A DNA stretch of 64,000 nucleotides from Alkalidesulfovibrio alkalitolerans DSM 16529 (GTDB lineage Bacteria; Desulfobacterota; Desulfovibrionia; Desulfovibrionales; Desulfovibrionaceae), in assembly GCF_000422245.1 (NCBI RefSeq), contig NZ_ATHI01000005.1:248001-312000 (forward strand). The letters are read 5' to 3'. How positions within the stretch are numbered: the stretch's first letter is position 1; the number at the start of each line of letters is the position of its first letter. The notes below the pieces were generated by a model. It was not told where the DNA came from. It ran no database searches and worked only from the letters and a program-made list of their open reading frames with translations. Position numbers and translations under genes: made by a program. Shown here one piece after another: positions 1 to 64,000 of this stretch.

Positions 1-97
1 TTCCCGCGCCGGGGCTCCCGCCCGGAGCCGCACCCTGCGTACCGGACGCCGTCCCCCGCGCGCCGCCCGCAAAATCGCTCCGCCCGGCACACGCGCA

Positions 98-126
98 TTG
101 ATGCTTCGACGCAACCGGACTACAGT
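98..126 (+). promoter_or_regulatory. Sigma-70-like promoter of the SecB-like gene
   Basis: TTGATG at 98-103 and TACAGT at 121-126 are separated by 17 bp. Predicted start of transcription is near 133, about 25 nt before the chosen ATG at 157. Read by eye. Confidence 0.5.
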
Positions 127-156
127 CTCTCCCGCCCCGAGGAGGTGAACCCGTCC

Positions 157-597
157 ATGAAGAATCAGTTCGAATTGCAGGCGATCAAGCTGCGCGAGAT
201 CAATTTTCGGCTCGACGACGAATCCCCTCCCCAGGAAGTCCACCGGGGCGGCTTCTCCATCGACCTGAAGGCCGCGCCCCGCGAGGGTGACGGGCGGCAG
301 GTCAGGGTCACCATGCGTGTGCACACCGTGGGCGAGGGATTCCCCTTCTCCCTCGACGTCGCCGTGAGCGGCTACTTCGCCTTCCTGCGCGCGCCGGAAA
401 AAGAAGAGATGCGCACGTTCCTGGACACCTACGCCAAGCATATCCTGCTCCCTTACGCCAGGGAGGCGGTCTCGAACCTGATGGCCAGATCTGGCATGCC
501 GCCCGTGTACCTGCCCCTCGTCCTCGGGGAGCCCGAAGCCGACTGGAATCAAGGACGCTACGTCCTGCCCGGCGGCATGCCCTCGGGAACGGCCTGA
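157..597 (+). CDS. secB: SecB-like protein-export chaperone
   Basis: The 146-residue protein resembles the SecB fold. It opens with FELQAIKLREINFRL, has a central strand pair (FPFSLDVAVSGYF) and ends with ILLPYAREAVSNLMARSG followed by MPPVYLPLV, the SecB helix and C-terminal strand pattern. Such chaperones hold unfolded preproteins for SecA, or serve related toxin-antitoxin or export roles. A GTG at 145 is in frame but lies inside the Shine-Dalgarno run GAGGAGGTG (139-147), so ATG 157, about 9 nt downstream, is the better start. It seems to be a single-gene unit with its own promoter. Divergence from classical SecB makes the exact client set unknown. Confidence 0.7.
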   Translation: MKNQFELQAIKLREINFRLDDESPPQEVHRGGFSIDLKAAPREGDGRQVRVTMRVHTVGEGFPFSLDVAVSGYFAFLRAPEKEEMRTFLDTYAKHILLPYAREAVSNLMARSGMPPVYLPLVLGEPEADWNQGRYVLPGGMPSGTA

Positions 598-670
598 CCG
601 CCGACCCCGCCTTGACACGCCCCCTTGCCAGCGGGCAAGACGCGGACAGAAATCATTCTGGAGCACCCAC

Positions 671-925
671 ATGAAGGACGAACGCGGACGCTACTACTAC
701 CCCAACCCGGCCAAGAAACGGGTGCGCATGTACGTCAAGGAGGAGGAGGGAACCGTCTGGTTCCGCCTCTGGAACCAGGACGACCCCAAACTCTGGGAGG
801 ATCACGGCTGGGTGCCCTGGGGCGCGCTGCAAAAAGCCATCGCCATGTACGACGGCAAGGACAAGCCCTTCAATCCCCTGAGCTTCTACGACATCGACAT
901 CGCCCGCCAGATCCTCAAGGCCTGA
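671..925 (+). CDS. Small conserved hypothetical protein
   Basis: An 84-residue soluble protein rich in aromatic and charged residues (RGRYYYPNPAKKRVRMYVKE, then VWFRLWNQDDPKLWEDHGW). No signal peptide, membrane segment or cysteine is present. GGAG about 9 nt before the ATG supports the start. It lies 73 nt after the SecB-like gene, with a small hairpin (CTTGCC/GGCAAG, about 627-642) between them. I do not recognise a family. The pattern of alternating aromatic residues suggests a compact beta domain, but this is only an impression. Confidence 0.6.
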   Translation: MKDERGRYYYPNPAKKRVRMYVKEEEGTVWFRLWNQDDPKLWEDHGWVPWGALQKAIAMYDGKDKPFNPLSFYDIDIARQILKA

Positions 926-937
926 CCCGCCCCGCGC

Positions 938-965
938 CAACATGTGACCGATCGGTCACATGTTG
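938..965. repeat. Perfect 28-bp palindrome
   Basis: The 14-base half CAACATGTGACCGA is followed directly by its exact reverse complement. It sits 13 bp after the 84-residue gene. The core TGACCGATCGGTCA resembles TetR-family operators. It could also fold as a hairpin with a GATC loop, but no T-run follows on either strand. Confidence 0.6.
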
Positions 966-1011
966 TGCCGAAAAATATCTTCCCACGCGGGGGCGCTGGA
1001 CAGAGCCCCGC

Positions 1012-1038
1012 AGCCGCCAGCGCGGATTTTTCAGCGAC
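1012..1038. repeat. Partial copy (right end) of the hairpin repeat
   Basis: The segment GCCGCCAGCGCGGATTTTTC plus a few bases matches the right end of the full copy at 1045-1169. It has no matching left arm, so it looks like a remnant lying directly beside a complete element. Confidence 0.45.
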
Positions 1039-1044
1039 CCGCCA

Positions 1045-1169
1045 GGCGAGGCGTCAAAAAACGCGAAAGCAAGGCGCGAGAGCCGGGCAAGACCGACGCG
1101 TATTCCACATACGCGAGGGTTTGCCCGGCTTGAAGCAACGCCGCCAGAGCGGATTTTTCACGCCTCGCC
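1045..1169. repeat. Hairpin repeat element, copy 1
   Basis: Full copy of the dispersed element. Outer arms are GGCGAGGCGTCAAAAA and TTTTTCACGCCTCGCC. The inner arms AGCCGGGCAA/TTGCCCGGCT flank the core ACGCGTATTCCACATACGCG. It lies between the convergent 84-residue gene and the M16 peptidase gene and ends 1 bp from the latter's stop codon, so it may act as a two-way terminator. Confidence 0.75.
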
Positions 1170-1170
1170 C

Positions 1171-3933
1171 CTAAGGGGTGACGGTGAAGAGATAGGCCTT
1201 GTCGAGACGCAGGATGCGCGAGGCCACGGCCGCGACATCCTCGGGGGTGGCCTTGCCCGCCTTGTCGAGCAGCGTCTCGTTGAAGTCGAGCGGCAGCCCC
1301 CGCGCCTTGAGCCCGGCGGCCTCGCCCGAGCGGCTGCCCAGGGTCTGGCGGTCGCGCCAATAGTCGCCGCGCATCAAGTTCTGCGCGCGCTCTACCTCGG
1401 CAACGGGCAGCGGCTCGCGCGAAAGGCTCTCCACTGTCTCCTCGAAGCCCGCCAACGCCTGTTCGGCCTTGTCCGGGTCCGTGCCGATGTAAAAGGCCAG
1501 GAACCCGGAGTCCGGCGTCTGCCAGAGCATCGCCGTGACCGAGTAGCCAAGGCCCTGGCGGTCGCGAAGCTCGCGGAAGAGGATGCCGCTTTGCCCGGCC
1601 AGGGCCTCCTTGAGCAGCGCCAGCGCGGGCGCGTCAGGGCTGTTCAGGCCGGGCGCGGGGAATATCTTGACCAGGTGCGTCTGGTTGCGCCCCGGCAGAT
1701 GCGCCGTGGCCTGCCGCTCGTCCTTCCAGACGGGCGGCGCGATCTCGACGGACCGGCGCGGACCGGTGCGCGCCGCCAGATCGCGGGCCAATTCCAGGAC
1801 CGCCTCGCGCTCGAACACACCGCAGGCCGAGAGCACGAAGGGAGCCGAACGCTGGCGCTCGAAGAAGGCCTTGGCGTCGTCGGGCTGAAATGCGCTCACG
1901 CTTTCCGGGATGCCCAGATGGTGGGTGCCGTACCCCGGCCCCTCGAAAAGGAAGGGGAAGATGCGCCTGAAGGCAAGGCCGAGCGGCTGGTCCTCGCGCT
2001 GCTTGATGGCTGCGAGCTGTTCCTGGCGCACGCGGCCCAGTTCGTCGCCGCTGAAGGCGGGATCGAGGATCATGTCGCGCACTATGGGCAGCACCTCGGC
2101 CGCAAAGCGGGCCGGGTAGCGCGCCGAAACCGAGAAGGCGTCGCGTCTGGCCGAGGCCCCGACCGAGGCCGCGCGGTCGGCCAGATAGTCCTGAAGCTGC
2201 GTGGTGGTGCGGCCGCCCGCGCCCTTGCCCAGATAATTTGAGGTGAAAGCGGCGAGCCCTTCGGCTCCCTGCGGTTCGAGGACGCCGCCGCCGGGCCAGA
2301 CGATGTCCATGGCCGCATAGGGCAGCGTGGCGTCGGGCATGAGCACCACACTCACGCCGCCGTCGAGTTCCACGACCTCCACCTCGCCGCGCGCGCCCGT
2401 CTCGTGACGGGCGGCAGTCTCGGCCGGAGACGCCCAGATTTCGCGTACTCCTTCCGCGAGCGCGTCGCCGGACAACTCGGTTCCCTCCGGCAGCAGCAGC
2501 ACGGAGGCCAGCCTGTCGGAACGCAGGTATTCGTCCATGACCCCGCCGAGCGTTTCCGCGTCGGCCGTGCGCAGGGAGAAGAGATAGTTGTCCTCGGAGA
2601 CTTGGCCGTCCTCGAAAAAGGTGAAGTAGCCAAGCTTGCCCGCCAGCCCGGAGAGCGTCTCCTTGGAGCGGTAGAGCGCGTCTTCCAGTTGCAGTTTGGC
2701 CCGCGCCATCTCGTCCGGCCCGAAATCGTGGGGCGAGAGACCGGCCATCTCCTCGGCCAGGGCGCGCACGAAGGTCTCGGCCTTGTCCGCGTCGCACACG
2801 GCCTGGATGACGAACATGCCGCCCCGCTCAAGGGTCATGGAGAAGGCGGAAACCTGGTCCACCATTTGCTGCTCGTACCTGAACTTCCTGGGCAGACGCG
2901 CGCTCTGGCCTCCGCCCAGAAGCTGCGCCAGAAGTTCGAGTCCGACGGCCTCCTGCCGTTTCAGGCCGGACACGGGAAAGGCCAGGCTCAGGTAGGCCTT
3001 GTTCCAGTTGCCGTGCTCCACGCGGACCACGGGCCCGGAAAAGAGCGGCAGGGGAAGCTCCACGGGACGGGTCAAGGGCCCCTGGTTGCGCAGGGGGCCG
3101 AACAAGGTGCGGGTCTTTTGCAGCACCTCGGCGTGGTCGATGTCGCCCACGGCCACGAGCAGCATGGAGCGCGGCTGGTAGAGGCGGCGCAGATAGGCGC
3201 GCATGTCCTCGGGAGTCATCTCGGCCAGGGTTTCGCGAAAGCCGATGATCGGGCGGCCGTAGGACGTTTCGGGCCAGACCATCTCCTGCAGCGCCTTGAA
3301 CTGACGGCGGCCGGGCGTGTCCTCGCCCATCTCGATCTCCGAGACGACGACCTGACGCTCGCTCTCGAATTCGTCCGGGTCCAGGGACGGGTTGACGGTC
3401 ATGTCGTGCAGGATGTCGATCCCGAGCCGCCAGGCATCCTTGGGCACGTCCACGTAGTAGACGGTGTAGTCGAAGCTCGTGCCCGCGTTCATGCTGCCGC
3501 CCGCGCCCTCGATCTCGCCCGCCACCTGGCCCGGCGCGCGCCGGTCGGTGCCCTTGAAGGCCATGTGTTCGAGGAAATGCGAGATGCCCGCCTCGCGCTC
3601 CTCCTCCCAGCCGGACCCGGCGCGCACGTAAAGTCGGATCGAGGCCAGGGGGAAGCGACCGTCGGCCTGGGTGAGCACGGTCATGCCGTTCTCCAGTATG
3701 GTGATGCGCGGCTGCGCCGCGTCGCCGTCGGCAATCGCGTCACCCGCAACGGAGGCGGCTTCGTCGGCTCCATCGCGGACGAAGCCGTCCGCCGGAGGAG
3801 TCGGCGCGGGCGTGCGCTCGGCCGAGCGTTCCGCAGCGCGTTGCTCGCGATCCATCCTTTCAATGGTTCCCATATAGTCACAGCCTCCAAAAAGGAACAA
3901 AGAAGCCAAAAGCGTCCAGACGATCAGGCGCAT
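1171..3933 (-). CDS. M16 family zinc metallopeptidase, lipoprotein
   Basis: A 920-residue protein with two tandem M16 (pitrilysin/insulinase) units. The first unit carries the inverted zinc motif HFLEH at about residues 119-123 and a downstream glutamate helix (ESERQVVVSEIEMGED) typical of active halves. The second unit (from about residue 500) lacks HxxEH, as in other tandem M16 proteins. The N terminus MRLIVWTLLASLFLFGGC is a lipoprotein signal peptide with the lipid-modified cysteine at position 18, so the enzyme is expected to be anchored in the cell envelope. A longer in-frame start at 3960 is rejected because GGAGG lies 7 nt before ATG 3933. A hairpin (3951-3971) precedes the ribosome site. 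Likely role: degradation of peptides in the periplasm. Confidence 0.9.
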   Translation of the reverse strand: MRLIVWTLLASLFLFGGCDYMGTIERMDREQRAAERSAERTPAPTPPADGFVRDGADEAASVAGDAIADGDAAQPRITILENGMTVLTQADGRFPLASIRLYVRAGSGWEEEREAGISHFLEHMAFKGTDRRAPGQVAGEIEGAGGSMNAGTSFDYTVYYVDVPKDAWRLGIDILHDMTVNPSLDPDEFESERQVVVSEIEMGEDTPGRRQFKALQEMVWPETSYGRPIIGFRETLAEMTPEDMRAYLRRLYQPRSMLLVAVGDIDHAEVLQKTRTLFGPLRNQGPLTRPVELPLPLFSGPVVRVEHGNWNKAYLSLAFPVSGLKRQEAVGLELLAQLLGGGQSARLPRKFRYEQQMVDQVSAFSMTLERGGMFVIQAVCDADKAETFVRALAEEMAGLSPHDFGPDEMARAKLQLEDALYRSKETLSGLAGKLGYFTFFEDGQVSEDNYLFSLRTADAETLGGVMDEYLRSDRLASVLLLPEGTELSGDALAEGVREIWASPAETAARHETGARGEVEVVELDGGVSVVLMPDATLPYAAMDIVWPGGGVLEPQGAEGLAAFTSNYLGKGAGGRTTTQLQDYLADRAASVGASARRDAFSVSARYPARFAAEVLPIVRDMILDPAFSGDELGRVRQEQLAAIKQREDQPLGLAFRRIFPFLFEGPGYGTHHLGIPESVSAFQPDDAKAFFERQRSAPFVLSACGVFEREAVLELARDLAARTGPRRSVEIAPPVWKDERQATAHLPGRNQTHLVKIFPAPGLNSPDAPALALLKEALAGQSGILFRELRDRQGLGYSVTAMLWQTPDSGFLAFYIGTDPDKAEQALAGFEETVESLSREPLPVAEVERAQNLMRGDYWRDRQTLGSRSGEAAGLKARGLPLDFNETLLDKAGKATPEDVAAVASRILRLDKAYLFTVTP

Positions 3934-3988
3934 GCGAATCCTCCGAAACGGGCCGCGCAATCCGCGCGGCCAACGAAAAAAGCGGAAC

Positions 3989-4022
3989 GAACCCCTTTTT
4001 CAGACTGCCGAAAAAGGGGTTC
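3989..4022 (-). terminator. Terminator after the 89-residue gene
   Basis: GAACCCCTTTTTC (3989-4001) and GAAAAAGGGGTTC (4010-4022) form a perfect 13-bp stem with an 8-nt loop. It lies downstream of the gene at 4065-4334 on the minus strand and upstream of the peptidase gene, insulating the two. Confidence 0.7.
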
Positions 4023-4064
4023 TCCAACAAGCTCGCGCGAAGAAAGACACCGGTGCGAAAAGGC

Positions 4065-4334
4065 TTACACCTTGCAGGAGTCTCCGCCCTCGCAATAGAC
4101 CCGGATGAACTGCCCCACTTGATGGGTGAGATAGACGCACTCGACGCCGCCCAGACATTTTTCCGCGTCCTCGGCCTCGATGTGGGTCACCAGCACATGC
4201 CCGTTCTTCACCAGCTCCAGTACCCAGGTCTTTTTGGCCTCGTCGTAGCGCATGTCGGCCTTGAGTTTGTATTTCGCGATCTCGGGGTACATTTCCTTGA
4301 CCTTTGCCAGCAATGCTTCGGGCGTCACACTCAT
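4065..4334 (-). CDS. Small hypothetical protein with C-terminal cysteines
   Basis: An 89-residue protein. The N-terminal part (MSVTPEALLAKVKEMYPEI) looks helical; the middle contains KKTWVLELVKNGHVLVTHIE, a likely beta hairpin. Four cysteines sit near the C terminus (CLGGVEC and YCEGGDSC), which could bind metal or form disulfides. AAAGGAG lies 8 nt before the ATG. It is probably transcribed alone, with a strong terminator downstream. I do not recognise the family. It is likely a lineage-specific protein of the Desulfovibrio group. Confidence 0.65.
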   Translation of the reverse strand: MSVTPEALLAKVKEMYPEIAKYKLKADMRYDEAKKTWVLELVKNGHVLVTHIEAEDAEKCLGGVECVYLTHQVGQFIRVYCEGGDSCKV

Positions 4335-4412
4335 GGTCGTCTCCTTTGGCTGTGCGGGGATTCTCCATTACCCCGTGTAGCAGGAGGCGCGTCCCGGCGC
4401 AAGGCGAAGGGA

Positions 4413-7046
4413 TCATGGGGCGGACTCTTCGAAATGCTGCGCGGTCTTGGTCAGATGGAATTCGAGCGGCGAAAGCGCGGGCAACACGGCGCGCACGATG
4501 GCCAGCGGGCTCACGTAGCCCTGCCGCCAGTCGAAGCGCAGGCGCGCCTCGCGCGGCGAGGCGAATTCCACGGCGGCCACGAAGGCCCTGGCGTCCAGTT
4601 CGCGCACACCGTGTCGCGTCTCGCGAGTGAAGGGAAACGAGGCCGAGGCCGCGAAGGCTTCGAGCGCTTGGCGGACCTTGGCCGCGCGCTCCTCGTCGCC
4701 GCCAAGCGTGAGTACGAAATCCTCGGCCACAGCCTGGGGCTGGCGGCGGCCCATGGAGAGTTCCTGAACGCGCGAAAGCGTAAGCCCTTCGGGCATTTGC
4801 GGCGCAAGCCGCCCGGCCACCTCGTCGAGAGCGTACGGTTCGCGGGTGAAGACGTCGAACCACTCGGCGACACTCTCCACGCCCACGGGCAGGGCGCGGC
4901 CGAAGGATATCTGCGGCATGGGATGAAATCCCTTGGAGAACGAAGGCTTGATCGCGGCGCGGCGCAAGGCCCGCTCCAGGGTGCGCTGCAACTCCAGGGT
5001 CGAGAGCCAGGCTGCCGGGCCGGTCTTGGCGAACCAGACCCGGAAATGTCCCTCGCGCCGCGTCAGGTCCTCGCGGATCTCGGGCGGTCGCTGCGGGCCG
5101 CGAGACGTCTGGGGCCGGTCGCCAGCCACTGACTCGGCCGGAGCGCCGGGTGAAGCGTCGGGGGAAGCTTCAGGCGAAGCGGCGGCAGCCGCCTCGGGCG
5201 CGGCCTGGTCGCGCCTGGCCAGGACAGTGCGCGGCCTCACGCCCTCGGGCGCGAAGCCGCCCGCCTCCACGTCGCACGCGCCGCACATGCGGCAGGCGCC
5301 GTAACGGCAGTCCTCGGTGATCTTGCCCGAAAGCGCCCGGCCCCGTTCGGCCAGCAAAAAGCGCCTGGACACGCCCACGTCCAGGTGGTCCCAGGGCAGC
5401 GGTTCCTCCGGGTCGCGGGCGCGCAACGAGACCTCGGGGTCGATCCCGGCCTCGCCCACGGCGGCCATGAAGGCCTCGAAGTCGAAATACTCGTCCCAGG
5501 CGGGCAGCACCTGTCCGCGCTCCACCAGGGCCTCCACCAACGGCGCGGCCTCGCGCCCTGAGCGCGAGATCAGCCCTTCCACGAAGCTCGTGCGCGGGTC
5601 GTGCCACTTGAGCTTGAGGCGCTTGTCGGTCCTGAAAAGGTCGCGCAGGAAATCGATGCGCTCCCGGCACTCGTCGAGGGATATCTGGCGTTCCCACTGG
5701 AACGGCGTGTGCGGCTTGGGCACGAACGGGGCCACAGCCGCCGTGACCTGGAGGCGCTTGGCGCCGCGCGGCGCGGCGTTCGCCACCTTGCGGCAAAGCT
5801 CGAAGATGGCCTGCAGGTCATCCTTGGTCTCGGTGGGCAACCCGCACATGAAATAGAGCTTCACCTGGCTCCAGCCGCGTGCGAACAGGGCCGAGACGTG
5901 GGCCAGGAGCCCCTCCTCGTCCACGCCCTTGTTGATGACGTCGCGCAGGCGCTGGCTGCCTGCCTCGGGCGCGATGGTGATGCCCGTGCGCCGGATGCGG
6001 GCCATGCGGTCCATGATCGCGGGCGAGAGCGAGCCCACGCGCAAGGAAGGCAGGGAAAAGGCCACCTGCTCGGCCGCGCAGGCGTCGAAGCTGCCCGCGA
6101 AAAGCCCTTCCAGGGCCGAGTAGTCGCCCGTGGAGAGCGACAGGAACGAGACCTCCTCGTAGCCCGCATCGTCCAGGGACTTTTCGAGGCAGGACAAAAG
6201 GTTGGCCGGAGTGCGCTCGCGCGCGGGGCGATAGGCCATGCCCGCGTGGCAGAAGCGGCAGCCGCGCGTGCAGCCGCGCGCGATCTCCAGGGCCAGGCGG
6301 TCGTGCACGGCCTGACTCCAGGGCAGCACCAGCCTGTCAGGGCAGGGCGCGGCATCGAGATCGGCCAGCACGGCGCGGCGCACGACCTCGGGCGCGCCCG
6401 AGCCGGGCAGCGGCCGCATGCGGCCCGATCCGTCGTCCGCGTAGAGCGAGGGCACGTAGACCCCGGAAATCTCGGCCAGGGCGCGAAGCTTTTGCGCGCG
6501 CGGCGCGGACTCGGCGCGAAAGCGCTCCAGGCGGCGCATGATCTCGGGCAGCACGGCCTCGCCGTCGCCGAGCACCATGGCGTCGGCAAAGGGGGCCAGA
6601 TACTCCGCCGCGCCGGTACAGCCGCCGCCCACGAGCACGAGCGGGTGCTCCTCGCCGCGCTCGGCCGTGCGGCGGGGAATGCGCGCAAGGTCGAGCATCC
6701 AGAGGATGGAGGGCGCGGCCATCTCGTGCGTCAGGTGGAAGGCCACGGCGTTAAGCCGCGCAAGGGGCGTGTCGCTCTCCAGCGTGCACAGCGGCGCGTC
6801 GTTCGCGGCCAGTATCCTGGCCGTTTCGGGGCAGGGCGCGAAGACGCGCTCGGCAAGCCACGTCGGCTCGGCGTTGACCAGGGAGTAGAGGATGCGCTGG
6901 CCGAGGTAGGACATGCCCACCTCGTAGAGGTCGGGAAAGGCCAGGGCGATGTGCGCGGAGACGGTCGCAGGGTCGCGGCGCACCGCGCCCCACTCGTTTC
7001 CGGCATAGCGGCTTGGGCGCGGCAGGAGGGGGAGGAGGTGCTTCAT
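4413..7046 (-). CDS. B12-binding/radical SAM protein fused to a DUF2344-type domain
   Basis: An 877-residue fusion. Residues 1-220 form a cobalamin-binding-like Rossmann region (ALAFPDLYEVGMSYLGQ). The radical SAM core carries CTRGCRFC, with cysteines 259, 263 and 266 for the 4Fe-4S cluster. A further cysteine cluster (CRYGACRMCGAC) lies near residue 580. After a low-complexity Ala/Ser/Pro linker (about 610-650) comes a DUF2344-like domain starting RREGHFRVWFAKTG and containing FSKGFHPMPQISFG. This matches the family of fused 'radical SAM-linked' proteins of unknown reaction found in many anaerobes. No obvious Shine-Dalgarno precedes ATG 7046. Function is unknown; DUF2344 association suggests RNA or tRNA modification, an inference only. 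Confidence 0.85.
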   Translation of the reverse strand: MKHLLPLLPRPSRYAGNEWGAVRRDPATVSAHIALAFPDLYEVGMSYLGQRILYSLVNAEPTWLAERVFAPCPETARILAANDAPLCTLESDTPLARLNAVAFHLTHEMAAPSILWMLDLARIPRRTAERGEEHPLVLVGGGCTGAAEYLAPFADAMVLGDGEAVLPEIMRRLERFRAESAPRAQKLRALAEISGVYVPSLYADDGSGRMRPLPGSGAPEVVRRAVLADLDAAPCPDRLVLPWSQAVHDRLALEIARGCTRGCRFCHAGMAYRPARERTPANLLSCLEKSLDDAGYEEVSFLSLSTGDYSALEGLFAGSFDACAAEQVAFSLPSLRVGSLSPAIMDRMARIRRTGITIAPEAGSQRLRDVINKGVDEEGLLAHVSALFARGWSQVKLYFMCGLPTETKDDLQAIFELCRKVANAAPRGAKRLQVTAAVAPFVPKPHTPFQWERQISLDECRERIDFLRDLFRTDKRLKLKWHDPRTSFVEGLISRSGREAAPLVEALVERGQVLPAWDEYFDFEAFMAAVGEAGIDPEVSLRARDPEEPLPWDHLDVGVSRRFLLAERGRALSGKITEDCRYGACRMCGACDVEAGGFAPEGVRPRTVLARRDQAAPEAAAAASPEASPDASPGAPAESVAGDRPQTSRGPQRPPEIREDLTRREGHFRVWFAKTGPAAWLSTLELQRTLERALRRAAIKPSFSKGFHPMPQISFGRALPVGVESVAEWFDVFTREPYALDEVAGRLAPQMPEGLTLSRVQELSMGRRQPQAVAEDFVLTLGGDEERAAKVRQALEAFAASASFPFTRETRHGVRELDARAFVAAVEFASPREARLRFDWRQGYVSPLAIVRAVLPALSPLEFHLTKTAQHFEESAP

Positions 7047-7071
7047 ATGCGTGGCCGCGAAGACGCGCGAA

Positions 7072-7102
7072 CCCGGCGCGGGTCCGAACTGGCCGCGCCG
7101 GG
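7072..7102 (-). terminator. GC-rich hairpin, probable terminator
   Basis: CCCGGCGCGG (7072-7081) and CCGCGCCGGG (7093-7102) form a perfect 10-bp stem between the 114-residue gene and the radical SAM fusion gene. There is no clear T-run, so termination is plausible rather than shown. Confidence 0.4.
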
Positions 7103-7167
7103 TGCCCGGAAGAAACCGCGCGGACGCCCTCGGCCCGCTTCTTCCGTGCGCTTCGTAGGCAAGGTTC

Positions 7168-7512
7168 CTACTTCTTGATCAGCCCGAGCCCGCCGCCCGC
7201 GCCGGCCAGATTCTTCAGGCCGCCGAGTCCGCCGGGAGCGGAGAGGGTCAGGTTGGAGGTGGCCTCCAGGTACTTGGTCTTCAGTTCCTCGGGGAACTTC
7301 TTGTATTCGTAGATGATGTGCTCGCCCTTGATCTCGCCTCCGAACTCGTTCTCGAAGGGATAGCCGAAGGGCAGGAGCATCATCTGCACGCCCTGCTGCG
7401 TGGGAACGGTCTGGATCACGGCCACGTCGGTCAGCTTGGTGCCCTCGGCGTCCCACTTGCCCATCACGGTGTCGCCGTTGATGAGCTTGGCCATGCGAAT
7501 GTCATATGCCAT
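7168..7512 (-). CDS. Hypothetical protein, possibly LSm-like beta barrel
   Basis: A 114-residue protein beginning MAYDIRMAKLINGDTVMGKW. The pattern 'LINGDTVMGKW...TDVAVIQTVPTQQGVQMMLLPFGYPF' is reminiscent of small Sm/LSm-like barrels, in which a 'G-D-x-V-x-G' turn precedes a five-stranded sheet. The C terminus is a Gly/Leu-rich tail (GGLGGLKNLAGAGGGLGLIKK). AAGGAG precedes the ATG. It follows the MFS gene by 96 nt on the same strand. The LSm comparison is by eye and weak; no function is claimed. Confidence 0.6.
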   Translation of the reverse strand: MAYDIRMAKLINGDTVMGKWDAEGTKLTDVAVIQTVPTQQGVQMMLLPFGYPFENEFGGEIKGEHIIYEYKKFPEELKTKYLEATSNLTLSAPGGLGGLKNLAGAGGGLGLIKK

Positions 7513-7608
7513 GAATGTCTCCTTGGTATTTTCGGTGCGCGGCCAACGTAGGCACGCGGACCAGCAGTGTCAAGGCGGCCTTTTGCCGCCATTCGCGGCT
7601 TGAGCGCC

Positions 7609-8805
7609 CTACTCCTCGACGTCCCTGCGAGGCAGCCGCCAGGCCGCGAGCAGGCAGACGAGCATGAGCGCGCCCTGCATCACGAAGCCCGCGCCGAAGC
7701 CGATGTGGTCGCCGCACCAGCCAAGGCCGAGCGGTATCGCGCCCGAGCCGATGAGCGCGCCCATGGGCGTGATGAAGCCCACGGCCACGCCGCGCGCCTG
7801 AAACGGCATGCCGCGCGAGATCATTGAAAACCCGGCCGGGAAGAAGGTCGTGGAGACGAGCGGCTGCAAAAGCACGGCCGCCGTGAGCCAGACTCCCTCG
7901 GTCAACCCCAGCAGCATGGTGAACAGCCCCGCGAGCGCCAGATAGACCACTATGGTCCGGCGCGGACCGAAGCGATCCGCGCACATGCCGCCCACAAAGG
8001 ACATGAACACGCCCGAGACGCGCGACACGGCGAGCAGCATGTTGGCCGCCTCGCGGCTCATGCCCCGTTCTTCCACCAAGTACAGCGGAAGCATGGTGTA
8101 GGGGCCAAGTGTAGCCCCCACGGCGATGCCGAAGAGCAGCGACATGATCCAAAACACCGGTCGTCTGACGATGTCCGCAAGCAGGCTGGGGCTTGGGGCC
8201 TCGCCCCGCTCGCCCTTGCCGGGGCCGCGCAGGGCGAAGAGCGCCCCCGCCACGAGGCTCGCCGCGCCGAGCACCGTGAAGGCCGAGCGCCAGTCGTGCG
8301 TCTCGACCATGAACTCCGCGAACAGCGGCGCGACGATGAAGGCCACGTTGGGGGCGGCCTCGTGCACCGAAAGCGCCTTGCCCCAGTCGGCGCGACGGGT
8401 CAACGAGGTGATGACCGAGATGGCCGAAGGCAGATACAAACCCGCACCCGCGCCCATGGCGAACAACGACGCCTGGAACGCGAAAAGTGTGTCGGCCGTG
8501 CCGGAGAGGAGCGCGCCAACGCCCATGCCCAGAAGCGCCAGGGAGATGGTCAGGCGGTGCGTCAAAAAACGCGAGATGAAGCCGCTCGAAAGCAGCCCCA
8601 CGGTGGCCCCAAGCCCCACCAGGAGCACGAAGCCCCCCGCCTCAGTGTTGGACGCGGCCAGATCGCGGGTGATGGGCACCATGAGCGGCCCCATGAGGAT
8701 GCGGGCCAAAAATCCGAGCCAGAAGGCCAGGGTCAGGAAGCAGAGCATGGGCAGGGCCGCGCGAAACGGCAGCCCCTGCCTGGAATTGACGACTGTCTGG
8801 CTCAT
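7609..8805 (-). CDS. Major facilitator superfamily transporter
   Basis: A 398-residue polytopic membrane protein with about 12 hydrophobic segments. The two halves are joined by a short charged loop near residues 195-210 (RGPGKGERGEAPSP). The second half has an MFS-type loop (GGMCADRFGPRR) after its second helix. The family exports or imports small solutes by proton-coupled exchange; the substrate cannot be inferred. It begins 11 nt after the stop of trmI on the same strand, so the two are likely cotranscribed, although no functional link is evident. Confidence 0.85.
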   Translation of the reverse strand: MSQTVVNSRQGLPFRAALPMLCFLTLAFWLGFLARILMGPLMVPITRDLAASNTEAGGFVLLVGLGATVGLLSSGFISRFLTHRLTISLALLGMGVGALLSGTADTLFAFQASLFAMGAGAGLYLPSAISVITSLTRRADWGKALSVHEAAPNVAFIVAPLFAEFMVETHDWRSAFTVLGAASLVAGALFALRGPGKGERGEAPSPSLLADIVRRPVFWIMSLLFGIAVGATLGPYTMLPLYLVEERGMSREAANMLLAVSRVSGVFMSFVGGMCADRFGPRRTIVVYLALAGLFTMLLGLTEGVWLTAAVLLQPLVSTTFFPAGFSMISRGMPFQARGVAVGFITPMGALIGSGAIPLGLGWCGDHIGFGAGFVMQGALMLVCLLAAWRLPRRDVEE

Positions 8806-8816
8806 ATGCGACGCGG

Positions 8817-9815
8817 CTACTCTCCGTCCGCGTCCGCGCCCAGGCGGCGCTCGGGCGGCCCCTCGGCCTGCTGCGCGTCGTCCGGGGCTTGGGCGGGCGC
8901 CCCGTCTTCGAGCGCGGGCTCGTCGTCGAGCGCCTGGCCGCGCGGCTTCTCGTCGTGCAACGGGATTTCGACGCCAGGGGCGATGTCGTCCGCAGCCGCG
9001 CCGCCATCTTCACCGAGCAGGGCGCAACCGCATTCTTCCCCGCTCGCGGGCGGCACCGCCGCGCGGCAGAAAATCAGGAAGCAGGTGTGCGCCACCATGC
9101 GGTCGGCGGGCCGAAGCCTGTCGGGCACGGGCTTGTAGCGCCGAACGAGGATCTCCAAGACCTCCACGTCCATGAACGGCCCTTTTTCGAGCCCGCGCAA
9201 GAGATCGCTGATCTGGTTCACCGTGGGCACCAGAAAGGCCATGGGCGCGCCCGGCTTGACCGCCGCGACGGCCTGATCCAGGTATTCCCAGGGCGTGCGC
9301 ACGTCCAGGAAGAGCGCGTCCGCGTCCGTGACGTCGAAGCCTTCGGCGATGTCGCGGTCGTACTGCTTGACCCGGCCGTCGTCGAGCCCGGCCCAGACCA
9401 GGTTGCGGCCGCACAGCTTGCGGAACTCCTCGCGCCGCTCGAAGGTGTGCACTGTGCCGGTGGGACCGACGAACCAAGCCAGGGCCAGGGTCATGGAGCC
9501 CGAGCCCGAACCCGCCTCGACCACGGTCGCGCCGGGGCCCACGGAAAGGCGCATCAGGATGTAGCCGATGTCCTTGGGGTAGATGATCTGGGTCTGACGC
9601 TTGAGGTTCTTGCACAGGTCGTGCAGGGTGGGCTTGAGCACCAGATAGGGGCGGCCCAGGTGCGTCAGGGCCGTGCCGCCGAAACCCGCCTGGCGCACGG
9701 CCTCGGCCTCGAGCCTGCCGTCGTGGGTGTGCAGGGGTTGTTTGGGGTCCAGCCGCCGCAGATATCGCTTGCCCTTAGGGCTGATGCACAGTACCAATTC
9801 GCCGTCTCGTATCAT
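8817..9815 (-). CDS. trmI: tRNA (adenine-58-N1)-methyltransferase TrmI
   Basis: A 332-residue protein of the TrmI/Gcd14 family, which uses S-adenosylmethionine to make m1A58 in the T-loop of tRNAs. The N-terminal beta domain (GELVLCISPKGKRYLRRLDP) precedes a class I methyltransferase fold with the motif VVEAGSGSGSMTLALAW (about residues 97-113) and LFLDVRTPWEYL near residue 170. A 60-residue acidic, Ala/Pro-rich tail (after about residue 270) is longer than in most homologues and may be disordered. It starts at ATG 9815, 69 nt from a divergent radical SAM gene, and is followed by the MFS gene. Confidence 0.9.
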   Translation of the reverse strand: MIRDGELVLCISPKGKRYLRRLDPKQPLHTHDGRLEAEAVRQAGFGGTALTHLGRPYLVLKPTLHDLCKNLKRQTQIIYPKDIGYILMRLSVGPGATVVEAGSGSGSMTLALAWFVGPTGTVHTFERREEFRKLCGRNLVWAGLDDGRVKQYDRDIAEGFDVTDADALFLDVRTPWEYLDQAVAAVKPGAPMAFLVPTVNQISDLLRGLEKGPFMDVEVLEILVRRYKPVPDRLRPADRMVAHTCFLIFCRAAVPPASGEECGCALLGEDGGAAADDIAPGVEIPLHDEKPRGQALDDEPALEDGAPAQAPDDAQQAEGPPERRLGADADGE

Positions 9816-9834
9816 GTGTCCTCCGAATCCGGGT

Positions 9835-9862
9835 GAGTTACCCGACGGCCACGTTCTGTCAA
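9835..9862 (-). promoter_or_regulatory. Promoter of trmI
   Basis: On the minus strand, TTGACA (9857-9862) is followed after 16 bp by TAACTC (9835-9840), 20 bp upstream of the trmI start, in the 69-bp divergent gap. Confidence 0.45.
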
Positions 9863-9884
9863 GGCATTGTTCCGGCGGAAATCC

Positions 9885-10841
9885 ATGACCACGTACCGCA
9901 GCATTTTCGGTCCGGTTCGCTCAAGCAGGCTCGGGCTCTCGCTCGGGCTCGATCTTCTTGGCGCGCCCATCTGCTCCATGGATTGCCTCTATTGCGAGGT
10001 GGGCAAAACCCGCACGCTGACGCGCGAGCGGCGGCGCTGGGTCCGGGGCGAGACGGTGCTCGCCGAGCTTTCGGCCTACAGCCGCGAGAACCGCGCGCCC
10101 GAGGTCGTGACGCTCGGAGGGCTCGGCGAGCCCTGCCTGAACCTGGACATGGGCATGATCATCGAAGGGGCGAAAAAAATCCACCCCGGCCTGCCCGTGG
10201 CCGTGCTGACCAACGCCACCCTGCTCACGGACGCCACGGTGCGGGCCGAGCTCATGGGCGCGGACATCGTCCTGCCCTCGCTCGATTCGCTCGTGGAGGA
10301 CGAGTTCGCGGCCGTGAACAGGCCCGCGGCCGGCATCACGGCGGCCGCCTGTGCGCGGGGGATCATGGAGTTTCGCGAATTGTTCGCCGGGCGCATCTTC
10401 CTGGAAGTGCTGCTGTGCAAAGGGCTGAACGACAGCCAAGCCAACCTGGAAATGCTGGCGGACTACGTGGGCCGCATTTCGCCCGACCGGGTGGACGTGG
10501 TCACGCTCTCGCGGCCCGGAGCCTACGCCGAGGCCACGGCGGCGGACACCGAAACCCTGGCCCGCTTCGCCGGACGGCTCGGCGCGAAACCCAGGGCTGC
10601 CGACCGCCAGATCGAGGCCGGACGCGCATCCAAAGCCGAAACCGCCTCTTCGTCCCCATTGACGGACGAGGCGTTTCGGGAAATAGTCTTGTCTTCCCTT
10701 AGGCGTCGCCCGCAGACGCCGGGGCAGATTTCCGACGCGCTGGGCGTCGATGAAGAGCGCGTGCGCGCGCTTCTCCACAGGCTGGAGAGCGAGGGCGCCG
10801 TTACCTGCGACGATACTTTCTACGCGCTCGCCAGAGATTAA
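9885..10841 (+). CDS. Radical SAM protein with C-terminal winged helix
   Basis: A 318-residue protein. The cluster motif CSMDCLYC (Cys30, 34, 37) marks the radical SAM core, followed by VVTLGGLGEPCLN, the strand that usually contacts the methionyl part of SAM. This family (COG0731-like) is related to wyosine-synthesis enzymes. The last 60 residues (LTDEAFREIVLSSLRRRPQT onwards) form a winged-helix domain with QISDALGVDEERVRALLHRL. A TTG 18 nt upstream is in frame, but ATG 9885 after GGCGGAAATCC is preferred. Its reaction is unknown. It ends with a hairpin before rng, so readthrough into rng is possible. Confidence 0.85.
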   Translation: MTTYRSIFGPVRSSRLGLSLGLDLLGAPICSMDCLYCEVGKTRTLTRERRRWVRGETVLAELSAYSRENRAPEVVTLGGLGEPCLNLDMGMIIEGAKKIHPGLPVAVLTNATLLTDATVRAELMGADIVLPSLDSLVEDEFAAVNRPAAGITAAACARGIMEFRELFAGRIFLEVLLCKGLNDSQANLEMLADYVGRISPDRVDVVTLSRPGAYAEATAADTETLARFAGRLGAKPRAADRQIEAGRASKAETASSSPLTDEAFREIVLSSLRRRPQTPGQISDALGVDEERVRALLHRLESEGAVTCDDTFYALARD

Positions 10842-10847
10842 ACGAAC

Positions 10848-10882
10848 GGTTCCGGCCGCGGGGCCGGACCACATACTTTTTT
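10848..10882 (+). terminator. Terminator between the radical SAM gene and rng
   Basis: TCCGGCC (10851-10857) and GGCCGGA (10862-10868) form a stem with a GCGG loop, followed shortly by CTTTTTT. It may act as a terminator or attenuator in front of rng. Confidence 0.5.
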
Positions 10883-10892
10883 CGAGGTTTGC

Positions 10893-12362
10893 ATGACATC
10901 CGAGGGAAAGAAGTCCCGGCGGAAGATGTTTCTTTCCGTGCTTCCGGGCGAATTGGTCGAGCTTGTCCTCTCCGAGGAAGGCAAGGTGCAGGAGTATTAC
11001 GTCGAAATGCTGCACCAGGCCAAGATGAGGGGCAACATCTACAAGGGCTACATCCACAACATAGACTCGTCGCTACAGGCGGCGTTCATCAACTTCGGGG
11101 CCGAAAAGAACGGCTTTTTGCAGATCGACGAGGTCCACCCCGAATACTACCAGGGTTCGTCCACCATCCCGAAAGGAGGCCGCTACCCGCTCATCCAGGA
11201 CGTGCTGAAGCCCGGCCAGGAGATGCTGGTGCAGGTGGTCAAGGAACCCACGGGCACCAAGGGGGCCTTTGTCACTACCTATCTCTCGCTCGCGGGACGC
11301 TATTTCGTGCTCACGCCGGGCCGCGAACAACTCGGGGTCTCGCGCAAGATCGAGGACGAGGAGGAGCGCGCGCGCCTGAAGGAGATGGTGCAAAAGCTCG
11401 ATCCGGGCGAAGGGCTCGGGCTCATCGTGCGCACCGTGAGCGCGGACCAGACCCAGGAAGGGCTGAAGAAGGACATCGGCTACCTCAAGCGCGCCTGGAA
11501 GGAGGTACGCAAGAAGGCCACCACCGAGAAGGCCCCGGCGCTCATCTACCGCGACCTCGACCTGCCTGCCAGGGCCGTGCGCGACTACCTGACCCCGGAC
11601 GTCTCCGAGGTCTGGGTGGACGACAAGGAAACCGCCAAGCAGATCGGCCAGCTTGTGAACCTGGCCTTCCCGCGCAAGAAGGCCATGGTCAAGGTCCACG
11701 ACGACCCGGAAAAGACGCTCTGGGAGCGTTTCGGCCTGGCGCGCCAGATCGAGGAGATCTACGGCCGCACCGTGACCCTGCCCTCGGGCGGCCAGATCGT
11801 CATCGACCAGGCCGAGGCCCTGACCGCCATCGACATCAACTCCGGCAAGATCGGCGGCAAGAAGAATTTCAAGGACATGGCGCTGAAGAACAACGTCGAG
11901 GCGGCCGAGGAGATCGCCCGGCAGCTTCGCCTGCGCGATCTCGGCGGCCAGGTGGTGGTGGACTTCATCGAAATGAAGGACAAAAAGCACGTGGCCGAGG
12001 TGGAGAAGGTCATGCGCGCGGCCATGAAAGGCGACCGCGCCCGCACCGACGTGGGTCGCATCTCGCGCTTCGGCCTGATGGAACTGGTGCGCCAGCGCAT
12101 GGGCTCCTCGGCCATCTCCTCGAACATGGAGACCTGCCCCTGCTGCCAGGGCCGGGGCTTGCGCCGCAACATGGAATGGCAGTCGCTGCTGGCGCTCAAG
12201 GAAATCCATCGCGGCCTGCGCGGCATGAAGGGCGACGAGACGTTCGTCTACCGCACGACCCCGGAACTGGCCTCGTACCTGCTCAACTCCAAGCGCCAAA
12301 AGCTCGTGGAGTTGGAACAAAAACACGGGCGGCACATCACCATCGCGGCCCAGGTGTCGTGA
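10893..12362 (+). CDS. rng: Ribonuclease G/E
   Basis: A 489-residue endoribonuclease of the RNase E/G family, which cuts single-stranded AU-rich RNA in rRNA maturation and mRNA decay. An S1 domain spans about residues 42-130 (GNIYKGYIHNIDSSLQAAFINFG). The catalytic aspartates are D314 in AIDINSGK and D357 in VVVDFIEM. The zinc-link motif CPCC lies at 415-418. The length matches RNase G rather than full RNase E, as there is no long C-terminal scaffold. ATG 10893 follows CGAGG. queH starts 18 nt downstream and probably shares the transcript. Confidence 0.95.
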   Translation: MTSEGKKSRRKMFLSVLPGELVELVLSEEGKVQEYYVEMLHQAKMRGNIYKGYIHNIDSSLQAAFINFGAEKNGFLQIDEVHPEYYQGSSTIPKGGRYPLIQDVLKPGQEMLVQVVKEPTGTKGAFVTTYLSLAGRYFVLTPGREQLGVSRKIEDEEERARLKEMVQKLDPGEGLGLIVRTVSADQTQEGLKKDIGYLKRAWKEVRKKATTEKAPALIYRDLDLPARAVRDYLTPDVSEVWVDDKETAKQIGQLVNLAFPRKKAMVKVHDDPEKTLWERFGLARQIEEIYGRTVTLPSGGQIVIDQAEALTAIDINSGKIGGKKNFKDMALKNNVEAAEEIARQLRLRDLGGQVVVDFIEMKDKKHVAEVEKVMRAAMKGDRARTDVGRISRFGLMELVRQRMGSSAISSNMETCPCCQGRGLRRNMEWQSLLALKEIHRGLRGMKGDETFVYRTTPELASYLLNSKRQKLVELEQKHGRHITIAAQVS

Positions 12363-12380
12363 CCGGGAGCATGAGTTGAG

Positions 12381-12935
12381 ATGAGCGCCCCCCGCGTCCT
12401 CGTCCACGTCTGCTGCGCGCCCTGCGCCATCGTTCCGGTCAGGGCGCTCATGGCGGAGGGCTTCGCGGTCACGGCGCTCTTCTACAACCCGAACATCCAC
12501 CCGGTGGCCGAATACGCCCGCCGCCGCGACGCCATGGCCGCATACGCCAAAACGCTCGGCCTGCCCTTGATCGTCAAGGACAAGGGCTACGACCCGGCCG
12601 CGTGGTTTCGCCGCGTGTCCTTTCGCGAGGACAACCGCTGCTTCCACTGCCTGCACATGCGCCTGGAGGAGACATCCTTCATCGCGCGCGCGGGCGGTTT
12701 CTCGCACTTCACGAGCACCCTGCTCTACTCCCGCCGCCAGAAGCACGAGACGATCGCGGCCATCGGCCGCGACCTCGGCGGCGAGGAGATGAAGAGCCGC
12801 TTCCTGTATCGCGACTTCCGCGCGGGCTGGGCCGAGGGCATCGAGGAGTCCAAGCGCCTTAAGATGTACCGCCAGGACTACTGCGGCTGCCTCTTCAGCG
12901 ATCTCGAACGGCGCAAGGAACTCCTGCAAGGTTAA
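12381..12935 (+). CDS. queH: Epoxyqueuosine reductase QueH
   Basis: A 184-residue QueH (former DUF208) protein, the non-B12 enzyme that reduces epoxyqueuosine to queuosine in tRNA. Diagnostic motifs are VHVCCAPCAI at residues 9-18, NPNIHPVAEYARR, the internal CFHC near residue 88, and DYCGCLFS close to the C terminus. These cysteines bind the 4Fe-4S cluster and the adjacent iron. The gene follows rng by 18 nt. It converges with the GH65 fusion gene across two copies of the hairpin repeat. Confidence 0.93.
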   Translation: MSAPRVLVHVCCAPCAIVPVRALMAEGFAVTALFYNPNIHPVAEYARRRDAMAAYAKTLGLPLIVKDKGYDPAAWFRRVSFREDNRCFHCLHMRLEETSFIARAGGFSHFTSTLLYSRRQKHETIAAIGRDLGGEEMKSRFLYRDFRAGWAEGIEESKRLKMYRQDYCGCLFSDLERRKELLQG

Positions 12936-12982
12936 GCGCGACCCGTTTTCCCGGGTCCATGCGTGGCAAAAGGTCCCTTTCC

Positions 12983-13101
12983 AGGCTGCTCAAAAAACGC
13001 CAGATGCTAGGCGTAAGGGAAATCCAGGCCCGACGCGTATTACCAATACGCGAGGGACTGGATTTTCCGTGGCAACGCCGCAGATGGGGCTTTTTCAGTC
13101 C
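12983..13101. repeat. Hairpin repeat element, copy 2
   Basis: Runs from AGGCTGCTCAAAAAACGCC to GGGGCTTTTTCAGTCC. The inner arms AAATCCAG/CTGGATTT flank the central palindrome CGCGTATTACCAATACGCG. It is followed 2 bp later by another copy in the same orientation, between convergent genes. Confidence 0.8.
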
Positions 13102-13103
13102 CC

Positions 13104-13225
13104 AGGCTGCTCAAAAAGCGCTAGATGCAAGGCGCAAGAAAAGTTCAAGGCCGACGCGTATTACCAATACGCGAGGGTTTGAACTTTTCGCGGCAACGCC
13201 GCAGATGGGGGTTTTTCAGCAGCCT
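13104..13225. repeat. Hairpin repeat element, copy 3
   Basis: Best-preserved copy: outer arms AGGCTGCTCAAAAA and TTTTTCAGCAGCCT, inner arms AAAGTTCAA/TTGAACTTT, and the same central CGCGTATTACCAATACGCG. It ends 5 bp before the stop codon of the GH65 fusion gene. Confidence 0.85.
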
Positions 13226-13229
13226 CACC

Positions 13230-16200
13230 TTACGCGGTCGGCGAATCGATTACCAAATCCTCCTCCGGCGGAATGGCGTAGGGCTCGTCGTTGACGATCA
13301 CCACGGCCTGCCGCCTGGAGGTCGTGAGCAGGCGCACGGTCACGCGCTCCTGCGTGACCCAAAGCCTGTACCAAAGCCCCCGGTGCGTGAAGCTGAACGA
13401 CAACCCGGTCCAGCGCTCGGGCAGGTGCGGCGTGACCCTCGGGTGCTCGCCCGAAAGGTCGAGCCCGGCGAAATGGCGCATCACGATCTGCAGCGTTCCG
13501 GCCATGACGCCGGTGTGGATACCCTCGGGCGTGGTTCCGCCCTGGGTGTCCTTGATGTCCGACTCCAGGGCTTCCTGGAACCAGTTCCACGAGACCCCAT
13601 CCTTTTCGATGGACGACGAGACCACGGCGTGCACCACCTTGGAGAGCGTGGAGCCGTGGCTCGTGCGTGGCTCGTAATACTCGTAGTTGATGCGCAAAAG
13701 ATCGAGGGGCGGCGGCACGTCGTAGCCAAGCTGCGTCAGGATGCGGTGCACTTCCTCGGGTCCGTGCACGTACCACAGCATCAAGGTGTCGGCCTGTTTG
13801 GCCACCTTGTAGTTGTCAGGCGAGTCGCCCTCGGCCTTGAGGATACGGTCCATGCGACCGATACTGTAGTAGCGCTTGCGGTAGCGCTCCCAGTCCAGTT
13901 CCTTGAGCTTCATGTAGCCTTCGAACTGGCTGATCACGCCCTCTTTTGTCACGGGCACGTACATTTTGCGCGTCATGTCGCGCCACAGTTCGACCTCTTC
14001 GGGCGTGCACCCCCCGCCCTGGCCCAGACGCCTGCGCGCCGCCGGAGGCAGCCGCTCCCACATGTTCAGCACTCGCTCCAACAGCCACACGACCATGACG
14101 TTGGTGTAGGCGTTGTCGGGCAGACCGGCCTTCTTCGCGCCGGGCAGTTTTTCGTGGAACTCGTCCGGCCCCATGACGCCCTCGATGTGATAGCGGCCGT
14201 CCTTGCCCTTTTTGGCGATGGTGGACCAGAATCGGGCGATTTCGAGCATGACCTCGGCGGCCTCCTGGCGCACGAAGCCCCAGTCGCCGGACACGGCCGC
14301 GTGCCGCCAGAGGTTGTAGAAGACCGCGATGGAGACGTGGCGCTGATTGCGCGAGAGGTCCGGCCCCCAGGTGCCGGAGTCGGGGTTGTAGTGCACCTCC
14401 TGGGTCTCCTCGCCGCCGTTGTCCGCGGCCTGCCAGGGATAGCAAGCTCCCTCGAGCCCCAACTCGCGGGCGAGTTTTCTGGCCGCGTCCAGCCTGCGCA
14501 CGCGGTACATGAGCAGCGCGCGGGCCACGCGCGGCAAATTGAGCTCGTAAAAAGGCATGATGTAAAGCTCGTCCCAAAAGATGTGGCCGCGATAGGCCTC
14601 GCCGTGCCAGCCGCGCGCGGGCATGCCCACGTCAAGGCGCACGTTGTGCGGCCCGGCCGTGGTCAGCAGGTGATAGATGTGCAGGCGCAGCACCTTTTGG
14701 GCGAAGCGATCGTGGAAGACCTCCACGTCCGCCGCCTTCCACAGCCTTTTCCAAGCCCGCTCGTGCGGCGCACGCAAACGCCCGAATGTCGGGGCCTTGG
14801 CCAGGCTCTTTTCGGCCAGCGCCCGCAGATCGGCGCTTGCGCCGTCGTGCAGGCTCGTGTGCACGGCCACGATCTTCTCCACGACCACGGTGCACGACTC
14901 ACGCAAAAACACGGCGAAGGTCTCGCTGGCCAGCCCTTCCTCGTAGGACGCATGCCGGGCCAGGGCCAGTTCCTCGCGCCCCACGAAGGCCCGCGTTCTG
15001 GCGCGCATGTAAATGTTGTGGCCCGAGGTGATGGTGCGCACGTGAAGTTCGAGCCCGTCCTGTGCCGCGCCGCCCGAGACCGGTTCGAGGTGGGTGCGCG
15101 TCAGCTCCCGGTAGCGGGCCACGTTGTCGTTGATGACCGTGCCGTCGAGGCTTGAACGGATGGTCACGGTCTCGGAGTAGTTGAGCGGCGTGAGGCTGTA
15201 CTGGATGCCGCCCAAGTGCGGTTCGGCCATGGAGACGAGTCGCTTGGAGTGGATGCGCGTGAGCCTGCCCAGGCCGTCGCGGCAGATGATGGTCCGCCGC
15301 ATCATGCCCTTCTTCATGTGCAGGGAATGGCAATAGGTGAGCAGTTCCATGGACAGGGGGCTCTTGAAGTCGCTGTTGCCGATCTTGATCTCGATGGGCA
15401 GCCAATTGGGGCAGTTCACCAGGTCGTTGTTGTAGACCGTGCGGCCGTGCACCTCGCTCGGCATGGTGTTGAAGAGCCCTGCCACGTAGGTGCCGGGATA
15501 AAAATTGAAGGAGGCCTTCTCTGATTCGGCCGCGCCGCGGGTGACGAAATGGCCGTTGCCCGTGGCGGTCAGCGCCTCGCGCAGTTTCTCGTCGCCCGGA
15601 TCGAAACCGTGCCAGTCGATGTGCCAGGCATTTTTGGCTATGCCCTCGCGAAACCAGTGCCGGATATCCTCCAGGCAGGTCTCGGAGAGGTCCTGGACCA
15701 CAAGGTCCGCGCCAAAACGGCGCAAGAGACCGGCCTCGCCCGTCCTGGCCACGCCGATCACGAGTCCGAAGTTGCCTGCCTCGCCCGCCTGCGCGCCGGA
15801 GACCGCGTCCTCCACCACCAGGCATTCGGGCGGCGTCACACCGATGCGTTGCGCGGCTTCGAGGAAGATGTCCGGATCTGGTTTGCCTTCGAGCCCCAGC
15901 TCCGCCGAAACCACGCCGTCCACCACGGCGTCGAAGAGATCGGCGATCCCGGCCAACTCGAGCACGAGCCCGGCGTTCTTGGAGGACGAGGCCACGGCCA
16001 CAGGCAGTCCGGCGGCCCTGAGTTCCGCCACGAAGGCCACGGAGGAGGGAAAGACCTCCGGCCCTTTCTCGCGCAGGAAGGCCTGGAACAGATCGTTCTT
16101 CCTGTTCCCCAGGCCGCAGACCGTCTCCTCGTCCGGCGAGTCGGAAGGGTCGCCGTAGGGCAGCTTCACGCCGCGCGCCTCCAGGAACGACTTGACCCCG

Positions 16201-16397
16201 GCGTAGCGCGGCTTGCCGTCCACGTAACGTGAGTAGTCGTCGAAGCGGTCGAAGGGCAGGAACGGCGTCTTGTTCTTGGCTGCGTAGCCTTCCAGAAAGT
16301 CGTTGAACATCTTTTCCCAGGCCAGGGCGTGGACCGTGGCCGTGGCCGTGATGACGCCGTCGAGGTCGAAGACCGCACCGCGCGGTTCAGGGTGCAT
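13230..16397 (-). CDS. Beta-phosphoglucomutase / GH65 disaccharide phosphorylase fusion
   Basis: A 1055-residue fusion. Residues 1-245 are a HAD beta-phosphoglucomutase: nucleophile motif AVFDLDGVIT, VAVASSSKN, KPDPDIFLEAA and VVEDAVSGAQAG. The remainder is a family 65 glycoside phosphorylase (LNFYPGTYVAGLFN, then NLPRVARALLMYR). The probable general acid is the Glu of GVMGPDEFHEK near residue 742. Such enzymes split trehalose, kojibiose or maltose with phosphate to give beta-glucose-1-phosphate, which the fused mutase turns into glucose-6-phosphate. The exact sugar cannot be read from sequence. ATG 16397 overlaps the stop of the HAD gene by one base (TGATG), so it is chosen over GTG 16400. 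Confidence 0.88.
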   Translation of the reverse strand: MHPEPRGAVFDLDGVITATATVHALAWEKMFNDFLEGYAAKNKTPFLPFDRFDDYSRYVDGKPRYAGVKSFLEARGVKLPYGDPSDSPDEETVCGLGNRKNDLFQAFLREKGPEVFPSSVAFVAELRAAGLPVAVASSSKNAGLVLELAGIADLFDAVVDGVVSAELGLEGKPDPDIFLEAAQRIGVTPPECLVVEDAVSGAQAGEAGNFGLVIGVARTGEAGLLRRFGADLVVQDLSETCLEDIRHWFREGIAKNAWHIDWHGFDPGDEKLREALTATGNGHFVTRGAAESEKASFNFYPGTYVAGLFNTMPSEVHGRTVYNNDLVNCPNWLPIEIKIGNSDFKSPLSMELLTYCHSLHMKKGMMRRTIICRDGLGRLTRIHSKRLVSMAEPHLGGIQYSLTPLNYSETVTIRSSLDGTVINDNVARYRELTRTHLEPVSGGAAQDGLELHVRTITSGHNIYMRARTRAFVGREELALARHASYEEGLASETFAVFLRESCTVVVEKIVAVHTSLHDGASADLRALAEKSLAKAPTFGRLRAPHERAWKRLWKAADVEVFHDRFAQKVLRLHIYHLLTTAGPHNVRLDVGMPARGWHGEAYRGHIFWDELYIMPFYELNLPRVARALLMYRVRRLDAARKLARELGLEGACYPWQAADNGGEETQEVHYNPDSGTWGPDLSRNQRHVSIAVFYNLWRHAAVSGDWGFVRQEAAEVMLEIARFWSTIAKKGKDGRYHIEGVMGPDEFHEKLPGAKKAGLPDNAYTNVMVVWLLERVLNMWERLPPAARRRLGQGGGCTPEEVELWRDMTRKMYVPVTKEGVISQFEGYMKLKELDWERYRKRYYSIGRMDRILKAEGDSPDNYKVAKQADTLMLWYVHGPEEVHRILTQLGYDVPPPLDLLRINYEYYEPRTSHGSTLSKVVHAVVSSSIEKDGVSWNWFQEALESDIKDTQGGTTPEGIHTGVMAGTLQIVMRHFAGLDLSGEHPRVTPHLPERWTGLSFSFTHRGLWYRLWVTQERVTVRLLTTSRRQAVVIVNDEPYAIPPEEDLVIDSPTA

Positions 16398-17692
16398 CAC
16401 GCGTTCCTCCCGTTATCGTGTGAAATGCCGGATGCACGTCCGGCCTTCGAGCCGGAAAGTCCGGTAAGGTTCGTTTTCAGCCCGCCTGCCGACACGGCCA
16501 GGGCCGTTACCAACACGTCGGGTTCGGAAACGACGAAGCCCGTGCCGCAGACCTCGGGCAGCCGCGCCGCCAGATCGGGGTTCTTCGTCACCAGCACGGC
16601 TGCGGGCGCGGGCGAAAGTTCGGCCACGGCGCGGATCATGGGCAGGTCGGAGGAGGTGTCGCCACAGACCAGGACCGGGCCTTCGGCACAACCCAGGCCG
16701 AGTTCGCGGTCGAGGAAGCGCGCGGCCTCCCCCTTGTCGAAGTCCTTGTCCGTGCCTTCCACGGTCAGGACGATCTCCACGTCAAGCCCGGTGTCCTCGA
16801 TGACCAGATCGCGGCCCTCGGGGTCGAGCTCGCGCGCAAGCTTCTCCACCTCGGCCAGAAACGCCCTGGATTCGGCGCCGGACACGGATTTCGTGACGTC
16901 CTGGCGGGCCACGGTGAGTTGGCCGTACTTGACCTGAAAGCCCGAGCCTATGAGCCCGAACTTGGCGTTCTCCGGCTTTTCGATCAGGTCGTGCAAACCG
17001 TGAGCTAGTTTGTCCAAAAGGGCCTGCTGGCGCACGGGCACGGCCTTGGCGTGGCGCTTTCCCTGGCGGTCCAGGCACTCGCGCCCCTTGGAGGCCGCGA
17101 GGTGGAAATGGCCCACGGGCATGACCGAGACATCGATAAGGCCGGGCCCGCGCAGGGGCGCGGAGGTCAGGATCAGGGCGTCCCTGGCCTTTTGCGCCGC
17201 GAACCTGCACAGGAACACGGCATTGTAGGCGGGCTGCACGCTCGAACGGTAGCGGCCGCAGTAGTTGTTCACCGTGCCGTCGCGGTCCGTGAGCATGGCC
17301 CGCCAGGGGCCTTTGGGGCCGTGCCCGGCCAGGAATTCCGCGAGCGCCTCCGTTTCCGCGACGAAGCCGGGATGGATGGCGGCCAAGTGCGCGAGCAAGG
17401 CCTCCTCGCCGTGGCGCAAAAAAATCAGATCCTTATCAAGCTCGTCGAATTCGTAGGCGAGGTCGGCCTCGATGGTCAGGCCCTCCTCGACGAGCAGCGA
17501 GCGGCGCGCCCCCTCGCCCGGCAGGCGCAAAAGACATTCGCGCGCACGGATCAGGGAATCGAACGCCAGGTCGGGCGGGGTCTCGTTCGAGAGCACGGCG
17601 CACACGGCGTCTCGCCGGGCAGCGGCCGTCAGGTCCATGAGATCGTAGAACTCGGCGAGCGTCGTAATGCGCTCCGGGACGTTTCTCGGCAT
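16397..17692 (-). CDS. HAD-superfamily phosphatase, trehalose-6-phosphatase-like
   Basis: A 431-residue protein. The HAD nucleophile motif is LTDRDGTVNNY (about residue 145) and the acidic motif IV is VCGDTSSDLPMI (about residue 365), with a subfamily IIB-type cap between them, as in trehalose-6-phosphate phosphatases. The N-terminal 130 residues are helical and without known motifs. ATG 17692 has GAGGAGG about 6 nt upstream; a longer frame start at 17797 lacks such a site. One-base overlap with the GH65 fusion gene implies coupled translation and a joint role in trehalose or related disaccharide turnover. The substrate is inferred. Confidence 0.75.
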   Translation of the reverse strand: MPRNVPERITTLAEFYDLMDLTAAARRDAVCAVLSNETPPDLAFDSLIRARECLLRLPGEGARRSLLVEEGLTIEADLAYEFDELDKDLIFLRHGEEALLAHLAAIHPGFVAETEALAEFLAGHGPKGPWRAMLTDRDGTVNNYCGRYRSSVQPAYNAVFLCRFAAQKARDALILTSAPLRGPGLIDVSVMPVGHFHLAASKGRECLDRQGKRHAKAVPVRQQALLDKLAHGLHDLIEKPENAKFGLIGSGFQVKYGQLTVARQDVTKSVSGAESRAFLAEVEKLARELDPEGRDLVIEDTGLDVEIVLTVEGTDKDFDKGEAARFLDRELGLGCAEGPVLVCGDTSSDLPMIRAVAELSPAPAAVLVTKNPDLAARLPEVCGTGFVVSEPDVLVTALAVSAGGLKTNLTGLSGSKAGRASGISHDNGRNA

Positions 17693-17825
17693 GTGTCCTC
17701 CTCGTTGCCGGATGTCTCGCCGCGACGAACGGAACCTTCCGGTCCCTGTCTGTCCAATGTGACATGTAGCCAAACAGCGGGAAAAATGGCAAGGCAAAAC
17801 GGCTGCGGGGGACGGCGGGGCTTCG

Positions 17826-17855
17826 TTGACAACAGTCAGGGAGCTTGCCTATACA
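17826..17855 (+). promoter_or_regulatory. Promoter of fba-gap
   Basis: A consensus TTGACA (17826-17831) and TATACA (17850-17855) are separated by 18 bp. Transcription should begin near 17862, about 55 nt before the fba start. Confidence 0.7.
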
Positions 17856-17916
17856 ATCGGAGGTATCCACCCCGCTCCCGTTTTTTTCGACCCATTGACC
17901 AGAACCGGAGGACAGC

Positions 17917-18840
17917 ATGCCGCTCGTTTCCCCCAAGGAGATGTTCGCCAAGGCCTACGCGGGCAAATACGCCGTGGGCGCCTTCAACGTGAACAACATG
18001 GAGATCATCCAGGGCATCATGACCGCCGGAGCCGAGGAGCGCTCGCCGCTCATCCTTCAGGTCTCCGCCGGGGCACGCAAATACGCGGGCCAGAACTACA
18101 TCATGAAGCTCATGGAAGCCGCGCTCATGGAGACCGACCTGCCCGTGGTGCTGCACCTGGACCACGGCCAGGACCTCGACATCTGCAAGCAGGTCATCGA
18201 CGGCGGTTTCACCTCGGTGATGATCGACGGTTCGCACCACTCCTTCGAGGAGAACATCCGCGTGACCCGCGAGGTCGTGGAATACGCGCACGAGCGCGGT
18301 GTGTGGGTGGAAGCCGAACTCGGCGTGCTCGCGGGCGTGGAAGACGAGGTCAGCGCCGAGGAGAACATCTACACCGACCCAGATCAGGCCGTGGAGTTCG
18401 TGGAACGCACGGGCTGCGACTCGCTGGCCATTGCCATCGGCACCAGCCACGGAGCCTATAAGTTCAAGTGTGAGCCCAAACTCGACTTCGAGCGGCTGGA
18501 GAAGATAACCAACCTTCTGCCCGGCTATCCTTTGGTGCTGCACGGCGCCTCCTCGGTGCTCCCCGAGTTCGTGGAGATGGCCAACGCCTACGGCGGGCAG
18601 ATCGCCGGGGCCTGCGGCGTCCCCGAACACCTGCTGCGAAAGGCCGCGACCCACGGCGTGTGCAAGATCAACATCGACACCGACATCCGGCTGGCCATGA
18701 CCGCCGTGATCCGCAAGCATTTCGCCGAAAAGCCCGGCGACTTCGATCCGCGCCAGTACCTCTCCCCGGCCCGCGACGCGGTACGCGGCATGGTGCGGCA
18801 CAAGATCCGCCACGTCCTGGGCTGCTCGGGCGCGGCGTAG
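17917..18840 (+). CDS. fba: Class II fructose-1,6-bisphosphate aldolase
   Basis: A 307-residue zinc-dependent aldolase that interconverts fructose-1,6-bisphosphate with dihydroxyacetone phosphate and glyceraldehyde-3-phosphate. Seen motifs: GAFNVNNMEIIQGIM, the metal-binding HLDHGQD near residues 82-88, SVMIDGSHHSFEENI, AELGVLAGVED with the catalytic and metal residues, and CKINIDTDIR near residue 250. ACCGGAGGACAGC precedes the ATG. It is followed 59 nt later by gap, and the two form a glycolytic unit driven by the promoter at 17826. Confidence 0.96.
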   Translation: MPLVSPKEMFAKAYAGKYAVGAFNVNNMEIIQGIMTAGAEERSPLILQVSAGARKYAGQNYIMKLMEAALMETDLPVVLHLDHGQDLDICKQVIDGGFTSVMIDGSHHSFEENIRVTREVVEYAHERGVWVEAELGVLAGVEDEVSAEENIYTDPDQAVEFVERTGCDSLAIAIGTSHGAYKFKCEPKLDFERLEKITNLLPGYPLVLHGASSVLPEFVEMANAYGGQIAGACGVPEHLLRKAATHGVCKINIDTDIRLAMTAVIRKHFAEKPGDFDPRQYLSPARDAVRGMVRHKIRHVLGCSGAA

Positions 18841-18899
18841 CCCTCGAACCCTGGCCAAGCGCCGGGACAGGTATTACTTGACCACAAAGGAGCGACACC

Positions 18900-19892
18900 A
18901 TGTCCATCAAGATCGGTTTCAACGGCTGGGGCCGCATCAGCCGCTACTTGGCGCGCCTGATGGCCGCCGACGGCTTCGCCCTGGACCTTTCGGTCGTCAA
19001 CGCCCGCGCGGGCAACGCCGACCTGGCCCACCTCTTCAAGTACGACTCAGTGCACGGCCGTTTCGCGGGCGAGGCTGGAGCCCATGACGACGGCATCGTC
19101 ATCAACGGGAAGAAGATCACGGTCACCCGCAACGCGCCCGGCGAGTGGAGTTGGGAGAAGCTGGGCGTGGATCTGGTCATCGAGACCACGGGCACGCTCA
19201 AGGACCGCGACGCCAACGCCCGTCACCTGGCCAGCGGCGCGAAGAAGGTCATCATGAGCGCGCCGTGCAAGGGCGCGGACGCGACGATCGTCATGGGCGT
19301 GAACGAATCCGTGTACGACCCGGCCAAGCACATCGTGCTCTCGGCCGCTTCCTGCACCACCAACTGCCTGGCTCCGGCCGCCAAGGTGATCGACGACAAC
19401 TTCGGCATCCAGTACGGCCAGATGACCACGGTGCACTCTTACACCATGGATCAGCGCCTCCAGGACGGCTCACACAAGGACCTGCGCCGCGCCCGCGCCG
19501 CAGCCGTGAACATGGTGCCCACGACCACCGGCGCGGCCAAGGCCGTGGGCCTCGTGTTGCCCGGCCTGGCCGGCAAGCTCGACGGCATGGCCGTGCGCGT
19601 GCCCACGGCCGACGTCTCCATGGTGGATCTGATCTGCGAACTGAAAAAACCCACCACTCCCGATGAACTGAACGCTGCCTTCAAAGCCGCGGCCAACGAG
19701 AACATGGGCTACACCGAGGAGCCGCTGGTCTCCTCCGACTTCATCGGCGACACTCACGGCGGCGTGGTGGACGGCCTGTGCACCAGGGTCATGAACGGAA
19801 CCCAGGCCAAGGTTCTGATCTGGTATGACAACGAGGCGGGCTTCACCCACCAGCTCCTTCGCCTCATCAAGACGGTCGCCGCCACGATGTAG
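18900..19892 (+). CDS. gap: Glyceraldehyde-3-phosphate dehydrogenase
   Basis: A 330-residue GAPDH. NAD-binding start KIGFNGWGRISR carries Trp at a position often occupied by Phe-Gly-Arg, a mild variation. The active-site stretch is SAASCTTNCLAP with catalytic Cys152 and a partner His in VHSYTMDQRLQD near residue 180. The C-terminal region WYDNEAGFTHQLLRL is typical. AAAGGAG precedes the ATG. It lies downstream of fba and is followed by a strong terminator, closing the glycolytic operon. Confidence 0.96.
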   Translation: MSIKIGFNGWGRISRYLARLMAADGFALDLSVVNARAGNADLAHLFKYDSVHGRFAGEAGAHDDGIVINGKKITVTRNAPGEWSWEKLGVDLVIETTGTLKDRDANARHLASGAKKVIMSAPCKGADATIVMGVNESVYDPAKHIVLSAASCTTNCLAPAAKVIDDNFGIQYGQMTTVHSYTMDQRLQDGSHKDLRRARAAAVNMVPTTTGAAKAVGLVLPGLAGKLDGMAVRVPTADVSMVDLICELKKPTTPDELNAAFKAAANENMGYTEEPLVSSDFIGDTHGGVVDGLCTRVMNGTQAKVLIWYDNEAGFTHQLLRLIKTVAATM

Positions 19893-19912
19893 ACGACGCG
19901 ACGCGACGTTTC

Positions 19913-19942
19913 GGGGGAAGGGACGCTCCCTTCCCCCCTTTT
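19913..19942 (+). terminator. Terminator of fba-gap
   Basis: GGGGGAAGGGA (19913-19923) pairs with TCCCTTCCCCC (19927-19937) around a CGC loop and is followed by CTTTT, a classic intrinsic terminator. Confidence 0.9.
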
Positions 19943-19982
19943 CGTCACAACTGCGGCGTAACGGAATCACGCGGACCTTTCC

Positions 19983-20498
19983 ATGTCACGATTTCTCCCC
20001 GACGGCGAACGATTCTCCTCCGGCGAGCGCCTCCTGCGCCTGCTGGCCCTGATGCTGGTCTTCGCGGCCGTGATATGGGCCTTCTGGAAACAGAACGAGC
20101 GGATCATCTCGCGCATGGAGGAACGTCAGTCCGTGGCCGACCTCGGCGGCTACCTGAACGACGAGCAGCGCAGCTTCGTCAAGGGATTCCGCGACGCGCT
20201 GAAAAGCCGCTACGGCATGGAATTCCATCTGCGAATCGTGGATGACCGCCCCCTTGACCTGCCCGAGAGCGACGCCAAGACCGTGGTCATGGGGCTCGCT
20301 CCACAGCGCGGAGAGCTCGTGCTGCGCCTGCCGCCGCTGCTTTCCTCGGCCCTGGGCCAGGAGTTCCTGGCCGACCTTCGGGCCAACCATCTGGACACCT
20401 TCTGGGACGATCCCGACTGGCAGTCGCGGCTCCTGCTCGTGCTGGCCGCCATCTGGGAACGGCTCGACACCATTCACGGCCACAAAGGCGATTCATGA
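19983..20498 (+). CDS. Membrane-anchored hypothetical protein, possibly TPM-like
   Basis: A 171-residue protein with one N-terminal membrane segment ([19 protein letters not shown], about residues 18-36), followed by a soluble domain. The domain contains [20 protein letters not shown], then [10 protein letters not shown], and [20 protein letters not shown]. This order (helix, strand, then strand with 'G-x-L-x-L-x-P') faintly recalls TPM domains found next to membrane anchors. The stop overlaps the start of rnhA by 4 bp (ATGA), so the two are translationally coupled. The TPM comparison is tentative. Confidence 0.65.
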
Positions 20499-20971
20499 AA
20501 CACGTCACCGTCTTCACGGACGGCTCCTGCCTGGGCAACCCCGGCCCGGGCGGATCCTGCGCCGTACTGCGCTTCGGCGAGAGCGAAAAGATCCTCTCCA
20601 AGGGCTACCGCCTGACCACGAACAATCGCATGGAACTGCGCGCGGTCATCGACGCGCTCGAAGCCCTCACCGAGGCGTGCCGCGTGGATCTGACCACGGA
20701 CTCGCAGTACGTGCGCAACGCCATCACCAAGGGCTGGCTCAAGGGCTGGCAGAAGAACGGCTGGCGCACGGCCGACAAGAAGCCGGTCAAGAACCAGGAC
20801 CTGTGGCGTCAACTCATCCCGCTGCTCGCCCGGCACCAGGTGACCTTCCACTGGACGCGCGGCCATGCGGGCCACGCGGACAACGAATTGTGCGACAGCC
20901 TCGCGCGTCAGGCCGCCTCCGGGGGCAACGGCTCCATGCGCGATGACGAGGGATTTTCCGCCGGGGCGTGA
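20495..20971 (+). CDS. rnhA: Ribonuclease HI
   Basis: A 158-residue RNase HI that removes RNA from RNA-DNA hybrids. The four catalytic acids are visible: D9 (VFTDGSC), E47 (NRMELRAV), D69 (LTTDSQYV) and D129 (HADNELCD). It also has the basic handle region [22 protein letters not shown]. The length matches the bacterial family. The start overlaps the preceding membrane protein gene by 4 bp. It converges with the histidine kinase gene, leaving a 35-bp gap. Confidence 0.96.
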
Positions 20972-21006
20972 TTCCACGCCAGCCCTCGCCAGACGCCTTT
21001 GGCCAA

Positions 21007-23031
21007 TCACTTCGTCTTGGCCGCGACCGCCCGCTCCAAGGCCTCCATCAGGCTTTCCACCCTGACCGGCTTGGCCAGGTAGTCGTCCATGCCCGCGGCC
21101 AAAAACCTCTCCCGGTCGTCGGCCATGGCATGCGCGGTCAGGGCGATGATTGGGATACTCCTCTTCCCCTCGGGAAGCGTGGACTCCCGGATGGCTTTTG
21201 TGGCCTCCACGCCGCTCATGGTCGGCATCTGCACGTCCATCAGGATGCAATCGAAGTCACGCTCCGCGAACAGTTCGAGCGCCCGGCGACCGTTTTCGGC
21301 CAGGGTCACGTTGTGCCCGCTCTTCTCCAGAAGCAATTGCAGCGAGACTTGGTTGGTCACGTCGTCCTCGGCCAGCAGGATGCGAAGGCCCGACGCCGGA
21401 GCCGGACGCCGTTCCTGGGACTCCGGTTCAAGCGGCGCCTGTGCGGGGATATCGAACGGCAGGGCCACATGCACGACGGTTCCCTCGCCGAGCACGCTGT
21501 CCACGAAGATGTTGCCGCCCATCAGCCCCACGAGCCTGCGCACGATGGCCAGCCCAAGCCCCGCGCCCTGGTATTCCCTGGCGTAGTTGCCGTCCACCTG
21601 GACGAAGGGATCGAACAGGTCCCGCAGCCTCTCCTCGGGGATGCCGATGCCGGTGTCGGATATGGAGAAGAGCACCCGGAGGCTCTTGCCCCGCCGAGGC
21701 GAAACCACCGACATTTCCATGCTGACCGAGCCCTTATCCGTAAACTTCAAGGCGTTGCCCACAAGGTTGAACAGCACCTGTCGCAGCCGAATTTCGTCGC
21801 CCACGAGCTTTTGCGGCATGGCGGGATCGATGACGCACTCCAGCGCGACGCCTTTTTCCCTCGCCGTGGAGGAGAAAAGTTCGAGGACCGAAACGCAAAC
21901 GTCCGAGGTGCAGAACTCTCCCTGAAGGATATGGATCTTTCCGGCCTCGATGCGCGAGAGGTCCAAAAGGTCGTTCAAAAGCTGGGCGAGACGGTCCGAG
22001 GAGCGCAGCGCCATCTGCACGTACTGCCGTTGGTTGACGTCCAGCGGCGTCATCTCCAAAAGCTCCATCATGCCCAGAATGCCGCTCAACGGGGTGCGCA
22101 GTTCGTGGCTCATGTTGGCCAGGAACTCCGACTTGGCCTTGTTGGCGGTCTCGGCCGCCTTCTTGGCCTCGACCAGGGCCTGTTCGCCCAGCTTCCGCGA
22201 GGTGATGTCCCGGATCGTGCCGATCTTCCGCACGGCCTGTCCTCGCCCGTCGGACTGGAACGTGCCCACGTCGTGCACCCATCGCTCCTGCCCGTCGTTC
22301 ATCCGTATGATCTTGTATTCCTTGTCGAAGCGCCCGCCTTCATGCTGACCCAGACCGTGCAGCCGCACAACCTCGTCCCGCCATTGAGGGTGGATCAACG
22401 ACGGCCAGACATCCAGAGAATGCCGCTCCTTCCGGGGAATGCCCAACAGATCGTTGAACACGGCCGAGCCCCCGAAGGAACTGTCCGCGAAATCGACGAC
22501 ATAGCTGCCGATCCGCGCCGCCTCCTGGGACTCGCGCAACATCTTCTCGCTTTCGCGCAGGGCTTCCATGGCCCGACGGTTTTCAGCCTGGAGCCTGAAC
22601 GCGGCCATCTTGTCCGCCAGCCTGCGCGCGAAGACCTTGTAGAGTCTGCGGTCCCGGTCATCCATGGGCCTGGCCTGCTCGAAGAAGACGACGACCTCGT
22701 CCTCGCCCCCCTCGTTGAAGACCAGCCTGAGCAGCCGGGACTCGTCCACGACGCCGTCAAGCCTGGCTTGCGCCTGATCGAGCGTGGCGACTCCCCAGGC
22801 GGCGGTCAGACGCCGGGCACGACCGCTGCCGGAAATCATCCCGAAACAGCGGGCCCCGAAAAGTCGCGTCACCTTCTCGACCGCCTCCGCGGCAAGCTGC
22901 TCCTCGGATTCGGTGAAGGCCAACCCGGAAAGCTCGTGCAACGCGGAAAGCTCGGCCAGCAGCAAGGCCTGCGTCTGCGCGCCCGGCTCCCGTCCAGGGG
23001 CGTCTTCGTCATGCGGAAAAATCATGTTCAT
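21007..23031 (-). CDS. Hybrid sensor histidine kinase
   Basis: A 674-residue soluble hybrid kinase with no membrane segment. Domains in order: GAF-like sensor (about 30-165), PAS/PAC domain (about 185-290, with WPSLIHPQWRDEV and FDKEYKIIRMNDG), dimerisation domain with SHELRTPLSG and the phospho-accepting His near residue 308, an ATPase domain (LVGNALKFTDKG, then YQGAGLGLAIVRRLVGLMGG) and a receiver domain (ILLAEDDVTNQVSL) with the phosphorylated Asp in CILMDVQMP near residue 598. It has no obvious output domain, so phosphotransfer to another protein is likely. The start overlaps the stop of the FIST gene by one base, so the FIST protein is the likely sensory partner. Confidence 0.92.
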   Translation of the reverse strand: MNMIFPHDEDAPGREPGAQTQALLLAELSALHELSGLAFTESEEQLAAEAVEKVTRLFGARCFGMISGSGRARRLTAAWGVATLDQAQARLDGVVDESRLLRLVFNEGGEDEVVVFFEQARPMDDRDRRLYKVFARRLADKMAAFRLQAENRRAMEALRESEKMLRESQEAARIGSYVVDFADSSFGGSAVFNDLLGIPRKERHSLDVWPSLIHPQWRDEVVRLHGLGQHEGGRFDKEYKIIRMNDGQERWVHDVGTFQSDGRGQAVRKIGTIRDITSRKLGEQALVEAKKAAETANKAKSEFLANMSHELRTPLSGILGMMELLEMTPLDVNQRQYVQMALRSSDRLAQLLNDLLDLSRIEAGKIHILQGEFCTSDVCVSVLELFSSTAREKGVALECVIDPAMPQKLVGDEIRLRQVLFNLVGNALKFTDKGSVSMEMSVVSPRRGKSLRVLFSISDTGIGIPEERLRDLFDPFVQVDGNYAREYQGAGLGLAIVRRLVGLMGGNIFVDSVLGEGTVVHVALPFDIPAQAPLEPESQERRPAPASGLRILLAEDDVTNQVSLQLLLEKSGHNVTLAENGRRALELFAERDFDCILMDVQMPTMSGVEATKAIRESTLPEGKRSIPIIALTAHAMADDRERFLAAGMDDYLAKPVRVESLMEALERAVAAKTK

Positions 23032-24158
23032 CAGGTGCTTCCCACCGCCACCACTGTCGTTTTGTTGTGAAACAACGGCACGTTGTCATGACTCCCGATT
23101 TCTCCGAAGGTCAGCGCGCCGAGAATGGGAAGGTCAGGCCCGACCGTCTCGCACAGGGCGCGTATCTCCTCGTCGAACCTGTCTCCCATGAGCATCGCTC
23201 TGGAAATACAGTCGAAAAGCAGCATGAACATCGGCTTCCCGCCGGGAAGGATGGCGGCCCGAGCGGCCTTCCTAGCTGTGTCGATGAGCCCTTCTATGCT
23301 GCATTCCATCACGTAGCCCACGGCCTGCGAGGGTATCTCCGTAATGAAGTCGATGCTGTCGTCGTCGTTGACCCGTAGCGGGTCTCGGATGACGAACTGA
23401 CCGGAAATGTTCGGAAATCCAAGCGGATGTTCCATGGCCGCGTAGGCGAACCGATCCCTTTGGCCCAAGCCCAGACGCCGGGCATACTCCTGAAACGCGG
23501 GCGCTCCGTTGATCTCGTACACCCGCTTGTCCTCGGACCGACTGATGGCCAAGGGGTCTCCCATGGGGGTCCAGCCGTGCCCGATGCCCACGCCGACCTC
23601 AAGCCCGTGCACAAGAGTCACGGCCAGGGCGTCGCGGGACACGCCTTGTTCCGTGAACTGGTGGGTCTGGAAAAACTTGAGGTTGTCGCCCGCGCCGCCG
23701 CCGATGTACTGGAAATCCGGTCCGAGCTGGCTGTAGAGGCCGCGCAGCATCTTCGGCAGATTGGCCTGGAACCCGTCGGGCATGACGATTGCGGTGCCGC
23801 TCGAAAGCCCGCTTTCGCGGGCCGCGCGCCCCGCTTTCTGCCCGATGCCGTAGGGATCGCGGCCAAGATCGTTCTGCAGGGTGGTCACGGCCTCAAAATC
23901 ACCGTTCAGGGCCAAAACGCCCACGCCCTGGGAGTGAAGTCCTGCGGCGGTGATCACACCGCCGCAGCAAAACCCCGCGATGCGCGAGGAACCCACGACG
24001 GCCCGGACCCCGGCGAGAACCTGCTCCGGGTCATAAGCGTCCGTGATGAAGACGAGAGTCAGGACCGGTGGGCCGCAAGCCGCCACGGCGCATTTTGCGG
24101 CCTCACGGCCTGCGGCAAGGGACTCCTCGTGCCCGCTGAACGACGCGCCCGCTTTCAT
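23031..24158 (-). CDS. FIST domain sensory protein
   Basis: A 375-residue protein with FIST N and FIST C domains. The N-terminal half has LTLVFITDAYDPEQVLAGVR and SRIAGFCCGGVITAAG; the middle has QYIGGGAGDNLKFFQTHQF; the C-terminal half ends with FMLLFDCISRAMLMGDRF and LPILGALTFGEIGS. FIST proteins are thought to bind small ligands, possibly amino acids, in signalling. GGGAGGAAGCC precedes the ATG. TGATG overlap with the kinase gene argues for a two-gene sensory unit. The ligand is unknown. Confidence 0.88.
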   Translation of the reverse strand: MKAGASFSGHEESLAAGREAAKCAVAACGPPVLTLVFITDAYDPEQVLAGVRAVVGSSRIAGFCCGGVITAAGLHSQGVGVLALNGDFEAVTTLQNDLGRDPYGIGQKAGRAARESGLSSGTAIVMPDGFQANLPKMLRGLYSQLGPDFQYIGGGAGDNLKFFQTHQFTEQGVSRDALAVTLVHGLEVGVGIGHGWTPMGDPLAISRSEDKRVYEINGAPAFQEYARRLGLGQRDRFAYAAMEHPLGFPNISGQFVIRDPLRVNDDDSIDFITEIPSQAVGYVMECSIEGLIDTARKAARAAILPGGKPMFMLLFDCISRAMLMGDRFDEEIRALCETVGPDLPILGALTFGEIGSHDNVPLFHNKTTVVAVGST

Positions 24159-24243
24159 GGCTTCCTCCCGTCAAACGACGCGGTCGGCGAGCGAAAAGGT
24201 CCGACTCCTTCGATCATCCCGCGACGACGCCGTGGTCTGCTTC

Positions 24244-24272
24244 TGGATAGCCCGAAACGCAAGCCCCTGCAA
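24244..24272 (-). promoter_or_regulatory. Possible promoter of the FIST-kinase operon
   Basis: On the minus strand TTGCAG (24267-24272) is followed after 17 bp by TATCCA (24244-24249), about 86 bp upstream of the FIST start. It matches sigma-70 only moderately. Confidence 0.35.
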
Positions 24273-24309
24273 TTGCGACAGGAACACGCAGAGCGCAAGG
24301 CTCGGCAGG

Positions 24310-24333
24310 GAGGCGCGGGAAAACCCGCGCCTC
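24310..24333 (-). terminator. Hairpin downstream of the M18 aminopeptidase gene
   Basis: GAGGCGCGGG (24310-24319) and CCCGCGCCTC (24324-24333) form a perfect 10-bp stem with an AAAA loop, 15 bp after the aminopeptidase stop. There is no T-run. Confidence 0.45.
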
Positions 24334-24348
24334 GTTGAGAAGAAAGCC

Positions 24349-25743
24349 CTACGACTTCAAAAACGCGGTCAGGGCCAGGGTGGTCGCGTACAAATCGGCC
24401 TTGGAGGCCAGTTCGAAGGGCGCGTGCATGGACAGGATGGGCGGGCCGAAGTCGATGATGTCCATGCCGTAGGCAGCCAGATACTTGGCCACGGTGCCGC
24501 CGCCGCCCTGGTCCACCTTGCCCAGTTCGGCCATCTGCCAGGGGATACCCGCGCCGTCCAGAAGGTTGCGCAGCCAGCCCACGTATTCGGCGTGGGCGTC
24601 GTTGGCCATGTACTTGCCGCCGTGACCCGTGAACTTGCAGAAGGTGGGGCCGTAGCCCAGCAGCGAGGCGTTCAGCCGCTCGTGCAGCTCCTGGTACTCC
24701 GGGTCCACGGCCGCGTGCACGTCGGCCGAGATGGCCTTGGCGTTCATGAGCGCGGTGCGGGCCTTGGTCTTGGGCTCCCAGGCCTCGATGAGCTCGTCGA
24801 GGCAGTATTCGAAGAACATGGACTTGGCGCCGGTGGAGCCGTCCGAGCCGATCTCCTCCTTGTCCCAGAGAATGACGATCTGCGTGTGCTCGGGGGTTTT
24901 GGCGTCCATCAGGGCGCGCAGGGAGGCGAAGCAGCTTATGCGGTCGTCGTGGCCGTAGCCGCCGATGAGCGATCCGTCCAGCCCCACGAGCCGCGCGGGC
25001 CCGGCGGGCACGGCCTGCAACTCGGCGCTGTAGAAGTCGTCCTCCACGATGCCGAAGCGCTCGTTGAGAAGCGTGAGCACGGTCTTCTTGACGCGGCCCT
25101 TGCCGTTCTCGTCGTCCTTCTTCTCGGCCGGGGCGGGCATGTGGCCGAGCACGATGGACAGCTTTTCGGCGTCGAAGGCCTCGGAGAGCTTCTGCTCGGC
25201 CTGCTTGCGGGCCAGATGCGGCAGGAGGTCTGCGATGGTGAAGACGGGATCGCGCGGGTCCTCGCCCAGCACCACCTCCACCACCCGGCCGTCCTTCAGG
25301 GCCACCACACCGTGCAGGGCCAGCGGCCGCGCCAGCCACTGGTACTTGCGGATACCGCCGTAGTAGTGGGTCTTGGCCAGCCCCACCTGCACCTCCTCGA
25401 AGAGCGGGTGCTGCTTGAGGTCGATGCGCGGGGTGTCGCAGTGCGCGCCCGCGAGGCGGAAGCCCTCGGACAGGGGCCGCTTGCCCCGGCGGGCCAGGAG
25501 GATGGTCTTGCCGCGCATGACGCGAAACCACCGGCCGCTCGCGGCGTCCTCGGAGAAGCCGTTCTTTTCGGCCAGGGCGCGGGCGTAGTCCACGGTCTCG
25601 CGCTCGGTCTTGCAGGCCGTGAGGAAGGTCATGTAGTCGTCGGCCAGCTTGTCCATGGCCTTGCGGTGCTTGGGGGTTGCATACACGTCCCACGCCGAGC
25701 GGGGCTTGGATTCGAGTTCGGGGGTCTTTTTCTTGGCGGCCAT
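24349..25743 (-). CDS. M18 family aminopeptidase
   Basis: A 464-residue dinuclear zinc aminopeptidase of family M18 (aspartyl aminopeptidase type). Metal-site motifs are AGAHCDTPRIDLK (about residues 98-110), ILWDKEEIGSDGSTGAKS with the catalytic and metal-binding glutamates (about 310), and ILSMHAPFELASKADLY near the C terminus with the last histidine ligand. An insertion rich in Lys/Asp/Glu (PAEKKDDENGKGRVKK) lies near residue 210. GGAGCG precedes the ATG. It follows selA by 14 nt on the same strand, so it is probably cotranscribed with it. Cytoplasmic peptide turnover is the expected role. Confidence 0.9.
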   Translation of the reverse strand: MAAKKKTPELESKPRSAWDVYATPKHRKAMDKLADDYMTFLTACKTERETVDYARALAEKNGFSEDAASGRWFRVMRGKTILLARRGKRPLSEGFRLAGAHCDTPRIDLKQHPLFEEVQVGLAKTHYYGGIRKYQWLARPLALHGVVALKDGRVVEVVLGEDPRDPVFTIADLLPHLARKQAEQKLSEAFDAEKLSIVLGHMPAPAEKKDDENGKGRVKKTVLTLLNERFGIVEDDFYSAELQAVPAGPARLVGLDGSLIGGYGHDDRISCFASLRALMDAKTPEHTQIVILWDKEEIGSDGSTGAKSMFFEYCLDELIEAWEPKTKARTALMNAKAISADVHAAVDPEYQELHERLNASLLGYGPTFCKFTGHGGKYMANDAHAEYVGWLRNLLDGAGIPWQMAELGKVDQGGGGTVAKYLAAYGMDIIDFGPPILSMHAPFELASKADLYATTLALTAFLKS

Positions 25744-25757
25744 GCGGCGTTCGCTCC

Positions 25758-27188
25758 TTAGGGATTGTCCGGATTAGGGGTCGCGGCGGCGAAGCCCTGG
25801 GCAAGGGCTTCGGCGACCAGGGGAAATTCGTCGCGGCGAAGGGTTCTGGGATCGAGCATGAGCGCGCCGCGCTCCACGCGACCCACGAGCGGCGGGTCCG
25901 TGGCCAGGAGCGCCTGACGCAGGTTCTCCGCGCGCACGGGCGCGGCCGGGGTCAGCTCCACCAGGCTCGTGGGCAGGTCGAACTCGGGGAACGAGCCGCC
26001 GCCCACGCGCGAGACGCCCGGCGCGACGCGCACCCCGGCCAGCCCGGCAAGCGCCGTGCGCAGCCGCGCGGCCAGGGCGCGGGCCTTGGCGCGCAGTTCG
26101 TTTGGCGCGGCCGTGATCATGGCCAGGGTCGGTATCTCGGCCCGGGCGCGCTCGGGATCGAGGTAAAGGCGCAGCGTGGCCTCCAGCGCGGCCAGGGTCA
26201 TCTTGTCGATGCGCAGGGCACGGTTGAGTGGGTTCTTCTTGATCTTGTCGATCCATTCCGCCCGGCCCACGATGATTCCGGCCTGCGGCCCGCCCAGAAC
26301 CTTGTCGCCCGAAAACGTCACGATGTCCGCGCCCGAGGCCACGGTCCGCTGCACCGTGGGCTCCTCCAGGGACAGGCCCGCGGCCTGGCGGAAATCGAAG
26401 AAGCTGCCGCTGCCCAGGTCCTCGACCACGGGGATGCCGCGCGCGCGGCCGAGCGACACGAGGTCCTCCAGCGGAACCTCCTTGGTGAAGCCGATGATGC
26501 GGAAATTCGAGCAATGCACCTTGAGCAGCATGCCCGTGTTCTCGGTGATGGCCTGCTCGTAATCGCGCAGGTGGGTGCGGTTGGTGGCTCCCACCTCGAC
26601 CAGTTCGGCCCCGGAGCGGCGCATCACGTCCGGGATGCGGAAGGAGCCGCCGATCTCCACGAGCTGCCCGCGCGAGACCACGACCTCGCGGCCCTTGGCC
26701 AGGGTGTCCAGGACGATGAGCACGGCCGCGGCGTTGTTGTTGACCACCAGGGCGGCCTCGGCCCCGGTGATGCGGCAGATGAGCTTCTCCACGTGCGCGT
26801 AGCGGCTGCCGCGCGCGCCCGTGGAAAGGTCGAACTCCAGGTTCGAGTAGTTGCGGCAGGCGTCCGTCACGGCCCGCGTCGCGGCCTCGGCCAGGCAGGA
26901 GCGGCCGAGGTTGGTGTGGATGACCACGCCCGTGGCGTTCAGCACGCGGCGAAAATGCGGCCTCGCCCCCCTGCGCACGAAGGCGAGCAGACGCGGCAAA
27001 AGGCGCTCCATAGACAGGTCGGATTCGTCGCGCACCGCCCCGGCCCTGATCTCCTCGCGCAAGAGGTCGAGAAAGGCGTCGGCCAAGTCGCGCACCAGGG
27101 CGCGCGGCAGGGCGGACAACTCGGGATCGTCCGCGAGGTGGCGCAAAAGGCGGTCCATGGACGGCAGGTGTCGGAAGAGCGCGGACAC
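25758..27188 (-). CDS. selA: L-seryl-tRNA(Sec) selenium transferase
   Basis: A 476-residue PLP enzyme that converts seryl-tRNA(Sec) to selenocysteyl-tRNA(Sec) using selenophosphate. The N-terminal helical domain contains LVRDLADAFLDLLREEIRAG; the fold-type I core has NATGVVIHTNLGRS, EAALVVNNNAAAVLIVL and the PLP-lysine motif VTFSGDKVLGGPQAG (Lys near residue 296). Length matches the bacterial family. Presence of selA implies selenoproteins in this genome, such as formate dehydrogenase. No selB, selD or tRNA-Sec gene was found in this window. It sits between folC and the aminopeptidase gene with short gaps. Confidence 0.95.
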   Translation of the reverse strand: MSALFRHLPSMDRLLRHLADDPELSALPRALVRDLADAFLDLLREEIRAGAVRDESDLSMERLLPRLLAFVRRGARPHFRRVLNATGVVIHTNLGRSCLAEAATRAVTDACRNYSNLEFDLSTGARGSRYAHVEKLICRITGAEAALVVNNNAAAVLIVLDTLAKGREVVVSRGQLVEIGGSFRIPDVMRRSGAELVEVGATNRTHLRDYEQAITENTGMLLKVHCSNFRIIGFTKEVPLEDLVSLGRARGIPVVEDLGSGSFFDFRQAAGLSLEEPTVQRTVASGADIVTFSGDKVLGGPQAGIIVGRAEWIDKIKKNPLNRALRIDKMTLAALEATLRLYLDPERARAEIPTLAMITAAPNELRAKARALAARLRTALAGLAGVRVAPGVSRVGGGSFPEFDLPTSLVELTPAAPVRAENLRQALLATDPPLVGRVERGALMLDPRTLRRDEFPLVAEALAQGFAAATPNPDNP

Positions 27189-27203
27189 GCAGGCTCCTTT
27201 GGC

Positions 27204-28475
27204 TCAGTCGTGCGGGGGAAGCAACAGCCGAGGGTGTTTTGTAAAGAACTCCCCCAGCAAATACAAGGAGCCGCAGACCAGCACCAGCCCGTGTTCGGCG
27301 GTCAGGGCCAGGGCCGTGTCCAGCGAGGCCACGGGCACGGCGCGCGGCCCGATGATCCGGGCCACGGCCGCGTGGTCGCTCTCGCGGCCGGAAACGTTCA
27401 GGCGCGGCACCACGACCGGCCCCTCGCTGAGCGCGAGCACCAACGGCGCGAGGCCTTGCACGTCCTTGTCCGCGAAGCAGGCGAAGACCACGGCCCCTGG
27501 CCGCTGGCCCGACTCTTCAAGGGCCGCGCCCAGGGCCGCGAGTCCCGGCGCGTTGTGCGCGCCGTCGAGGATGAGGGCCGCATGTCCCTCGCCAGCGGGC
27601 ACGCGCTGCATGCGGCCCGGCAAAAAGGCCGTGGCCAGGGCGCGGGCCTCGGCCTTAGGGTCGGACAAAACGCCCAAGGGCCCGGCCGCGCGGCGGAAGG
27701 CGGCCAGGGCCAGGGCCACGTTCTGGCGCTGGTGCGGCCCGTCAAGGCCAAGCGGCGTGCCCGGCGGCAATGGCTCGACGACCTCCAAAGGACAGCCGAG
27801 GAGCCGCGCTTGGTTTTCGAGTTCGCGCATGGCCTCGGGCTCTTGCCGCGCGCAGAGCACCGGCAGGCCCGGCCGCATGGCCCCGGCCTTGTCGCGGGCG
27901 ATGCTCGCGATGTCGGGCCCGAGCACCTTCATGTGGTCCAGGCCGATGGAAGTGAAGACGAGCAGATCGCGTGAAAGCGCCGTGACCGCGTCGAAGCGGC
28001 CGCCCAGGCCCGCCTCCAGCACGGCCGCGCGCACCGGCTCGCTGCCGGGGTCGTCCGGAGTGGCGGGAGCGGCGGGAGCGGCGGCGAAGGCGGAAAGCGC
28101 CAGGGCGGTCAGGAATTCGAAATATGTGAGGCCAAGCTCCCCGGCCGGTTCGGCGATGCGGTTGGCGGCCGCGAGGAACGCATCCTCCGGGAGGGGACGG
28201 CCGTCGCGCTTGACGCGCTCGCGCACGTCGCAAAAGTGCGGCGAGGCGTAAAGCCCGGTCTCGACGCCGTGGGCGCGCAAGAGTGCGTCGAGAAAGGCGC
28301 AGGTGGAACCCTTGCCGTTGGTGCCGACCACGTGCAAGGCGTAAAACGGCGGCCGCGAGAGGCCCGTCCGTTCGAGAAAACGCTCCATGCGGCCGAGCGA
28401 AAGATCCATGTGGAACAGGCCCAGGGCGTCCAGATGGGACAGCAGTGCGTCGTATGTGGCGAAGCGCTTTGGCAT
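27204..28475 (-). CDS. folC: Folylpolyglutamate synthase / dihydrofolate synthase
   Basis: A 423-residue Mur-ligase-fold enzyme that adds glutamate to folates and, in many bacteria, also makes dihydrofolate. Motifs: ATP loop VVGTNGKGSTCAFLDALL (about 45-60), SPHFCDVRERVKRDG, ALTAFSRD-type metal loop rendered VFTSIGLDHMKVLG, and LILDGAHNAPGLAAL. ATG 28475 begins MPKRFATYDALLSHL, the usual FolC start. A TTG 42 nt further upstream is in frame but adds residues without conservation. selA follows after 15 nt, so folC-selA-pepM18 may be one transcript. Confidence 0.93.
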   Translation of the reverse strand: MPKRFATYDALLSHLDALGLFHMDLSLGRMERFLERTGLSRPPFYALHVVGTNGKGSTCAFLDALLRAHGVETGLYASPHFCDVRERVKRDGRPLPEDAFLAAANRIAEPAGELGLTYFEFLTALALSAFAAAPAAPATPDDPGSEPVRAAVLEAGLGGRFDAVTALSRDLLVFTSIGLDHMKVLGPDIASIARDKAGAMRPGLPVLCARQEPEAMRELENQARLLGCPLEVVEPLPPGTPLGLDGPHQRQNVALALAAFRRAAGPLGVLSDPKAEARALATAFLPGRMQRVPAGEGHAALILDGAHNAPGLAALGAALEESGQRPGAVVFACFADKDVQGLAPLVLALSEGPVVVPRLNVSGRESDHAAVARIIGPRAVPVASLDTALALTAEHGLVLVCGSLYLLGEFFTKHPRLLLPPHD

Positions 28476-28519
28476 GGCGTCTTTGGGCGCTCTACATGCG
28501 GGCGAGGGCGGAAGCAAGG

Positions 28520-28548
28520 CCCGCCCGGCCTGTGGCGGGCCGGGCGGG
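28520..28548 (-). terminator. Terminator of perR-rbr
   Basis: CCCGCCCGGCC (28520-28530) and GGCCGGGCGGG (28538-28548) form a perfect 11-bp stem with a 7-nt loop, 30 bp after the rubrerythrin stop and before folC. The T-run is poor. Confidence 0.6.
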
Positions 28549-28577
28549 TGGAGGCGTGAGGCGCTTGGAGGCGTGTT

Positions 28578-29153
28578 CTACCAGTTGGTGGCCAAAAGCT
28601 CGAAGTGGGCGCGCGGATGGATGCAGGCCGGACACAGATCCGGGGCCTCGGGACCGTCGTGAACGAAGCCGCAGTTGCGGCAGCGCCACGTGGTCGCGAC
28701 CTCGCGCTTGAAGACGCGGCCTTCCTTGATGTTCGCGGCGAAATCGAGGAAGCGGCGCTCGTGGAACTTCTCAGCCACGGCGATGTTCATGAAAACCTTG
28801 GCGATTTCGTCGAAGCCTTCCTCCTGGGCGATCTTTGCGAAGCCGGGGTACATCTCTGAATACTCGTGATGCTCGCCCTCGGCCGAAGCGATGAGGTTGG
28901 AGCGCGTGTCGGCGATGATTCCGGCCGGAAACGCGCCGCTGATCTCAACTTCGCCGCCCTCCAGGAACTTGAAGAGGCGCTTGGCGTGCTCCTTCTCCTG
29001 CTCGGCCGTCTCGACGAAGATGTCAGCGATCTGCACGAAACCTTCTCCCTTGGCCTTGCTGCCGAAGAAGGTGTAGCGGTTGCGCGCCTGGGACTCGCCC
29101 GCGAAGGCGGTCAGAAGGTTGCGTTCGGTGCGGGTGTTCTTCAGGGATTTCAT
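28578..29153 (-). CDS. rbr: Rubrerythrin
   Basis: A 191-residue rubrerythrin that reduces hydrogen peroxide in anaerobes. The diiron site residues are in place: E20, E53, H56, E94, E97, E128 and H131. The C-terminal rubredoxin-like iron site has C158, C161, C174 and C177. AAAGGAGAGCACAC precedes the ATG. It is the second gene of an operon with a PerR-type repressor, 12 nt downstream. From memory, D. vulgaris has a rubredoxin-like gene (rdl) between the two; it is absent here. Confidence 0.97.
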   Translation of the reverse strand: MKSLKNTRTERNLLTAFAGESQARNRYTFFGSKAKGEGFVQIADIFVETAEQEKEHAKRLFKFLEGGEVEISGAFPAGIIADTRSNLIASAEGEHHEYSEMYPGFAKIAQEEGFDEIAKVFMNIAVAEKFHERRFLDFAANIKEGRVFKREVATTWRCRNCGFVHDGPEAPDLCPACIHPRAHFELLATNW

Positions 29154-29165
29154 GTGTGCTCTCCT

Positions 29166-29672
29166 TTAGCGTGGTTGTATGTGTCCCCCGGCGCGGCGGC
29201 ACGGGGAGGGGCTGGCTTCGGGTCCTGCGGCGCAGGCGCGGCATGTCCCGGTGAGCTTGACTTGGACGTGCTCGGCGCGAAAGCCTGTGCCCGCGTCGGC
29301 CAGGCCCGCGATGTCGAACCCCTCGGGCAGATCGACATCCTCGATGCGGCCGCAGACGCGGCACACGAGGTGCGCGTGCGGCTCGTCCGTGCGGCCGTCG
29401 AAGCGGCGCTCGTGGCCGAGGTCGAGTTCCTGGATCACCCCGGCCTGGATCAGGCTGTTCAGGGTGTTGTAGACCGTGGCCTTGCTCATCCAGGGCAGTT
29501 CCAGGGCCGCGCGGGCATGCACCGATTCGGCGCTCGGATGCGAGGAGTCATCGGCCAGGAGGCGCACGATGGCCTCTCGCTGCGGCGTGACGCGAAGCCC
29601 GCTTCGCCGCATGCACTCGATCATCCGGCCTGCCCGGCCCTGAGTGGTGTTTTCGTGCGTGGTCTGGTTCAT
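29166..29672 (-). CDS. perR: Fur-family peroxide-responsive repressor PerR
   Basis: A 168-residue Fur-family repressor. The DNA-binding winged helix contains RVTPQREAIVRLLADD and MSKATVYNTLNSLIQAG. The metal region is PHAHLVCRVCG, with a second CxxC-type pair near the end (CRAC). Pairing with rubrerythrin favours PerR over Fur. Two starts are possible: ATG 29696 lies inside the -10 hexamer of the promoter described here, so ATG 29672 (MNQTTHEN), preceded by GAG about 8 nt upstream, is chosen. The promoter contains a palindrome, so the gene probably represses itself and rbr. Confidence 0.9.
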   Translation of the reverse strand: MNQTTHENTTQGRAGRMIECMRRSGLRVTPQREAIVRLLADDSSHPSAESVHARAALELPWMSKATVYNTLNSLIQAGVIQELDLGHERRFDGRTDEPHAHLVCRVCGRIEDVDLPEGFDIAGLADAGTGFRAEHVQVKLTGTCRACAAGPEASPSPCRRAGGHIQPR

Positions 29673-29694
29673 GTCGTGCTCATTTGTTGGATTC

Positions 29695-29722
29695 ATTCTA
29701 AAATAAGAATGATTCTTGTCAA
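29695..29722 (-). promoter_or_regulatory. perR-rbr promoter with overlapping PerR box
   Basis: On the minus strand TTGACA (29717-29722), a 16-bp spacer and TAGAAT (29695-29700) form a near-consensus promoter. The perfect palindrome AAGAATGATTCTT (29705-29717, plus strand) fills the spacer, as expected for an autoregulatory Fur/PerR operator that blocks RNA polymerase. Confidence 0.75.
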
Positions 29723-29785
29723 CAACTTTTTGAAAAAAGAGCGGCTTTTTTCTTCCGGAGCGTTTTAGGCAAGGCATCATCGCGC

Positions 29786-29801
29786 AATTTATGAATAAAT
29801 T
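29786..29801. repeat. AT-rich palindrome upstream of perR
   Basis: AATTTAT (29786-29792) and ATAAATT (29795-29801) are perfect inverted arms separated by GA. The 420-bp stretch between perR and the tRNA gene holds no convincing gene. It contains this palindrome and a small stem GAAAAAAG/CTTTTTTC near 29732-29752, which might be a weak terminator. Confidence 0.35.
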
Positions 29802-30093
29802 TCCGCACATCCAAAAAAGTGAGAAAGGTCGAAAAAAGGCGGCTCGTCCCGCGAACGATGGAGGTGCTTCCTTGGAGGATCGGTCGTGGTCCTGGGTAAA
29901 GGCTCGTCCGTGCATATTGGTGACGAGGCGCGCGGCATTCCCGCCTTGACCGCCCTCCCCCGCCCGGTTTATGGATTTTCCCCGCTTTCGCCCTGGGGCG
30001 GAATCGGTGTAGCATGCCCCATCGGCCTTCCCGAGGCGGCAAAATGGCACCCCAGGCCGCTCCGGTCGGGAATGCCGCCGCGCCAAACCATAC

Positions 30094-30170
30094 GCGCCCG
30101 TAGCTCAGGTGGATAGAGCAGGAGCCTTCTAAGCTCTTGGTCGGGGGTTCGAATCCTCCCGGGCGCGCCA
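30094..30170 (+). tRNA. tRNA-Arg (anticodon UCU)
   Basis: A complete 77-nt cloverleaf with encoded CCA. The acceptor stem GCGCCCG (30094-30100) pairs with CGGGCGC (30160-30166), the discriminator is G and CCA follows. The D arm is GCTC/GAGC. The anticodon arm GGAGC-CTTCTAA-GCTCT gives anticodon TCT, reading AGA/AGG. The T arm has GGTTCGAATCC-type sequence. A strong terminator follows after 9 bp. Confidence 0.97.
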
Positions 30171-30179
30171 CGCCATCAC

Positions 30180-30225
30180 AATGCAGGCGTTTCTGTGAAC
30201 ACGGAAACGCCTGCATTTATTTTTT
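30180..30225 (+). terminator. Terminator of the tRNA-Arg gene
   Basis: AATGCAGGCGTTTC (30180-30193) and GAAACGCCTGCATT (30204-30217) form a perfect 14-bp stem followed by TATTTTTT. Confidence 0.9.
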
Positions 30226-30283
30226 ACGCTGCCAAATGGGCAGCTTCATTACCAGAAGAATACATCACGTTCCTCAAATTTCT

Positions 30284-30311
30284 TTGACGAAGACAGTTAT
30301 TAATGTATAAT
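30284..30311 (+). promoter_or_regulatory. Promoter of the radical SAM island
   Basis: TTGACG (30284-30289) and a perfect TATAAT (30306-30311) with a 16-bp spacer, in an AT-rich stretch. Transcription should begin near 30318, giving a leader of about 60 nt. Confidence 0.75.
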
Positions 30312-30342
30312 ATCTTACAATAATAGTGCCTATATACGCACC

Positions 30343-30367
30343 ATAAAGCATGTTCATCATGCTTTAT
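30343..30367 (+). promoter_or_regulatory. Hairpin in the 5'UTR of the radical SAM gene
   Basis: ATAAAGCATG (30343-30352) and CATGCTTTAT (30358-30367) form a perfect 10-bp stem with loop TTCAT. It ends 2-3 nt before the ribosome site GGGAG of the radical SAM gene and could control its translation or mRNA stability, or serve as a protein operator. Confidence 0.55.
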
Positions 30368-30380
30368 ATGGGAGAAAATC

Positions 30381-31706
30381 ATGTTCCCATTCAGCCATGA
30401 ACAATTTCTACCATGCACACTTCAAGAACTCATAGAAGTCCGCGAGAGACTCCCATTTGCCGATGTCCACGCCCCGCTCCATCTTACAGACGATATGGAT
30501 GCATATGAATTACACTCGGGATTTCTCGTCGAAGGAAGCCAGGGTGTCTTCTGCGTTTCGTCTTTGCGTCTGCTCCGGGAAGCAAGTTCTGGAAAAAGCG
30601 CGCATGAAATCGCACGATCCCCAGACGACCTCACAGAGCTCGAACACCTCCATAGATACGGCGTCATCAGAACCGGAAACGGTGGCAGCGGAAAATTGAT
30701 CACCCATGAGGCTGGGAACGAGTTTTCACGGTTGTATGAGAATCGGAACCTGACGTGGTTCTCCTACATTCCGCAGAAGATCGAGATGGATATCACCACA
30801 AAGTGCAACCTGCGATGCATTCATTGCTCCCGGGAGGCGTCTCCGGAGGCAAGGCAGGGAAGCATGACGCTTGAGGACTACATCCGGATTATCGAACAAG
30901 CTGCGGAAATCGGCGTACCGAACTTGACGGTCATGGGAGGAGAACCCACCACCCATCCCGAATTCATCGAACTGGCCCTGATCGCGCGAGTGGCCGGGGT
31001 CAAGAGCCTTTCGACGAGCACGAACGGCTGGCTGGTCGACGCCGCGCTGGCGCACAAGATGGCCCGTCTTTTCGGATCGGTCCAGGTCAGCCTGCACGGC
31101 GCGAAAAGCGCGACGCACGACGCCATTGTCGGTCGCAAAGGCGCATTCGAGCGCGCGGTGCGCGCGCTTTCGCTGTTGCGCGACGAGGGCGTGGCCTCGC
31201 TGAACATCTCCTTCTCGGTCATGCGACAAAACGCGACCGAGATTTCGGCCATGGTCGAACTGGCCAAGGATCTGGGCATAACCGAACTGCGCTTCCTGGT
31301 GCTCACCCCCGAGGGTAGGGCCCTGAACCTTTCGACCTGGGGCGAGGACGAAAAACGGGAAATCGCCGATCAGCTTGGCGGCTTGCGCGTGGCCTTCGGC
31401 AACTGCGTGGACATAAGCGCGGGCGGTTTCCCGCCCTACGACGGCATATCGAAGACAGCCGCGTTCTACGGCTGCCCGGCGGGAAGAAACCTGCTCTACA
31501 TAGACGCGCAAGGCCGCGCCAAGCCTTGCCATTGCACCGGCATCGACCTCGGCGACGTTCGCGAATCCCCCTTGCTTGATCTGTGGCACAGCAAACCAAT
31601 GCAATCCTTGCGTTCCAGACTCGATTGCTGCGAATACAGTCAGGTCTGCGCTGGGGGCTGTCTTGGCAATGAGGAATGGCTGCAAAAATTCTTTCACCAT
31701 GCATGA
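30381..31706 (+). CDS. SPASM-type radical SAM peptide-modifying enzyme
   Basis: A 441-residue protein. Residues 45-105 (SQGVFCVSSLRLLREASSGK to HRYGVI) look like a PqqD/RRE winged helix, which binds leader peptides in RiPP pathways. The radical SAM core has CNLRCIHC (Cys142, 146, 149) and TVMGGEPTTHPEF, the GGEP strand. The C-terminal SPASM-like region has C365, C383, C385 and C416, C417, C423, C427, enough for extra 4Fe-4S clusters. GGGAG precedes the ATG. The next gene, 10 nt downstream, encodes a cysteine-repeat protein and is the obvious candidate substrate. Its 5' half is visibly AT-richer than the neighbours, suggesting transfer. The reaction is unknown. Confidence 0.85.
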   Translation: MFPFSHEQFLPCTLQELIEVRERLPFADVHAPLHLTDDMDAYELHSGFLVEGSQGVFCVSSLRLLREASSGKSAHEIARSPDDLTELEHLHRYGVIRTGNGGSGKLITHEAGNEFSRLYENRNLTWFSYIPQKIEMDITTKCNLRCIHCSREASPEARQGSMTLEDYIRIIEQAAEIGVPNLTVMGGEPTTHPEFIELALIARVAGVKSLSTSTNGWLVDAALAHKMARLFGSVQVSLHGAKSATHDAIVGRKGAFERAVRALSLLRDEGVASLNISFSVMRQNATEISAMVELAKDLGITELRFLVLTPEGRALNLSTWGEDEKREIADQLGGLRVAFGNCVDISAGGFPPYDGISKTAAFYGCPAGRNLLYIDAQGRAKPCHCTGIDLGDVRESPLLDLWHSKPMQSLRSRLDCCEYSQVCAGGCLGNEEWLQKFFHHA

Positions 31707-31716
31707 GGAGGACAAG

Positions 31717-32016
31717 ATGGACGCAAGAATGGAAATGGCGGTTCGCGACATCATTCGCGAGGAGTTCACGCGCCTGCGCAACTCGCTGACAGGCGTGCCG
31801 GGCGGCCTGGCATCGGACTGCGGATGCTTCTACGACCAGGGATGTTGTCGCGACCAAGGGTGTTGCAACGACAAAGGATGCTGTGGGCAAAAGAACCTCG
31901 GCAAGCTCGACGAACTCACATCGGGCCGGTTCGACGTTCTGCAGGAATTCATTCTCTCCAACAAGGAACCGATCATCAAGTTTTTCAAGGAGCGCGGCGT
32001 AGAGGTCAATCTTTAG
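31717..32016 (+). CDS. Cysteine-repeat small protein, candidate radical SAM substrate
   Basis: A 99-residue protein. Residues 1-25 form a charged amphipathic helix (MDARMEMAVRDIIREEFTRL). Residues 35-57 hold eight cysteines, including three hexapeptide repeats D-Q/K-G-C-C-x (40-45, 46-51, 52-57). A helical C-terminal part follows (GRFDVLQEFILSNKEP). The repeats use different codons, so the motif appears kept at protein level rather than recently duplicated. ATG 31717 has GAGGAG 6 nt upstream; an ATG at 31699 lacks a site. Placement directly after a SPASM radical SAM gene suggests a precursor peptide or a metal-binding partner. The cysteines lie mid-protein, unlike many classical precursors, so a scaffold role is also possible. 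Confidence 0.7.
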   Translation: MDARMEMAVRDIIREEFTRLRNSLTGVPGGLASDCGCFYDQGCCRDQGCCNDKGCCGQKNLGKLDELTSGRFDVLQEFILSNKEPIIKFFKERGVEVNL

Positions 32017-32140
32017 CGCAATCCCCACGACATCCGACAGCCCATGTTCTGCCGGGAGCGAAGCGTCCGCGAACCTGTTGCGCGGTCCACGCGCCATATT
32101 TTTGCGCCCACACGGGCGAACCAGGAACGCGGTGTGAAAA

Positions 32141-32180
32141 AACGGCCGCCCTGGATTACTCCGGGGCGGCCGTGTGTTTT
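32141..32180 (+). terminator. Terminator after the radical SAM/cysteine-repeat pair
   Basis: ACGGCCGCCC and GGGCGGCCGT form a 10-bp stem around a 14-nt loop, followed by GTGTTTTCTC. It lies between the cysteine-repeat gene and the convergent RDD gene, so it may serve both. Confidence 0.65.
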
Positions 32181-32189
32181 CTCTCCAGA

Positions 32190-32231
32190 GATTTCGCGCC
32201 TGGGATTTCGCGCCTGGGATTTCGCGCCTGG
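32190..32231. repeat. Three tandem 14-bp repeats
   Basis: GATTTCGCGCCTGG is repeated three times without change (32190-32203, 32204-32217, 32218-32231), just after the terminator and 58 bp beyond the RDD gene stop. Non-coding; it may be a variable-number repeat or a protein binding array. Confidence 0.85.
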
Positions 32232-32289
32232 GCGGCACTCGCGGGCTCATGTCCCGCCTTGATGCGTGTGGCGCGTGTGCAGCGGTCTG

Positions 32290-32781
32290 CTAGTCGGGCC
32301 TGCGCACCACCAGGGTCCCGGCGATGTAGTCGTGCAGGGCCTGCTTTCTGGGCGTGAAGGCGGCCATGAGGTAGCCCAGCAGGAAAATGAGGCCGGAAAG
32401 CAGCTTGCCGAAGTAGCGCAGCGTGGCGCGGCCAAAGCTCAGCCGCCGCCCGTCCATGTCCGTGACCACGATGCCCATCATCCGCTTGCCGAAGGTGGCC
32501 TGGTGGGCCGACGACTCCTGCAGGGCATAGTACCCCCAGGAAAGGCACAAGGCGATGATCATGCCCATGGTGTCGTCACGCGTCAGTTCCTCGCCGCTGA
32601 CGTTCTCCACGCCGCCGAAGTCGAGGAAATAGGTCAGCGCGAACGTCACGACGAACAAAATTCCCTGGTCCGCGATGTAGGCCCCCAGGCGCTGCATGAA
32701 ACTCGCGTATCCGCCGTTGCGCCCGGCTTCCGCCGCGCGCCGCGCCTTCAATTCTTCCCAGCCGTCGTCGTTCCTGTCCAT
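32290..32781 (-). CDS. RDD family membrane protein
   Basis: A 163-residue integral membrane protein. The RDD signature begins at YASFMQRLGAYIADQGILF, where the usual Arg and Asp lie in the first membrane helix. Later come FGKRMMGIVVTDMDGRRLSF and LRYFGKLLSGLIFLLGYLMAAF, then RKQALHDYIAGTLVVRR, the typical RDD end. The N terminus (MDRNDDGWEELKARRAAEAG) is charged and cytoplasmic. GGGAGG lies 5 nt before ATG 32781, which decides the start over longer upstream frames. RDD proteins are of mostly unknown, possibly transport, function. It diverges from the glycosyltransferase gene. Confidence 0.85.
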   Translation of the reverse strand: MDRNDDGWEELKARRAAEAGRNGGYASFMQRLGAYIADQGILFVVTFALTYFLDFGGVENVSGEELTRDDTMGMIIALCLSWGYYALQESSAHQATFGKRMMGIVVTDMDGRRLSFGRATLRYFGKLLSGLIFLLGYLMAAFTPRKQALHDYIAGTLVVRRPD

Positions 32782-33007
32782 CGAGCCTCCCGTGGGCGGC
32801 CAAAGCCTCGCGGCCCGGCCCTGATCCGTCAGGATATAGGCCCCAAGCCCATGCGAACGCAAGCCCCGCGCGGCCCGAAACCCACGATTCGCCGCTTTGC
32901 GGCCACGGCGGCCCGTCTCCCCGCACACTCGCGGCGGAAGGCCGTTTTCAGCGTCATGAGCACGGCGGGCATTGCCAAAACGCCCGGCTGCCGCCATAGT
33001 GCGGCCC

Positions 33008-34123
33008 ATGCGCGCCATACAGGTGGTCAACGTCCGGTTCTTCAACGCCACGGCCTGGTACGGCCTGTACCTGACCCGCCTCATGCGCGAGGCCGGGCAC
33101 CAGGCGCTGGTCATCGGGCTGCCGGATACCGAAAGCTTCGAGGTGGCGCGCGAATGGGGCATCGAGCCCGTGCCCATGGACATGAACACCACCCACCCCG
33201 GCCGCCTCCTGGCCCTGTACCGCGAGATGGCCGACCTCGTACGCGATTTCCGACCGCACGTGGTCAACTGCCATCGCGGCGAATCCTTCCTGCTCTGGGG
33301 GCTCCTTAAGCGCGCCACGCGCTCCTTCGCCCTGGTGCGCACGCGCGGCGACCAGCGCCTGCCCAGGAACAACCTGCCCAACCGCTGGCTGCACCGCGAT
33401 GTGGCCGACGCCGTGGTGGCCACCAACTCCTCCATGGCCCGGCACTTCATCCAGGCCATGGGCCTGCCCTCGGAAAAGGTCTGGACCATCCTGGGCGGAG
33501 TGGACACCGGCCGCTTCCGCTTCGACCCCGAGGGCCGCGCGCGCGTGCGCGCCGAGTTCGGCTTCGCGCCCGAGGACGTGGTGGTGGGCATCGTGGGCCG
33601 ATTCGACCCGGTCAAGGGGCAGGAGGATCTAATCCGCGCGGCCGGGGAGGCCAGACGCCTGGGCGGCTGCAGCTTCAAGCTCTTCTTCGTGGGCTTCGAT
33701 TCCATCACCGGCAGCGGCGAGATCAAGGAATGGTGCCGCCGCGAAGGCGTGGACGACATCGCCCGCCTTTCGGGGGCGCGAAAGGACGTGGCCGCCTGCC
33801 TCTCGGCCCTGGATATGGGCGTGTGCGCCTCGCGCTACTCCGAGACCATCGCCCGCGCGCCCATGGAGATCATGGCCTGCGGCAGGCCGCTTATCGCCAC
33901 GCGGGTGGGCGTGCTGCCCGACCTGGTGCCGCCCTCGGCCCTGGCCGCGCCATCCGACCCCGAAGACCTCGGCCGCCTGTTGCACAAGGCCCTGACCCGG
34001 CCCGACTGGCTGAAGGCCGTGCAGGTGGACGAGCAGCGCATCATGGCCCAGTATTCGGGCAAGGATTTCCTCAACCAGACCCTGAGCCTCTACCAGGGAC
34101 TGACATCCGGACTGCACGCCTGA
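33008..34123 (+). CDS. GT-B fold glycosyltransferase (family 4-like)
   Basis: A 371-residue glycosyltransferase. The N-terminal domain starts AIQVVNVRFFNATAWYGLYL; the C-terminal nucleotide-sugar domain has VGIVGRFDPVKGQEDLIRA and the E-x7-E-like ETIARAPMEIMACGRPLIATRVG, then DLVPPSALAAPSDPEDLG. These fit family 4 enzymes that build lipopolysaccharide core or other surface glycans from sugar nucleotides on the cytoplasmic membrane face. ATG 33008 is chosen over an upstream alternative start because homology begins at MRAIQVV. A second glycosyltransferase gene starts 8 nt after its stop, so the two form an operon. Confidence 0.88.
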   Translation: MRAIQVVNVRFFNATAWYGLYLTRLMREAGHQALVIGLPDTESFEVAREWGIEPVPMDMNTTHPGRLLALYREMADLVRDFRPHVVNCHRGESFLLWGLLKRATRSFALVRTRGDQRLPRNNLPNRWLHRDVADAVVATNSSMARHFIQAMGLPSEKVWTILGGVDTGRFRFDPEGRARVRAEFGFAPEDVVVGIVGRFDPVKGQEDLIRAAGEARRLGGCSFKLFFVGFDSITGSGEIKEWCRREGVDDIARLSGARKDVAACLSALDMGVCASRYSETIARAPMEIMACGRPLIATRVGVLPDLVPPSALAAPSDPEDLGRLLHKALTRPDWLKAVQVDEQRIMAQYSGKDFLNQTLSLYQGLTSGLHA

Positions 34124-34131
34124 GAGCACGC

Positions 34132-34914
34132 ATGCGAGAACCCGTCACCGCCGTGATCCTGACCTTCAACGGCCAGCGCCTGCTGCGCGAATGCCTGCAA
34201 AGCCTCGACTTCTGCGACGAGATCGTGGTCGTGGACTCGGGCAGCACGGACGAGACCCTGGCCATCGCCGCCGAGTTCGGCGCGCGCGTGCTGCACCGCG
34301 CCTGGGAAGGCACGATCCCGCAGTTCCGCTTTGCCTTTACGCACGTGGCCACGCCCTGGGTGGTGACCCTGGACCAGGACGAATACTGCTCGCCGGAACT
34401 GCGGCAAGCCATCGTCCAGGCGCTCGAAAACCCCGGCAGCGCGTGCGGCTTCTACGTCAAGCGGCGCTCGTTCTACCTCGACCGCTTCCTCAAACATTCG
34501 GGCTGGTATCCGGACTGGCTGTTCAGGGTCTTCCGCATGGACGGCTTCGAGCTCAAGGGCACGCTGCCGCACGAGGAGTTCCGGCCCAAGGGCGAGGCGG
34601 GCCGCATCCACGAGGACATCGTCCACTATCCTTATGAGGATCTGGCCGAGCACCTGCGCAAGATCGCGGCCTACACCAAGACCTCGGCCGGGATCATGTA
34701 CGCGCGTGGCAAGCGCTGCGGCGTGGCCGGGGCCTGCCTGCGGGCGCTTGGCCGCTTCGTGAAGAAGTACGTGTTCAAGCTCGGCTTCCTCGACGGCCGC
34801 GCGGGCTTCGTCCTGGCGCTGTACGACATGCTCTACGTCTTCCAGAAGTACCTGCTCCTGGAGGAGATGCGGCTGCGCGACGAGAAGACGGGCAAGCCCT
34901 CTTCCCGCTCCTGA
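34132..34914 (+). CDS. Family 2 glycosyltransferase, LPS core type
   Basis: A 260-residue GT-A glycosyltransferase resembling WaaE/KdtX-type LPS core glucosyltransferases. Motifs are VTAVILTFNGQRLLRECLQS, EIVVVDSGSTDETLAIA, and the metal-binding LDQDE near residue 83. The middle has WYPDWLFRVFRMDG and IHEDIVHYPYEDLAEHLRKI, common to that group. A basic, hydrophobic C terminus (FVKKYVFKLGFLDG onwards) probably touches the membrane. Start ATG 34132 lies 8 nt after the preceding gene. Sugar donor and acceptor cannot be determined from the sequence. Confidence 0.88.
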   Translation: MREPVTAVILTFNGQRLLRECLQSLDFCDEIVVVDSGSTDETLAIAAEFGARVLHRAWEGTIPQFRFAFTHVATPWVVTLDQDEYCSPELRQAIVQALENPGSACGFYVKRRSFYLDRFLKHSGWYPDWLFRVFRMDGFELKGTLPHEEFRPKGEAGRIHEDIVHYPYEDLAEHLRKIAAYTKTSAGIMYARGKRCGVAGACLRALGRFVKKYVFKLGFLDGRAGFVLALYDMLYVFQKYLLLEEMRLRDEKTGKPSSRS

Positions 34915-35007
34915 CCCATTCCTGAGCCGTCCCTCGCATCGACCGCCTTCCCAGGCTGCCACGGAAAAACGGCGCGGCCATCGGGCGCGTTTTGAGCAAA
35001 ATCGAAG

Positions 35008-35048
35008 CCCCTCCCTGGCGTCCGGACCGCCCGGACGCAAGGGAGGGG
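35008..35048. terminator. Bidirectional hairpin between convergent genes
   Basis: CCCCTCCCT (35008-35016) and AGGGAGGGG (35040-35048) enclose an inner GCGTCCGG/CCGGACGC stem. It separates the glycosyltransferase operon from the convergent 97-residue gene. Confidence 0.6.
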
Positions 35049-35134
35049 TGTGACGGTGACTCAGGCAACCGTGTCGCTCGGCGGCCCAAGACTTGCTGGC
35101 TGTATTCCCGTGCGGCGCGCCTCGCGGCGGTCCG

Positions 35135-35428
35135 CTAGGCTTTGCGCCCGAACAGGCCGCCCTTGAGCGTGTGGGCGGCAAGGATGCTCTTTTGCGATTC
35201 GTAGAAAGGATCGCTCTTGCCGCTGAACGGGTCCGTGTTCATGAGGTCGAGCGTGCCCGAGACCAGGGCCGCGCCGAACGAGGCCTTGTCCACCGGCGCA
35301 TGCGAGAACGCCCCGCGCCCGCCCATGTAGTCGAGTGTCTTGGTCACCACGGCCGCGCCGAACGTCTGCCTGCCCACGGGAGCGAAGCCCCCGAAACCAC
35401 CCATCGCGCCCATTTTCTCGATGCCCAT
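35135..35428 (-). CDS. Small Gly/Ala/Phe-rich hypothetical protein
   Basis: A 97-residue protein with N terminus MGIEKMGAMGGFGGFAPVGR. Two similar segments appear: QTFGAAVVTKTLDYM and ASFGAALVSGTLDLMN, an internal repeat of about 30 residues, each ending in a short helix. The C terminus is basic (KSILAAHTLKGGLFGRKA). GGAGG lies 7 nt before ATG 35428, so a longer frame start at 35467 is rejected. No signal peptide or cysteine is present. I do not recognise a family; the internal repeat and Gly-rich start suggest a small structural or peptide-like protein. Confidence 0.65.
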   Translation of the reverse strand: MGIEKMGAMGGFGGFAPVGRQTFGAAVVTKTLDYMGGRGAFSHAPVDKASFGAALVSGTLDLMNTDPFSGKSDPFYESQKSILAAHTLKGGLFGRKA

Positions 35429-35549
35429 GACGAGCCTCCGGCAAAAGCGTAAATTATCCCTTTTCATGCCTATCGGCCGAAAAGGCGCAATTCTTTAGGC
35501 GCTCGAAAAAATTTCCGGCCGAGGGACAGCCGACGCCTTAAGGCGCCTG

Positions 35550-36356
35550 TCACGCGCGGCCGCTTCTGACCACCTCAAGGGCGCGCTCCACGTCCCATTC
35601 GTCGTGCACCACGCGCGAGAGCGCCTTGACCAGGAGTTCCGGCCGGTCGTGCTGAAAGACGTTGCGGCCGATGGACAGCCCCGCGCATCCGGCCAGGCAG
35701 GCGTCGTGCGCCATGGTCAAAAGCGCCGCGTCGTCGTCCAGGCGCGGGCCGCCCGCGATGACCACCGGCACGCAGCAGGCCTCCACCACGCGGGCGAAGC
35801 TCTCCATGTCGCCGGTATAGGCGCACTTGACCACGTCGGCCCCGAGTTCCACGGCCACGCGCGCGGCGTGGGCCACCACGGCCGGGTCGTACTCGTTCAC
35901 GATGTGCGGCCCGCGCGCGTACATCATGGCCAACACCGGCATGCCCCACTCGGCCGCGCGCGAGCAGACCATCCCGAGGTCGGCCAGCATGTCGCGCTCG
36001 CGCTCGTCGCCCAGGTTCACGTGCACCGAGACGCCGTCCGCGCCAAGCTTGATGGCGTCCTCCACGCTGGCCACGAGCGTCTTCGCGCCGGGAAAGGGAG
36101 ACAGGGAGGTGGAAGCCGAGAGGTGGACGATGAGTCCGATGTCCTTGCCGTAGCCGCGATGGGTGCAGCGAGGCATGCCCTTGTGCATGAGCACGGCGTT
36201 GGCCCCGCCTTCGGCCACGCGATCCACCGAGCCCTTGAAGTCGTGCATGCCCTTGATGGGCCCCACGGTCACGCCGTGGTCCATGGGCACGATCACCGTG
36301 CGCCGCGTGTTGCGATTGAGAATGCGTTCGAGGCGGACGGCCTTTCCGAGAAGCAT
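35550..36356 (-). CDS. Class I aldolase, ADTH synthase (aromatic amino acid pathway)
   Basis: A 268-residue DhnA/FbaB-type class I aldolase. Motifs: TVIVPMDHGVTVGPIKGM, CTHRGYGKDIGLIVHLSAST, AVELGADVVKCAYTGD with the Schiff-base lysine near residue 184, and PVVIAGGPR. Homologues in methanogens and Desulfovibrio act as 2-amino-3,7-dideoxy-D-threo-hept-6-ulosonate synthase, the first step of the alternative route to 3-dehydroquinate, rather than in glycolysis; a class II fba is also present here. A Phe-rich leader and terminator lie upstream, which supports the aromatic role. The usual partner, 3-dehydroquinate synthase II, is not in this window. Confidence 0.85.
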   Translation of the reverse strand: MLLGKAVRLERILNRNTRRTVIVPMDHGVTVGPIKGMHDFKGSVDRVAEGGANAVLMHKGMPRCTHRGYGKDIGLIVHLSASTSLSPFPGAKTLVASVEDAIKLGADGVSVHVNLGDERERDMLADLGMVCSRAAEWGMPVLAMMYARGPHIVNEYDPAVVAHAARVAVELGADVVKCAYTGDMESFARVVEACCVPVVIAGGPRLDDDAALLTMAHDACLAGCAGLSIGRNVFQHDRPELLVKALSRVVHDEWDVERALEVVRSGRA

Positions 36357-36416
36357 GCGAACCTCCGTTCACGTGTTTGCCCGAAAGGAGGCCGCAAGGC
36401 GGCTCGCGGTCCCAAA

Positions 36417-36455
36417 CGAAAGGGGCCGCGAGCGTGATGCCCGCGGCCCCTTTCG
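36417..36455 (-). terminator. Attenuator terminator upstream of the ADTH synthase gene
   Basis: CGAAAGGGGCCGCG (36417-36430) and CGCGGCCCCTTTCG (36442-36455) form a 14-bp stem with an 11-nt loop, followed on the minus strand by TTT. The strand-1 side GGCCGCGGGC can instead pair with GCCCGCGGCC inside the leader peptide gene (36495-36504), an antiterminator. Confidence 0.75.
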
Positions 36456-36474
36456 GATCGTTCGCCGGGTGTGG

Positions 36475-36573
36475 CTACCCTGCGCGCTCCCCGTGGCCGC
36501 GGGCGCTTCTAAAGAAGAAAAAGCCGAAAAAGACGGCTTGGAAGCGGGTTCTGGCGGCGGGGTTCGTGCGCAT
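36475..36573 (-). CDS. Phe-rich leader peptide of an attenuator
   Basis: A 32-codon frame, too short for routine calling, begins at ATG 36573 with AGGAG 7 nt upstream and ends at TAG 36475-36477. Seven of 32 residues are Phe (positions 11, 15, 16, 18, 19, 20, 21), six of them within the run VFFGFFFF. It stops 20 nt before the attenuator terminator and about 120 nt before the ADTH synthase gene. This is the layout of pheA-type leader peptides, where ribosome stalling on uncharged tRNA-Phe prevents termination. Expression would rise when phenylalanine is scarce. Confidence 0.8.
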   Translation of the reverse strand: MRTNPAARTRFQAVFFGFFFFRSARGHGERAG

Positions 36574-36632
36574 GGAAATTCTCCTATGCCCACAAGGCCC
36601 GGCCTGTCAATGCATCGCCCGGGTTTCACGAA

Positions 36633-36638
36633 ATTATC
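36633..36638 (-). promoter_or_regulatory. Possible -10 element for the leader transcript
   Basis: GATAAT on the minus strand would place the transcript start about 53 nt before the leader ATG. The expected -35 position (36656-36661) has no consensus match, so this is tentative. Confidence 0.25.
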
Positions 36639-36725
36639 ATCTCCGGTTCTTCTTTCCTCGTGGCATGACCCGTGATAAAGACCCAAACTATCCAAAACCA
36701 TAGACGCATCCGAGGGGACCTCCCG

Positions 36726-39320
<2,595 letters not shown>

Positions 39321-39467
39321 GCACCCTTCCTGGATGGGGGCCATGCCACGGATGGCGGACATGGCGCTGCCAAAATGAGCGCAATACGTGTTTTCCCCAA
39401 TTGATTGCGTCCTGAAAAGGCGGTAGGCGCTGAATCGGGGGAGCAATCATTTGCGCGGGAGTGGATG

Positions 39468-39668
39468 ATGAACGGACTGGGAGCTGACCTGAACAGGCTG
39501 AAGCTTCGCCGGGCCAGGGAAGCGCTGGAAAAGGCCCGTTCGAGCGTGGCGGTCGTGGAGTGCCCGTGCTGTGGCGCGCATCTTCTGGTCGAATGCTGCG
39601 ACGATCAGGTCATGGTCTATTGCGGCCACTGCCTTTTCACGGCGTCGGACAACACCTGCCGGGAATAG
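39468..39668 (+). CDS. Small zinc-ribbon protein
   Basis: A 66-residue protein. A basic amphipathic helix (LGADLNRLKLRRAREALEKA) precedes a zinc ribbon with CPCCGAHLLVECC and YCGHCLF, giving two CxxC knuckles. GGGAG lies 6 nt before ATG 39468; ATG 39465 is also possible. The fold could bind nucleic acid or a protein partner. It is followed after 145 nt by another zinc-ribbon gene. No specific family is recognised. Confidence 0.6.
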   Translation: MNGLGADLNRLKLRRAREALEKARSSVAVVECPCCGAHLLVECCDDQVMVYCGHCLFTASDNTCRE

Positions 39669-39813
39669 CAGGCCGTCTCAAAAGCCCCGCCCGCAGCCGG
39701 GCATGGCCGGATCATCCCGATTCCGCCCGGATCGGGCGCGGATGCGGCTTTGCGGCTTGACTTTCGCGCTCATGGTCCTATCCTCGCAGGGATTTTCCCA
39801 ACGAGGTGACGCC

Positions 39814-40083
39814 ATGCCCATGTACGAATATTCCTGTGCCGCCTGCGGCGTCGAGTTCGAGGAACTCGGCAGCCTGCGCGACGAGTCCTGCCCGCCCTGC
39901 CCGGCCTGCGCCAGCGTCGAGACGAAACGGCTCGTCTCCCGCCATTCCCTGAAGACCGGCGTGCCCCCCATCAAGGGGCTCGACACCATCAAGCAGATTC
40001 ATCCCAATGCGCGTCCCGCGCACCTCAACCGCGGCCCCGGCGGTCCTACCGGTTGCGGCGGCTGCAAGCCAAGCGGCGGTTGA
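39814..40083 (+). CDS. FmdB-family zinc-ribbon protein
   Basis: An 89-residue protein beginning MPMYEYSCAACGVEFEELGS, the hallmark of FmdB putative regulatory proteins. It is followed by CPPCPACASVETKRLVSR, the second zinc knuckle. The C-terminal tail is Gly/Cys-rich (GGPTGCGGCKPSGG). CGAGG precedes ATG 39814. FmdB-type proteins accompany many metabolic genes but lack an assigned activity. The tail resembles that of other Desulfovibrio-group FmdB proteins. Confidence 0.85.
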   Translation: MPMYEYSCAACGVEFEELGSLRDESCPPCPACASVETKRLVSRHSLKTGVPPIKGLDTIKQIHPNARPAHLNRGPGGPTGCGGCKPSGG

Positions 40084-40194
40084 GGCGTGTAATCCCGGCT
40101 CCCCGTGCGGGCGCCTTCAAACACTCGTAACGCAAGACCAATCGCTTCGCCCTGAGGGACAATTGCCCTGGGACGGCTCTGCCGTTTCATGCGG

Positions 40195-40563
40195 TCAAGC
40201 TGCCTGCGAATCCGGCTGAAAAATGCTGAAGGCGTTGCCTTCGGGATCTTCGCAATAGGCCATGTAGCCGATGCCGGGGATGGCGCGGCGCGGCACGATG
40301 ACCCTGCCTCCGGCCGCGACGACCCGATTCAGGGCCTCGTCCACCGAGGACGTGTGAATGGTCGGCGTTCCCGTGACCCGATGGGCGGGTCGTTTGCCCA
40401 CGCGGCCGAAGATCAGGCTCTGTCCGTCATCCAGGCCGTCGCGCAGCCAATAATTCTCACCCCGGGAGTCCCGGACGAAATCGAGCCCGAAGGCTTGGGC
40501 GTAGAACCCGGCCATACGCTCGGGATTGTCCGCAAAAACGTCGAAATGCACCATTCTTTCCAT
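40195..40563 (-). CDS. VOC-fold (glyoxalase/bleomycin resistance-like) protein
   Basis: A 122-residue protein with the vicinal oxygen chelate fold. It begins MVHFDVFADNPERMAGFYAQ and has the typical strands TPTIHTSSVDEALNRVVAAG and GYMAYCEDPEGNAFSIFQPD. The metal-ligand pattern (His near the start, His in TIHT, Glu-Asp near the end) is partly kept. AGGAGG lies 8 nt before ATG 40563. It could be an isomerase, dioxygenase or binding protein. Nothing in the neighbourhood suggests a substrate. Confidence 0.85.
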   Translation of the reverse strand: MERMVHFDVFADNPERMAGFYAQAFGLDFVRDSRGENYWLRDGLDDGQSLIFGRVGKRPAHRVTGTPTIHTSSVDEALNRVVAAGGRVIVPRRAIPGIGYMAYCEDPEGNAFSIFQPDSQAA

Positions 40564-40683
40564 ATCCCGCACCTCCTGCGCCGCCAACGGTAAACAATCG
40601 GTTCCGCCCGCTTGGCCGCCGCGCATACTCCCCCAAAATAATCCAAGGATAAGGGGGCTAGATTACTATCCTGCCACAGAACA

Positions 40684-40726
40684 CAAAAAAGTACAGCCGT
40701 CTTTCGTCACGACGGCCTCTTTTTGT
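40684..40726. terminator. Bidirectional terminator
   Basis: GCCGTC (40696-40701) and GACGGC (40711-40716) flank a 9-nt loop. CTCTTTTTG follows on the plus strand and TGTACTTTTTT on the minus strand. It likely ends the 76-residue gene. A second stem CCCGCGC/GCGCGGG lies at about 40791-40808. The rest of 40564-40842 shows no gene. Confidence 0.65.
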
Positions 40727-40842
40727 GGAGCGCAACTCCATTATGTATGGAAAATCGACAGATTGTGGCAAAAATGCAACAACAGCCTCCCGCGCGGAAG
40801 CGCGGGTGAAGACGGAGAGCAGGCGGTTCCGGACGGATTTTT

Positions 40843-41073
40843 CTAGCGACCTCTGTGCGAGGCGAGCCGGTTCAGGAGCAGATACGAAGCGAGTCCACGC
40901 TGATCGATCCGGCAGACCTCATCCTCGGCCAAAACCTTGACTTCACTTGTCTTTTCGGCAACTTCCCGCTCGATCGTCGAAACGCAGAAAGATGCCTGCG
41001 CAGGAGCGAAAACCCAGGCGCTGATGGCCACGGCAAGAGATGCAAAGGCTATAATTATCAGATTGTTACGCAT
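40843..41073 (-). CDS. Small secreted hypothetical protein
   Basis: A 76-residue protein with a signal peptide MRNNLIIIAFASLAVAISAW and a likely cleavage after APAQA (about residue 27). The mature part is about 49 residues with two cysteines (SFCVSTIE and DEVCRID) that could pair in the periplasm. AGGAG lies 8 nt before ATG 41073. The gene directly follows the radical SAM gene (2-nt gap between stop and start), so they form one transcript. Family and role are unknown. Confidence 0.65.
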   Translation of the reverse strand: MRNNLIIIAFASLAVAISAWVFAPAQASFCVSTIEREVAEKTSEVKVLAEDEVCRIDQRGLASYLLLNRLASHRGR

Positions 41074-41074
41074 T

Positions 41075-42748
41075 TCAAGTACTCCTTCTTCCCTGTTTCG
41101 GCGACAGGCCGCACCGTCCACACGGGCCGCACCCTTCCGCTGGGCATATTCCGCCCGCGCGGCAGTCCAGATAGCCCTGCCATTCCTTCCACAGGTGGGC
41201 GCGCGAGACGCCCGGGTCAATGACCTCCCAGGGAAATAACTCTCCCTGGCTTTTCTCCAGCAAATACCGTGCCGTATCGACACCCCACGCCTTGAGCGCA
41301 GCCCGCCAACTCCCACGTCGCGCCGCCAACTCGGCGAGATCGAACACCGCCTCGTCGCCGCGCGCCAAGAGCCCTTGGAGCCGGGCCGCGAATGGCGATT
41401 CGCCCTCCACGCGCATGCCCTTGAAGGGGCGGCACGCGACCCTGACCTGCTCGATGCGACGCGAGAGGTCTTCCTCACTCGCCATGGCAGCCCATTGCAG
41501 CGGCGTGAAAGGCTTTGGAACCAGCGGCGACACCGAGAGCACAAGAAGCTCAAGCCCCGACCCCTTCCTGCCTCGGCCACGTTCGCGGGCCTCCTGAACG
41601 CGGGCCATGAAACCGGCCAGTTCCTCGTAGTCTGCATCCTCCTCGCCGGGCCAGCCCACGATCAGATAAAGCTTGAGCTTGTTGAAGCGTAGTCGGCTCA
41701 CCGTCTCCACGACCCGAAGCAGGGCTTCGCTGTCGAGCCGTTTCCCGGCCGCGCGGCGAAGCCGCTCGCTCGGAGCCTCCAGCGCCAGGGTCAAGCTGCG
41801 CGCGCCCGTGTCGCGCAGGAATTGCAGAAAATCGTCGTCCAGGCCGTCGGCCCGCACCGAGGACAGGGAAAAGGCGGTCTTGCGCTCCCTGAGCCAGAGT
41901 AAAAATTCGCGCAGGTCGGGCCAATCCGTGAGGGCAGTGCCTACGAGCCCCACCTTGCGCGGGTTCGCAGCCTCGACCAGTTCCTTCAGGCGCGAAAGTG
42001 TGGCTCGACGGGGTGGGCGATAGATGGACCCGGCGGCGCAGAAACGGCAGCCGTATGGGCAGCCGCGGTTGACCTCGACCAGGAACATGTCGCGGAAGGC
42101 CGCCTCGGAACTGACGAAGGAGGAATAGGCCGGATCGTGCAGGATGGGCCCGATGCCGCCCGCAATGCGGCGGCGCACGGGAACTTCTGATCTCCCCGGA
42201 GCGTAGATGCCGGGCATGGAGGCGATGCGCGAAAGGGCATCGGCCTTGTCCGCGCCCGCGAAGAACGCCCCGCGTACGGCGGATGCAGTGTCCGCGAGGC
42301 CGTCCTCGGCCTCCCCCACGAAGAATGCGTCGGCGAGCGGCGCCAGAGGAGCCGGATTGAGGAAGGCCACGGGCCCGCCCACGAGCACCAGCGGCCATCC
42401 GGGCCTCTCGGCCCGGCGGGGAGGGATCCCGGCCGCATCGAGCATCTCGATGACGGTCTTGAACTCCTCCTCGAAATTCACGGAGATGCAGATCAGGGGA
42501 AAATCACGCAGGGGAAGGCCGGAATCGAGGGACACGGGCTCTTGCCCTCGCTTGGGAGCGAAGACGCGCTCCACGCGCACTCCCGGCTCTCGCGCCAGGA
42601 TGCGCCAGGCCGACTGCCAGCCCAGGGTCGAGAGGGCCAATCCGGCCTCGCCCGGAAAAACCAGGGCAACGGGAAGTCTGCCGCCCGGATCGGGCAGTTC
42701 GGGGGCCGCTCGGCCGTGAAACTGGATCGCCTGGTCAGCCGTCGTCAC
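41075..42748 (-). CDS. B12-binding/radical SAM protein
   Basis: A 557-residue protein. The N-terminal region has LPVALVFPGEAGLALSTLGW, then WPLVLVGGPVAFLNP, a cobalamin-binding-like fold. The core has CPYGCRFCAAG (cysteines near 220-227) and ends with a Cys-rich tail (GGICPAEGCGPCGRCG). The overall plan is that of the radical SAM fusion at 4413-7046 without its DUF2344 part, so the two are probably distant paralogues. The start is GTG 42748 with GGAGG upstream. It lies after ftsZ, separated by a terminator, and the small secreted protein gene follows. The reaction is unknown. Confidence 0.8.
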   Translation of the reverse strand: MTTADQAIQFHGRAAPELPDPGGRLPVALVFPGEAGLALSTLGWQSAWRILAREPGVRVERVFAPKRGQEPVSLDSGLPLRDFPLICISVNFEEEFKTVIEMLDAAGIPPRRAERPGWPLVLVGGPVAFLNPAPLAPLADAFFVGEAEDGLADTASAVRGAFFAGADKADALSRIASMPGIYAPGRSEVPVRRRIAGGIGPILHDPAYSSFVSSEAAFRDMFLVEVNRGCPYGCRFCAAGSIYRPPRRATLSRLKELVEAANPRKVGLVGTALTDWPDLREFLLWLRERKTAFSLSSVRADGLDDDFLQFLRDTGARSLTLALEAPSERLRRAAGKRLDSEALLRVVETVSRLRFNKLKLYLIVGWPGEEDADYEELAGFMARVQEARERGRGRKGSGLELLVLSVSPLVPKPFTPLQWAAMASEEDLSRRIEQVRVACRPFKGMRVEGESPFAARLQGLLARGDEAVFDLAELAARRGSWRAALKAWGVDTARYLLEKSQGELFPWEVIDPGVSRAHLWKEWQGYLDCRAGGICPAEGCGPCGRCGLSPKQGRRST

Positions 42749-42829
42749 CCGTTCGCCTCCTCCCGTTTCAAGTCCGCATGCCCGCTCTCTCCCGCCGCTC
42801 GGCAGGAGTCGTCCATGCGGCCCAAAGGG

Positions 42830-42863
42830 CCCGGGGGGCGTTTTCCGCATGCCGCCCCCCGGG
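42830..42863 (-). terminator. Terminator at the end of the dcw cluster
   Basis: CCCGGGGGGCG (42830-42840) and CGCCCCCCGGG (42853-42863) form an 11-bp stem with a 12-nt loop, 15 bp after the ftsZ stop. Confidence 0.6.
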
Positions 42864-42878
42864 GAGGACCATGTATGC

Positions 42879-44153
42879 TTAATCCGCCTGCTTGCGGATG
42901 AAGCTCGGGATCTCGAACTCTTCCTCGTCGAACAGGAAATCCTCCTCGCCGGGGGCCGCGCCCACCGCCTTGGCCTTGGGCTGCGCCCTGGGCGCCGCCT
43001 CGGCGGCCTCGGCTCCGAGGGTCTTTTGCCTGCGCAAGTAAGCGGGGATGGCCAAGTCTTCATGACTGATGGCGCCGGTGGCCCCGCGCGGCCTGATCTG
43101 CCCGGCCTGCGCCGCCGGTTGCGCGGCCGCGGGCACGGTCGCCTTGCGGCCGCCGCCGCGGATGGTGGTCAGCCTGCCGCCGGACTGGCCCTCGGCTTCT
43201 TCCTTCTCGATGCCCGTGGCGATGACGGTGATGCGCATCTCGTCGCCCGCCTCGGCGTCGAAGACCGTGCCGAAGAATATCTGCGCGTCCTCATGGGCGG
43301 CCTCGGACACGGTGTTGGCGGCCTCGGAGACCTCGTCGATGGTCATGTCCGGCCCGCAGGTGATGTTGATGAGCACGCCTCGCGCGCCATCGATGGTCAC
43401 GTCTTCGAGCAGGGGGCTGGTGATGGCCTTGAGCGCGGCCTCCTTGGCCCTGTTCTCGCCGCGCGCGATGCCCGTGCCCATGAGCGCGAGGCCAGACTCG
43501 CTCATCACGGCTTTGACATCCGCGAAGTCGAGGTTGATCAGGCCGTGGACCATGATCAGGTCGGAGATGCCTTTGACCGCGTAGTACAGCACTTCGTCGG
43601 CCTTCTTGAGCATCTCGATGAAGGTCGCCTTCTTGGAGGCCAGGGAAAGCAGCCGGTCGTTGGGGATGGTGATCAGCGAGTCCACGTGCTGGCCGAACTC
43701 CTGGATGCCTTTCTCGGCCTGCTGCAACCGCTTCTTGCCTTCGAAGAAAAAGGGCTTGGTGACCACGCCCACGGTCAGGCAGCCCATCTCGCGGGCCACC
43801 TGGGCGATGACCGGCGCGGCTCCGGTGCCGGTGCCGCCGCCCATGCCGGCGGTCACGAAGACCATGTCCGAATCGCCGATGGCCTGACGGATCTGCTCGA
43901 TGCTCTCCATGGCCGAACTGCGGCCGATTTCGGGGTTGGCGCCTGCGCCAAGGCCCTTGGTCAGCTTGTCGCCGAGCTGAATCTTGAATTCCGCCTTGGA
44001 GCGGTTCATGGCCTGGCAGTCGGTGTTCGCGGTGATGAAGGTCACGCCGCGAAGCTGCGATTCGATCATGTTGTTCACGGCGTTTCCGCCGCCGCCGCCC
44101 ACGCCGATGACTTTTATCTTGGCGTTGTTGTCAGTGATGAGTTCAAGTTCCAT
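42879..44153 (-). CDS. ftsZ: Cell division protein FtsZ
   Basis: A 424-residue tubulin homologue that forms the Z ring. It has [18 protein letters not shown], the tubulin signature [16 protein letters not shown] and [12 protein letters not shown], the catalytic T7-type loop. A low-complexity linker (about 320-405) leads to the C-terminal conserved peptide [14 protein letters not shown], which binds FtsA. AAGGAGG precedes the ATG. It is the last gene of the division cluster, 51 nt downstream of ftsA, and ends at a strong hairpin. Confidence 0.98.
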
Positions 44154-44204
44154 GGTCGGTCCTCCTTGATCCCCTCTGGTCCTGTTGGTTCCCTGATCCG
44201 AGCC

Positions 44205-45437
44205 CTACTTGATGTCCGTGAACCACTTGCGCATGGTTCCCAGGATGCGGTTGAAGACGTTGTCGTCGCGGATGCGGAACCGCTGCTCCACGCCTTCCTT
44301 CTCCGCCCCGTACATGAGCAGCCCCACGGCCGTCGCATACATGGGCGAATTGACCACATCCTTCAGTCCGCCGACGTTTTGCGGGTAGCCCACGCGCGTC
44401 GGCAGGTTGAAGATTTGCTCCGCCAGTTCCTGGCAGCCCTCGATGAGCGAGGTGCCGCCGGTCAGAACCACCCCTGCCGCCACGCCGTTCTTGAACCCCG
44501 AACGGACCAACTCCTGGTCCACGAGGGTCAAAATCTCTTCCACGCGCGGCTCGCAGATCTCGGCCAGCACCTGGCGCGAGAGCCTGCGGGCTTCGCGGCC
44601 GCCCACGCTGGGCACCTCGATGACCTCGTCGGAACGGACCATCTCGGCCAGGGCGCAGCCGTGCCTGACCTTGATCTTCTCGGCCGCGACCATGGGCGTG
44701 CGCAGGCCGAAGGCGATGTCGTTGGTCAGGTTCGTGCCGCCAAGCGCCAACACTCCCGTGTGCTTGATGGAGTCGTTGGAAAAGACCGCGATGTCCGTGG
44801 TGCCGCCGCCGATGTCCACCAGGGCCACGCCGATCTCGCGTTCCTCCTCGGTGAGCACGGCCTTGGCCGAGGCCATGGATTCGAGCACGATCTCGGCCAC
44901 GTCCAGCCCCGAGCGGTGGCAGGAGCGCACGATGTTCTGGGCCGAGGTCACCGCGCCGGTGACGATGTGCACCTTCACTTCCAGGCGCACGCCCGCCATG
45001 CCCAGGGGATCGGCTATGCCCCGCTGGTCGTCCACGATGAATTCCTGCGGCAGGATGTGGATGACCTCGCGGTCCAGCGGGATGGCCACGGCCTTGGCCG
45101 CGTCGATGACCCGTTCCACGTCCTTGGAGGCCACCTCGCCACCCTTGACCGCGATCACGCCGTGGGAGTTGAAGCCCTTGATGTGGCTGCCCGCGATGCC
45201 CGCGTAGACCGAGCGGATCTCGCACCCGGCCATCAGTTCGGCCTCCTCGATGGCCTTCTTGATGGACTGCACGGTCTGCTCGATGTTCACCACAACACCC
45301 TTGCGCAGTCCCGTGGACGGGCTCGTCCCGATACCCACGATATCGACGCTCTCGGGTCCAAGCTCGCCCACCACCGCGCAGACCTTGGTGGTGCCGATGT
45401 CCAGTCCGACGACGAGTTCACCTTTCGACTTGGCCAT
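44205..45437 (-). CDS. ftsA: Cell division protein FtsA
   Basis: A 410-residue actin-like ATPase that tethers FtsZ to the membrane. It has GELVVGLDIGTTKVCAVVGE, VALVDIGGGTTDIAVF (phosphate loops), and AAGVVLTGGTSLIEG. The C terminus RILGTMRKWFTDI forms an amphipathic membrane-targeting helix. GAAAAGGAC precedes the ATG. A hairpin repeat lies in the 181-nt gap between ftsQ and ftsA, the only large gap in the cluster, so ftsA-ftsZ may also have its own transcription control. Confidence 0.97.
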   Translation of the reverse strand: MAKSKGELVVGLDIGTTKVCAVVGELGPESVDIVGIGTSPSTGLRKGVVVNIEQTVQSIKKAIEEAELMAGCEIRSVYAGIAGSHIKGFNSHGVIAVKGGEVASKDVERVIDAAKAVAIPLDREVIHILPQEFIVDDQRGIADPLGMAGVRLEVKVHIVTGAVTSAQNIVRSCHRSGLDVAEIVLESMASAKAVLTEEEREIGVALVDIGGGTTDIAVFSNDSIKHTGVLALGGTNLTNDIAFGLRTPMVAAEKIKVRHGCALAEMVRSDEVIEVPSVGGREARRLSRQVLAEICEPRVEEILTLVDQELVRSGFKNGVAAGVVLTGGTSLIEGCQELAEQIFNLPTRVGYPQNVGGLKDVVNSPMYATAVGLLMYGAEKEGVEQRFRIRDDNVFNRILGTMRKWFTDIK

Positions 45438-45494
45438 GTCCTTTCGTCCTTTTCTTCGGAGGCGTCAGCAAACTGCCCCAAAACACCGTTTTGC

Positions 45495-45615
45495 AGGCTG
45501 TTCAAAAAGCGCCAGATGCAAGGCGCGCAAAAAATTCACGGCCGACGCGCGGTTTGACCTGCGCGAAGGTCTGAATTTTTTGCAGCAGCGAAGCAGATGG
45601 TGTTTTTTCAACAGC
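45495..45615. repeat. Hairpin repeat element, copy 4, inside the dcw cluster
   Basis: Same element as copies 1-3: AGGCTGTTCAAAAAGCGCC at the left, GTGTTTTTTCAACAGC at the right, inner arms AAAAATTCA/TGAATTTTT. The central palindrome has diverged (GCGCGG...CTGCGC). It ends 4 bp before the ftsQ stop codon. Confidence 0.75.
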
Positions 45616-45618
45616 ATG

Positions 45619-46497
45619 CTAGCTCCCCGTCTTTTCCAGGCGCACCCAGACCCTGCCGCCCGAGGCGTGCAGGCTGCGCGCGAAATCCCATTCACCCCGC
45701 CGACCCAGATCCGAGGCCACCGAGGCCAGGCGGTCCAACCCCGCCTCCCAATCGGCCAGATCCAGGGCCAACGACCGTCCATCCGCGAGCAGCAGCGTGA
45801 GACTGCCGCCGCCCGCCTGCATCCATTCCACGTCGCGCAGGGCGAAAAACCAGCGCCCCTTGCCCGCCTCGGCGGCGAAACGCGGCATGTCGTCGAGCCA
45901 GCGCTCCGCGCCCGGCATCAGGTCCAGCACGGGCAGCGAGGCGAAGCGGGCCGTCTCGATGGGCGCAATCAGTTCGCCGCGCGCGTCGGCGTAAAAGAGT
46001 GTGTCCCCGCGCCGCACCCAGAAGGCCGCCTCCTTCTCGCGCACGAGAATGCGCAGCGTGCCGGGGAGCACCCGCTCGACCGTCACCGAGGCGATCCACG
46101 GATCGGCCACGAGCCGCTGCTCCACGTCGTACATGTTCAGGTCGATGGAGTTGTCGCCCTGCGCCACGCCGGAGAGAGCGAGTATCTCGGCGTCGCCCAT
46201 ACGGCTGTTGCCCTCGATTTCGATGGCCGTGAGCGCGAAATACGGGTGAACGCTGAGCCAGCGGTAGCCGTAGATGAGTCCGAGGCTGACGAGGGCCACG
46301 AACGCCAACGCCAGGCATAGGGTCAAGAGCCGCGTGATCATTCGTCCCGCGCCGCGCGCGACCTTCACGACGGCCCCGCCTTCGCCCTTGGGGGGCGGAT
46401 AGCGGTTGGGAATCTTCCTGGCCTTGGCCGGCTTGCTTCCGCCGTTGCGGGAAAGCTGGACGCGGCTCTCACGCCGCGAAAGCACCAGGGAACTCAT
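45619..46497 (-). CDS. ftsQ: Cell division protein FtsQ
   Basis: A 292-residue bitopic membrane protein of the divisome. A basic cytoplasmic tail (about 1-50) precedes a membrane segment ITRLLTLCLALAFVALVSLG (about residues 53-72). The POTRA domain follows (FALTAIEIEGNSRMGDAEIL), then the FtsQ beta domain with RVLPGTLRILVREKEAAFWV. It overlaps the murB stop by 4 bp (ATGA), so translation is coupled. FtsQ links FtsL and FtsB to the other divisome parts. Confidence 0.93.
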   Translation of the reverse strand: MSSLVLSRRESRVQLSRNGGSKPAKARKIPNRYPPPKGEGGAVVKVARGAGRMITRLLTLCLALAFVALVSLGLIYGYRWLSVHPYFALTAIEIEGNSRMGDAEILALSGVAQGDNSIDLNMYDVEQRLVADPWIASVTVERVLPGTLRILVREKEAAFWVRRGDTLFYADARGELIAPIETARFASLPVLDLMPGAERWLDDMPRFAAEAGKGRWFFALRDVEWMQAGGGSLTLLLADGRSLALDLADWEAGLDRLASVASDLGRRGEWDFARSLHASGGRVWVRLEKTGS

Positions 46498-47372
46498 CCG
46501 ACGACCTTCACTTCGAGTTCCAGCTCGATGCCGAAACGCTCGCGCACGGCCGCCCCGGCCAGAGCGATGAGCTCCAGGGCCTGTTCGGCCGTGCCCCCGC
46601 CCGTGTTGACGAGGAAGTTGGCGTGCATCTCTGAGAGCGCCATGCCGCCAACCGACCGGCCGCGAAAGCCGACCTTGTCCAGAAGCCTGCCAGCGCTCTC
46701 GCCCGCAGGGTTCTTGAAGACGCAGCCGCAGGTGGCCGCGGCCAGGGGCTGCACGGCTTTCTTGCGGGCGAAGTATTCGGCCATTTCGGCCCGGATGGCG
46801 CCTGGATCGGCCGCATCGAGCACGAGTTCGGCCTCAAGCGCCAAGAAGAAGCCCGACTCGCCCTCGGGCGCGAAACGGCGATAGCCCGCCTCCCACTGGT
46901 GAGCCTCGATCCAACGCAGCCCGCGCTCGCGCGAATAGACGAGCAGCCGCGCCAGACGGTCGCAAAAGCTTTGGCCCCAGGAGCCCGCGTTCATGGCCAC
47001 GGCCCCGCCCACGGACCCGGGAATGCCGCGCAGTCTGGCAAGGCCCGAAAGCCCCTGCGAGGCCAGCCAGTTCAGAAACGAGGGGAGCTTGAGTCCCGTG
47101 CCCACGCGAACGATTTTCCCGCCCTCGGCCTCGCCCACGATCATCGGACCGGTGGCCACGCGCGAGCTGACCAGGACGATGCCCAGGTCGCCGTCACGGG
47201 CCAGGATGTTCGACCCCGCGCCAAAGGCCAGCGGCTCGCCGCCGAGTTCGTCGAGCGCAAGGGCGAGTTCTTCCGCGTCCGTGGCCTCGCGCACCACGGC
47301 CTCGGCCAGGGCAGTGCCGCCGAGTCGAAGCGTCGTGCGCTTGGCAAGGGAGACGTCGCGGAAGATGTCCAT
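46494..47372 (-). CDS. murB: UDP-N-acetylenolpyruvoylglucosamine reductase MurB
   Basis: A 292-residue FAD enzyme that makes UDP-MurNAc. FAD-binding motifs: LGGTALAEAVVREATDAEEL, FGAGSNILARDGDLGIVLVS and GIPGSVGGAVAMNAGSWGQ. The catalytic region is CGCVFKNPAGESAGRLLDKVGF, and EMHANFLVNTGGGTAEQ closes the site. The start is ATG 47372; the longer open frame to 47486 overlaps murC. The stop of murC is 4 nt upstream, so the genes are adjacent without overlap. Confidence 0.96.
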   Translation of the reverse strand: MDIFRDVSLAKRTTLRLGGTALAEAVVREATDAEELALALDELGGEPLAFGAGSNILARDGDLGIVLVSSRVATGPMIVGEAEGGKIVRVGTGLKLPSFLNWLASQGLSGLARLRGIPGSVGGAVAMNAGSWGQSFCDRLARLLVYSRERGLRWIEAHQWEAGYRRFAPEGESGFFLALEAELVLDAADPGAIRAEMAEYFARKKAVQPLAAATCGCVFKNPAGESAGRLLDKVGFRGRSVGGMALSEMHANFLVNTGGGTAEQALELIALAGAAVRERFGIELELEVKVVG

Positions 47373-47376
47373 GCGC

Positions 47377-48747
47377 TTACGCCTGCTCCAGGTAGCGGGG
47401 GCCAAGGGTGGTGATGTTGCCCGCGCCGAGCGTGAGCAACAGGTCGCGCGGCCTGAGAATGTTGGGCAGTGCGGCCAGCATTTCATCCAGGCTCTGGAAA
47501 TATTCGACCGCGGTCTTGCTCACCTGACGCACGCCCTGGGCCAAGCTCTGGCCCGAGACGCCGGGGATCGGGGCCTCGGAGGCCGCGTAGATCTCAGTGA
47601 GCAAAAGCAGGTCGCAGTTCTCGAAGACCGTGCAGAACTCGCCGAACAGGGCCTGCGTGCGGGTGAAGCGGTGCGGCTGGAAGGCCACTACCAGACGACG
47701 GTCCGGATAGCAGGCCCGGGCGGTTTCGAGCGTGGCCCTGATCTCTGCCGGGTGGTGCCCGTAGTCGTCCACCACCAGCACGCCGCGCTTCTCACCCTTG
47801 ATTTCGAAGCGGCGGCCCACGCCGCCGAAGCCCGCCAGGGCCTCCACGACCTTCTCCTTGGGCAGCCCGGCCTCGATGGCCACGCCGATGACGCCAAGGG
47901 CGTTCAGAATGTTGTGCCTGCCCGGCTGGTTCAGGGTCACGTCAGCCCAGTGCTCGCCGTGCACGAAAACCCGGAAGATGCCGCGAAGCCCGGACTGCAC
48001 GACCTGAGCGCGAATGGCGTTGTCCTTGCCGAAGCCATAGGTCAGCACGCGGCGACGCACGCGGGGCAGGAGCCTGCGCACGCCGGGGTCGTCGCCGCAG
48101 ACCACGTTCAGTCCATAGAACGGCGTGGAGTTCATGAACTGCACGAAGGCTTCGTCGATCTCCTCGATGCCGCCGGTGTAGTGGTCGAGATGGTCGGCAT
48201 CGACGTTGGTGACCACGGTGAGCATGGGCGTGAGGCACAAGAACGAGCCGTCGGATTCGTCGGCCTCGGCGATCAGGTATTCACCCTCGCCCAGGTAGGC
48301 GTTGGAACCGTAAGCGTTGAGCCTGCCGCCGATGATCACCGTGGGGTCGAGCCCGGCGGCGGCGAAGACCTCGGCCATGAGCGAGGTGGTGGTGGTCTTG
48401 CCATGCGTTCCGGCCACGGCGATGCCCGATTTCAGGCGCATCAGCTCGGCCAGCATCTCGGCGCGCGGGATCACGGGGATACCGCGTTCGCGGGCGACTT
48501 CGAGTTCGGGATTCGAATCGGGGATGGCCGTGGACTTGACCACCACATCCACGTTCTCGGCCACGTTGTCCGGGCCGTGGCCGATGAAGACCGTGGCCCC
48601 GAGCTTCATCAGCCGCTTGGTGACCTGCCCCATGGCCACGTCCGAGCCGGACACCGCGTAGCCCTGGTTGAGGAGCACCTCGGCGATGCCGCTCATGCCG
48701 GAGCCGCCAATGCCGATCATGTGAATGTGTCTGACCTTGGTGCGCAT
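47377..48747 (-). CDS. murC: UDP-N-acetylmuramate-L-alanine ligase MurC
   Basis: A 456-residue Mur ligase adding L-alanine to UDP-MurNAc. N-terminal motif [23 protein letters not shown] loop [19 protein letters not shown] (about residues 108-126), [19 protein letters not shown] and the late region [17 protein letters not shown]. These are complete, so the enzyme should be active. AGGAGAGAC precedes ATG 48747. It starts 8 nt after the murG stop. Confidence 0.97.
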
Positions 48748-48755
48748 GTCTCTCC

Positions 48756-49847
48756 TCAGGCCGAAGCGGCCAGCCTCTCGAGCTCGTCCACCACGGCGGC
48801 GGCCGCGTCCGGGCGGCCCTCGGCCCTGGCGGCGCGGGCCATGAGCAAAAGTTTTTCCGGATCGCCGAAAAGCCCGAGCACGATCTCGGCCAGCCGCTCG
48901 GGCGTGGCCTCGTTCTCGGGCAACAGCTCGGCCGCGCCGCGAGAGGCCAAGTACCGGGCGTTGACGGTCTGATGATCGTGCGTGGCGTACGGGAAAGGCA
49001 CGAGAATCGAAGGCCTGCCCGCCACGGTCAGCTCGGCCAGGGTCGTGGCCCCGGCGCGTCCGGCCACCAGATCGGCCCAGGCGTAGGCCTCGGCCATGTC
49101 CTCGACGAAGGGCGCGACGCGCGGCGGCTCGCCTCCCTGGGCTGCGTAGATCGAGGCCACTCGCTCGTGGTCCGCCGCGCCGGTCTGGTGCCACAACTTC
49201 ACGCCGCGCTGCGCAAGCCGCGGCCAGGCCGCGGCCACGGCGGAGTTGAGGGCTCGCGCGCCCTGGCTGCCGCCAAGGACCAGAAGATGCGCGCCGCCGC
49301 TCCCGCTCTCGCGTTCACCCGCCCCGCGCACGGCCGTGATGGCGGCGCGCACCGGATTGCCCGTGCGCACGGTCTTGTCCGAGTCGAAAGCGCCCTGCTC
49401 GTCGGGATAGGTCATGAGCACGCGGTCCGCGAGGCGGCCGAGCAGCCTGTTGGCCGCGCCCGGCACGGAATTCTGCTCGTGGACGGCCGTGGGCACGCGG
49501 CAGAGTCGCGCCGCCACGACCGGGCAAAAGCCCGCGTAGCCGCCGAACCCGGCCACCACCTGGGGCTTCTCGCGCGCCACGATCCCCCGGGCCAGCACGA
49601 TCCCGCGCGCGAGCCCCGCCAGGGCGCCCACGGCGCGAAGCCCCCGGCCGAGCACGCCGCGCACGGGCAGGCCCGTGAATTCGAGTCCGGCCTTCGCGGC
49701 AAGCTCCTTCTCGGGTCCGTAAGCGCCGCCGATGAAATGCACCCGCGCCGATGGCTCGCGGCGTCTGATCTCCTCGGCCACGGCCAGGGCCGGGAAGATG
49801 TGGCCGCCCGTGCCGCCCGTGGTCAGGATGACGCGCGAAAGCTTCAT
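48756..49847 (-). CDS. murG: UDP-GlcNAc:lipid I GlcNAc transferase MurG
   Basis: A 363-residue GT-B glycosyltransferase that forms lipid II at the inner membrane face. It has [20 protein letters not shown] at the N terminus, [32 protein letters not shown], and the nucleotide-binding region [16 protein letters not shown], then [23 protein letters not shown] 49847 overlaps the ftsW stop by 4 bp. Confidence 0.97.
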
Positions 49848-51019
49848 GCCGCGCCTCCCATGGCCGCCGGGCCCAGGGCCTGGACCGTGCGCTCGCCCTG
49901 CCTGCCGGGCCGGGCCGTGCGCGAGAGGTTGAGCAAAAGCCCGAGGCAGACGAAAGACATGACCACCTGCGAGCCGCCGTAGCTCAGGAAGGGCATGGGC
50001 ACGCCCTTGGGCGGCACGGTGCCGAGCACCACCGCCAGATTCATGAGGAACCCGAGCCCTAGGACCAGGGTCAGGCCGTAGGCCGTGAAGCGGTCGCGCA
50101 GGTCGTCCTGGCGCAGCGCCGTCAGGAACGAGCGCCAGAGGATGATGCCGATCAACACGAAGACCACGGAGACGCCCAGGAATCCCGTCTCCTCGCCGAC
50201 CACGGCCATCAGGAAGTCGTTGTGCGCCTCGGGCAGGAAGAAGAGCTTCTGCCGCCCCGCGCCGAGCCCCACGCCGGTGATCCGGCCCGCGCCGAAGGCG
50301 TACAGCGACTGCACGAGCTGATACCCGGTGTTGCCCGCGTCTTGGAATGGGTCCAGGAAGGCCAGCATGCGCTTCAGGCGGTAGGGCGAGTGCAGGATGA
50401 GCATTACGGCCGCGCCGCAGGCCAGGGCGAAGGTCATGAAAAGGTAGACGAAGCGCGTGCCGCCGGCCAGACACATGAGGAAGAGCAGCGCGCAGAGCAT
50501 GGCCGCGCCACCGAAGTCGGGCTGGGCCAGAAGCAGCATGGCCAAAAGCCCCGTGACCGCGAAGGGCGGGATGAAGCCGATGGCGAAGGACTGCACCTTG
50601 TCCTGCTTGCCCGCGAAGAAATAGGCCAGATAGAGCACCAGGGCCACCTTGGCCATCTCCAGGGGCTGCACGGAGAGCGGCCCGAGCCTGAGCCAACGCT
50701 TGGCGCCGTTGACCTCCACGCCCAGGGGCGAGAAGGCCGTGGCCAGAAACAGCGCGATGACCAGGGCCAGCCAGATGTACACGCCGCCGTGCACGACGCG
50801 CCGGGGAATCACGGCGCAAGCGGCCATGCAGACCGCGCCGACGGCGCAGAACAGGGCTTGGCGATGGAAGAAATGGTATTTCGCGCCGAAGAAGCGCTCG
50901 GCCATGATGCCCGAGGCGGAGAGGACCATGATCAGGCCGAAGGCCGCAAGCAGGAGACCGGCCGCGAGCAGCCACCAGTCCACGCCCAGGGCGTTTGCAG
51001 TCTTCGCTTCGGCGCTCAC
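49844..51019 (-). CDS. ftsW: Peptidoglycan glycosyltransferase FtsW
   Basis: A 391-residue SEDS-family membrane protein with about 10 membrane helices, the septal glycan polymerase that works with FtsI. It has KRWLRLGPLSVQPLEMAKVA, typical of SEDS proteins, and FLMAVVGEETGFLGVSVVFV, then PPKGVPMPFLSYGGSQVV. The start is GTG 51019 (VSAEAKTANAL), overlapping the murD stop by 4 bp (GTGA). An ATG-less upstream extension would run into murD. Confidence 0.95.
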   Translation of the reverse strand: MSAEAKTANALGVDWWLLAAGLLLAAFGLIMVLSASGIMAERFFGAKYHFFHRQALFCAVGAVCMAACAVIPRRVVHGGVYIWLALVIALFLATAFSPLGVEVNGAKRWLRLGPLSVQPLEMAKVALVLYLAYFFAGKQDKVQSFAIGFIPPFAVTGLLAMLLLAQPDFGGAAMLCALLFLMCLAGGTRFVYLFMTFALACGAAVMLILHSPYRLKRMLAFLDPFQDAGNTGYQLVQSLYAFGAGRITGVGLGAGRQKLFFLPEAHNDFLMAVVGEETGFLGVSVVFVLIGIILWRSFLTALRQDDLRDRFTAYGLTLVLGLGFLMNLAVVLGTVPPKGVPMPFLSYGGSQVVMSFVCLGLLLNLSRTARPGRQGERTVQALGPAAMGGAA

Positions 51020-52317
51020 GCGAGCTCCTTGGCCACGCGCGCGAAATCGCGGCCGCGCGCGGTGTAGTCGGTGTACAGGTCGAAACTCGACGTGCCCGGA
51101 GAGAGCAGGATCACGTCGCCCTCGGCGGAATCGGCAAAGGCCTTGCGCACGGCCTCTTCCAGGGTCGCGTGCCAAGTCAGCGGCACCACGCCCTTCCAGG
51201 CGGGCTCAAAGATCTCGCGGCTGGCCCCGAACAGCGCCACCGAGGCGGCGTGCTCGCGCAGAAGCGGCACGAGCAGGGCCGGGTCGCCGCCCTTGTACTT
51301 GCCGCCCGCCAAAAGCCGCACGGGTCTGTCGAAGGAACGCAGGGCCGCGGCCACGGCCTCGAAGGTGGTGGCCTTGGAGTCGTTGACGAAGAGCCTGCCG
51401 TTCACCTCGGCCACGGCCTCCAGGCGGTGGGGCTTGGGCGAGAAGGCGGCCACGGCCGCGCGCGCCTGCTCCTCGGTCACGCCGAAGGGACGCACGGCCA
51501 GCCAGGCGGCCTCCATATTGGCCTTGTTGTGCGGGCCGATGAGCCGCGACACGGCCGAGAAGCGTTCCGTGGGCACGAAATAGACGCGCGCGGCCCTGGT
51601 GAACTCGCGGCCTTCCAGTTCGTCCTTCATCTCCAGCGGGACCACGGCCAAATCGCCGGCGTCCTGCCGGGCGAAGATGCGCAGCTTGGCCTGGAGGTAC
51701 TCCTCCATGTCCGCGTGCCAGTCCAGGTGGTTGGGCGAGAAGTTGAGCAGCACGGCCACGCGCGGCCTGAAGGAGCGGCAGTTCTGGAGTTGGAAGCTCG
51801 ACACTTCGAGCACCACCACGTCGGCCTTCTCCCCGTTCACGCCCTCCAGGAGGTAGGTCGAGGGCGGGGTGCCGATGTTGCCGCCCAGAAAGACTTTCTT
51901 GCCCGCCTCTTCGAGCATGCGCGCGACGAGGCTGACCGTGGTCGTCTTGCCGTTGGTACCCGTGACGGCGATGACGGGCTCGGAGAGAAACCACGAGGCC
52001 AGCTCGATCTCGGCCATGATTTTCTGCTCGGGCACGTCGGCCAGCACCTCGCCCAGACTCGCCCTGGCGATGCCAGGCGAAAGCACGACCATGTCGGCCC
52101 CGGCGAATTGCTCCCTGGTGTGCGCGCCGCTCTCGAAGGCCACGCCGGTTTCTTCAACGAAGGCCTTGACGGCCTCGCCCGGCTCTGCGGAGTCCAGGAG
52201 CCTGACCGTGGCCCCGAGCGCCAAAAGCAGCCGCGCGGCCGCGCGGCCCGAGGCCCCGGCTCCGACCACCACGGCCTTGTGGCCCGCGAGTTGTCCGCTG
52301 TGTATCAGTTCGCGCAC
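51016..52317 (-). CDS. murD: UDP-N-acetylmuramoyl-L-alanine:D-glutamate ligase MurD
   Basis: A 433-residue Mur ligase. It has KAVVVGAGASGRAAARLLLA, the ATP loop VIAVTGTNGKTTTVSLVARML (about residues 113-132), LNFSPNHLDWHADMEEYLQA, NDSKATTFEAVAAALRSF and LLSPGTSSFDLYTDYTARG. It starts with GTG at 52317, 13 nt after the mraY stop. It adds D-glutamate in the cytoplasmic phase of peptidoglycan synthesis. Confidence 0.96.
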   Translation of the reverse strand: MRELIHSGQLAGHKAVVVGAGASGRAAARLLLALGATVRLLDSAEPGEAVKAFVEETGVAFESGAHTREQFAGADMVVLSPGIARASLGEVLADVPEQKIMAEIELASWFLSEPVIAVTGTNGKTTTVSLVARMLEEAGKKVFLGGNIGTPPSTYLLEGVNGEKADVVVLEVSSFQLQNCRSFRPRVAVLLNFSPNHLDWHADMEEYLQAKLRIFARQDAGDLAVVPLEMKDELEGREFTRAARVYFVPTERFSAVSRLIGPHNKANMEAAWLAVRPFGVTEEQARAAVAAFSPKPHRLEAVAEVNGRLFVNDSKATTFEAVAAALRSFDRPVRLLAGGKYKGGDPALLVPLLREHAASVALFGASREIFEPAWKGVVPLTWHATLEEAVRKAFADSAEGDVILLSPGTSSFDLYTDYTARGRDFARVAKELA

Positions 52318-52330
52318 GTCGTTCGTCCCG

Positions 52331-53407
52331 TCAACGCAGTTTCAGCGTGCTCAGGGCCACCAGGGCGAAGAGCACGGATATGATCCAGAACCGGATGATG
52401 ATCTTTGACTCGGGAATGCCTTTCATCTCGAAATGATGGTGCAGCGGGGCCATGCGGAAGATGCGCTTGCCGCCCGTCATCTTGAAGTAGCCGACCTGGA
52501 CGATGACCGAGAGTGTCTCGATGACGAACAGCCCGCCCACGAGCACCAGCAACAACTCCTGCTTGGCCGTGACGGCCACGAAGCCCAAAGCCCCGCCGAG
52601 CGAAAGCGAGCCCACGTCGCCCATGAAGACCTGGGCCGGATAGGCGTTGAACCACAAAAAACCGAGGCCCGCGCCCAACAGCGCGGCGCAAAAGACCGTG
52701 ATCTCGCCCACGCCCGGCACGTAGGGCACCTGAAGATATTCGGCCATGCGCACGTTACCCGCCACGTAGACGAAGACCCCGAAGACCACGGCCGCGATGA
52801 CCGTGGGCACGATGGCCAGTCCGTCCAGGCCGTCGGTCAGGTTCACTCCGTTGGAGGCCCCGACCATGACCAGCACCGCGAAGGGGATGTAGAGCAGTCC
52901 CAGGTCGGGCTGCACGTTCTTGAAGAATGGCACGGCAAGCCGCGTGGAGTAGGCCGGATCGTCGAGCAGGAGAAAGACGGCCAGGGCCGCGATAAACACC
53001 TGGCCGATAAACTTGGCCTTGGCCGAAAGCCCTTTGTTCTGTTTCTTGCAGACCTTCAGATAGTCGTCGTAGAGCCCCACGAGGCCGAATCCAGTGAAAA
53101 CCAGGAGAGCCAGCCACACGCGGGGGTTGGCCACGTCGGCCCAGAGCAGCGTGGCCGGAAGCACGGCGAACATGATGAGCAGGCCGCCCATGGTCGGCGT
53201 GCCAGCCTTGCTCGCGTGGGCCTTTACGTCCTCGTGGATGCACTGGCCGCACTTGAGCTTGGTCAGCCAGCGGATCACGGCCGGGCCCACGGCAATGGCG
53301 ATGATCAGCGCAGTGAGGAAGGCGTAGATCGAGCGGAACGTAATGTAGCGGAAAACGTTCAGCGCGCCGAACTGGTCCGAGAGGGGGACGAGCAGGTTGT
53401 AAAGCAT
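52331..53407 (-). CDS. mraY: Phospho-MurNAc-pentapeptide transferase MraY
   Basis: A 358-residue integral membrane enzyme with about 10 helices that makes lipid I. Conserved motifs: [38 protein letters not shown] with the catalytic Asp pair, [16 protein letters not shown] and the C-terminal loop [20 protein letters not shown]. It begins 1 nt after the murF stop. All residues expected for Mg2+ and lipid binding seem present. Confidence 0.97.
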
Positions 53408-54823
53408 CTAGGATTCACCCTCCCCGGCGCGCAGGCCGTTTTCGAGCAGCGCGCAGAACTCTTCCATGCGGCAGGAACGCGAGCCCTTGACGAGGACCAC
53501 GCCATCGCAGCCCTCGCGGGCCACGAATCCTGCCCAGGCTGCGGCGAAATCCTCGGGACTTTGCACGGCCACAAACAGGCCACGCCAGGATTCGCCGCCA
53601 AGACCCAGGCGAACGTCCTCGGCCCGCTCACCCCGCCAGAAGACGGCCCGCACGGCCGTCTTGGCAATGAAACGGCCGAGGTCGCGGTGAGCTTCAACGG
53701 CGCTCTCGCCAAGTTCGAGCATGTCGCCCAGCACCAGCACCAGCGGACGTCCGGCGGCCATGCCCTCGGCGCAGGCGATGGCCCGGCGCATGGAGAGCGG
53801 ATTGGCGTTATAGGTGTCGTCGATGAGAGTGGACCCGCCGATCTCGCGGCAGCTGAAGCGCCCTTCCACGGCCACGGCGCGCGTAAGCGTCCGCGCGGTT
53901 TCGTCCGGCGTGAATCCAGCCAGCGCGGCCACGGCGAAGACCGCGCCCACGTTCTCGGCGAAGTGCTCGCCAGGATAGGGAAGCTCGCAGGATATCTTCT
54001 CGCCCATAACCGAGAGTTCGAAGCGACCCAGGCCCGGTCCGGCCGGTCCACGCCACAGGCAGACCACGTCGCCCGTGACGTCCTCGCGCGTGGACAGGGC
54101 CACGAGCGGCACGCCGTGGGCGCAGGCGGCCTCCCACAGATCGGGGTGACTGCGATTGATCACGGCCGTTCCGCCTTCGCGCACGAAACCCACCAGGGCG
54201 GCCTTGGCCTTGGCCACGCCCTTGAGGTCGCCCAGACCCTCCAGATGCGCGGGGCCGATGTTGTGGATCACGGCCACGTCGGGAAGGGCGATGGCGCCAA
54301 GCTCCTCCATGTCGCCGCGCCTGCTGATGCCAAGCTCCATGACCCAGTAGTCTTCTTCGCCGCTGGTTCCCAAGATGGACAGGGGCAGGCCGAGCTGATT
54401 GTTGAAATTCTTGTGGTTTCTGGCCACCGTGAAGCGTGTGGAGAGGGTCGTTGCGAGCATCTCCTTGAGCGTCGTCTTGCCCGCCGATCCGGTCACGGCG
54501 ATGACGCGCGAACGGCGCGACAAGCGCCAAGCCCGGGCCAGGACACCGAGCGCCGCCAGTACGTCGCGCACCACGAGCACCGGAGCTGCGACGTGTGGCA
54601 GGGGCCGCGACGCGAGCACCGCGCCCGCGCCCTTTTCCACAGCCTGGGCCGCGAAGTCGTGGCCGTCGGCCCGCTCGCCCGGCAGGCAGGCGAAAAGATC
54701 GCCCTCGCGCGCCTCGCGGCTGTCCACCACCACCCGGCGCAACTCGCGCGCGAGTTCGGCGGCCGAAAGGCCGGTCGGATCGGCCGCCGTGACGGCGGCT
54801 ATCTCGGCCACGCTCAAGAGCAT
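53408..54823 (-). CDS. murF: UDP-MurNAc-tripeptide:D-Ala-D-Ala ligase MurF
   Basis: A 471-residue Mur ligase that adds D-Ala-D-Ala. ATP loop VIAVTGSAGKTTLKEMLATTL (about residues 110-128), FNNQLGLPLSILGT, VIHNIGPAHLEGLGDLKGVA, IDDTYNANPLSMRRAIA and LVLGDMLELGESAVEAHRDL are all clear. It overlaps murE by 10 bp. No ddl gene is present in the cluster, so the D-Ala-D-Ala ligase must lie elsewhere. Confidence 0.97.
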   Translation of the reverse strand: MLLSVAEIAAVTAADPTGLSAAELARELRRVVVDSREAREGDLFACLPGERADGHDFAAQAVEKGAGAVLASRPLPHVAAPVLVVRDVLAALGVLARAWRLSRRSRVIAVTGSAGKTTLKEMLATTLSTRFTVARNHKNFNNQLGLPLSILGTSGEEDYWVMELGISRRGDMEELGAIALPDVAVIHNIGPAHLEGLGDLKGVAKAKAALVGFVREGGTAVINRSHPDLWEAACAHGVPLVALSTREDVTGDVVCLWRGPAGPGLGRFELSVMGEKISCELPYPGEHFAENVGAVFAVAALAGFTPDETARTLTRAVAVEGRFSCREIGGSTLIDDTYNANPLSMRRAIACAEGMAAGRPLVLVLGDMLELGESAVEAHRDLGRFIAKTAVRAVFWRGERAEDVRLGLGGESWRGLFVAVQSPEDFAAAWAGFVAREGCDGVVLVKGSRSCRMEEFCALLENGLRAGEGES

Positions 54824-56277
54824 TGCAGCACCTCGCGCACCACGTTGGCGTCATTGAAGGGGAATTTCAGGTCACCGATCTGCTGGTACATCTCGTGCCC
54901 TTTTCCAGCCACGACCAAAACGTCCTCGGGGCCGATCTCCTTGAGCGCCAGACGGATGGCCTCGCGTCGGTCGACCTCCTCAATGATCCGCTTGCAGCTG
55001 GAAAGGCCGGGACGCACGTCGTCCATAATCCGCAAGGGGTCCTCGTGACGGGGATTGTCCGAGGTCAGCACGGCCACGTCGGCCCACTTGCACACGGCGC
55101 GGCCCATGAGCGGCCGCTTGGTGCGGTCGCGGTCGCCGCCACAGCCGAAAACCACGTAAAGCTTGCGCGGACCGATGGCGGTGATGGCCGCGAGCACGTT
55201 CTCCAGAGCATCGGGCGTGTGGGCGTAGTCCACGAAAACGTTCAGCCCTTTGTCGTTGGGCACCCGTTCGAGTCTGCCTGGCACGCCATGAAAGCCTTCC
55301 AATTCCTTCACGGCCTTCAGCGGCAGCCCGAGCGACAGCCCCGCGGCGAAGGCGGCCAGAAGGTTCTGGGCGTTGTGGCGACCGACGAGCGGCGTGGTGA
55401 AGGCGATCTTGCGGTCCTCCCAGAGCACTTCCATTTGCATGCCCGCGGCTGTGGAGGAAATCAGGCGGCCCTGCAGAGGCTTGAAGTCGCCCTGGGGCGG
55501 CTCGGTCAGCCCGTAGCCCATGGCGCCGGGGATCGTCTTCAGGAGTGCGGCGCAGGAAGGATCGTCCCAGTTGAGCACGGCCGTGCCTTGCGGCGCGGCG
55601 TATTCGGTGAACAGCCGCGTCTTGGCCGCGAAGTAGGCCTCCATGGTTCCGTGATAGTCTAGGTGGTCCTGGGTCAGGTTGGTCATCACGGCCACGTCAA
55701 AGGACAACCCGGCCACGCGACCCTGGTCCAGGGCATGGGAGGAAGCCTCCATGACCACAGCCTCGACCTTGGCGCGGGCCATGTTGGCCAGAAGCTCGTG
55801 CAGCTTCCAGCAGTCCGGCGTGGTCAACTGCGATTCGAGGACCACGCCGGGCCAGCGGTAGTTGATGGTCCCAAGCACCCCGACGCGGCGGTTGTTGGCG
55901 TGCATCAGGTATTCGATGAGGTAGGTGGTGGTCGTCTTTCCGTTGGTGCCGGTGACGCCCACGAGCTTGAAGGGATGCGCGTCCGTCTTGAAGAAGGCCC
56001 GGGCCAGCTCGCCCAGGGCGCGCGAAGGATCGGGCCTGAGCACGAGCTCGGCCCCAGTCTCGCGGGCAAGGTCCGCGGGCCAGCCCTCGGCGCTCTTGGC
56101 CACCACGTAGCCCGCACCGCGACGAAGCGCCTCGGGAATGTAGGCAGAGCCGTCCACCCGCGCGCCGGGCAGAGCCACGAAAACATCGCCGGGCCTGATC
56201 TTGCCCGAATGGGTCCAGACCATCAGCCCCCGCCCCACGCGGTCCAAAAGCTCGCTCCACCGGCTGTCGGTCGTCAT
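54814..56277 (-). CDS. murE: UDP-MurNAc-tripeptide synthetase MurE
   Basis: A 487-residue Mur ligase that adds the third residue of the stem peptide, expected to be meso-diaminopimelate. ATP loop VGVTGTNGKTTTTYLIEYLM (about residues 107-126), VVMEASSHALDQGRV, LTQDHLDYHGTMEAYFAAK, and TSDNPRHEDPLRIMDDV, where the DNPR motif is the usual meso-diaminopimelate signature. ATG 56277 is preferred; ATG 56292 would lie inside ftsI by 14 bp. The start therefore lies within 2 nt of the ftsI stop. Confidence 0.96.
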   Translation of the reverse strand: MTTDSRWSELLDRVGRGLMVWTHSGKIRPGDVFVALPGARVDGSAYIPEALRRGAGYVVAKSAEGWPADLARETGAELVLRPDPSRALGELARAFFKTDAHPFKLVGVTGTNGKTTTTYLIEYLMHANNRRVGVLGTINYRWPGVVLESQLTTPDCWKLHELLANMARAKVEAVVMEASSHALDQGRVAGLSFDVAVMTNLTQDHLDYHGTMEAYFAAKTRLFTEYAAPQGTAVLNWDDPSCAALLKTIPGAMGYGLTEPPQGDFKPLQGRLISSTAAGMQMEVLWEDRKIAFTTPLVGRHNAQNLLAAFAAGLSLGLPLKAVKELEGFHGVPGRLERVPNDKGLNVFVDYAHTPDALENVLAAITAIGPRKLYVVFGCGGDRDRTKRPLMGRAVCKWADVAVLTSDNPRHEDPLRIMDDVRPGLSSCKRIIEEVDRREAIRLALKEIGPEDVLVVAGKGHEMYQQIGDLKFPFNDANVVREVLQCS

Positions 56278-56278
56278 T

Positions 56279-58264
56279 TCAGGATTCCGCATGGCCTTTC
56301 AGCCGCAGGGTGAATGGTTGGGCCGCCTTGGGCCAAGCCGTGCCAGGCGTGGGGGACTGCCCCGCCACGACCGCGCCGTTTCCTTCGACAAGCGGTACGA
56401 CACCCTGACGCACCAGAATTTCCACCGCTTTGCGCAGCGGCAGGCCGCGCAGATCAGGCACCTTGCCTTCGGGAACAGGCTGCGCCTCACGCACGACCCT
56501 GGCGGAAACCTCGTTCGAGGGAACGGCGAGGGCCGCGAGCTCAACCGGCGCGTTGTCCTGGCCGGGCAGTTCGCAGGCGTAGGCCAGCGCGCCCAAGGCC
56601 ACGTCGTGCACCACGGGCAGGGCCACGGTGGAGCCGTAGAAGGCACGCGAGGGATCGTCCACCAAGGCCATGATCAGGTACTTGGGCTTGTCGCCGGGAT
56701 AAAAGCCGACGAAGGAGGAAATGTAGTTGCGGCCGTAGCCGCCCTCGGGCAGTGGCTTTTGCGCCGTGCCGGTCTTGCCGCCCACGACGAGGCCGTCGAT
56801 GCGCGCGCGCACGCCCGTGCCGTCCTTGTGCACCACGTCGACCATCATCCGCCGCACGGCACGAGCCACGTCCTCGTCGAAAACTCGCTCTCCGGGCTCG
56901 GATTCCGAGACGATTGGGCTCTTGACCAGCTTCAATTCGCGCGTCACGCCATCGTTGGCCAGGCACAAGAAGGCCCTGGCCATCTGCAGAACCGTGACGC
57001 CGATGCCTTGGCCGAAGGAGATGGCCGCAATATCCATCTCGCGCCATTTTTCGGGAGCCCGCATGAGCCCCTTGGACGCGCCGGGCAGGGCCAGTCCGGG
57101 CCGTTCGCCGAAACCGAGCCGGGAAAGATACGAGGCATAGCGCTTCGCACCGAGTTCCAGGCCGATCTTGGCCGAGCCGATGTTCGAGGAATAGCGCATG
57201 ATCTCGTCCACGGTCAGCCACTCGTAAGCGTGAATGTCGTCGCGGATGGTATGGCGGCCGAGCTTCCAGCGTCCGTTTTCGCAGTAGTAACGGCTCTGGG
57301 GCGTGATTTTCTTTTCCTGGAGCGCTGCGGCGACGAGGAAGGGCTTGAAGGTCGAGCCGGGCTCAAAGATGTCCATGGCCGCGCGGTTGCGCCACAGGTC
57401 GGCGTTCTGGCGGCGATAGACGTTGGGATTGAAGAACGGGTAATGGGCCAGGGCCAGGATTTCGCCCGAGGCCACGTCCACGACGACGCACACTCCGGCG
57501 CGGCCGTTGAAATGCTCCACCGAGCGGGCCAGAGCCGTCTCGGCCAGATCCTGGATGTGTGCGTCCAGGGTCAGCACCACGTCGCGGCCCCGGATGTTGA
57601 CCTCGCGGCCCTGGTCGTCGAGATAGAGGCGGTTACCCGAGGCGTCACGCTGTACGAGGAAATCCGCCCGTCCGCCCGCGAGCACGGAGTCCATGGAGCG
57701 TTCCACGCCTTCGAGCCCGTTGTCGTCCACTCCGGCGAAGCCGAGCACCTGCCCGGCGAGATGGTTGTTGGGATACAGCCGCCCGAACTCCGGAGTCAGG
57801 TAGACACCCTTGAACTTCCGCTCCGCAAGGACGGCGGCCGCGCGGTCGTCGATCTGCCTGGCGACCCAGACGAAGTCCCTGGAGCGGACGAGTTTTTGCC
57901 GCAACTCGCCCACGGGCTGGCGAAGCACCTCGGCGAGGTGGCGGATCATGGCGTCGAGATTCTCGACCTCGCCGGGACGCACGTACACGGAGTTGAAGCG
58001 CACGCTGCGGGCCAAACTGCGGCCGTTGCGGTCCAGGATGTCGCCGCGCTCGCCGCGCTCGAAGCTCCCCATGACGTGCTGGCGGCGGGCCTTCTCGGCC
58101 AGTTCCTCGCCCTGCACGAGTTGCACCTGCCCCGCGCGTGCCCACAGCGCGACCCAGGTCAGGCCGAAAAGCACGGCCACAACCACGATCCGCCAGCGCC
58201 CACTGCCGGGACGGGCGGTTTTCGCGACAGGCGCGGGCTTCTTTCTGGGATTTCGCATGCTCAT
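56279..58264 (-). CDS. ftsI: Septal transpeptidase FtsI (PBP3)
   Basis: A 661-residue class B penicillin-binding protein. N-terminal membrane segment IVVVAVLFGLTWVALWA (about 26-42), then the pedestal domain (RGDILDRNGRSLARSVRFN), and a transpeptidase domain with EPGSTFKPF (SxxK serine near residue 305), YSSN and KTGTAQKP. A C-terminal PASTA domain (KVPDLRGLPLRKAVEILVRQ) follows, which is not universal among Gram-negative FtsI. ATG 58264 or 58258 may be the start. It cross-links septal peptidoglycan with FtsW. Confidence 0.96.
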   Translation of the reverse strand: MSMRNPRKKPAPVAKTARPGSGRWRIVVVAVLFGLTWVALWARAGQVQLVQGEELAEKARRQHVMGSFERGERGDILDRNGRSLARSVRFNSVYVRPGEVENLDAMIRHLAEVLRQPVGELRQKLVRSRDFVWVARQIDDRAAAVLAERKFKGVYLTPEFGRLYPNNHLAGQVLGFAGVDDNGLEGVERSMDSVLAGGRADFLVQRDASGNRLYLDDQGREVNIRGRDVVLTLDAHIQDLAETALARSVEHFNGRAGVCVVVDVASGEILALAHYPFFNPNVYRRQNADLWRNRAAMDIFEPGSTFKPFLVAAALQEKKITPQSRYYCENGRWKLGRHTIRDDIHAYEWLTVDEIMRYSSNIGSAKIGLELGAKRYASYLSRLGFGERPGLALPGASKGLMRAPEKWREMDIAAISFGQGIGVTVLQMARAFLCLANDGVTRELKLVKSPIVSESEPGERVFDEDVARAVRRMMVDVVHKDGTGVRARIDGLVVGGKTGTAQKPLPEGGYGRNYISSFVGFYPGDKPKYLIMALVDDPSRAFYGSTVALPVVHDVALGALAYACELPGQDNAPVELAALAVPSNEVSARVVREAQPVPEGKVPDLRGLPLRKAVEILVRQGVVPLVEGNGAVVAGQSPTPGTAWPKAAQPFTLRLKGHAES

Positions 58265-58269
58265 GCGCT

Positions 58270-58569
58270 TCAGGGCCTTTGGCCCGCCTCCAGGTGCCTG
58301 ATCTGGCCGGGACGCGCCTGCGCCAGATCGAAATCCTTGGCCAGCTTGCGAAGCCGCTGCGGAGAGAGCAGGTTGCCCTTCTCCACCTCCAGCTTGGCCA
58401 CCAGGCTCGACTTGTCCTCAAGTTCCCGCTCCAGGCGCTCGATGCGGTAGGCCATGTCCCAGCGCTCGATGTTCAGCCACACGAGCGAGAGGCCCACGGC
58501 CAGAAGCAGGACGAGCAGCCCTGCGAAACAGGCCAGTTCGCGCTTTCCCGCACCCTCGGCCCTAGCCAT
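58270..58569 (-). CDS. ftsL: Cell division protein FtsL
   Basis: A 99-residue bitopic protein. After a short basic tail (MARAEGAGKRE), one membrane helix CFAGLLVLLLAVGLSLVWL (about 14-33) leads to a leucine-rich coiled coil (YRIERLERELEDKSSLVAKL), typical of FtsL. Identity follows from size, topology and position between rsmH and ftsI. ATG 58569 overlaps the rsmH stop by 8 bp, so translation is coupled. FtsL joins FtsB and FtsQ. Confidence 0.88.
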   Translation of the reverse strand: MARAEGAGKRELACFAGLLVLLLAVGLSLVWLNIERWDMAYRIERLERELEDKSSLVAKLEVEKGNLLSPQRLRKLAKDFDLAQARPGQIRHLEAGQRP

Positions 58570-59542
58570 CGAAAGTCTCCGGCGCCAGGCGCTCGGCCAC
58601 ACGCAGCTTGGCGGAGCGCGAGCGGGGGTTGCGCATCATCTCGTCCTCGTCCGGGATGAGCGGCTTCTTCGTCACCAGCCTGAGCCTGGGCGCGATGCCG
58701 CAGGTGCACAGCGGCTGACGCGGCGGGCAGACGCAGCCCTTGGCCTCGTCGCGGAAAAACCGCTTGACCATGCGGTCCTCCAGCGAATGGAAGGAGATGA
58801 CCGCCACGCGGCCGCCAGGAGCCAGTCGCTCGGGGATGCGGTTCAAAAAGCGTTCGAGTTCGCCCAGTTCGTCGTTGACCGCCAGCCGCAGGGCCTGGAA
58901 GGTGCGTGTGGCCGGGTGGTTCCTGGCCGTGCGCCGCCACTTGGCGGGATAGGCGCTCTCCACGATGACCGCGAGACGGGCCGTGGTCTCGATCTCGGCC
59001 TCCTCGCGCGCGGCCACGATGGCCTTGGCGATGCGCCCGGCCATGGGTTCTTCGCCCAACTCGCCGATGATCTGGCGCAGCCGCTCGAACGAGGCCTTGT
59101 TCACCAGCGCCGAGGCCGGAGCCGCGCCGGACGTGGGGTCCATGCGCATGTCCAAGGGGCCGTCGCGCAGAAAGGAAAAGCCTCGCTCGGGTACGTCGAG
59201 CTGCATGCTCGACACGCCGAGGTCCACAAGCGCCCCATCGAGAAATTCCCAGCCGACCTCATCCATGGCGTCTTCGAAACGGCTGAACGGCCCATGCCAA
59301 GCCGTGAAACGGTCGCCGCAGTCGCGCAGACGCTCGCGCGCGCGCGAAAGCGCCTCCTCGTCGCGATCAAGCCCCAGAAGGCGCGCCGTGGGCTCGGCGT
59401 CGAGCACGAGCCGCGCATGGCCGCCAAGGCCGAGCGTTCCGTCGAGGTACCTGCCGTGAGGGCGCAGCGAAAGAGCCGCGACGACTTGGGCGGGCATGAC
59501 AGGGAGATGCCCCCACTCGCCCGTCCCGCATTCCCGGGCCAT
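58562..59542 (-). CDS. rsmH: 16S rRNA m4C1402 methyltransferase RsmH
   Basis: A 326-residue methyltransferase (MraW) that modifies C1402 of 16S rRNA. It has HLPVMPAQVVAALSLRPHGR, the SAM motif LDGTLGLGGHARLVLDAEPT, DGALVDLGVSSMQLDVPERG, FLRDGPLDMRMDPTSG and RVAVISFHSLEDRMVKRFF. It begins the bacterial division cluster right after mraZ with no gap (59543/59542). All family motifs are intact. Confidence 0.97.
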   Translation of the reverse strand: MARECGTGEWGHLPVMPAQVVAALSLRPHGRYLDGTLGLGGHARLVLDAEPTARLLGLDRDEEALSRARERLRDCGDRFTAWHGPFSRFEDAMDEVGWEFLDGALVDLGVSSMQLDVPERGFSFLRDGPLDMRMDPTSGAAPASALVNKASFERLRQIIGELGEEPMAGRIAKAIVAAREEAEIETTARLAVIVESAYPAKWRRTARNHPATRTFQALRLAVNDELGELERFLNRIPERLAPGGRVAVISFHSLEDRMVKRFFRDEAKGCVCPPRQPLCTCGIAPRLRLVTKKPLIPDEDEMMRNPRSRSAKLRVAERLAPETFDG

Positions 59543-59992
59543 CTAAAATCCCACCTCGACGCCGGTGGCTGCTATGGCGTCGGCCACGTCGTCGAAATCC
59601 TGGGCCTCGATTTCCTCGAAGGCCTCACGGTTCCAGATTTCGAATTTGATGCCCACGCCCACGAGGATCACTTCCTTGTCCAGGCGCGCGTAGGTGCGAA
59701 GACTCTGCGGGATGAGGACCCGGCCCTGCCGGTCCAGTTCCAATATCTCGGAGCCGCCGATGAAGACGCGCATGAAATTGCGGATCTGCCGGCTGGGGTT
59801 CTTGATCTGGGTGAACTTGGCCTGGACTTGGTTCCACTCGGACAGGGAATAGCCCACCACACAGCCGTCGTACTTGGTGAGCACGAGCTTGCCCCCGGAA
59901 CCCCCGGCATCGAGGATTTCCCGGAAATCGGGCGGCAACATGAGCCTGCCCTTGGGGTCTATACTGCGGTGGGAATGTCCCCGAAACATCAT
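59543..59992 (-). CDS. mraZ: Division cluster regulator MraZ
   Basis: A 149-residue protein with two AbrB-like MraZ domains: MFRGHSHRSIDPKGRLMLPP and DFREIL in the first, EILELDRQGRVLIPQSLRTY in the second, including the conserved D-x-K/Q-G-R turns. MraZ forms a ring, binds short direct repeats before its own gene and controls the mraZ operon. Two adjacent ATGs (59992 and 59989) could start it; GCAGG upstream fits both. Three 10-bp-spaced repeats lie upstream and are annotated separately. Confidence 0.95.
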   Translation of the reverse strand: MMFRGHSHRSIDPKGRLMLPPDFREILDAGGSGGKLVLTKYDGCVVGYSLSEWNQVQAKFTQIKNPSRQIRNFMRVFIGGSEILELDRQGRVLIPQSLRTYARLDKEVILVGVGIKFEIWNREAFEEIEAQDFDDVADAIAATGVEVGF

Positions 59993-60007
59993 TTTCCTGC
60001 CCTAGCT

Positions 60008-60032
60008 TCCTACTATTTACCACTCTTTCCCA
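60008..60032 (-). promoter_or_regulatory. Three MraZ-type operator repeats
   Basis: On the minus strand TGGGA (60028-60032), TGGTA (60018-60022) and TAGGA (60008-60012) recur every 10 bp with 5-bp spacers, the layout known for MraZ boxes (TGGGN-N5). They lie 16-40 bp before the mraZ start. A TTGACT at 60059-60064 could be a -35 element, but no good -10 follows. Confidence 0.6.
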
Positions 60033-60064
60033 CAAACCTTTCGTGGATGGCCCCGAAAAAGTCA

Positions 60065-60400
60065 ACCCCTGGCGTGGAGAAAACGAAAACATTTTTCACA
60101 GGGGCGCGAATGCAAGAATGTATCTATTTTTTTCTACATATATATCAAATATATAAATGCATTATCCCGCAAATACAAAAAAACATCGTGGGATATGCGA
60201 CGGCCTCGGATTGCTGGCGAACTCCGTCTTCCAGGCCACTCAAACAACCTCGGACGGACGGCGTATGAAAAACAAAACATAACGCCATTTTAGACGCTTT
60301 GAGGTGTGAATTTCTCTCGCAACGACACGGCAGTGGGGCTATTAGCGCGGCCTGGGAGTTTCGCAAGATATGGGCGTCTTCTCTCCTTTCCCCCTGGAAG
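60065..60400. other. AT-rich divergent intergenic region between mraZ and pyk
   Basis: No credible gene. It includes an unusual AT stretch around 60120-60190, rich in ATATAT, and an imperfect inverted pair TATCCC/GGGATA near 60162-60196. It carries the control regions of mraZ (leftward) and pyk (rightward). AT content is far above the rest of the window except the 30.2-30.4 kb region. Confidence 0.5.
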
Positions 60401-60402
60401 TG

Positions 60403-60411
60403 TGGTATAAA
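60403..60411 (+). promoter_or_regulatory. Extended -10 promoter of pyk
   Basis: TG at 60403-60404, one base, then TATAAA (60406-60411) is an extended -10 element. No clear -35 is seen. The start would be near 60418, about 68 nt before the pyk ATG. Confidence 0.5.
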
Positions 60412-60485
60412 GTGGGATAGGTGGGAAAAGAGGCCGCCTTTTTCCATTTTCCGACGGGCGGCGCAAGGACTTCCGGAGGATGCCG

Positions 60486-61892
60486 ATGCGCACCAAGATC
60501 ATGGCCACTGTCGGCCCCGCCAGCCGCGACGAGGATACACTCGCGAGGCTTGTGGGCGCAGGAATCAGGCTGTTCCGGCTGAACTTCTCGCACGGAAGCG
60601 CGGCCGATTTCGCGCCCGTGGTGGAACGGCTGCGCGCCGTGGAAGTCAGGCTCGGCGAGGATCTGACCCTGATGATGGACCTCTCCGGCCCCAAGCTGCG
60701 CACATGTGAATCGGCCGAGGTGGAAGTGGCCCAGGGGCAGGAAGTGCTCATGGGCCTGCCCGGCCACGGTGCAGCGGCCGCCCTGCCCTTCATTTGCCTG
60801 GACATGCCCGACGTGCTGGCGGCCCTCTCCATCGGCGACGAGGTGGCCCTCTCCGACGGCATGCTGCGCTTCACGGTGGAGGGTCGTCCCGAGGAGGGGC
60901 TCGTGCTGCTCAAGGCCCTGAACGCTGGCTTCGCCCCGCCGCGCAAGGGCGTGGCTTTTCCCGACCTGGATCTTTCCATCGCCAGCCTGACCGCCAAAGA
61001 CATGGAGGATATAGCTGGCGGCGTGGCCCTGGGACTGGACGCCGTGGCCGTCTCCTTCGTGGGCGGCCCCGACGAGATAGCGCTGGTACGCTCGCGCATG
61101 GCCGAACTGGGCGCGTCGCTGCCCGTCATCGCCAAGGTCGAGCGACGCGCGGCCGTGGGCCGCCTCGACGCGCTCATCGAGGCGTCGGACGCCATTATGG
61201 TCGCGCGCGGCGACCTGGGCGTGGAATACCCGCCCGCCAGGCTTCCCGCGCTGCAAAAACGTATCATCGCCGCTTGCAACGCAGTAGGCAAACCTGTAAT
61301 CGTTGCGACACAAATGCTCTTGAGCATGGTCTCGGGCCCCATGCCTACAAGGGCCGAGACGACGGACGTGGCCAACGCCATCCTCGACGGCGCGGACTGC
61401 CTGATGCTCTCCGAGGAGACGGCCATCGGCCGCGACCCGGTGCGCGTGGTCCGGACCATGCGCGACATCGCGCATGACGCGGAGGAATACCTCTTTTCCG
61501 AGAGGTCGCCAAAGGCCCACGCTGCGGACGAGAGCGTGGAGCGCGTGCTCGCCGCCTCGGCCTGTACCCTGGCCGAGAGGCTGGATGCGGCCGCGCTCGT
61601 GGCCCACACCATGAGCGGCGGGACGGCGCGGCTTCTGGCCATGCGCAGGCCCAGGCAGCCCATCAAGGCGCTTTCGCCGGACCCGGCCGTGCGGCGCTTT
61701 CTGAATTTCTCCTGGGGGGTCAGGCCGCGCCCCGCCCCCCTGGAACACGAAGCGCACCTCGAACGGGCCGAGGCCTTCGTGGACGCCTCGCCGGACGTGC
61801 CCGACGGCGCCTTTTGCGTGATCCTGGCGGGACAGCCCAAGCGCGGCCGGTCCAGCACCAGGACGAACGTGGTCAAACTCTACCGGAAATGA
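60486..61892 (+). CDS. pyk: Pyruvate kinase
   Basis: A 468-residue pyruvate kinase that forms ATP and pyruvate from phosphoenolpyruvate. It begins MRTKIMATVGPASRDEDTLA, contains LFRLNFSHGSAADF, MMDLSGPKLRT, and IAKVERRAAVGRLDALIEAS followed by DAIMVARGDLGVEYP. TQMLLSMVSGPMPTRAETTD precedes MLSEETAIG, where Glu replaces the Gly of the common MLSGET. ATG 60486 is chosen since GGAGG lies 6 nt upstream, while ATG 60480 overlaps that site. The HD-GYP gene follows 17 nt later. Confidence 0.92.
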   Translation: MRTKIMATVGPASRDEDTLARLVGAGIRLFRLNFSHGSAADFAPVVERLRAVEVRLGEDLTLMMDLSGPKLRTCESAEVEVAQGQEVLMGLPGHGAAAALPFICLDMPDVLAALSIGDEVALSDGMLRFTVEGRPEEGLVLLKALNAGFAPPRKGVAFPDLDLSIASLTAKDMEDIAGGVALGLDAVAVSFVGGPDEIALVRSRMAELGASLPVIAKVERRAAVGRLDALIEASDAIMVARGDLGVEYPPARLPALQKRIIAACNAVGKPVIVATQMLLSMVSGPMPTRAETTDVANAILDGADCLMLSEETAIGRDPVRVVRTMRDIAHDAEEYLFSERSPKAHAADESVERVLAASACTLAERLDAAALVAHTMSGGTARLLAMRRPRQPIKALSPDPAVRRFLNFSWGVRPRPAPLEHEAHLERAEAFVDASPDVPDGAFCVILAGQPKRGRSSTRTNVVKLYRK

Positions 61893-61909
61893 GCCGGAAC
61901 GGAGCACCG

Positions 61910-62920
61910 ATGGCCAGCAAGAAGCTTACCGATGTCCCGGACCACCTGAACGAGGAATACTACCAGATCAGCCCGGACATCCTGGAAAGCTTCTCGAAAT
62001 TCCGCCCCCCGCTGGACATTTTCCGCTTCAAGGAGGAAGTGGCCCGCATCGAGCCCTTCTACCGCGTGGGCGAACGCCTGGACAAGGAGCGCATCGACGA
62101 ACTGGCCCGCCTGACGCGCGAGGGCTTCAGCTTCGTCTCGCGCGTGGATCACCCCGTCTATGTCAAGCACATCGCCCACCAACTCGATCTGGTGCTCGTG
62201 GATAAGAACCTCAAGGAGCGCGAGATCGCGGACATCTTCGCCGAGGCTCTGGGCATGCGGCTGGAGGGTTTTTTCGAGCAGCCCGTGAAAGCGGCCCTTG
62301 ACCGTCTGAACGAAGACCTGATGGTGCTCACCGAATACCTGTGGAACGACGTCTACCGCATCCGGGCGCTCTTGCGCCGCCTGCGCCGCGAACACACCCT
62401 GGCCAACCACGCGCTCAACTGCGGCCTGGTTGGGCTCGGCCTGTTCCTCAAGATCAACGAATCCGAGATCGGCAAAGAGATCACGCGCAAGACCTTCGAC
62501 CACGTGACGCTCGGCCTGTTCCTGCACGACCTGGGCATGAGCAAGATCCCGCTCTTCATCCGCAACAAGACCCAGGCGCTCTCGCGCGACGAACAGCAGA
62601 AGATACTGAACCATACCCTGGTGGGCCGGGAGATGCTCTCCAAGCTCGACCTGCGCTACAAGGAGGTCGAGGCCTGCCTGGGCGAGCACCACGAACGGCT
62701 CGACGGCTCGGGCTACCCGCAAAAGCTCAAGGGCCGCGAGATCTCGCCTCTGGGGCGCCTGTGCGCGGTGGTGGACTCCTATTGCGCCATGATCACCGAC
62801 CGCGCCCACGCCAAGGCCATGGAGCCCGCCGAGGCGGCCAAGATCCTGGCCGAGGACCAGCGCCGCTACGACCCGCGCTTCACCCTGCCGCTTCAGGCCA
62901 TGGTCCTGGCCGGGCGCTGA
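61910..62920 (+). CDS. HD-GYP domain protein, probable cyclic-di-GMP phosphodiesterase
   Basis: A 336-residue protein. The N-terminal 150 residues (ISPDILESFSKFRPPLDIFR onwards) are helical with no known domain. The C-terminal HD-GYP domain has HALNCGLVGLGLFLKINESE, the metal-binding LFLHDLGMSKIP, NHTLVGREMLSKLD, HHERLDGSGYPQKLKG and ISPLGRLCAVVDSYCAMITD. These match active HD-GYP enzymes, which break down c-di-GMP. GGAGC precedes ATG 61910. It lies 17 nt after pyk and probably shares its transcript. Confidence 0.9.
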   Translation: MASKKLTDVPDHLNEEYYQISPDILESFSKFRPPLDIFRFKEEVARIEPFYRVGERLDKERIDELARLTREGFSFVSRVDHPVYVKHIAHQLDLVLVDKNLKEREIADIFAEALGMRLEGFFEQPVKAALDRLNEDLMVLTEYLWNDVYRIRALLRRLRREHTLANHALNCGLVGLGLFLKINESEIGKEITRKTFDHVTLGLFLHDLGMSKIPLFIRNKTQALSRDEQQKILNHTLVGREMLSKLDLRYKEVEACLGEHHERLDGSGYPQKLKGREISPLGRLCAVVDSYCAMITDRAHAKAMEPAEAAKILAEDQRRYDPRFTLPLQAMVLAGR

Positions 62921-62926
62921 ACGCCC

Positions 62927-62965
62927 GCCGCCATCGCGGATTTTTCACGCCCCGCCTAGCCCCGC
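62927..62965. repeat. Partial hairpin repeat (right end only)
   Basis: GCCGCCATCGCGGATTTTTC followed by ACGCC matches the right end of repeat copy 1. No left arm is present. It lies between two convergent genes, like the full copies, and ends at the permease stop codon. A short tandem CCCCGCCTAG pair follows. Confidence 0.5.
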
Positions 62966-64000
62966 CTAGCTGCGGAGGGCCTGGATGGGATCCAGCTTGG
63001 CGGCCTGGCGCGCGGGCCGAAGCCCGAAGATGAGGCCGATGGCCACGGCCGAGCCCATGGAGAGCAGGAATATCTTGAAGGAGAGCTGGATTTCGAGGAT
63101 TTCCAGCCGTTCCAGAAGCTGCCCGAGCGAGAGCCCGAGCACCTGCCCGAGCAACGCGCCAAGGAGCGTCAAGGCCACGGCCTCGCACAGGAACTGGGTC
63201 ATGATCGCCCCGGACCGCGCCCCGAAGGCGCGGCGGATGCCGATCTCCTGGGCGCGCTCGCTGACCGAGAGGTAGAAGAGGTTGGCCAGCACGAAGCCGC
63301 CCACGAGGATCGCCACGGTGGCGGTCACGCCCAGGAAAGCCACGAGGCTCCCCCGGAGCATGGACAGAAATTTGAGAATTTCGTCCGCCGTGAGGATGGT
63401 GAAATCGTCGGGCTGTCCAGGTGCAAGATTGTGCAGTTTTCGTAGATAACTGCGCAAATTTTCGACGTTCGCGTGCATATTGTGCACATCATGAAACTTG
63501 ACGCGCAGCGATCGGAAGTATTGGCGGTCCAACCCGAACCGCTGTTGCAAGGTGGTGATGGGCGCGACCAGGCGGTTGTCCACACTCACGCCGTGCCCGG
63601 TGGTCAGGCCGCGCTCGGAGAGGAGCCCGATCACGGTCAGGGGCGTGCCATTGGCCTGAATGGTCTTGCCCAGCGGCGATTCGTCGCCGAAGAGATCGCG
63701 GGCGACCTCCGCGCCAAGGATGGTCACCTTGGCGGCCCTGAGGATGTCTTCCTCGTTCAGGTCGCGGCCTTCGCTGAGCGGCCAGTTCCAGGCCGTGGCG
63801 TAATTCTCGGTGGCGCCGATGATAAGGCTGGCCGTGGTATTGCGGTTGCCGTACCGCAGCGAGATGTTGCCCACCGCGCGCAGTGGCACGACAAGATAGG
63901 CCCCGGGCAGGGATTGGCGCAAGGCGCGCACGTCGCTCCAGGTCAGGCTCATGGTGCGTCTGCCAAGGGCGCGGCTGAAGATGTCCCCGCCGATGACGAA
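62966..64000 (-). CDS. ABC transporter permease, MacB/FtsX type (5' truncated)
   Basis: The last 345 residues are visible; the reading frame continues past the window edge, so the N terminus is missing. A periplasmic MacB core (VSVDNRLVAPITTLQQRFGL) and three C-terminal membrane helices (VAFLGVTATVAILVGGFVLA, FLCEAVALTLLGALLGQVLG, IFLLSMGSAVAIGLIFGLRP) are seen, with the typical ERAQEIGIRRAFGAR loop and the end ARQAAKLDPIQALRS. ATG 63952 is internal, since homology extends upstream (FVIGGDIFSRALGRRT). It is likely an exporter for lipids, peptides or drugs. Confidence 0.88.
   Translation of the reverse strand, partial: FVIGGDIFSRALGRRTMSLTWSDVRALRQSLPGAYLVVPLRAVGNISLRYGNRNTTASLIIGATENYATAWNWPLSEGRDLNEEDILRAAKVTILGAEVARDLFGDESPLGKTIQANGTPLTVIGLLSERGLTTGHGVSVDNRLVAPITTLQQRFGLDRQYFRSLRVKFHDVHNMHANVENLRSYLRKLHNLAPGQPDDFTILTADEILKFLSMLRGSLVAFLGVTATVAILVGGFVLANLFYLSVSERAQEIGIRRAFGARSGAIMTQFLCEAVALTLLGALLGQVLGLSLGQLLERLEILEIQLSFKIFLLSMGSAVAIGLIFGLRPARQAAKLDPIQALRS

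Follow-up and report, generated by a model that had tools for sequence, protein, structure and literature searches.

Several described systems come close to the gene pair considered here. PapB, the radical SAM maturase of the ranthipeptide freyrasin, is described as tolerating between zero and six residues between the Cys and Asp that it links (PMC9413430). For QhpD, three thioethers from Cys to Asp or Glu within a single small subunit are reported (PMC7876137). SkfB is composed, by the account given in PMC6231123, of an RRE, a radical SAM domain and a Twitch domain. Radical SAM 'Cluster 59', listed as uncharacterised in PMC9062424, has Asp-Cys repeat peptides beside a single radical SAM gene and additionally contains a recombinase gene. 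Bufferins are presented in PMC12452194 as metal-chelating modified ribosomal products of MNIO enzymes.

The pair compared with these systems lies in the window, the whole 64-kb stretch of DNA analysed. It consists of a gene for a radical SAM/SPASM enzyme of 441 aa (P0002; 30381–31706, forward strand), followed after a stop-to-start gap of 10 nt by a gene for a 99-aa Cys-repeat protein (P0001; 31717–32016, forward strand), the proposed substrate. Both open reading frames were found where the preliminary description had placed them, with the gap of 10 nt, the 99 residues, the eight cysteines and the three D-Q/K-G-C-C repeats that it had reported. A tRNA-Arg gene (anticodon tct; 30094–30170, forward strand; ARAGORN, Rfam tRNA 65.4 bits) forms the left edge of a variable slot and has a terminator-like stem of 17 pairs with a T run on its 3' side (30180–30217, forward strand). 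The slot, bounded by this tRNA-Arg gene and an RDD gene, is occupied by other genes in one congener. A sigma-70-like promoter site, TTGACG-16-TATAAT, lies at 30284–30311 on the forward strand (consensus match only, 11/12); its first base is the start of the feature as quoted, 30284. Downstream of the pair is a terminator-like stem of 14 pairs with a T run (32142–32173, forward strand). Two overlapping promoter-like sites were found against 0.7 expected from shuffles, and six terminator-like sites between 29900 and 32400 against 2.6 expected. The order tRNA terminator, promoter, two genes, terminator suggests, as far as consensus sites indicate, a single transcription unit. The 5' leader contains a perfect inverted repeat, AAAGCATG-TTCAT-CATGCTTT (30345–30365, forward strand), 15 nt before the ATG of the enzyme. 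It is present in one copy in the 64-kb window, has folding z values of -3.23 and -3.14, and may be a hairpin or an operator. The neighbours that were scanned include no exporter and no dedicated leader protease. An island with attachment repeats was considered and rejected, a direct repeat of the tRNA end being absent among the repeat families listed for 29000–34000. A defence system was likewise rejected, with matches limited to viperin-type radical SAM models (best 59.3 bits).

The enzyme is assigned by Pfam, PDB sequence match and motif. Radical_SAM (PF04055; 85.7 bits, cut-off 29.5) and SPASM (35.4 bits, cut-off 21.5) both pass their Pfam cut-offs, which bears out its earlier designation as a SPASM-like radical SAM enzyme. 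The CX3CX2C cluster motif (C142, C146, C149) lies inside the Radical_SAM domain. Across 17 sequences, seven SPASM columns hold Cys without exception or nearly so; in the enzyme five of them are Cys (365, 383, 417, 423, 427), position 414 is Leu, and the last (seventh) is lacking, its C-terminus following close behind its last common cysteine. Cysteines 385 and 416 are additional to this part. The top PDB sequence match is SkfB (E 2e-18, residues 127–414). The 20 PDB matches at E ≤0.01 do not include the ranthipeptide maturase CteB, and by sequence the enzyme is closer to SkfB and PqqE than to CteB. Among the best 25 of 84 NCBIfam matches, the top ones are AhbD (125.5 bits, cut-off 500), MftC of mycofactocin (112.1, cut-off 265) and NirJ2 (110.1, cut-off 500), all far below cut-off; the sactipeptide maturase models StsB (98.9, cut-off 625) and SkfB (77.2, cut-off 300) also remain below it.

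An RRE is defined in PMC12710340 as three strands followed by three helices, and PMC7470986 reports RRE classes that one Pfam model misses entirely. A possible RRE fold was predicted for enzyme residues 36–101 (30486–30683, forward strand) by AlphaFold2 without alignment. The N-terminus of the enzyme and the small protein were both folded from single sequences, because relatives for a deeper alignment could not be gathered. The N-terminal model has strands 32–36, 39–44, 47–52 and 55–59 and helices 62–68, 74–77 and 81–92, that is, four strands then three helices, against three strands in the definition. Its confidence is low (mean pLDDT 50.3, pTM 0.47; other four models 33.7–35.9). Structural comparison of residues ca. 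36–101 returned 35 rows, of which 15 of the first 16 are RiPP proteins at Z 3.2–4.1. These 15 rows represent seven proteins: MccB (seven rows), McbBCD and TbiB1 (two each), PbtF, CteB, a lasso B1 protein and ThcOx (one each). PqqD, SkfB and SuiB are not included in the 35 rows, an absence that carries no weight. Foldseek alone gave no match to the model below E 0.2; its leading rows are unrelated (best E 0.21), and chains of CteB, MccB and TbiB1 appear at E 1.0–2.3. No PqqD-type match to the N-terminal part was obtained with Pfam or NCBIfam at E up to 10. PF05402 matched the genome that carries the pair once, on a different contig, and did not match the enzyme; with a 30-domain PqqD profile, 48 of 100 shuffles of the N-terminal part scored as well. 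The PqqD/RRE-like N-terminus proposed in the preliminary description was thus not recovered by sequence detection, while the predicted fold, a low-confidence model at Z 3.2–4.1, speaks weakly for it. It is possible that an RRE fold precedes the radical SAM domain.

The small protein has eight cysteines (35, 37, 43, 44, 49, 50, 55, 56) within 22 residues, six of them paired, with Asp and Gly in between. The Cys block (residues 34–56, D34 to C56; 31816–31884, forward strand) contains the three D-Q/K-G-C-C repeats and stands mid-protein, with a 43-residue tail behind. The D-x-G-C-C units begin at D40, D46 and D52, and D34 lies just ahead. In a six-frame scan of the 64-kb window the motif occurs three times, each time in the small protein; when the protein was shuffled 200,000 times, D[QKNE]GCC arose once or more in 240 shuffles and twice in none. 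Compared pairwise, the three copies have six codon differences at D, G, C and C, all synonymous and in the third position; codon 2 carries one Q-to-K change and codon 6 varies freely (R, N, G). Because every difference at these four residues is synonymous, D-x-G-C-C is taken to be under protein-level constraint, in agreement with the earlier observation that codons differ between repeats and the motif is kept as protein. Spacings from Cys to downstream Asp are CX2D (three), CXD (two) and CX4D (one), with no CX3D. The model, of low confidence (mean pLDDT 53.0), has a helix at 3–25, the Cys block at 34–56 and helices at 61–91; Foldseek returned nothing for it at E values up to 10. The proposed database search of both proteins gave matches for the enzyme (Radical_SAM, SPASM, SkfB), and for the small protein it returned no Pfam, NCBIfam or PDB relative.

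In the genome collections searched, neither gene had a credible ortholog, so the co-occurrence check put forward in the preliminary description speaks neither for nor against the pairing. The small protein matched 10 of 348 class genomes at E 0.01 (its own and nine others, 17.5–19.8 bits) and three of 395 phylum genomes at E 0.001 (its own and two others). Internal stops interrupt five of the nine class-level matches; both non-self phylum matches have internal stops and coincide in part with longer ORFs read in different frames. In six frames of all 11 weak-match loci, one locus has a single D-x-G-C-C (L012, where stops flank it closely on either side) and no locus has two. Because of the internal stops, the overlap with longer ORFs and the lack of a repeated D-x-G-C-C, these matches were set aside as Cys-rich translations that match by chance. 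The loci of 30 weaker radical SAM relatives (L003, L013–L041) have D-x-G-C-C in no frame; their flanks are about 1.5 kb or less, except in L003, so a more distant partner would be missed. The motif is also absent from 15 regions around PqqD matches, three of which contain radical SAM ORFs (BLAST), and from three sibling regions. A search of the openly licensed literature found no description of a D-x-G-C-C cross-link pattern; the motif itself brought up one paper, on an unrelated subject.

We give an about even chance to the reading that the two genes encode an enzyme together with a protein substrate dedicated to it, cross-linked in the Cys block by Cys-to-Asp thioethers. We infer the role of the small protein as substrate, the type of bond, the free thiols and the fate of the product. 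The enzyme would hold the small protein through its N-terminal RRE-like domain, use its CX3CX2C cluster to produce the 5'-deoxyadenosyl radical from SAM, and join Cys to Asp by thioethers within the D-x-G-C-C block, probably not at the alpha carbon. D40, D46 and D52 in the repeats and D34 ahead of them would be available, allowing three or four bonds. If only these Asp are used, with one bond each, five or four thiols would remain free and could bind metal; at least four would be free because four local Asp face eight Cys. The product would be a small modified protein retained in the cell, comparable to the modified subunit QhpC. Cleavage and export as a peptide appear less likely, since neither exporter nor leader protease was seen among the scanned neighbours and the Cys block stands mid-protein ahead of a 43-residue tail. 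The preliminary description had set the repeat apart from the freyrasin type by its spacing. CX3D is indeed absent, but it is the pattern of freyrasin and not a rule for all ranthipeptides, and because PapB accepts separations of zero to six residues, the spacing is no argument against a freyrasin-type reaction. No result obtained here points specifically to the other function suggested earlier, the loading of a metal cluster on a scaffold. With a low chance of being correct, the pair may represent a thioether-locked class: one Cys of each D-x-G-C-C pair would be bonded to a nearby Asp and the other left free, forming a rigid row of thiols that holds metal or acts in redox in a small intracellular protein, and the enzyme would combine a divergent RRE with an altered auxiliary-cluster site.

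Another chemistry on the same small protein, such as Cys-to-alpha-carbon bonds (sactionine), C-C bonds, epimers or a different radical change, is rather unlikely. The sactisynthase SkfB is the best PDB sequence match, and the sactipeptide maturase model StsB is among the NCBIfam matches listed (98.9 bits, cut-off 625); the likeness to SkfB and StsB is nevertheless under the family cut-off and lies in the common radical SAM/SPASM part, and Asp is kept beside Cys in every repeat, which a sactionine would presumably not need. Eight Cys in 22 residues, six paired and with Asp and Gly between, and the helix-loop-helix context of the low-confidence model would suit a metal binder, metallothionein-like or a cluster scaffold, needed or loaded by the enzyme and free of cross-links. 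We hold this to be unlikely: the small protein has no profiled or PDB relative, and we know of no radical SAM enzyme with an RRE whose sole role is cluster loading.

It is quite unlikely that chance or joint transfer brought the genes together and that the enzyme acts elsewhere, for example on a tetrapyrrole or cofactor. The top NCBIfam matches listed are the heme enzyme AhbD, MftC and NirJ2, all far under cut-off, and the genomes searched supplied no evidence of co-occurrence; against this, two genes without known relatives are separated by 10 nt and bracketed by promoter-like and terminator-like sites of their own, and the model of the enzyme has a possible RRE fold. A decayed or non-functional remnant is highly improbable. 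The enzyme stops soon past its last common cysteine, without the seventh SPASM Cys, and relatives were not found in the collections searched, yet both frames are open, the radical SAM motif is intact, the repeats differ synonymously, and promoter-like and terminator-like sites are present.

If the favoured reading, an enzyme with its own thioether-bridged protein substrate, is correct, the pair would be a minimal enzyme-substrate system whose bond pattern could be counted by mass, at 2 Da and one alkylatable thiol per bond. Thioether-forming radical SAM enzymes would gain paired-Cys repeats among their substrates, and the product may stay a protein. Such systems could lack relatives in species-level collections of genomes and could elude mining with PqqD profiles.

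Freyrasin PapA/PapB resembles the pair in combining a radical SAM maturase with a peptide of repeated Cys...Asp, and the range described for PapB covers the spacings found here. The pair differs, with PapB compared by description, in D-x-G-C-C with paired Cys, in the lack of CX3D, in a two-to-one ratio of Cys to local Asp, and in the placement of the block, which lies midway along a 99-aa protein. QhpC/QhpD of quinohemoprotein amine dehydrogenase, as described, agrees with the proposed reading in placing thioethers inside a small protein that remains a protein subunit. By the same description QhpC has a 28-residue leader, removed by QhpE, and partner subunits, and no such gene is among the neighbours scanned. 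SkfB, the sporulation killing factor maturase, is the best PDB match and is described with an RRE followed by the radical SAM and Twitch domains; an established RRE in SkfB contrasts with a possible one in the enzyme, which scores 77.2 bits against 300 with the NCBIfam model. Beyond the last common helix, in our reading, the enzyme has C416 and C417, whereas SkfB has C-x-C. Cluster 59 shares one radical SAM gene and a peptide with Asp-Cys up to six times; there, with the motif compared by description, a recombinase gene is the third member. Bufferins, so far as described, share the metal chelation that the free thiols of the small protein might perform, and differ in the enzyme family, which is MNIO.

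The enzyme, a radical SAM/SPASM protein of 441 aa, is encoded at 30381-31706 on the + strand. The small protein, of 99 aa and rich in Cys repeats, follows on the same strand at 31717-32016 after a gap of 10 nt; both ORFs of the pair named in the preliminary description are present. A tRNA-Arg gene (30094-30170) lies upstream of the enzyme gene, and the stretch between them carries a terminator-like stem (30180-30217) as well as a promoter-like site (30284-30311) that agrees with the consensus at 11 of 12 bases. Downstream of the pair stands a further terminator-like stem (32142-32173). With these sites on either side, the two genes appear to form a separate transcription unit, by consensus matches rather than by proof; promoter-like sites number two, overlapping, against 0.7 expected, and terminator-like sites six against 2.6. 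In the pair's leader, 15 nt 5' of the start codon, is a perfect inverted repeat (30345-30365; 8 + 8 with a 5-nt loop) that is single-copy within the window. Of the leader stretches holding it, one folds better than all 200 of its shuffles and another better than 199 of 200. It is a candidate operator or translational hairpin.

Pfam places Radical_SAM at enzyme residues 138-277 and SPASM at 365-418, both above cut-off. NCBIfam matches number 84; the 25 listed, headed by AhbD, MftC, NirJ2, TIGR04053 and StsB, are all below their own cut-offs. In the PDB, the enzyme's sequence is matched best by SkfB (2e-18) and PqqE (1.6e-16). Aligned with 16 relatives, the enzyme shares three invariant radical SAM cysteines and, out of seven invariant or almost invariant SPASM cysteine positions, retains five; residue 414 is Leu, the last Cys is missing, and Cys is present at 385 and 416. 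Of the 18 loci whose ORF is on the + strand, 16 went into the alignment (L003 and the truncated L025 omitted). For the 12 loci whose ORF is on the − strand, among them the best match L013, comparison was pairwise only.

For residues 1-130, neither Pfam nor NCBIfam yields a family at E up to 10. PF05402 is matched in 64 of 120 class genomes; its one match in the own genome is on another contig, outside this enzyme. Against a profile from 30 of these PqqD domains the region does no better than shuffled versions of itself, 48 of 100 of which score as well. Its fold, predicted without alignment (mean pLDDT 50.3; other four models 33.7-35.9), has strands 32-36, 39-44, 47-52 and 55-59, then helices 62-68, 74-77 and 81-92. 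Foldseek finds nothing below E 0.2. In a second structural comparison, of 997 chains aligned, 59 reach Z of at least 2 and 35 entries are listed; RiPP proteins fill 15 of the first 16 rows, over about residues 36-101, at Z 3.2-4.1. These are MccB (seven), TbiB1 and McbBCD (two each), PbtF, CteB (which 5why is taken to be), the lasso B1 protein and ThcOx (one each); the remaining row is a designed protein. The aligned portions of MccB, McbBCD and ThcOx are presumably RRE-type domains. The rows are weak support for a predicted RRE fold, since such low Z values may stem from a common arrangement. The PqqD/RRE-like N-terminus proposed earlier is not borne out by sequence (Pfam, NCBIfam, PF05402, PqqD profile) and is weakly favoured by fold. 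Single profiles are reported to miss RREs at times (PMC7470986); PMC12710340 defines the RRE as three strands, then three helices, and notes many Foldseek false positives for short domains. Separately, GC3 of the enzyme is 0.53 over codons 1-130 (30381-30770) and 0.75 after (30771-31703), as if the N-terminal part were of other origin or less ameliorated.

The small protein has eight Cys, at 35, 37, 43, 44, 49, 50, 55 and 56, and D-x-G-C-C units beginning at D40, D46 and D52, with no further unit in six frames of the window. Two or more units occur in none of 200,000 shuffles, so the repeat described earlier is real and beyond chance. Across the copies the D, G, C and C codons show six pairwise differences, all synonymous, and codon 6 varies freely. 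This agrees with the proposed conservation as protein and is, in one genome, what selection on protein would give. The predicted fold is of low confidence (pLDDT 53.0), with helix 3-25, an irregular Cys block and helices 61-91. This model has no structural match, its sequence finds nothing in the PDB at E up to 10, and no family in Pfam, PHROGs or PADLOC is matched; the one NCBIfam match, adenylate kinase, is far below cut-off (15.8 vs 373). Precursors are usually ordered leader then core; here, differently, the Cys block sits mid-protein and is followed by a tail of 43 residues.

The small protein occurs in the own genome only among 99 relatives (E 0.001), has no other credible match among 348 genomes of the class or 395 of the phylum, and is absent from plasmids, phages and viral contigs, the last also scanned by DNA pattern. 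The enzyme is found only in the own genome among 297 class genomes at 1e-40. At 1e-25, 106 of 395 phylum genomes match, own included, the best other match being 6.4e-38 at 31% identity. Among the other matches, the 29 reported as loci begin no earlier than residue 111 and thus cover only the shared core; four lower-ranking ones start sooner (58, 94, 97, 102), three with an internal stop. A six-peptide-pattern scan of 84,980 species genomes, which would miss diverged orthologs, yields one distant relative, 24% identical. Viral contigs hold no enzyme match, and matches in plasmids (451 records) and phages (30 records) are all below 60% identity. Within these searches the pair is without known relatives, which does not refute co-occurrence.

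Two loci of the class are possibly other RiPP systems. L105 (2568-4427, genome G153) has a 537-aa radical SAM ORF within which PqqD is matched below cut-off (22.3 bits), preceded by a small ORF with a Pro-, Gly- and Cys-bearing tail end. In L103 (2873-4417, genome G116) a radical SAM ORF is followed downstream by an ORF of 40 residues, five of them Cys, and a PqqD match falls between the two.

Upstream neighbours, on the − strand, comprise a FUR-family regulator, rubrerythrin, FolC, SelA, M18 aminopeptidase and a FIST-domain protein. On the other side of the pair come an RDD protein, two glycosyltransferases and a DhnA-type aldolase family enzyme, beside which is a 110-aa ORF (35135-35467, − strand) without Pfam match at E 0.001. 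Scans of neighbours at 23034-36356 find no RiPP exporter or dedicated leader protease. The congener G001 retains rubrerythrin, the FUR region and tRNA-Arg; its tRNA-to-RDD distance is 4.3 kb vs 2.1 kb here, filled by a PIN-domain gene and other ORFs. That PIN-domain ORF (L055 4477-5137; 37.1 bits, cut-off 23.6), right after tRNA-Arg, is preceded by a small antitoxin-like ORF with a DUF6364 match below cut-off. The slot thus appears to take different small modules; genome G002 is uninformative, as its tRNA-Arg match and its RDD match fall on separate contigs. GC3 is 0.68 in the enzyme and 0.73 in the small protein, 0.72-0.94 in the ORFs listed at 16397-39320 (cut at 0.70, overlapping ORFs included), and 0.85-0.94 in the SelA, FolC, rubrerythrin, M18 and first glycosyltransferase genes. 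Gain of the pair by transfer into a variable slot would fit, short of proof.

The enzyme would bind the neighbouring small protein, and its radical would form thioethers inside the repeat block. This reading as enzyme and substrate with thioether chemistry, close to the modification system first proposed, is plausible with chances about even: the underlying observation was correct, and the interpretation rests on architecture. Other radical chemistry is its first rival. For thioether formation, PapB, the freyrasin maturase, is reported to join Cys to Asp across separations of zero to six (PMC9413430), so that CX2D (C37-D40, C43-D46, C49-D52), CXD (C44-D46, C50-D52) and CX4D (C35-D40) are possible targets. 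QhpD, the quinohemoprotein amine dehydrogenase maturase, is described as carrying out this kind of reaction three times within a single small subunit (PMC7876137). Asp residues are fewer than Cys, so some thiols would stay free if one bond forms per Asp. According to a review, ranthipeptide maturases are closer to QhpD than to known sactionine synthases (PMC11002830); SkfB, the best PDB match of the enzyme, is a sactionine synthase, so a sactionine-type bond is a candidate too. Among the literature consulted, the nearest printed case is that of the uncharacterised 'Cluster 59' Asp-Cys repeat peptides (PMC9062424).
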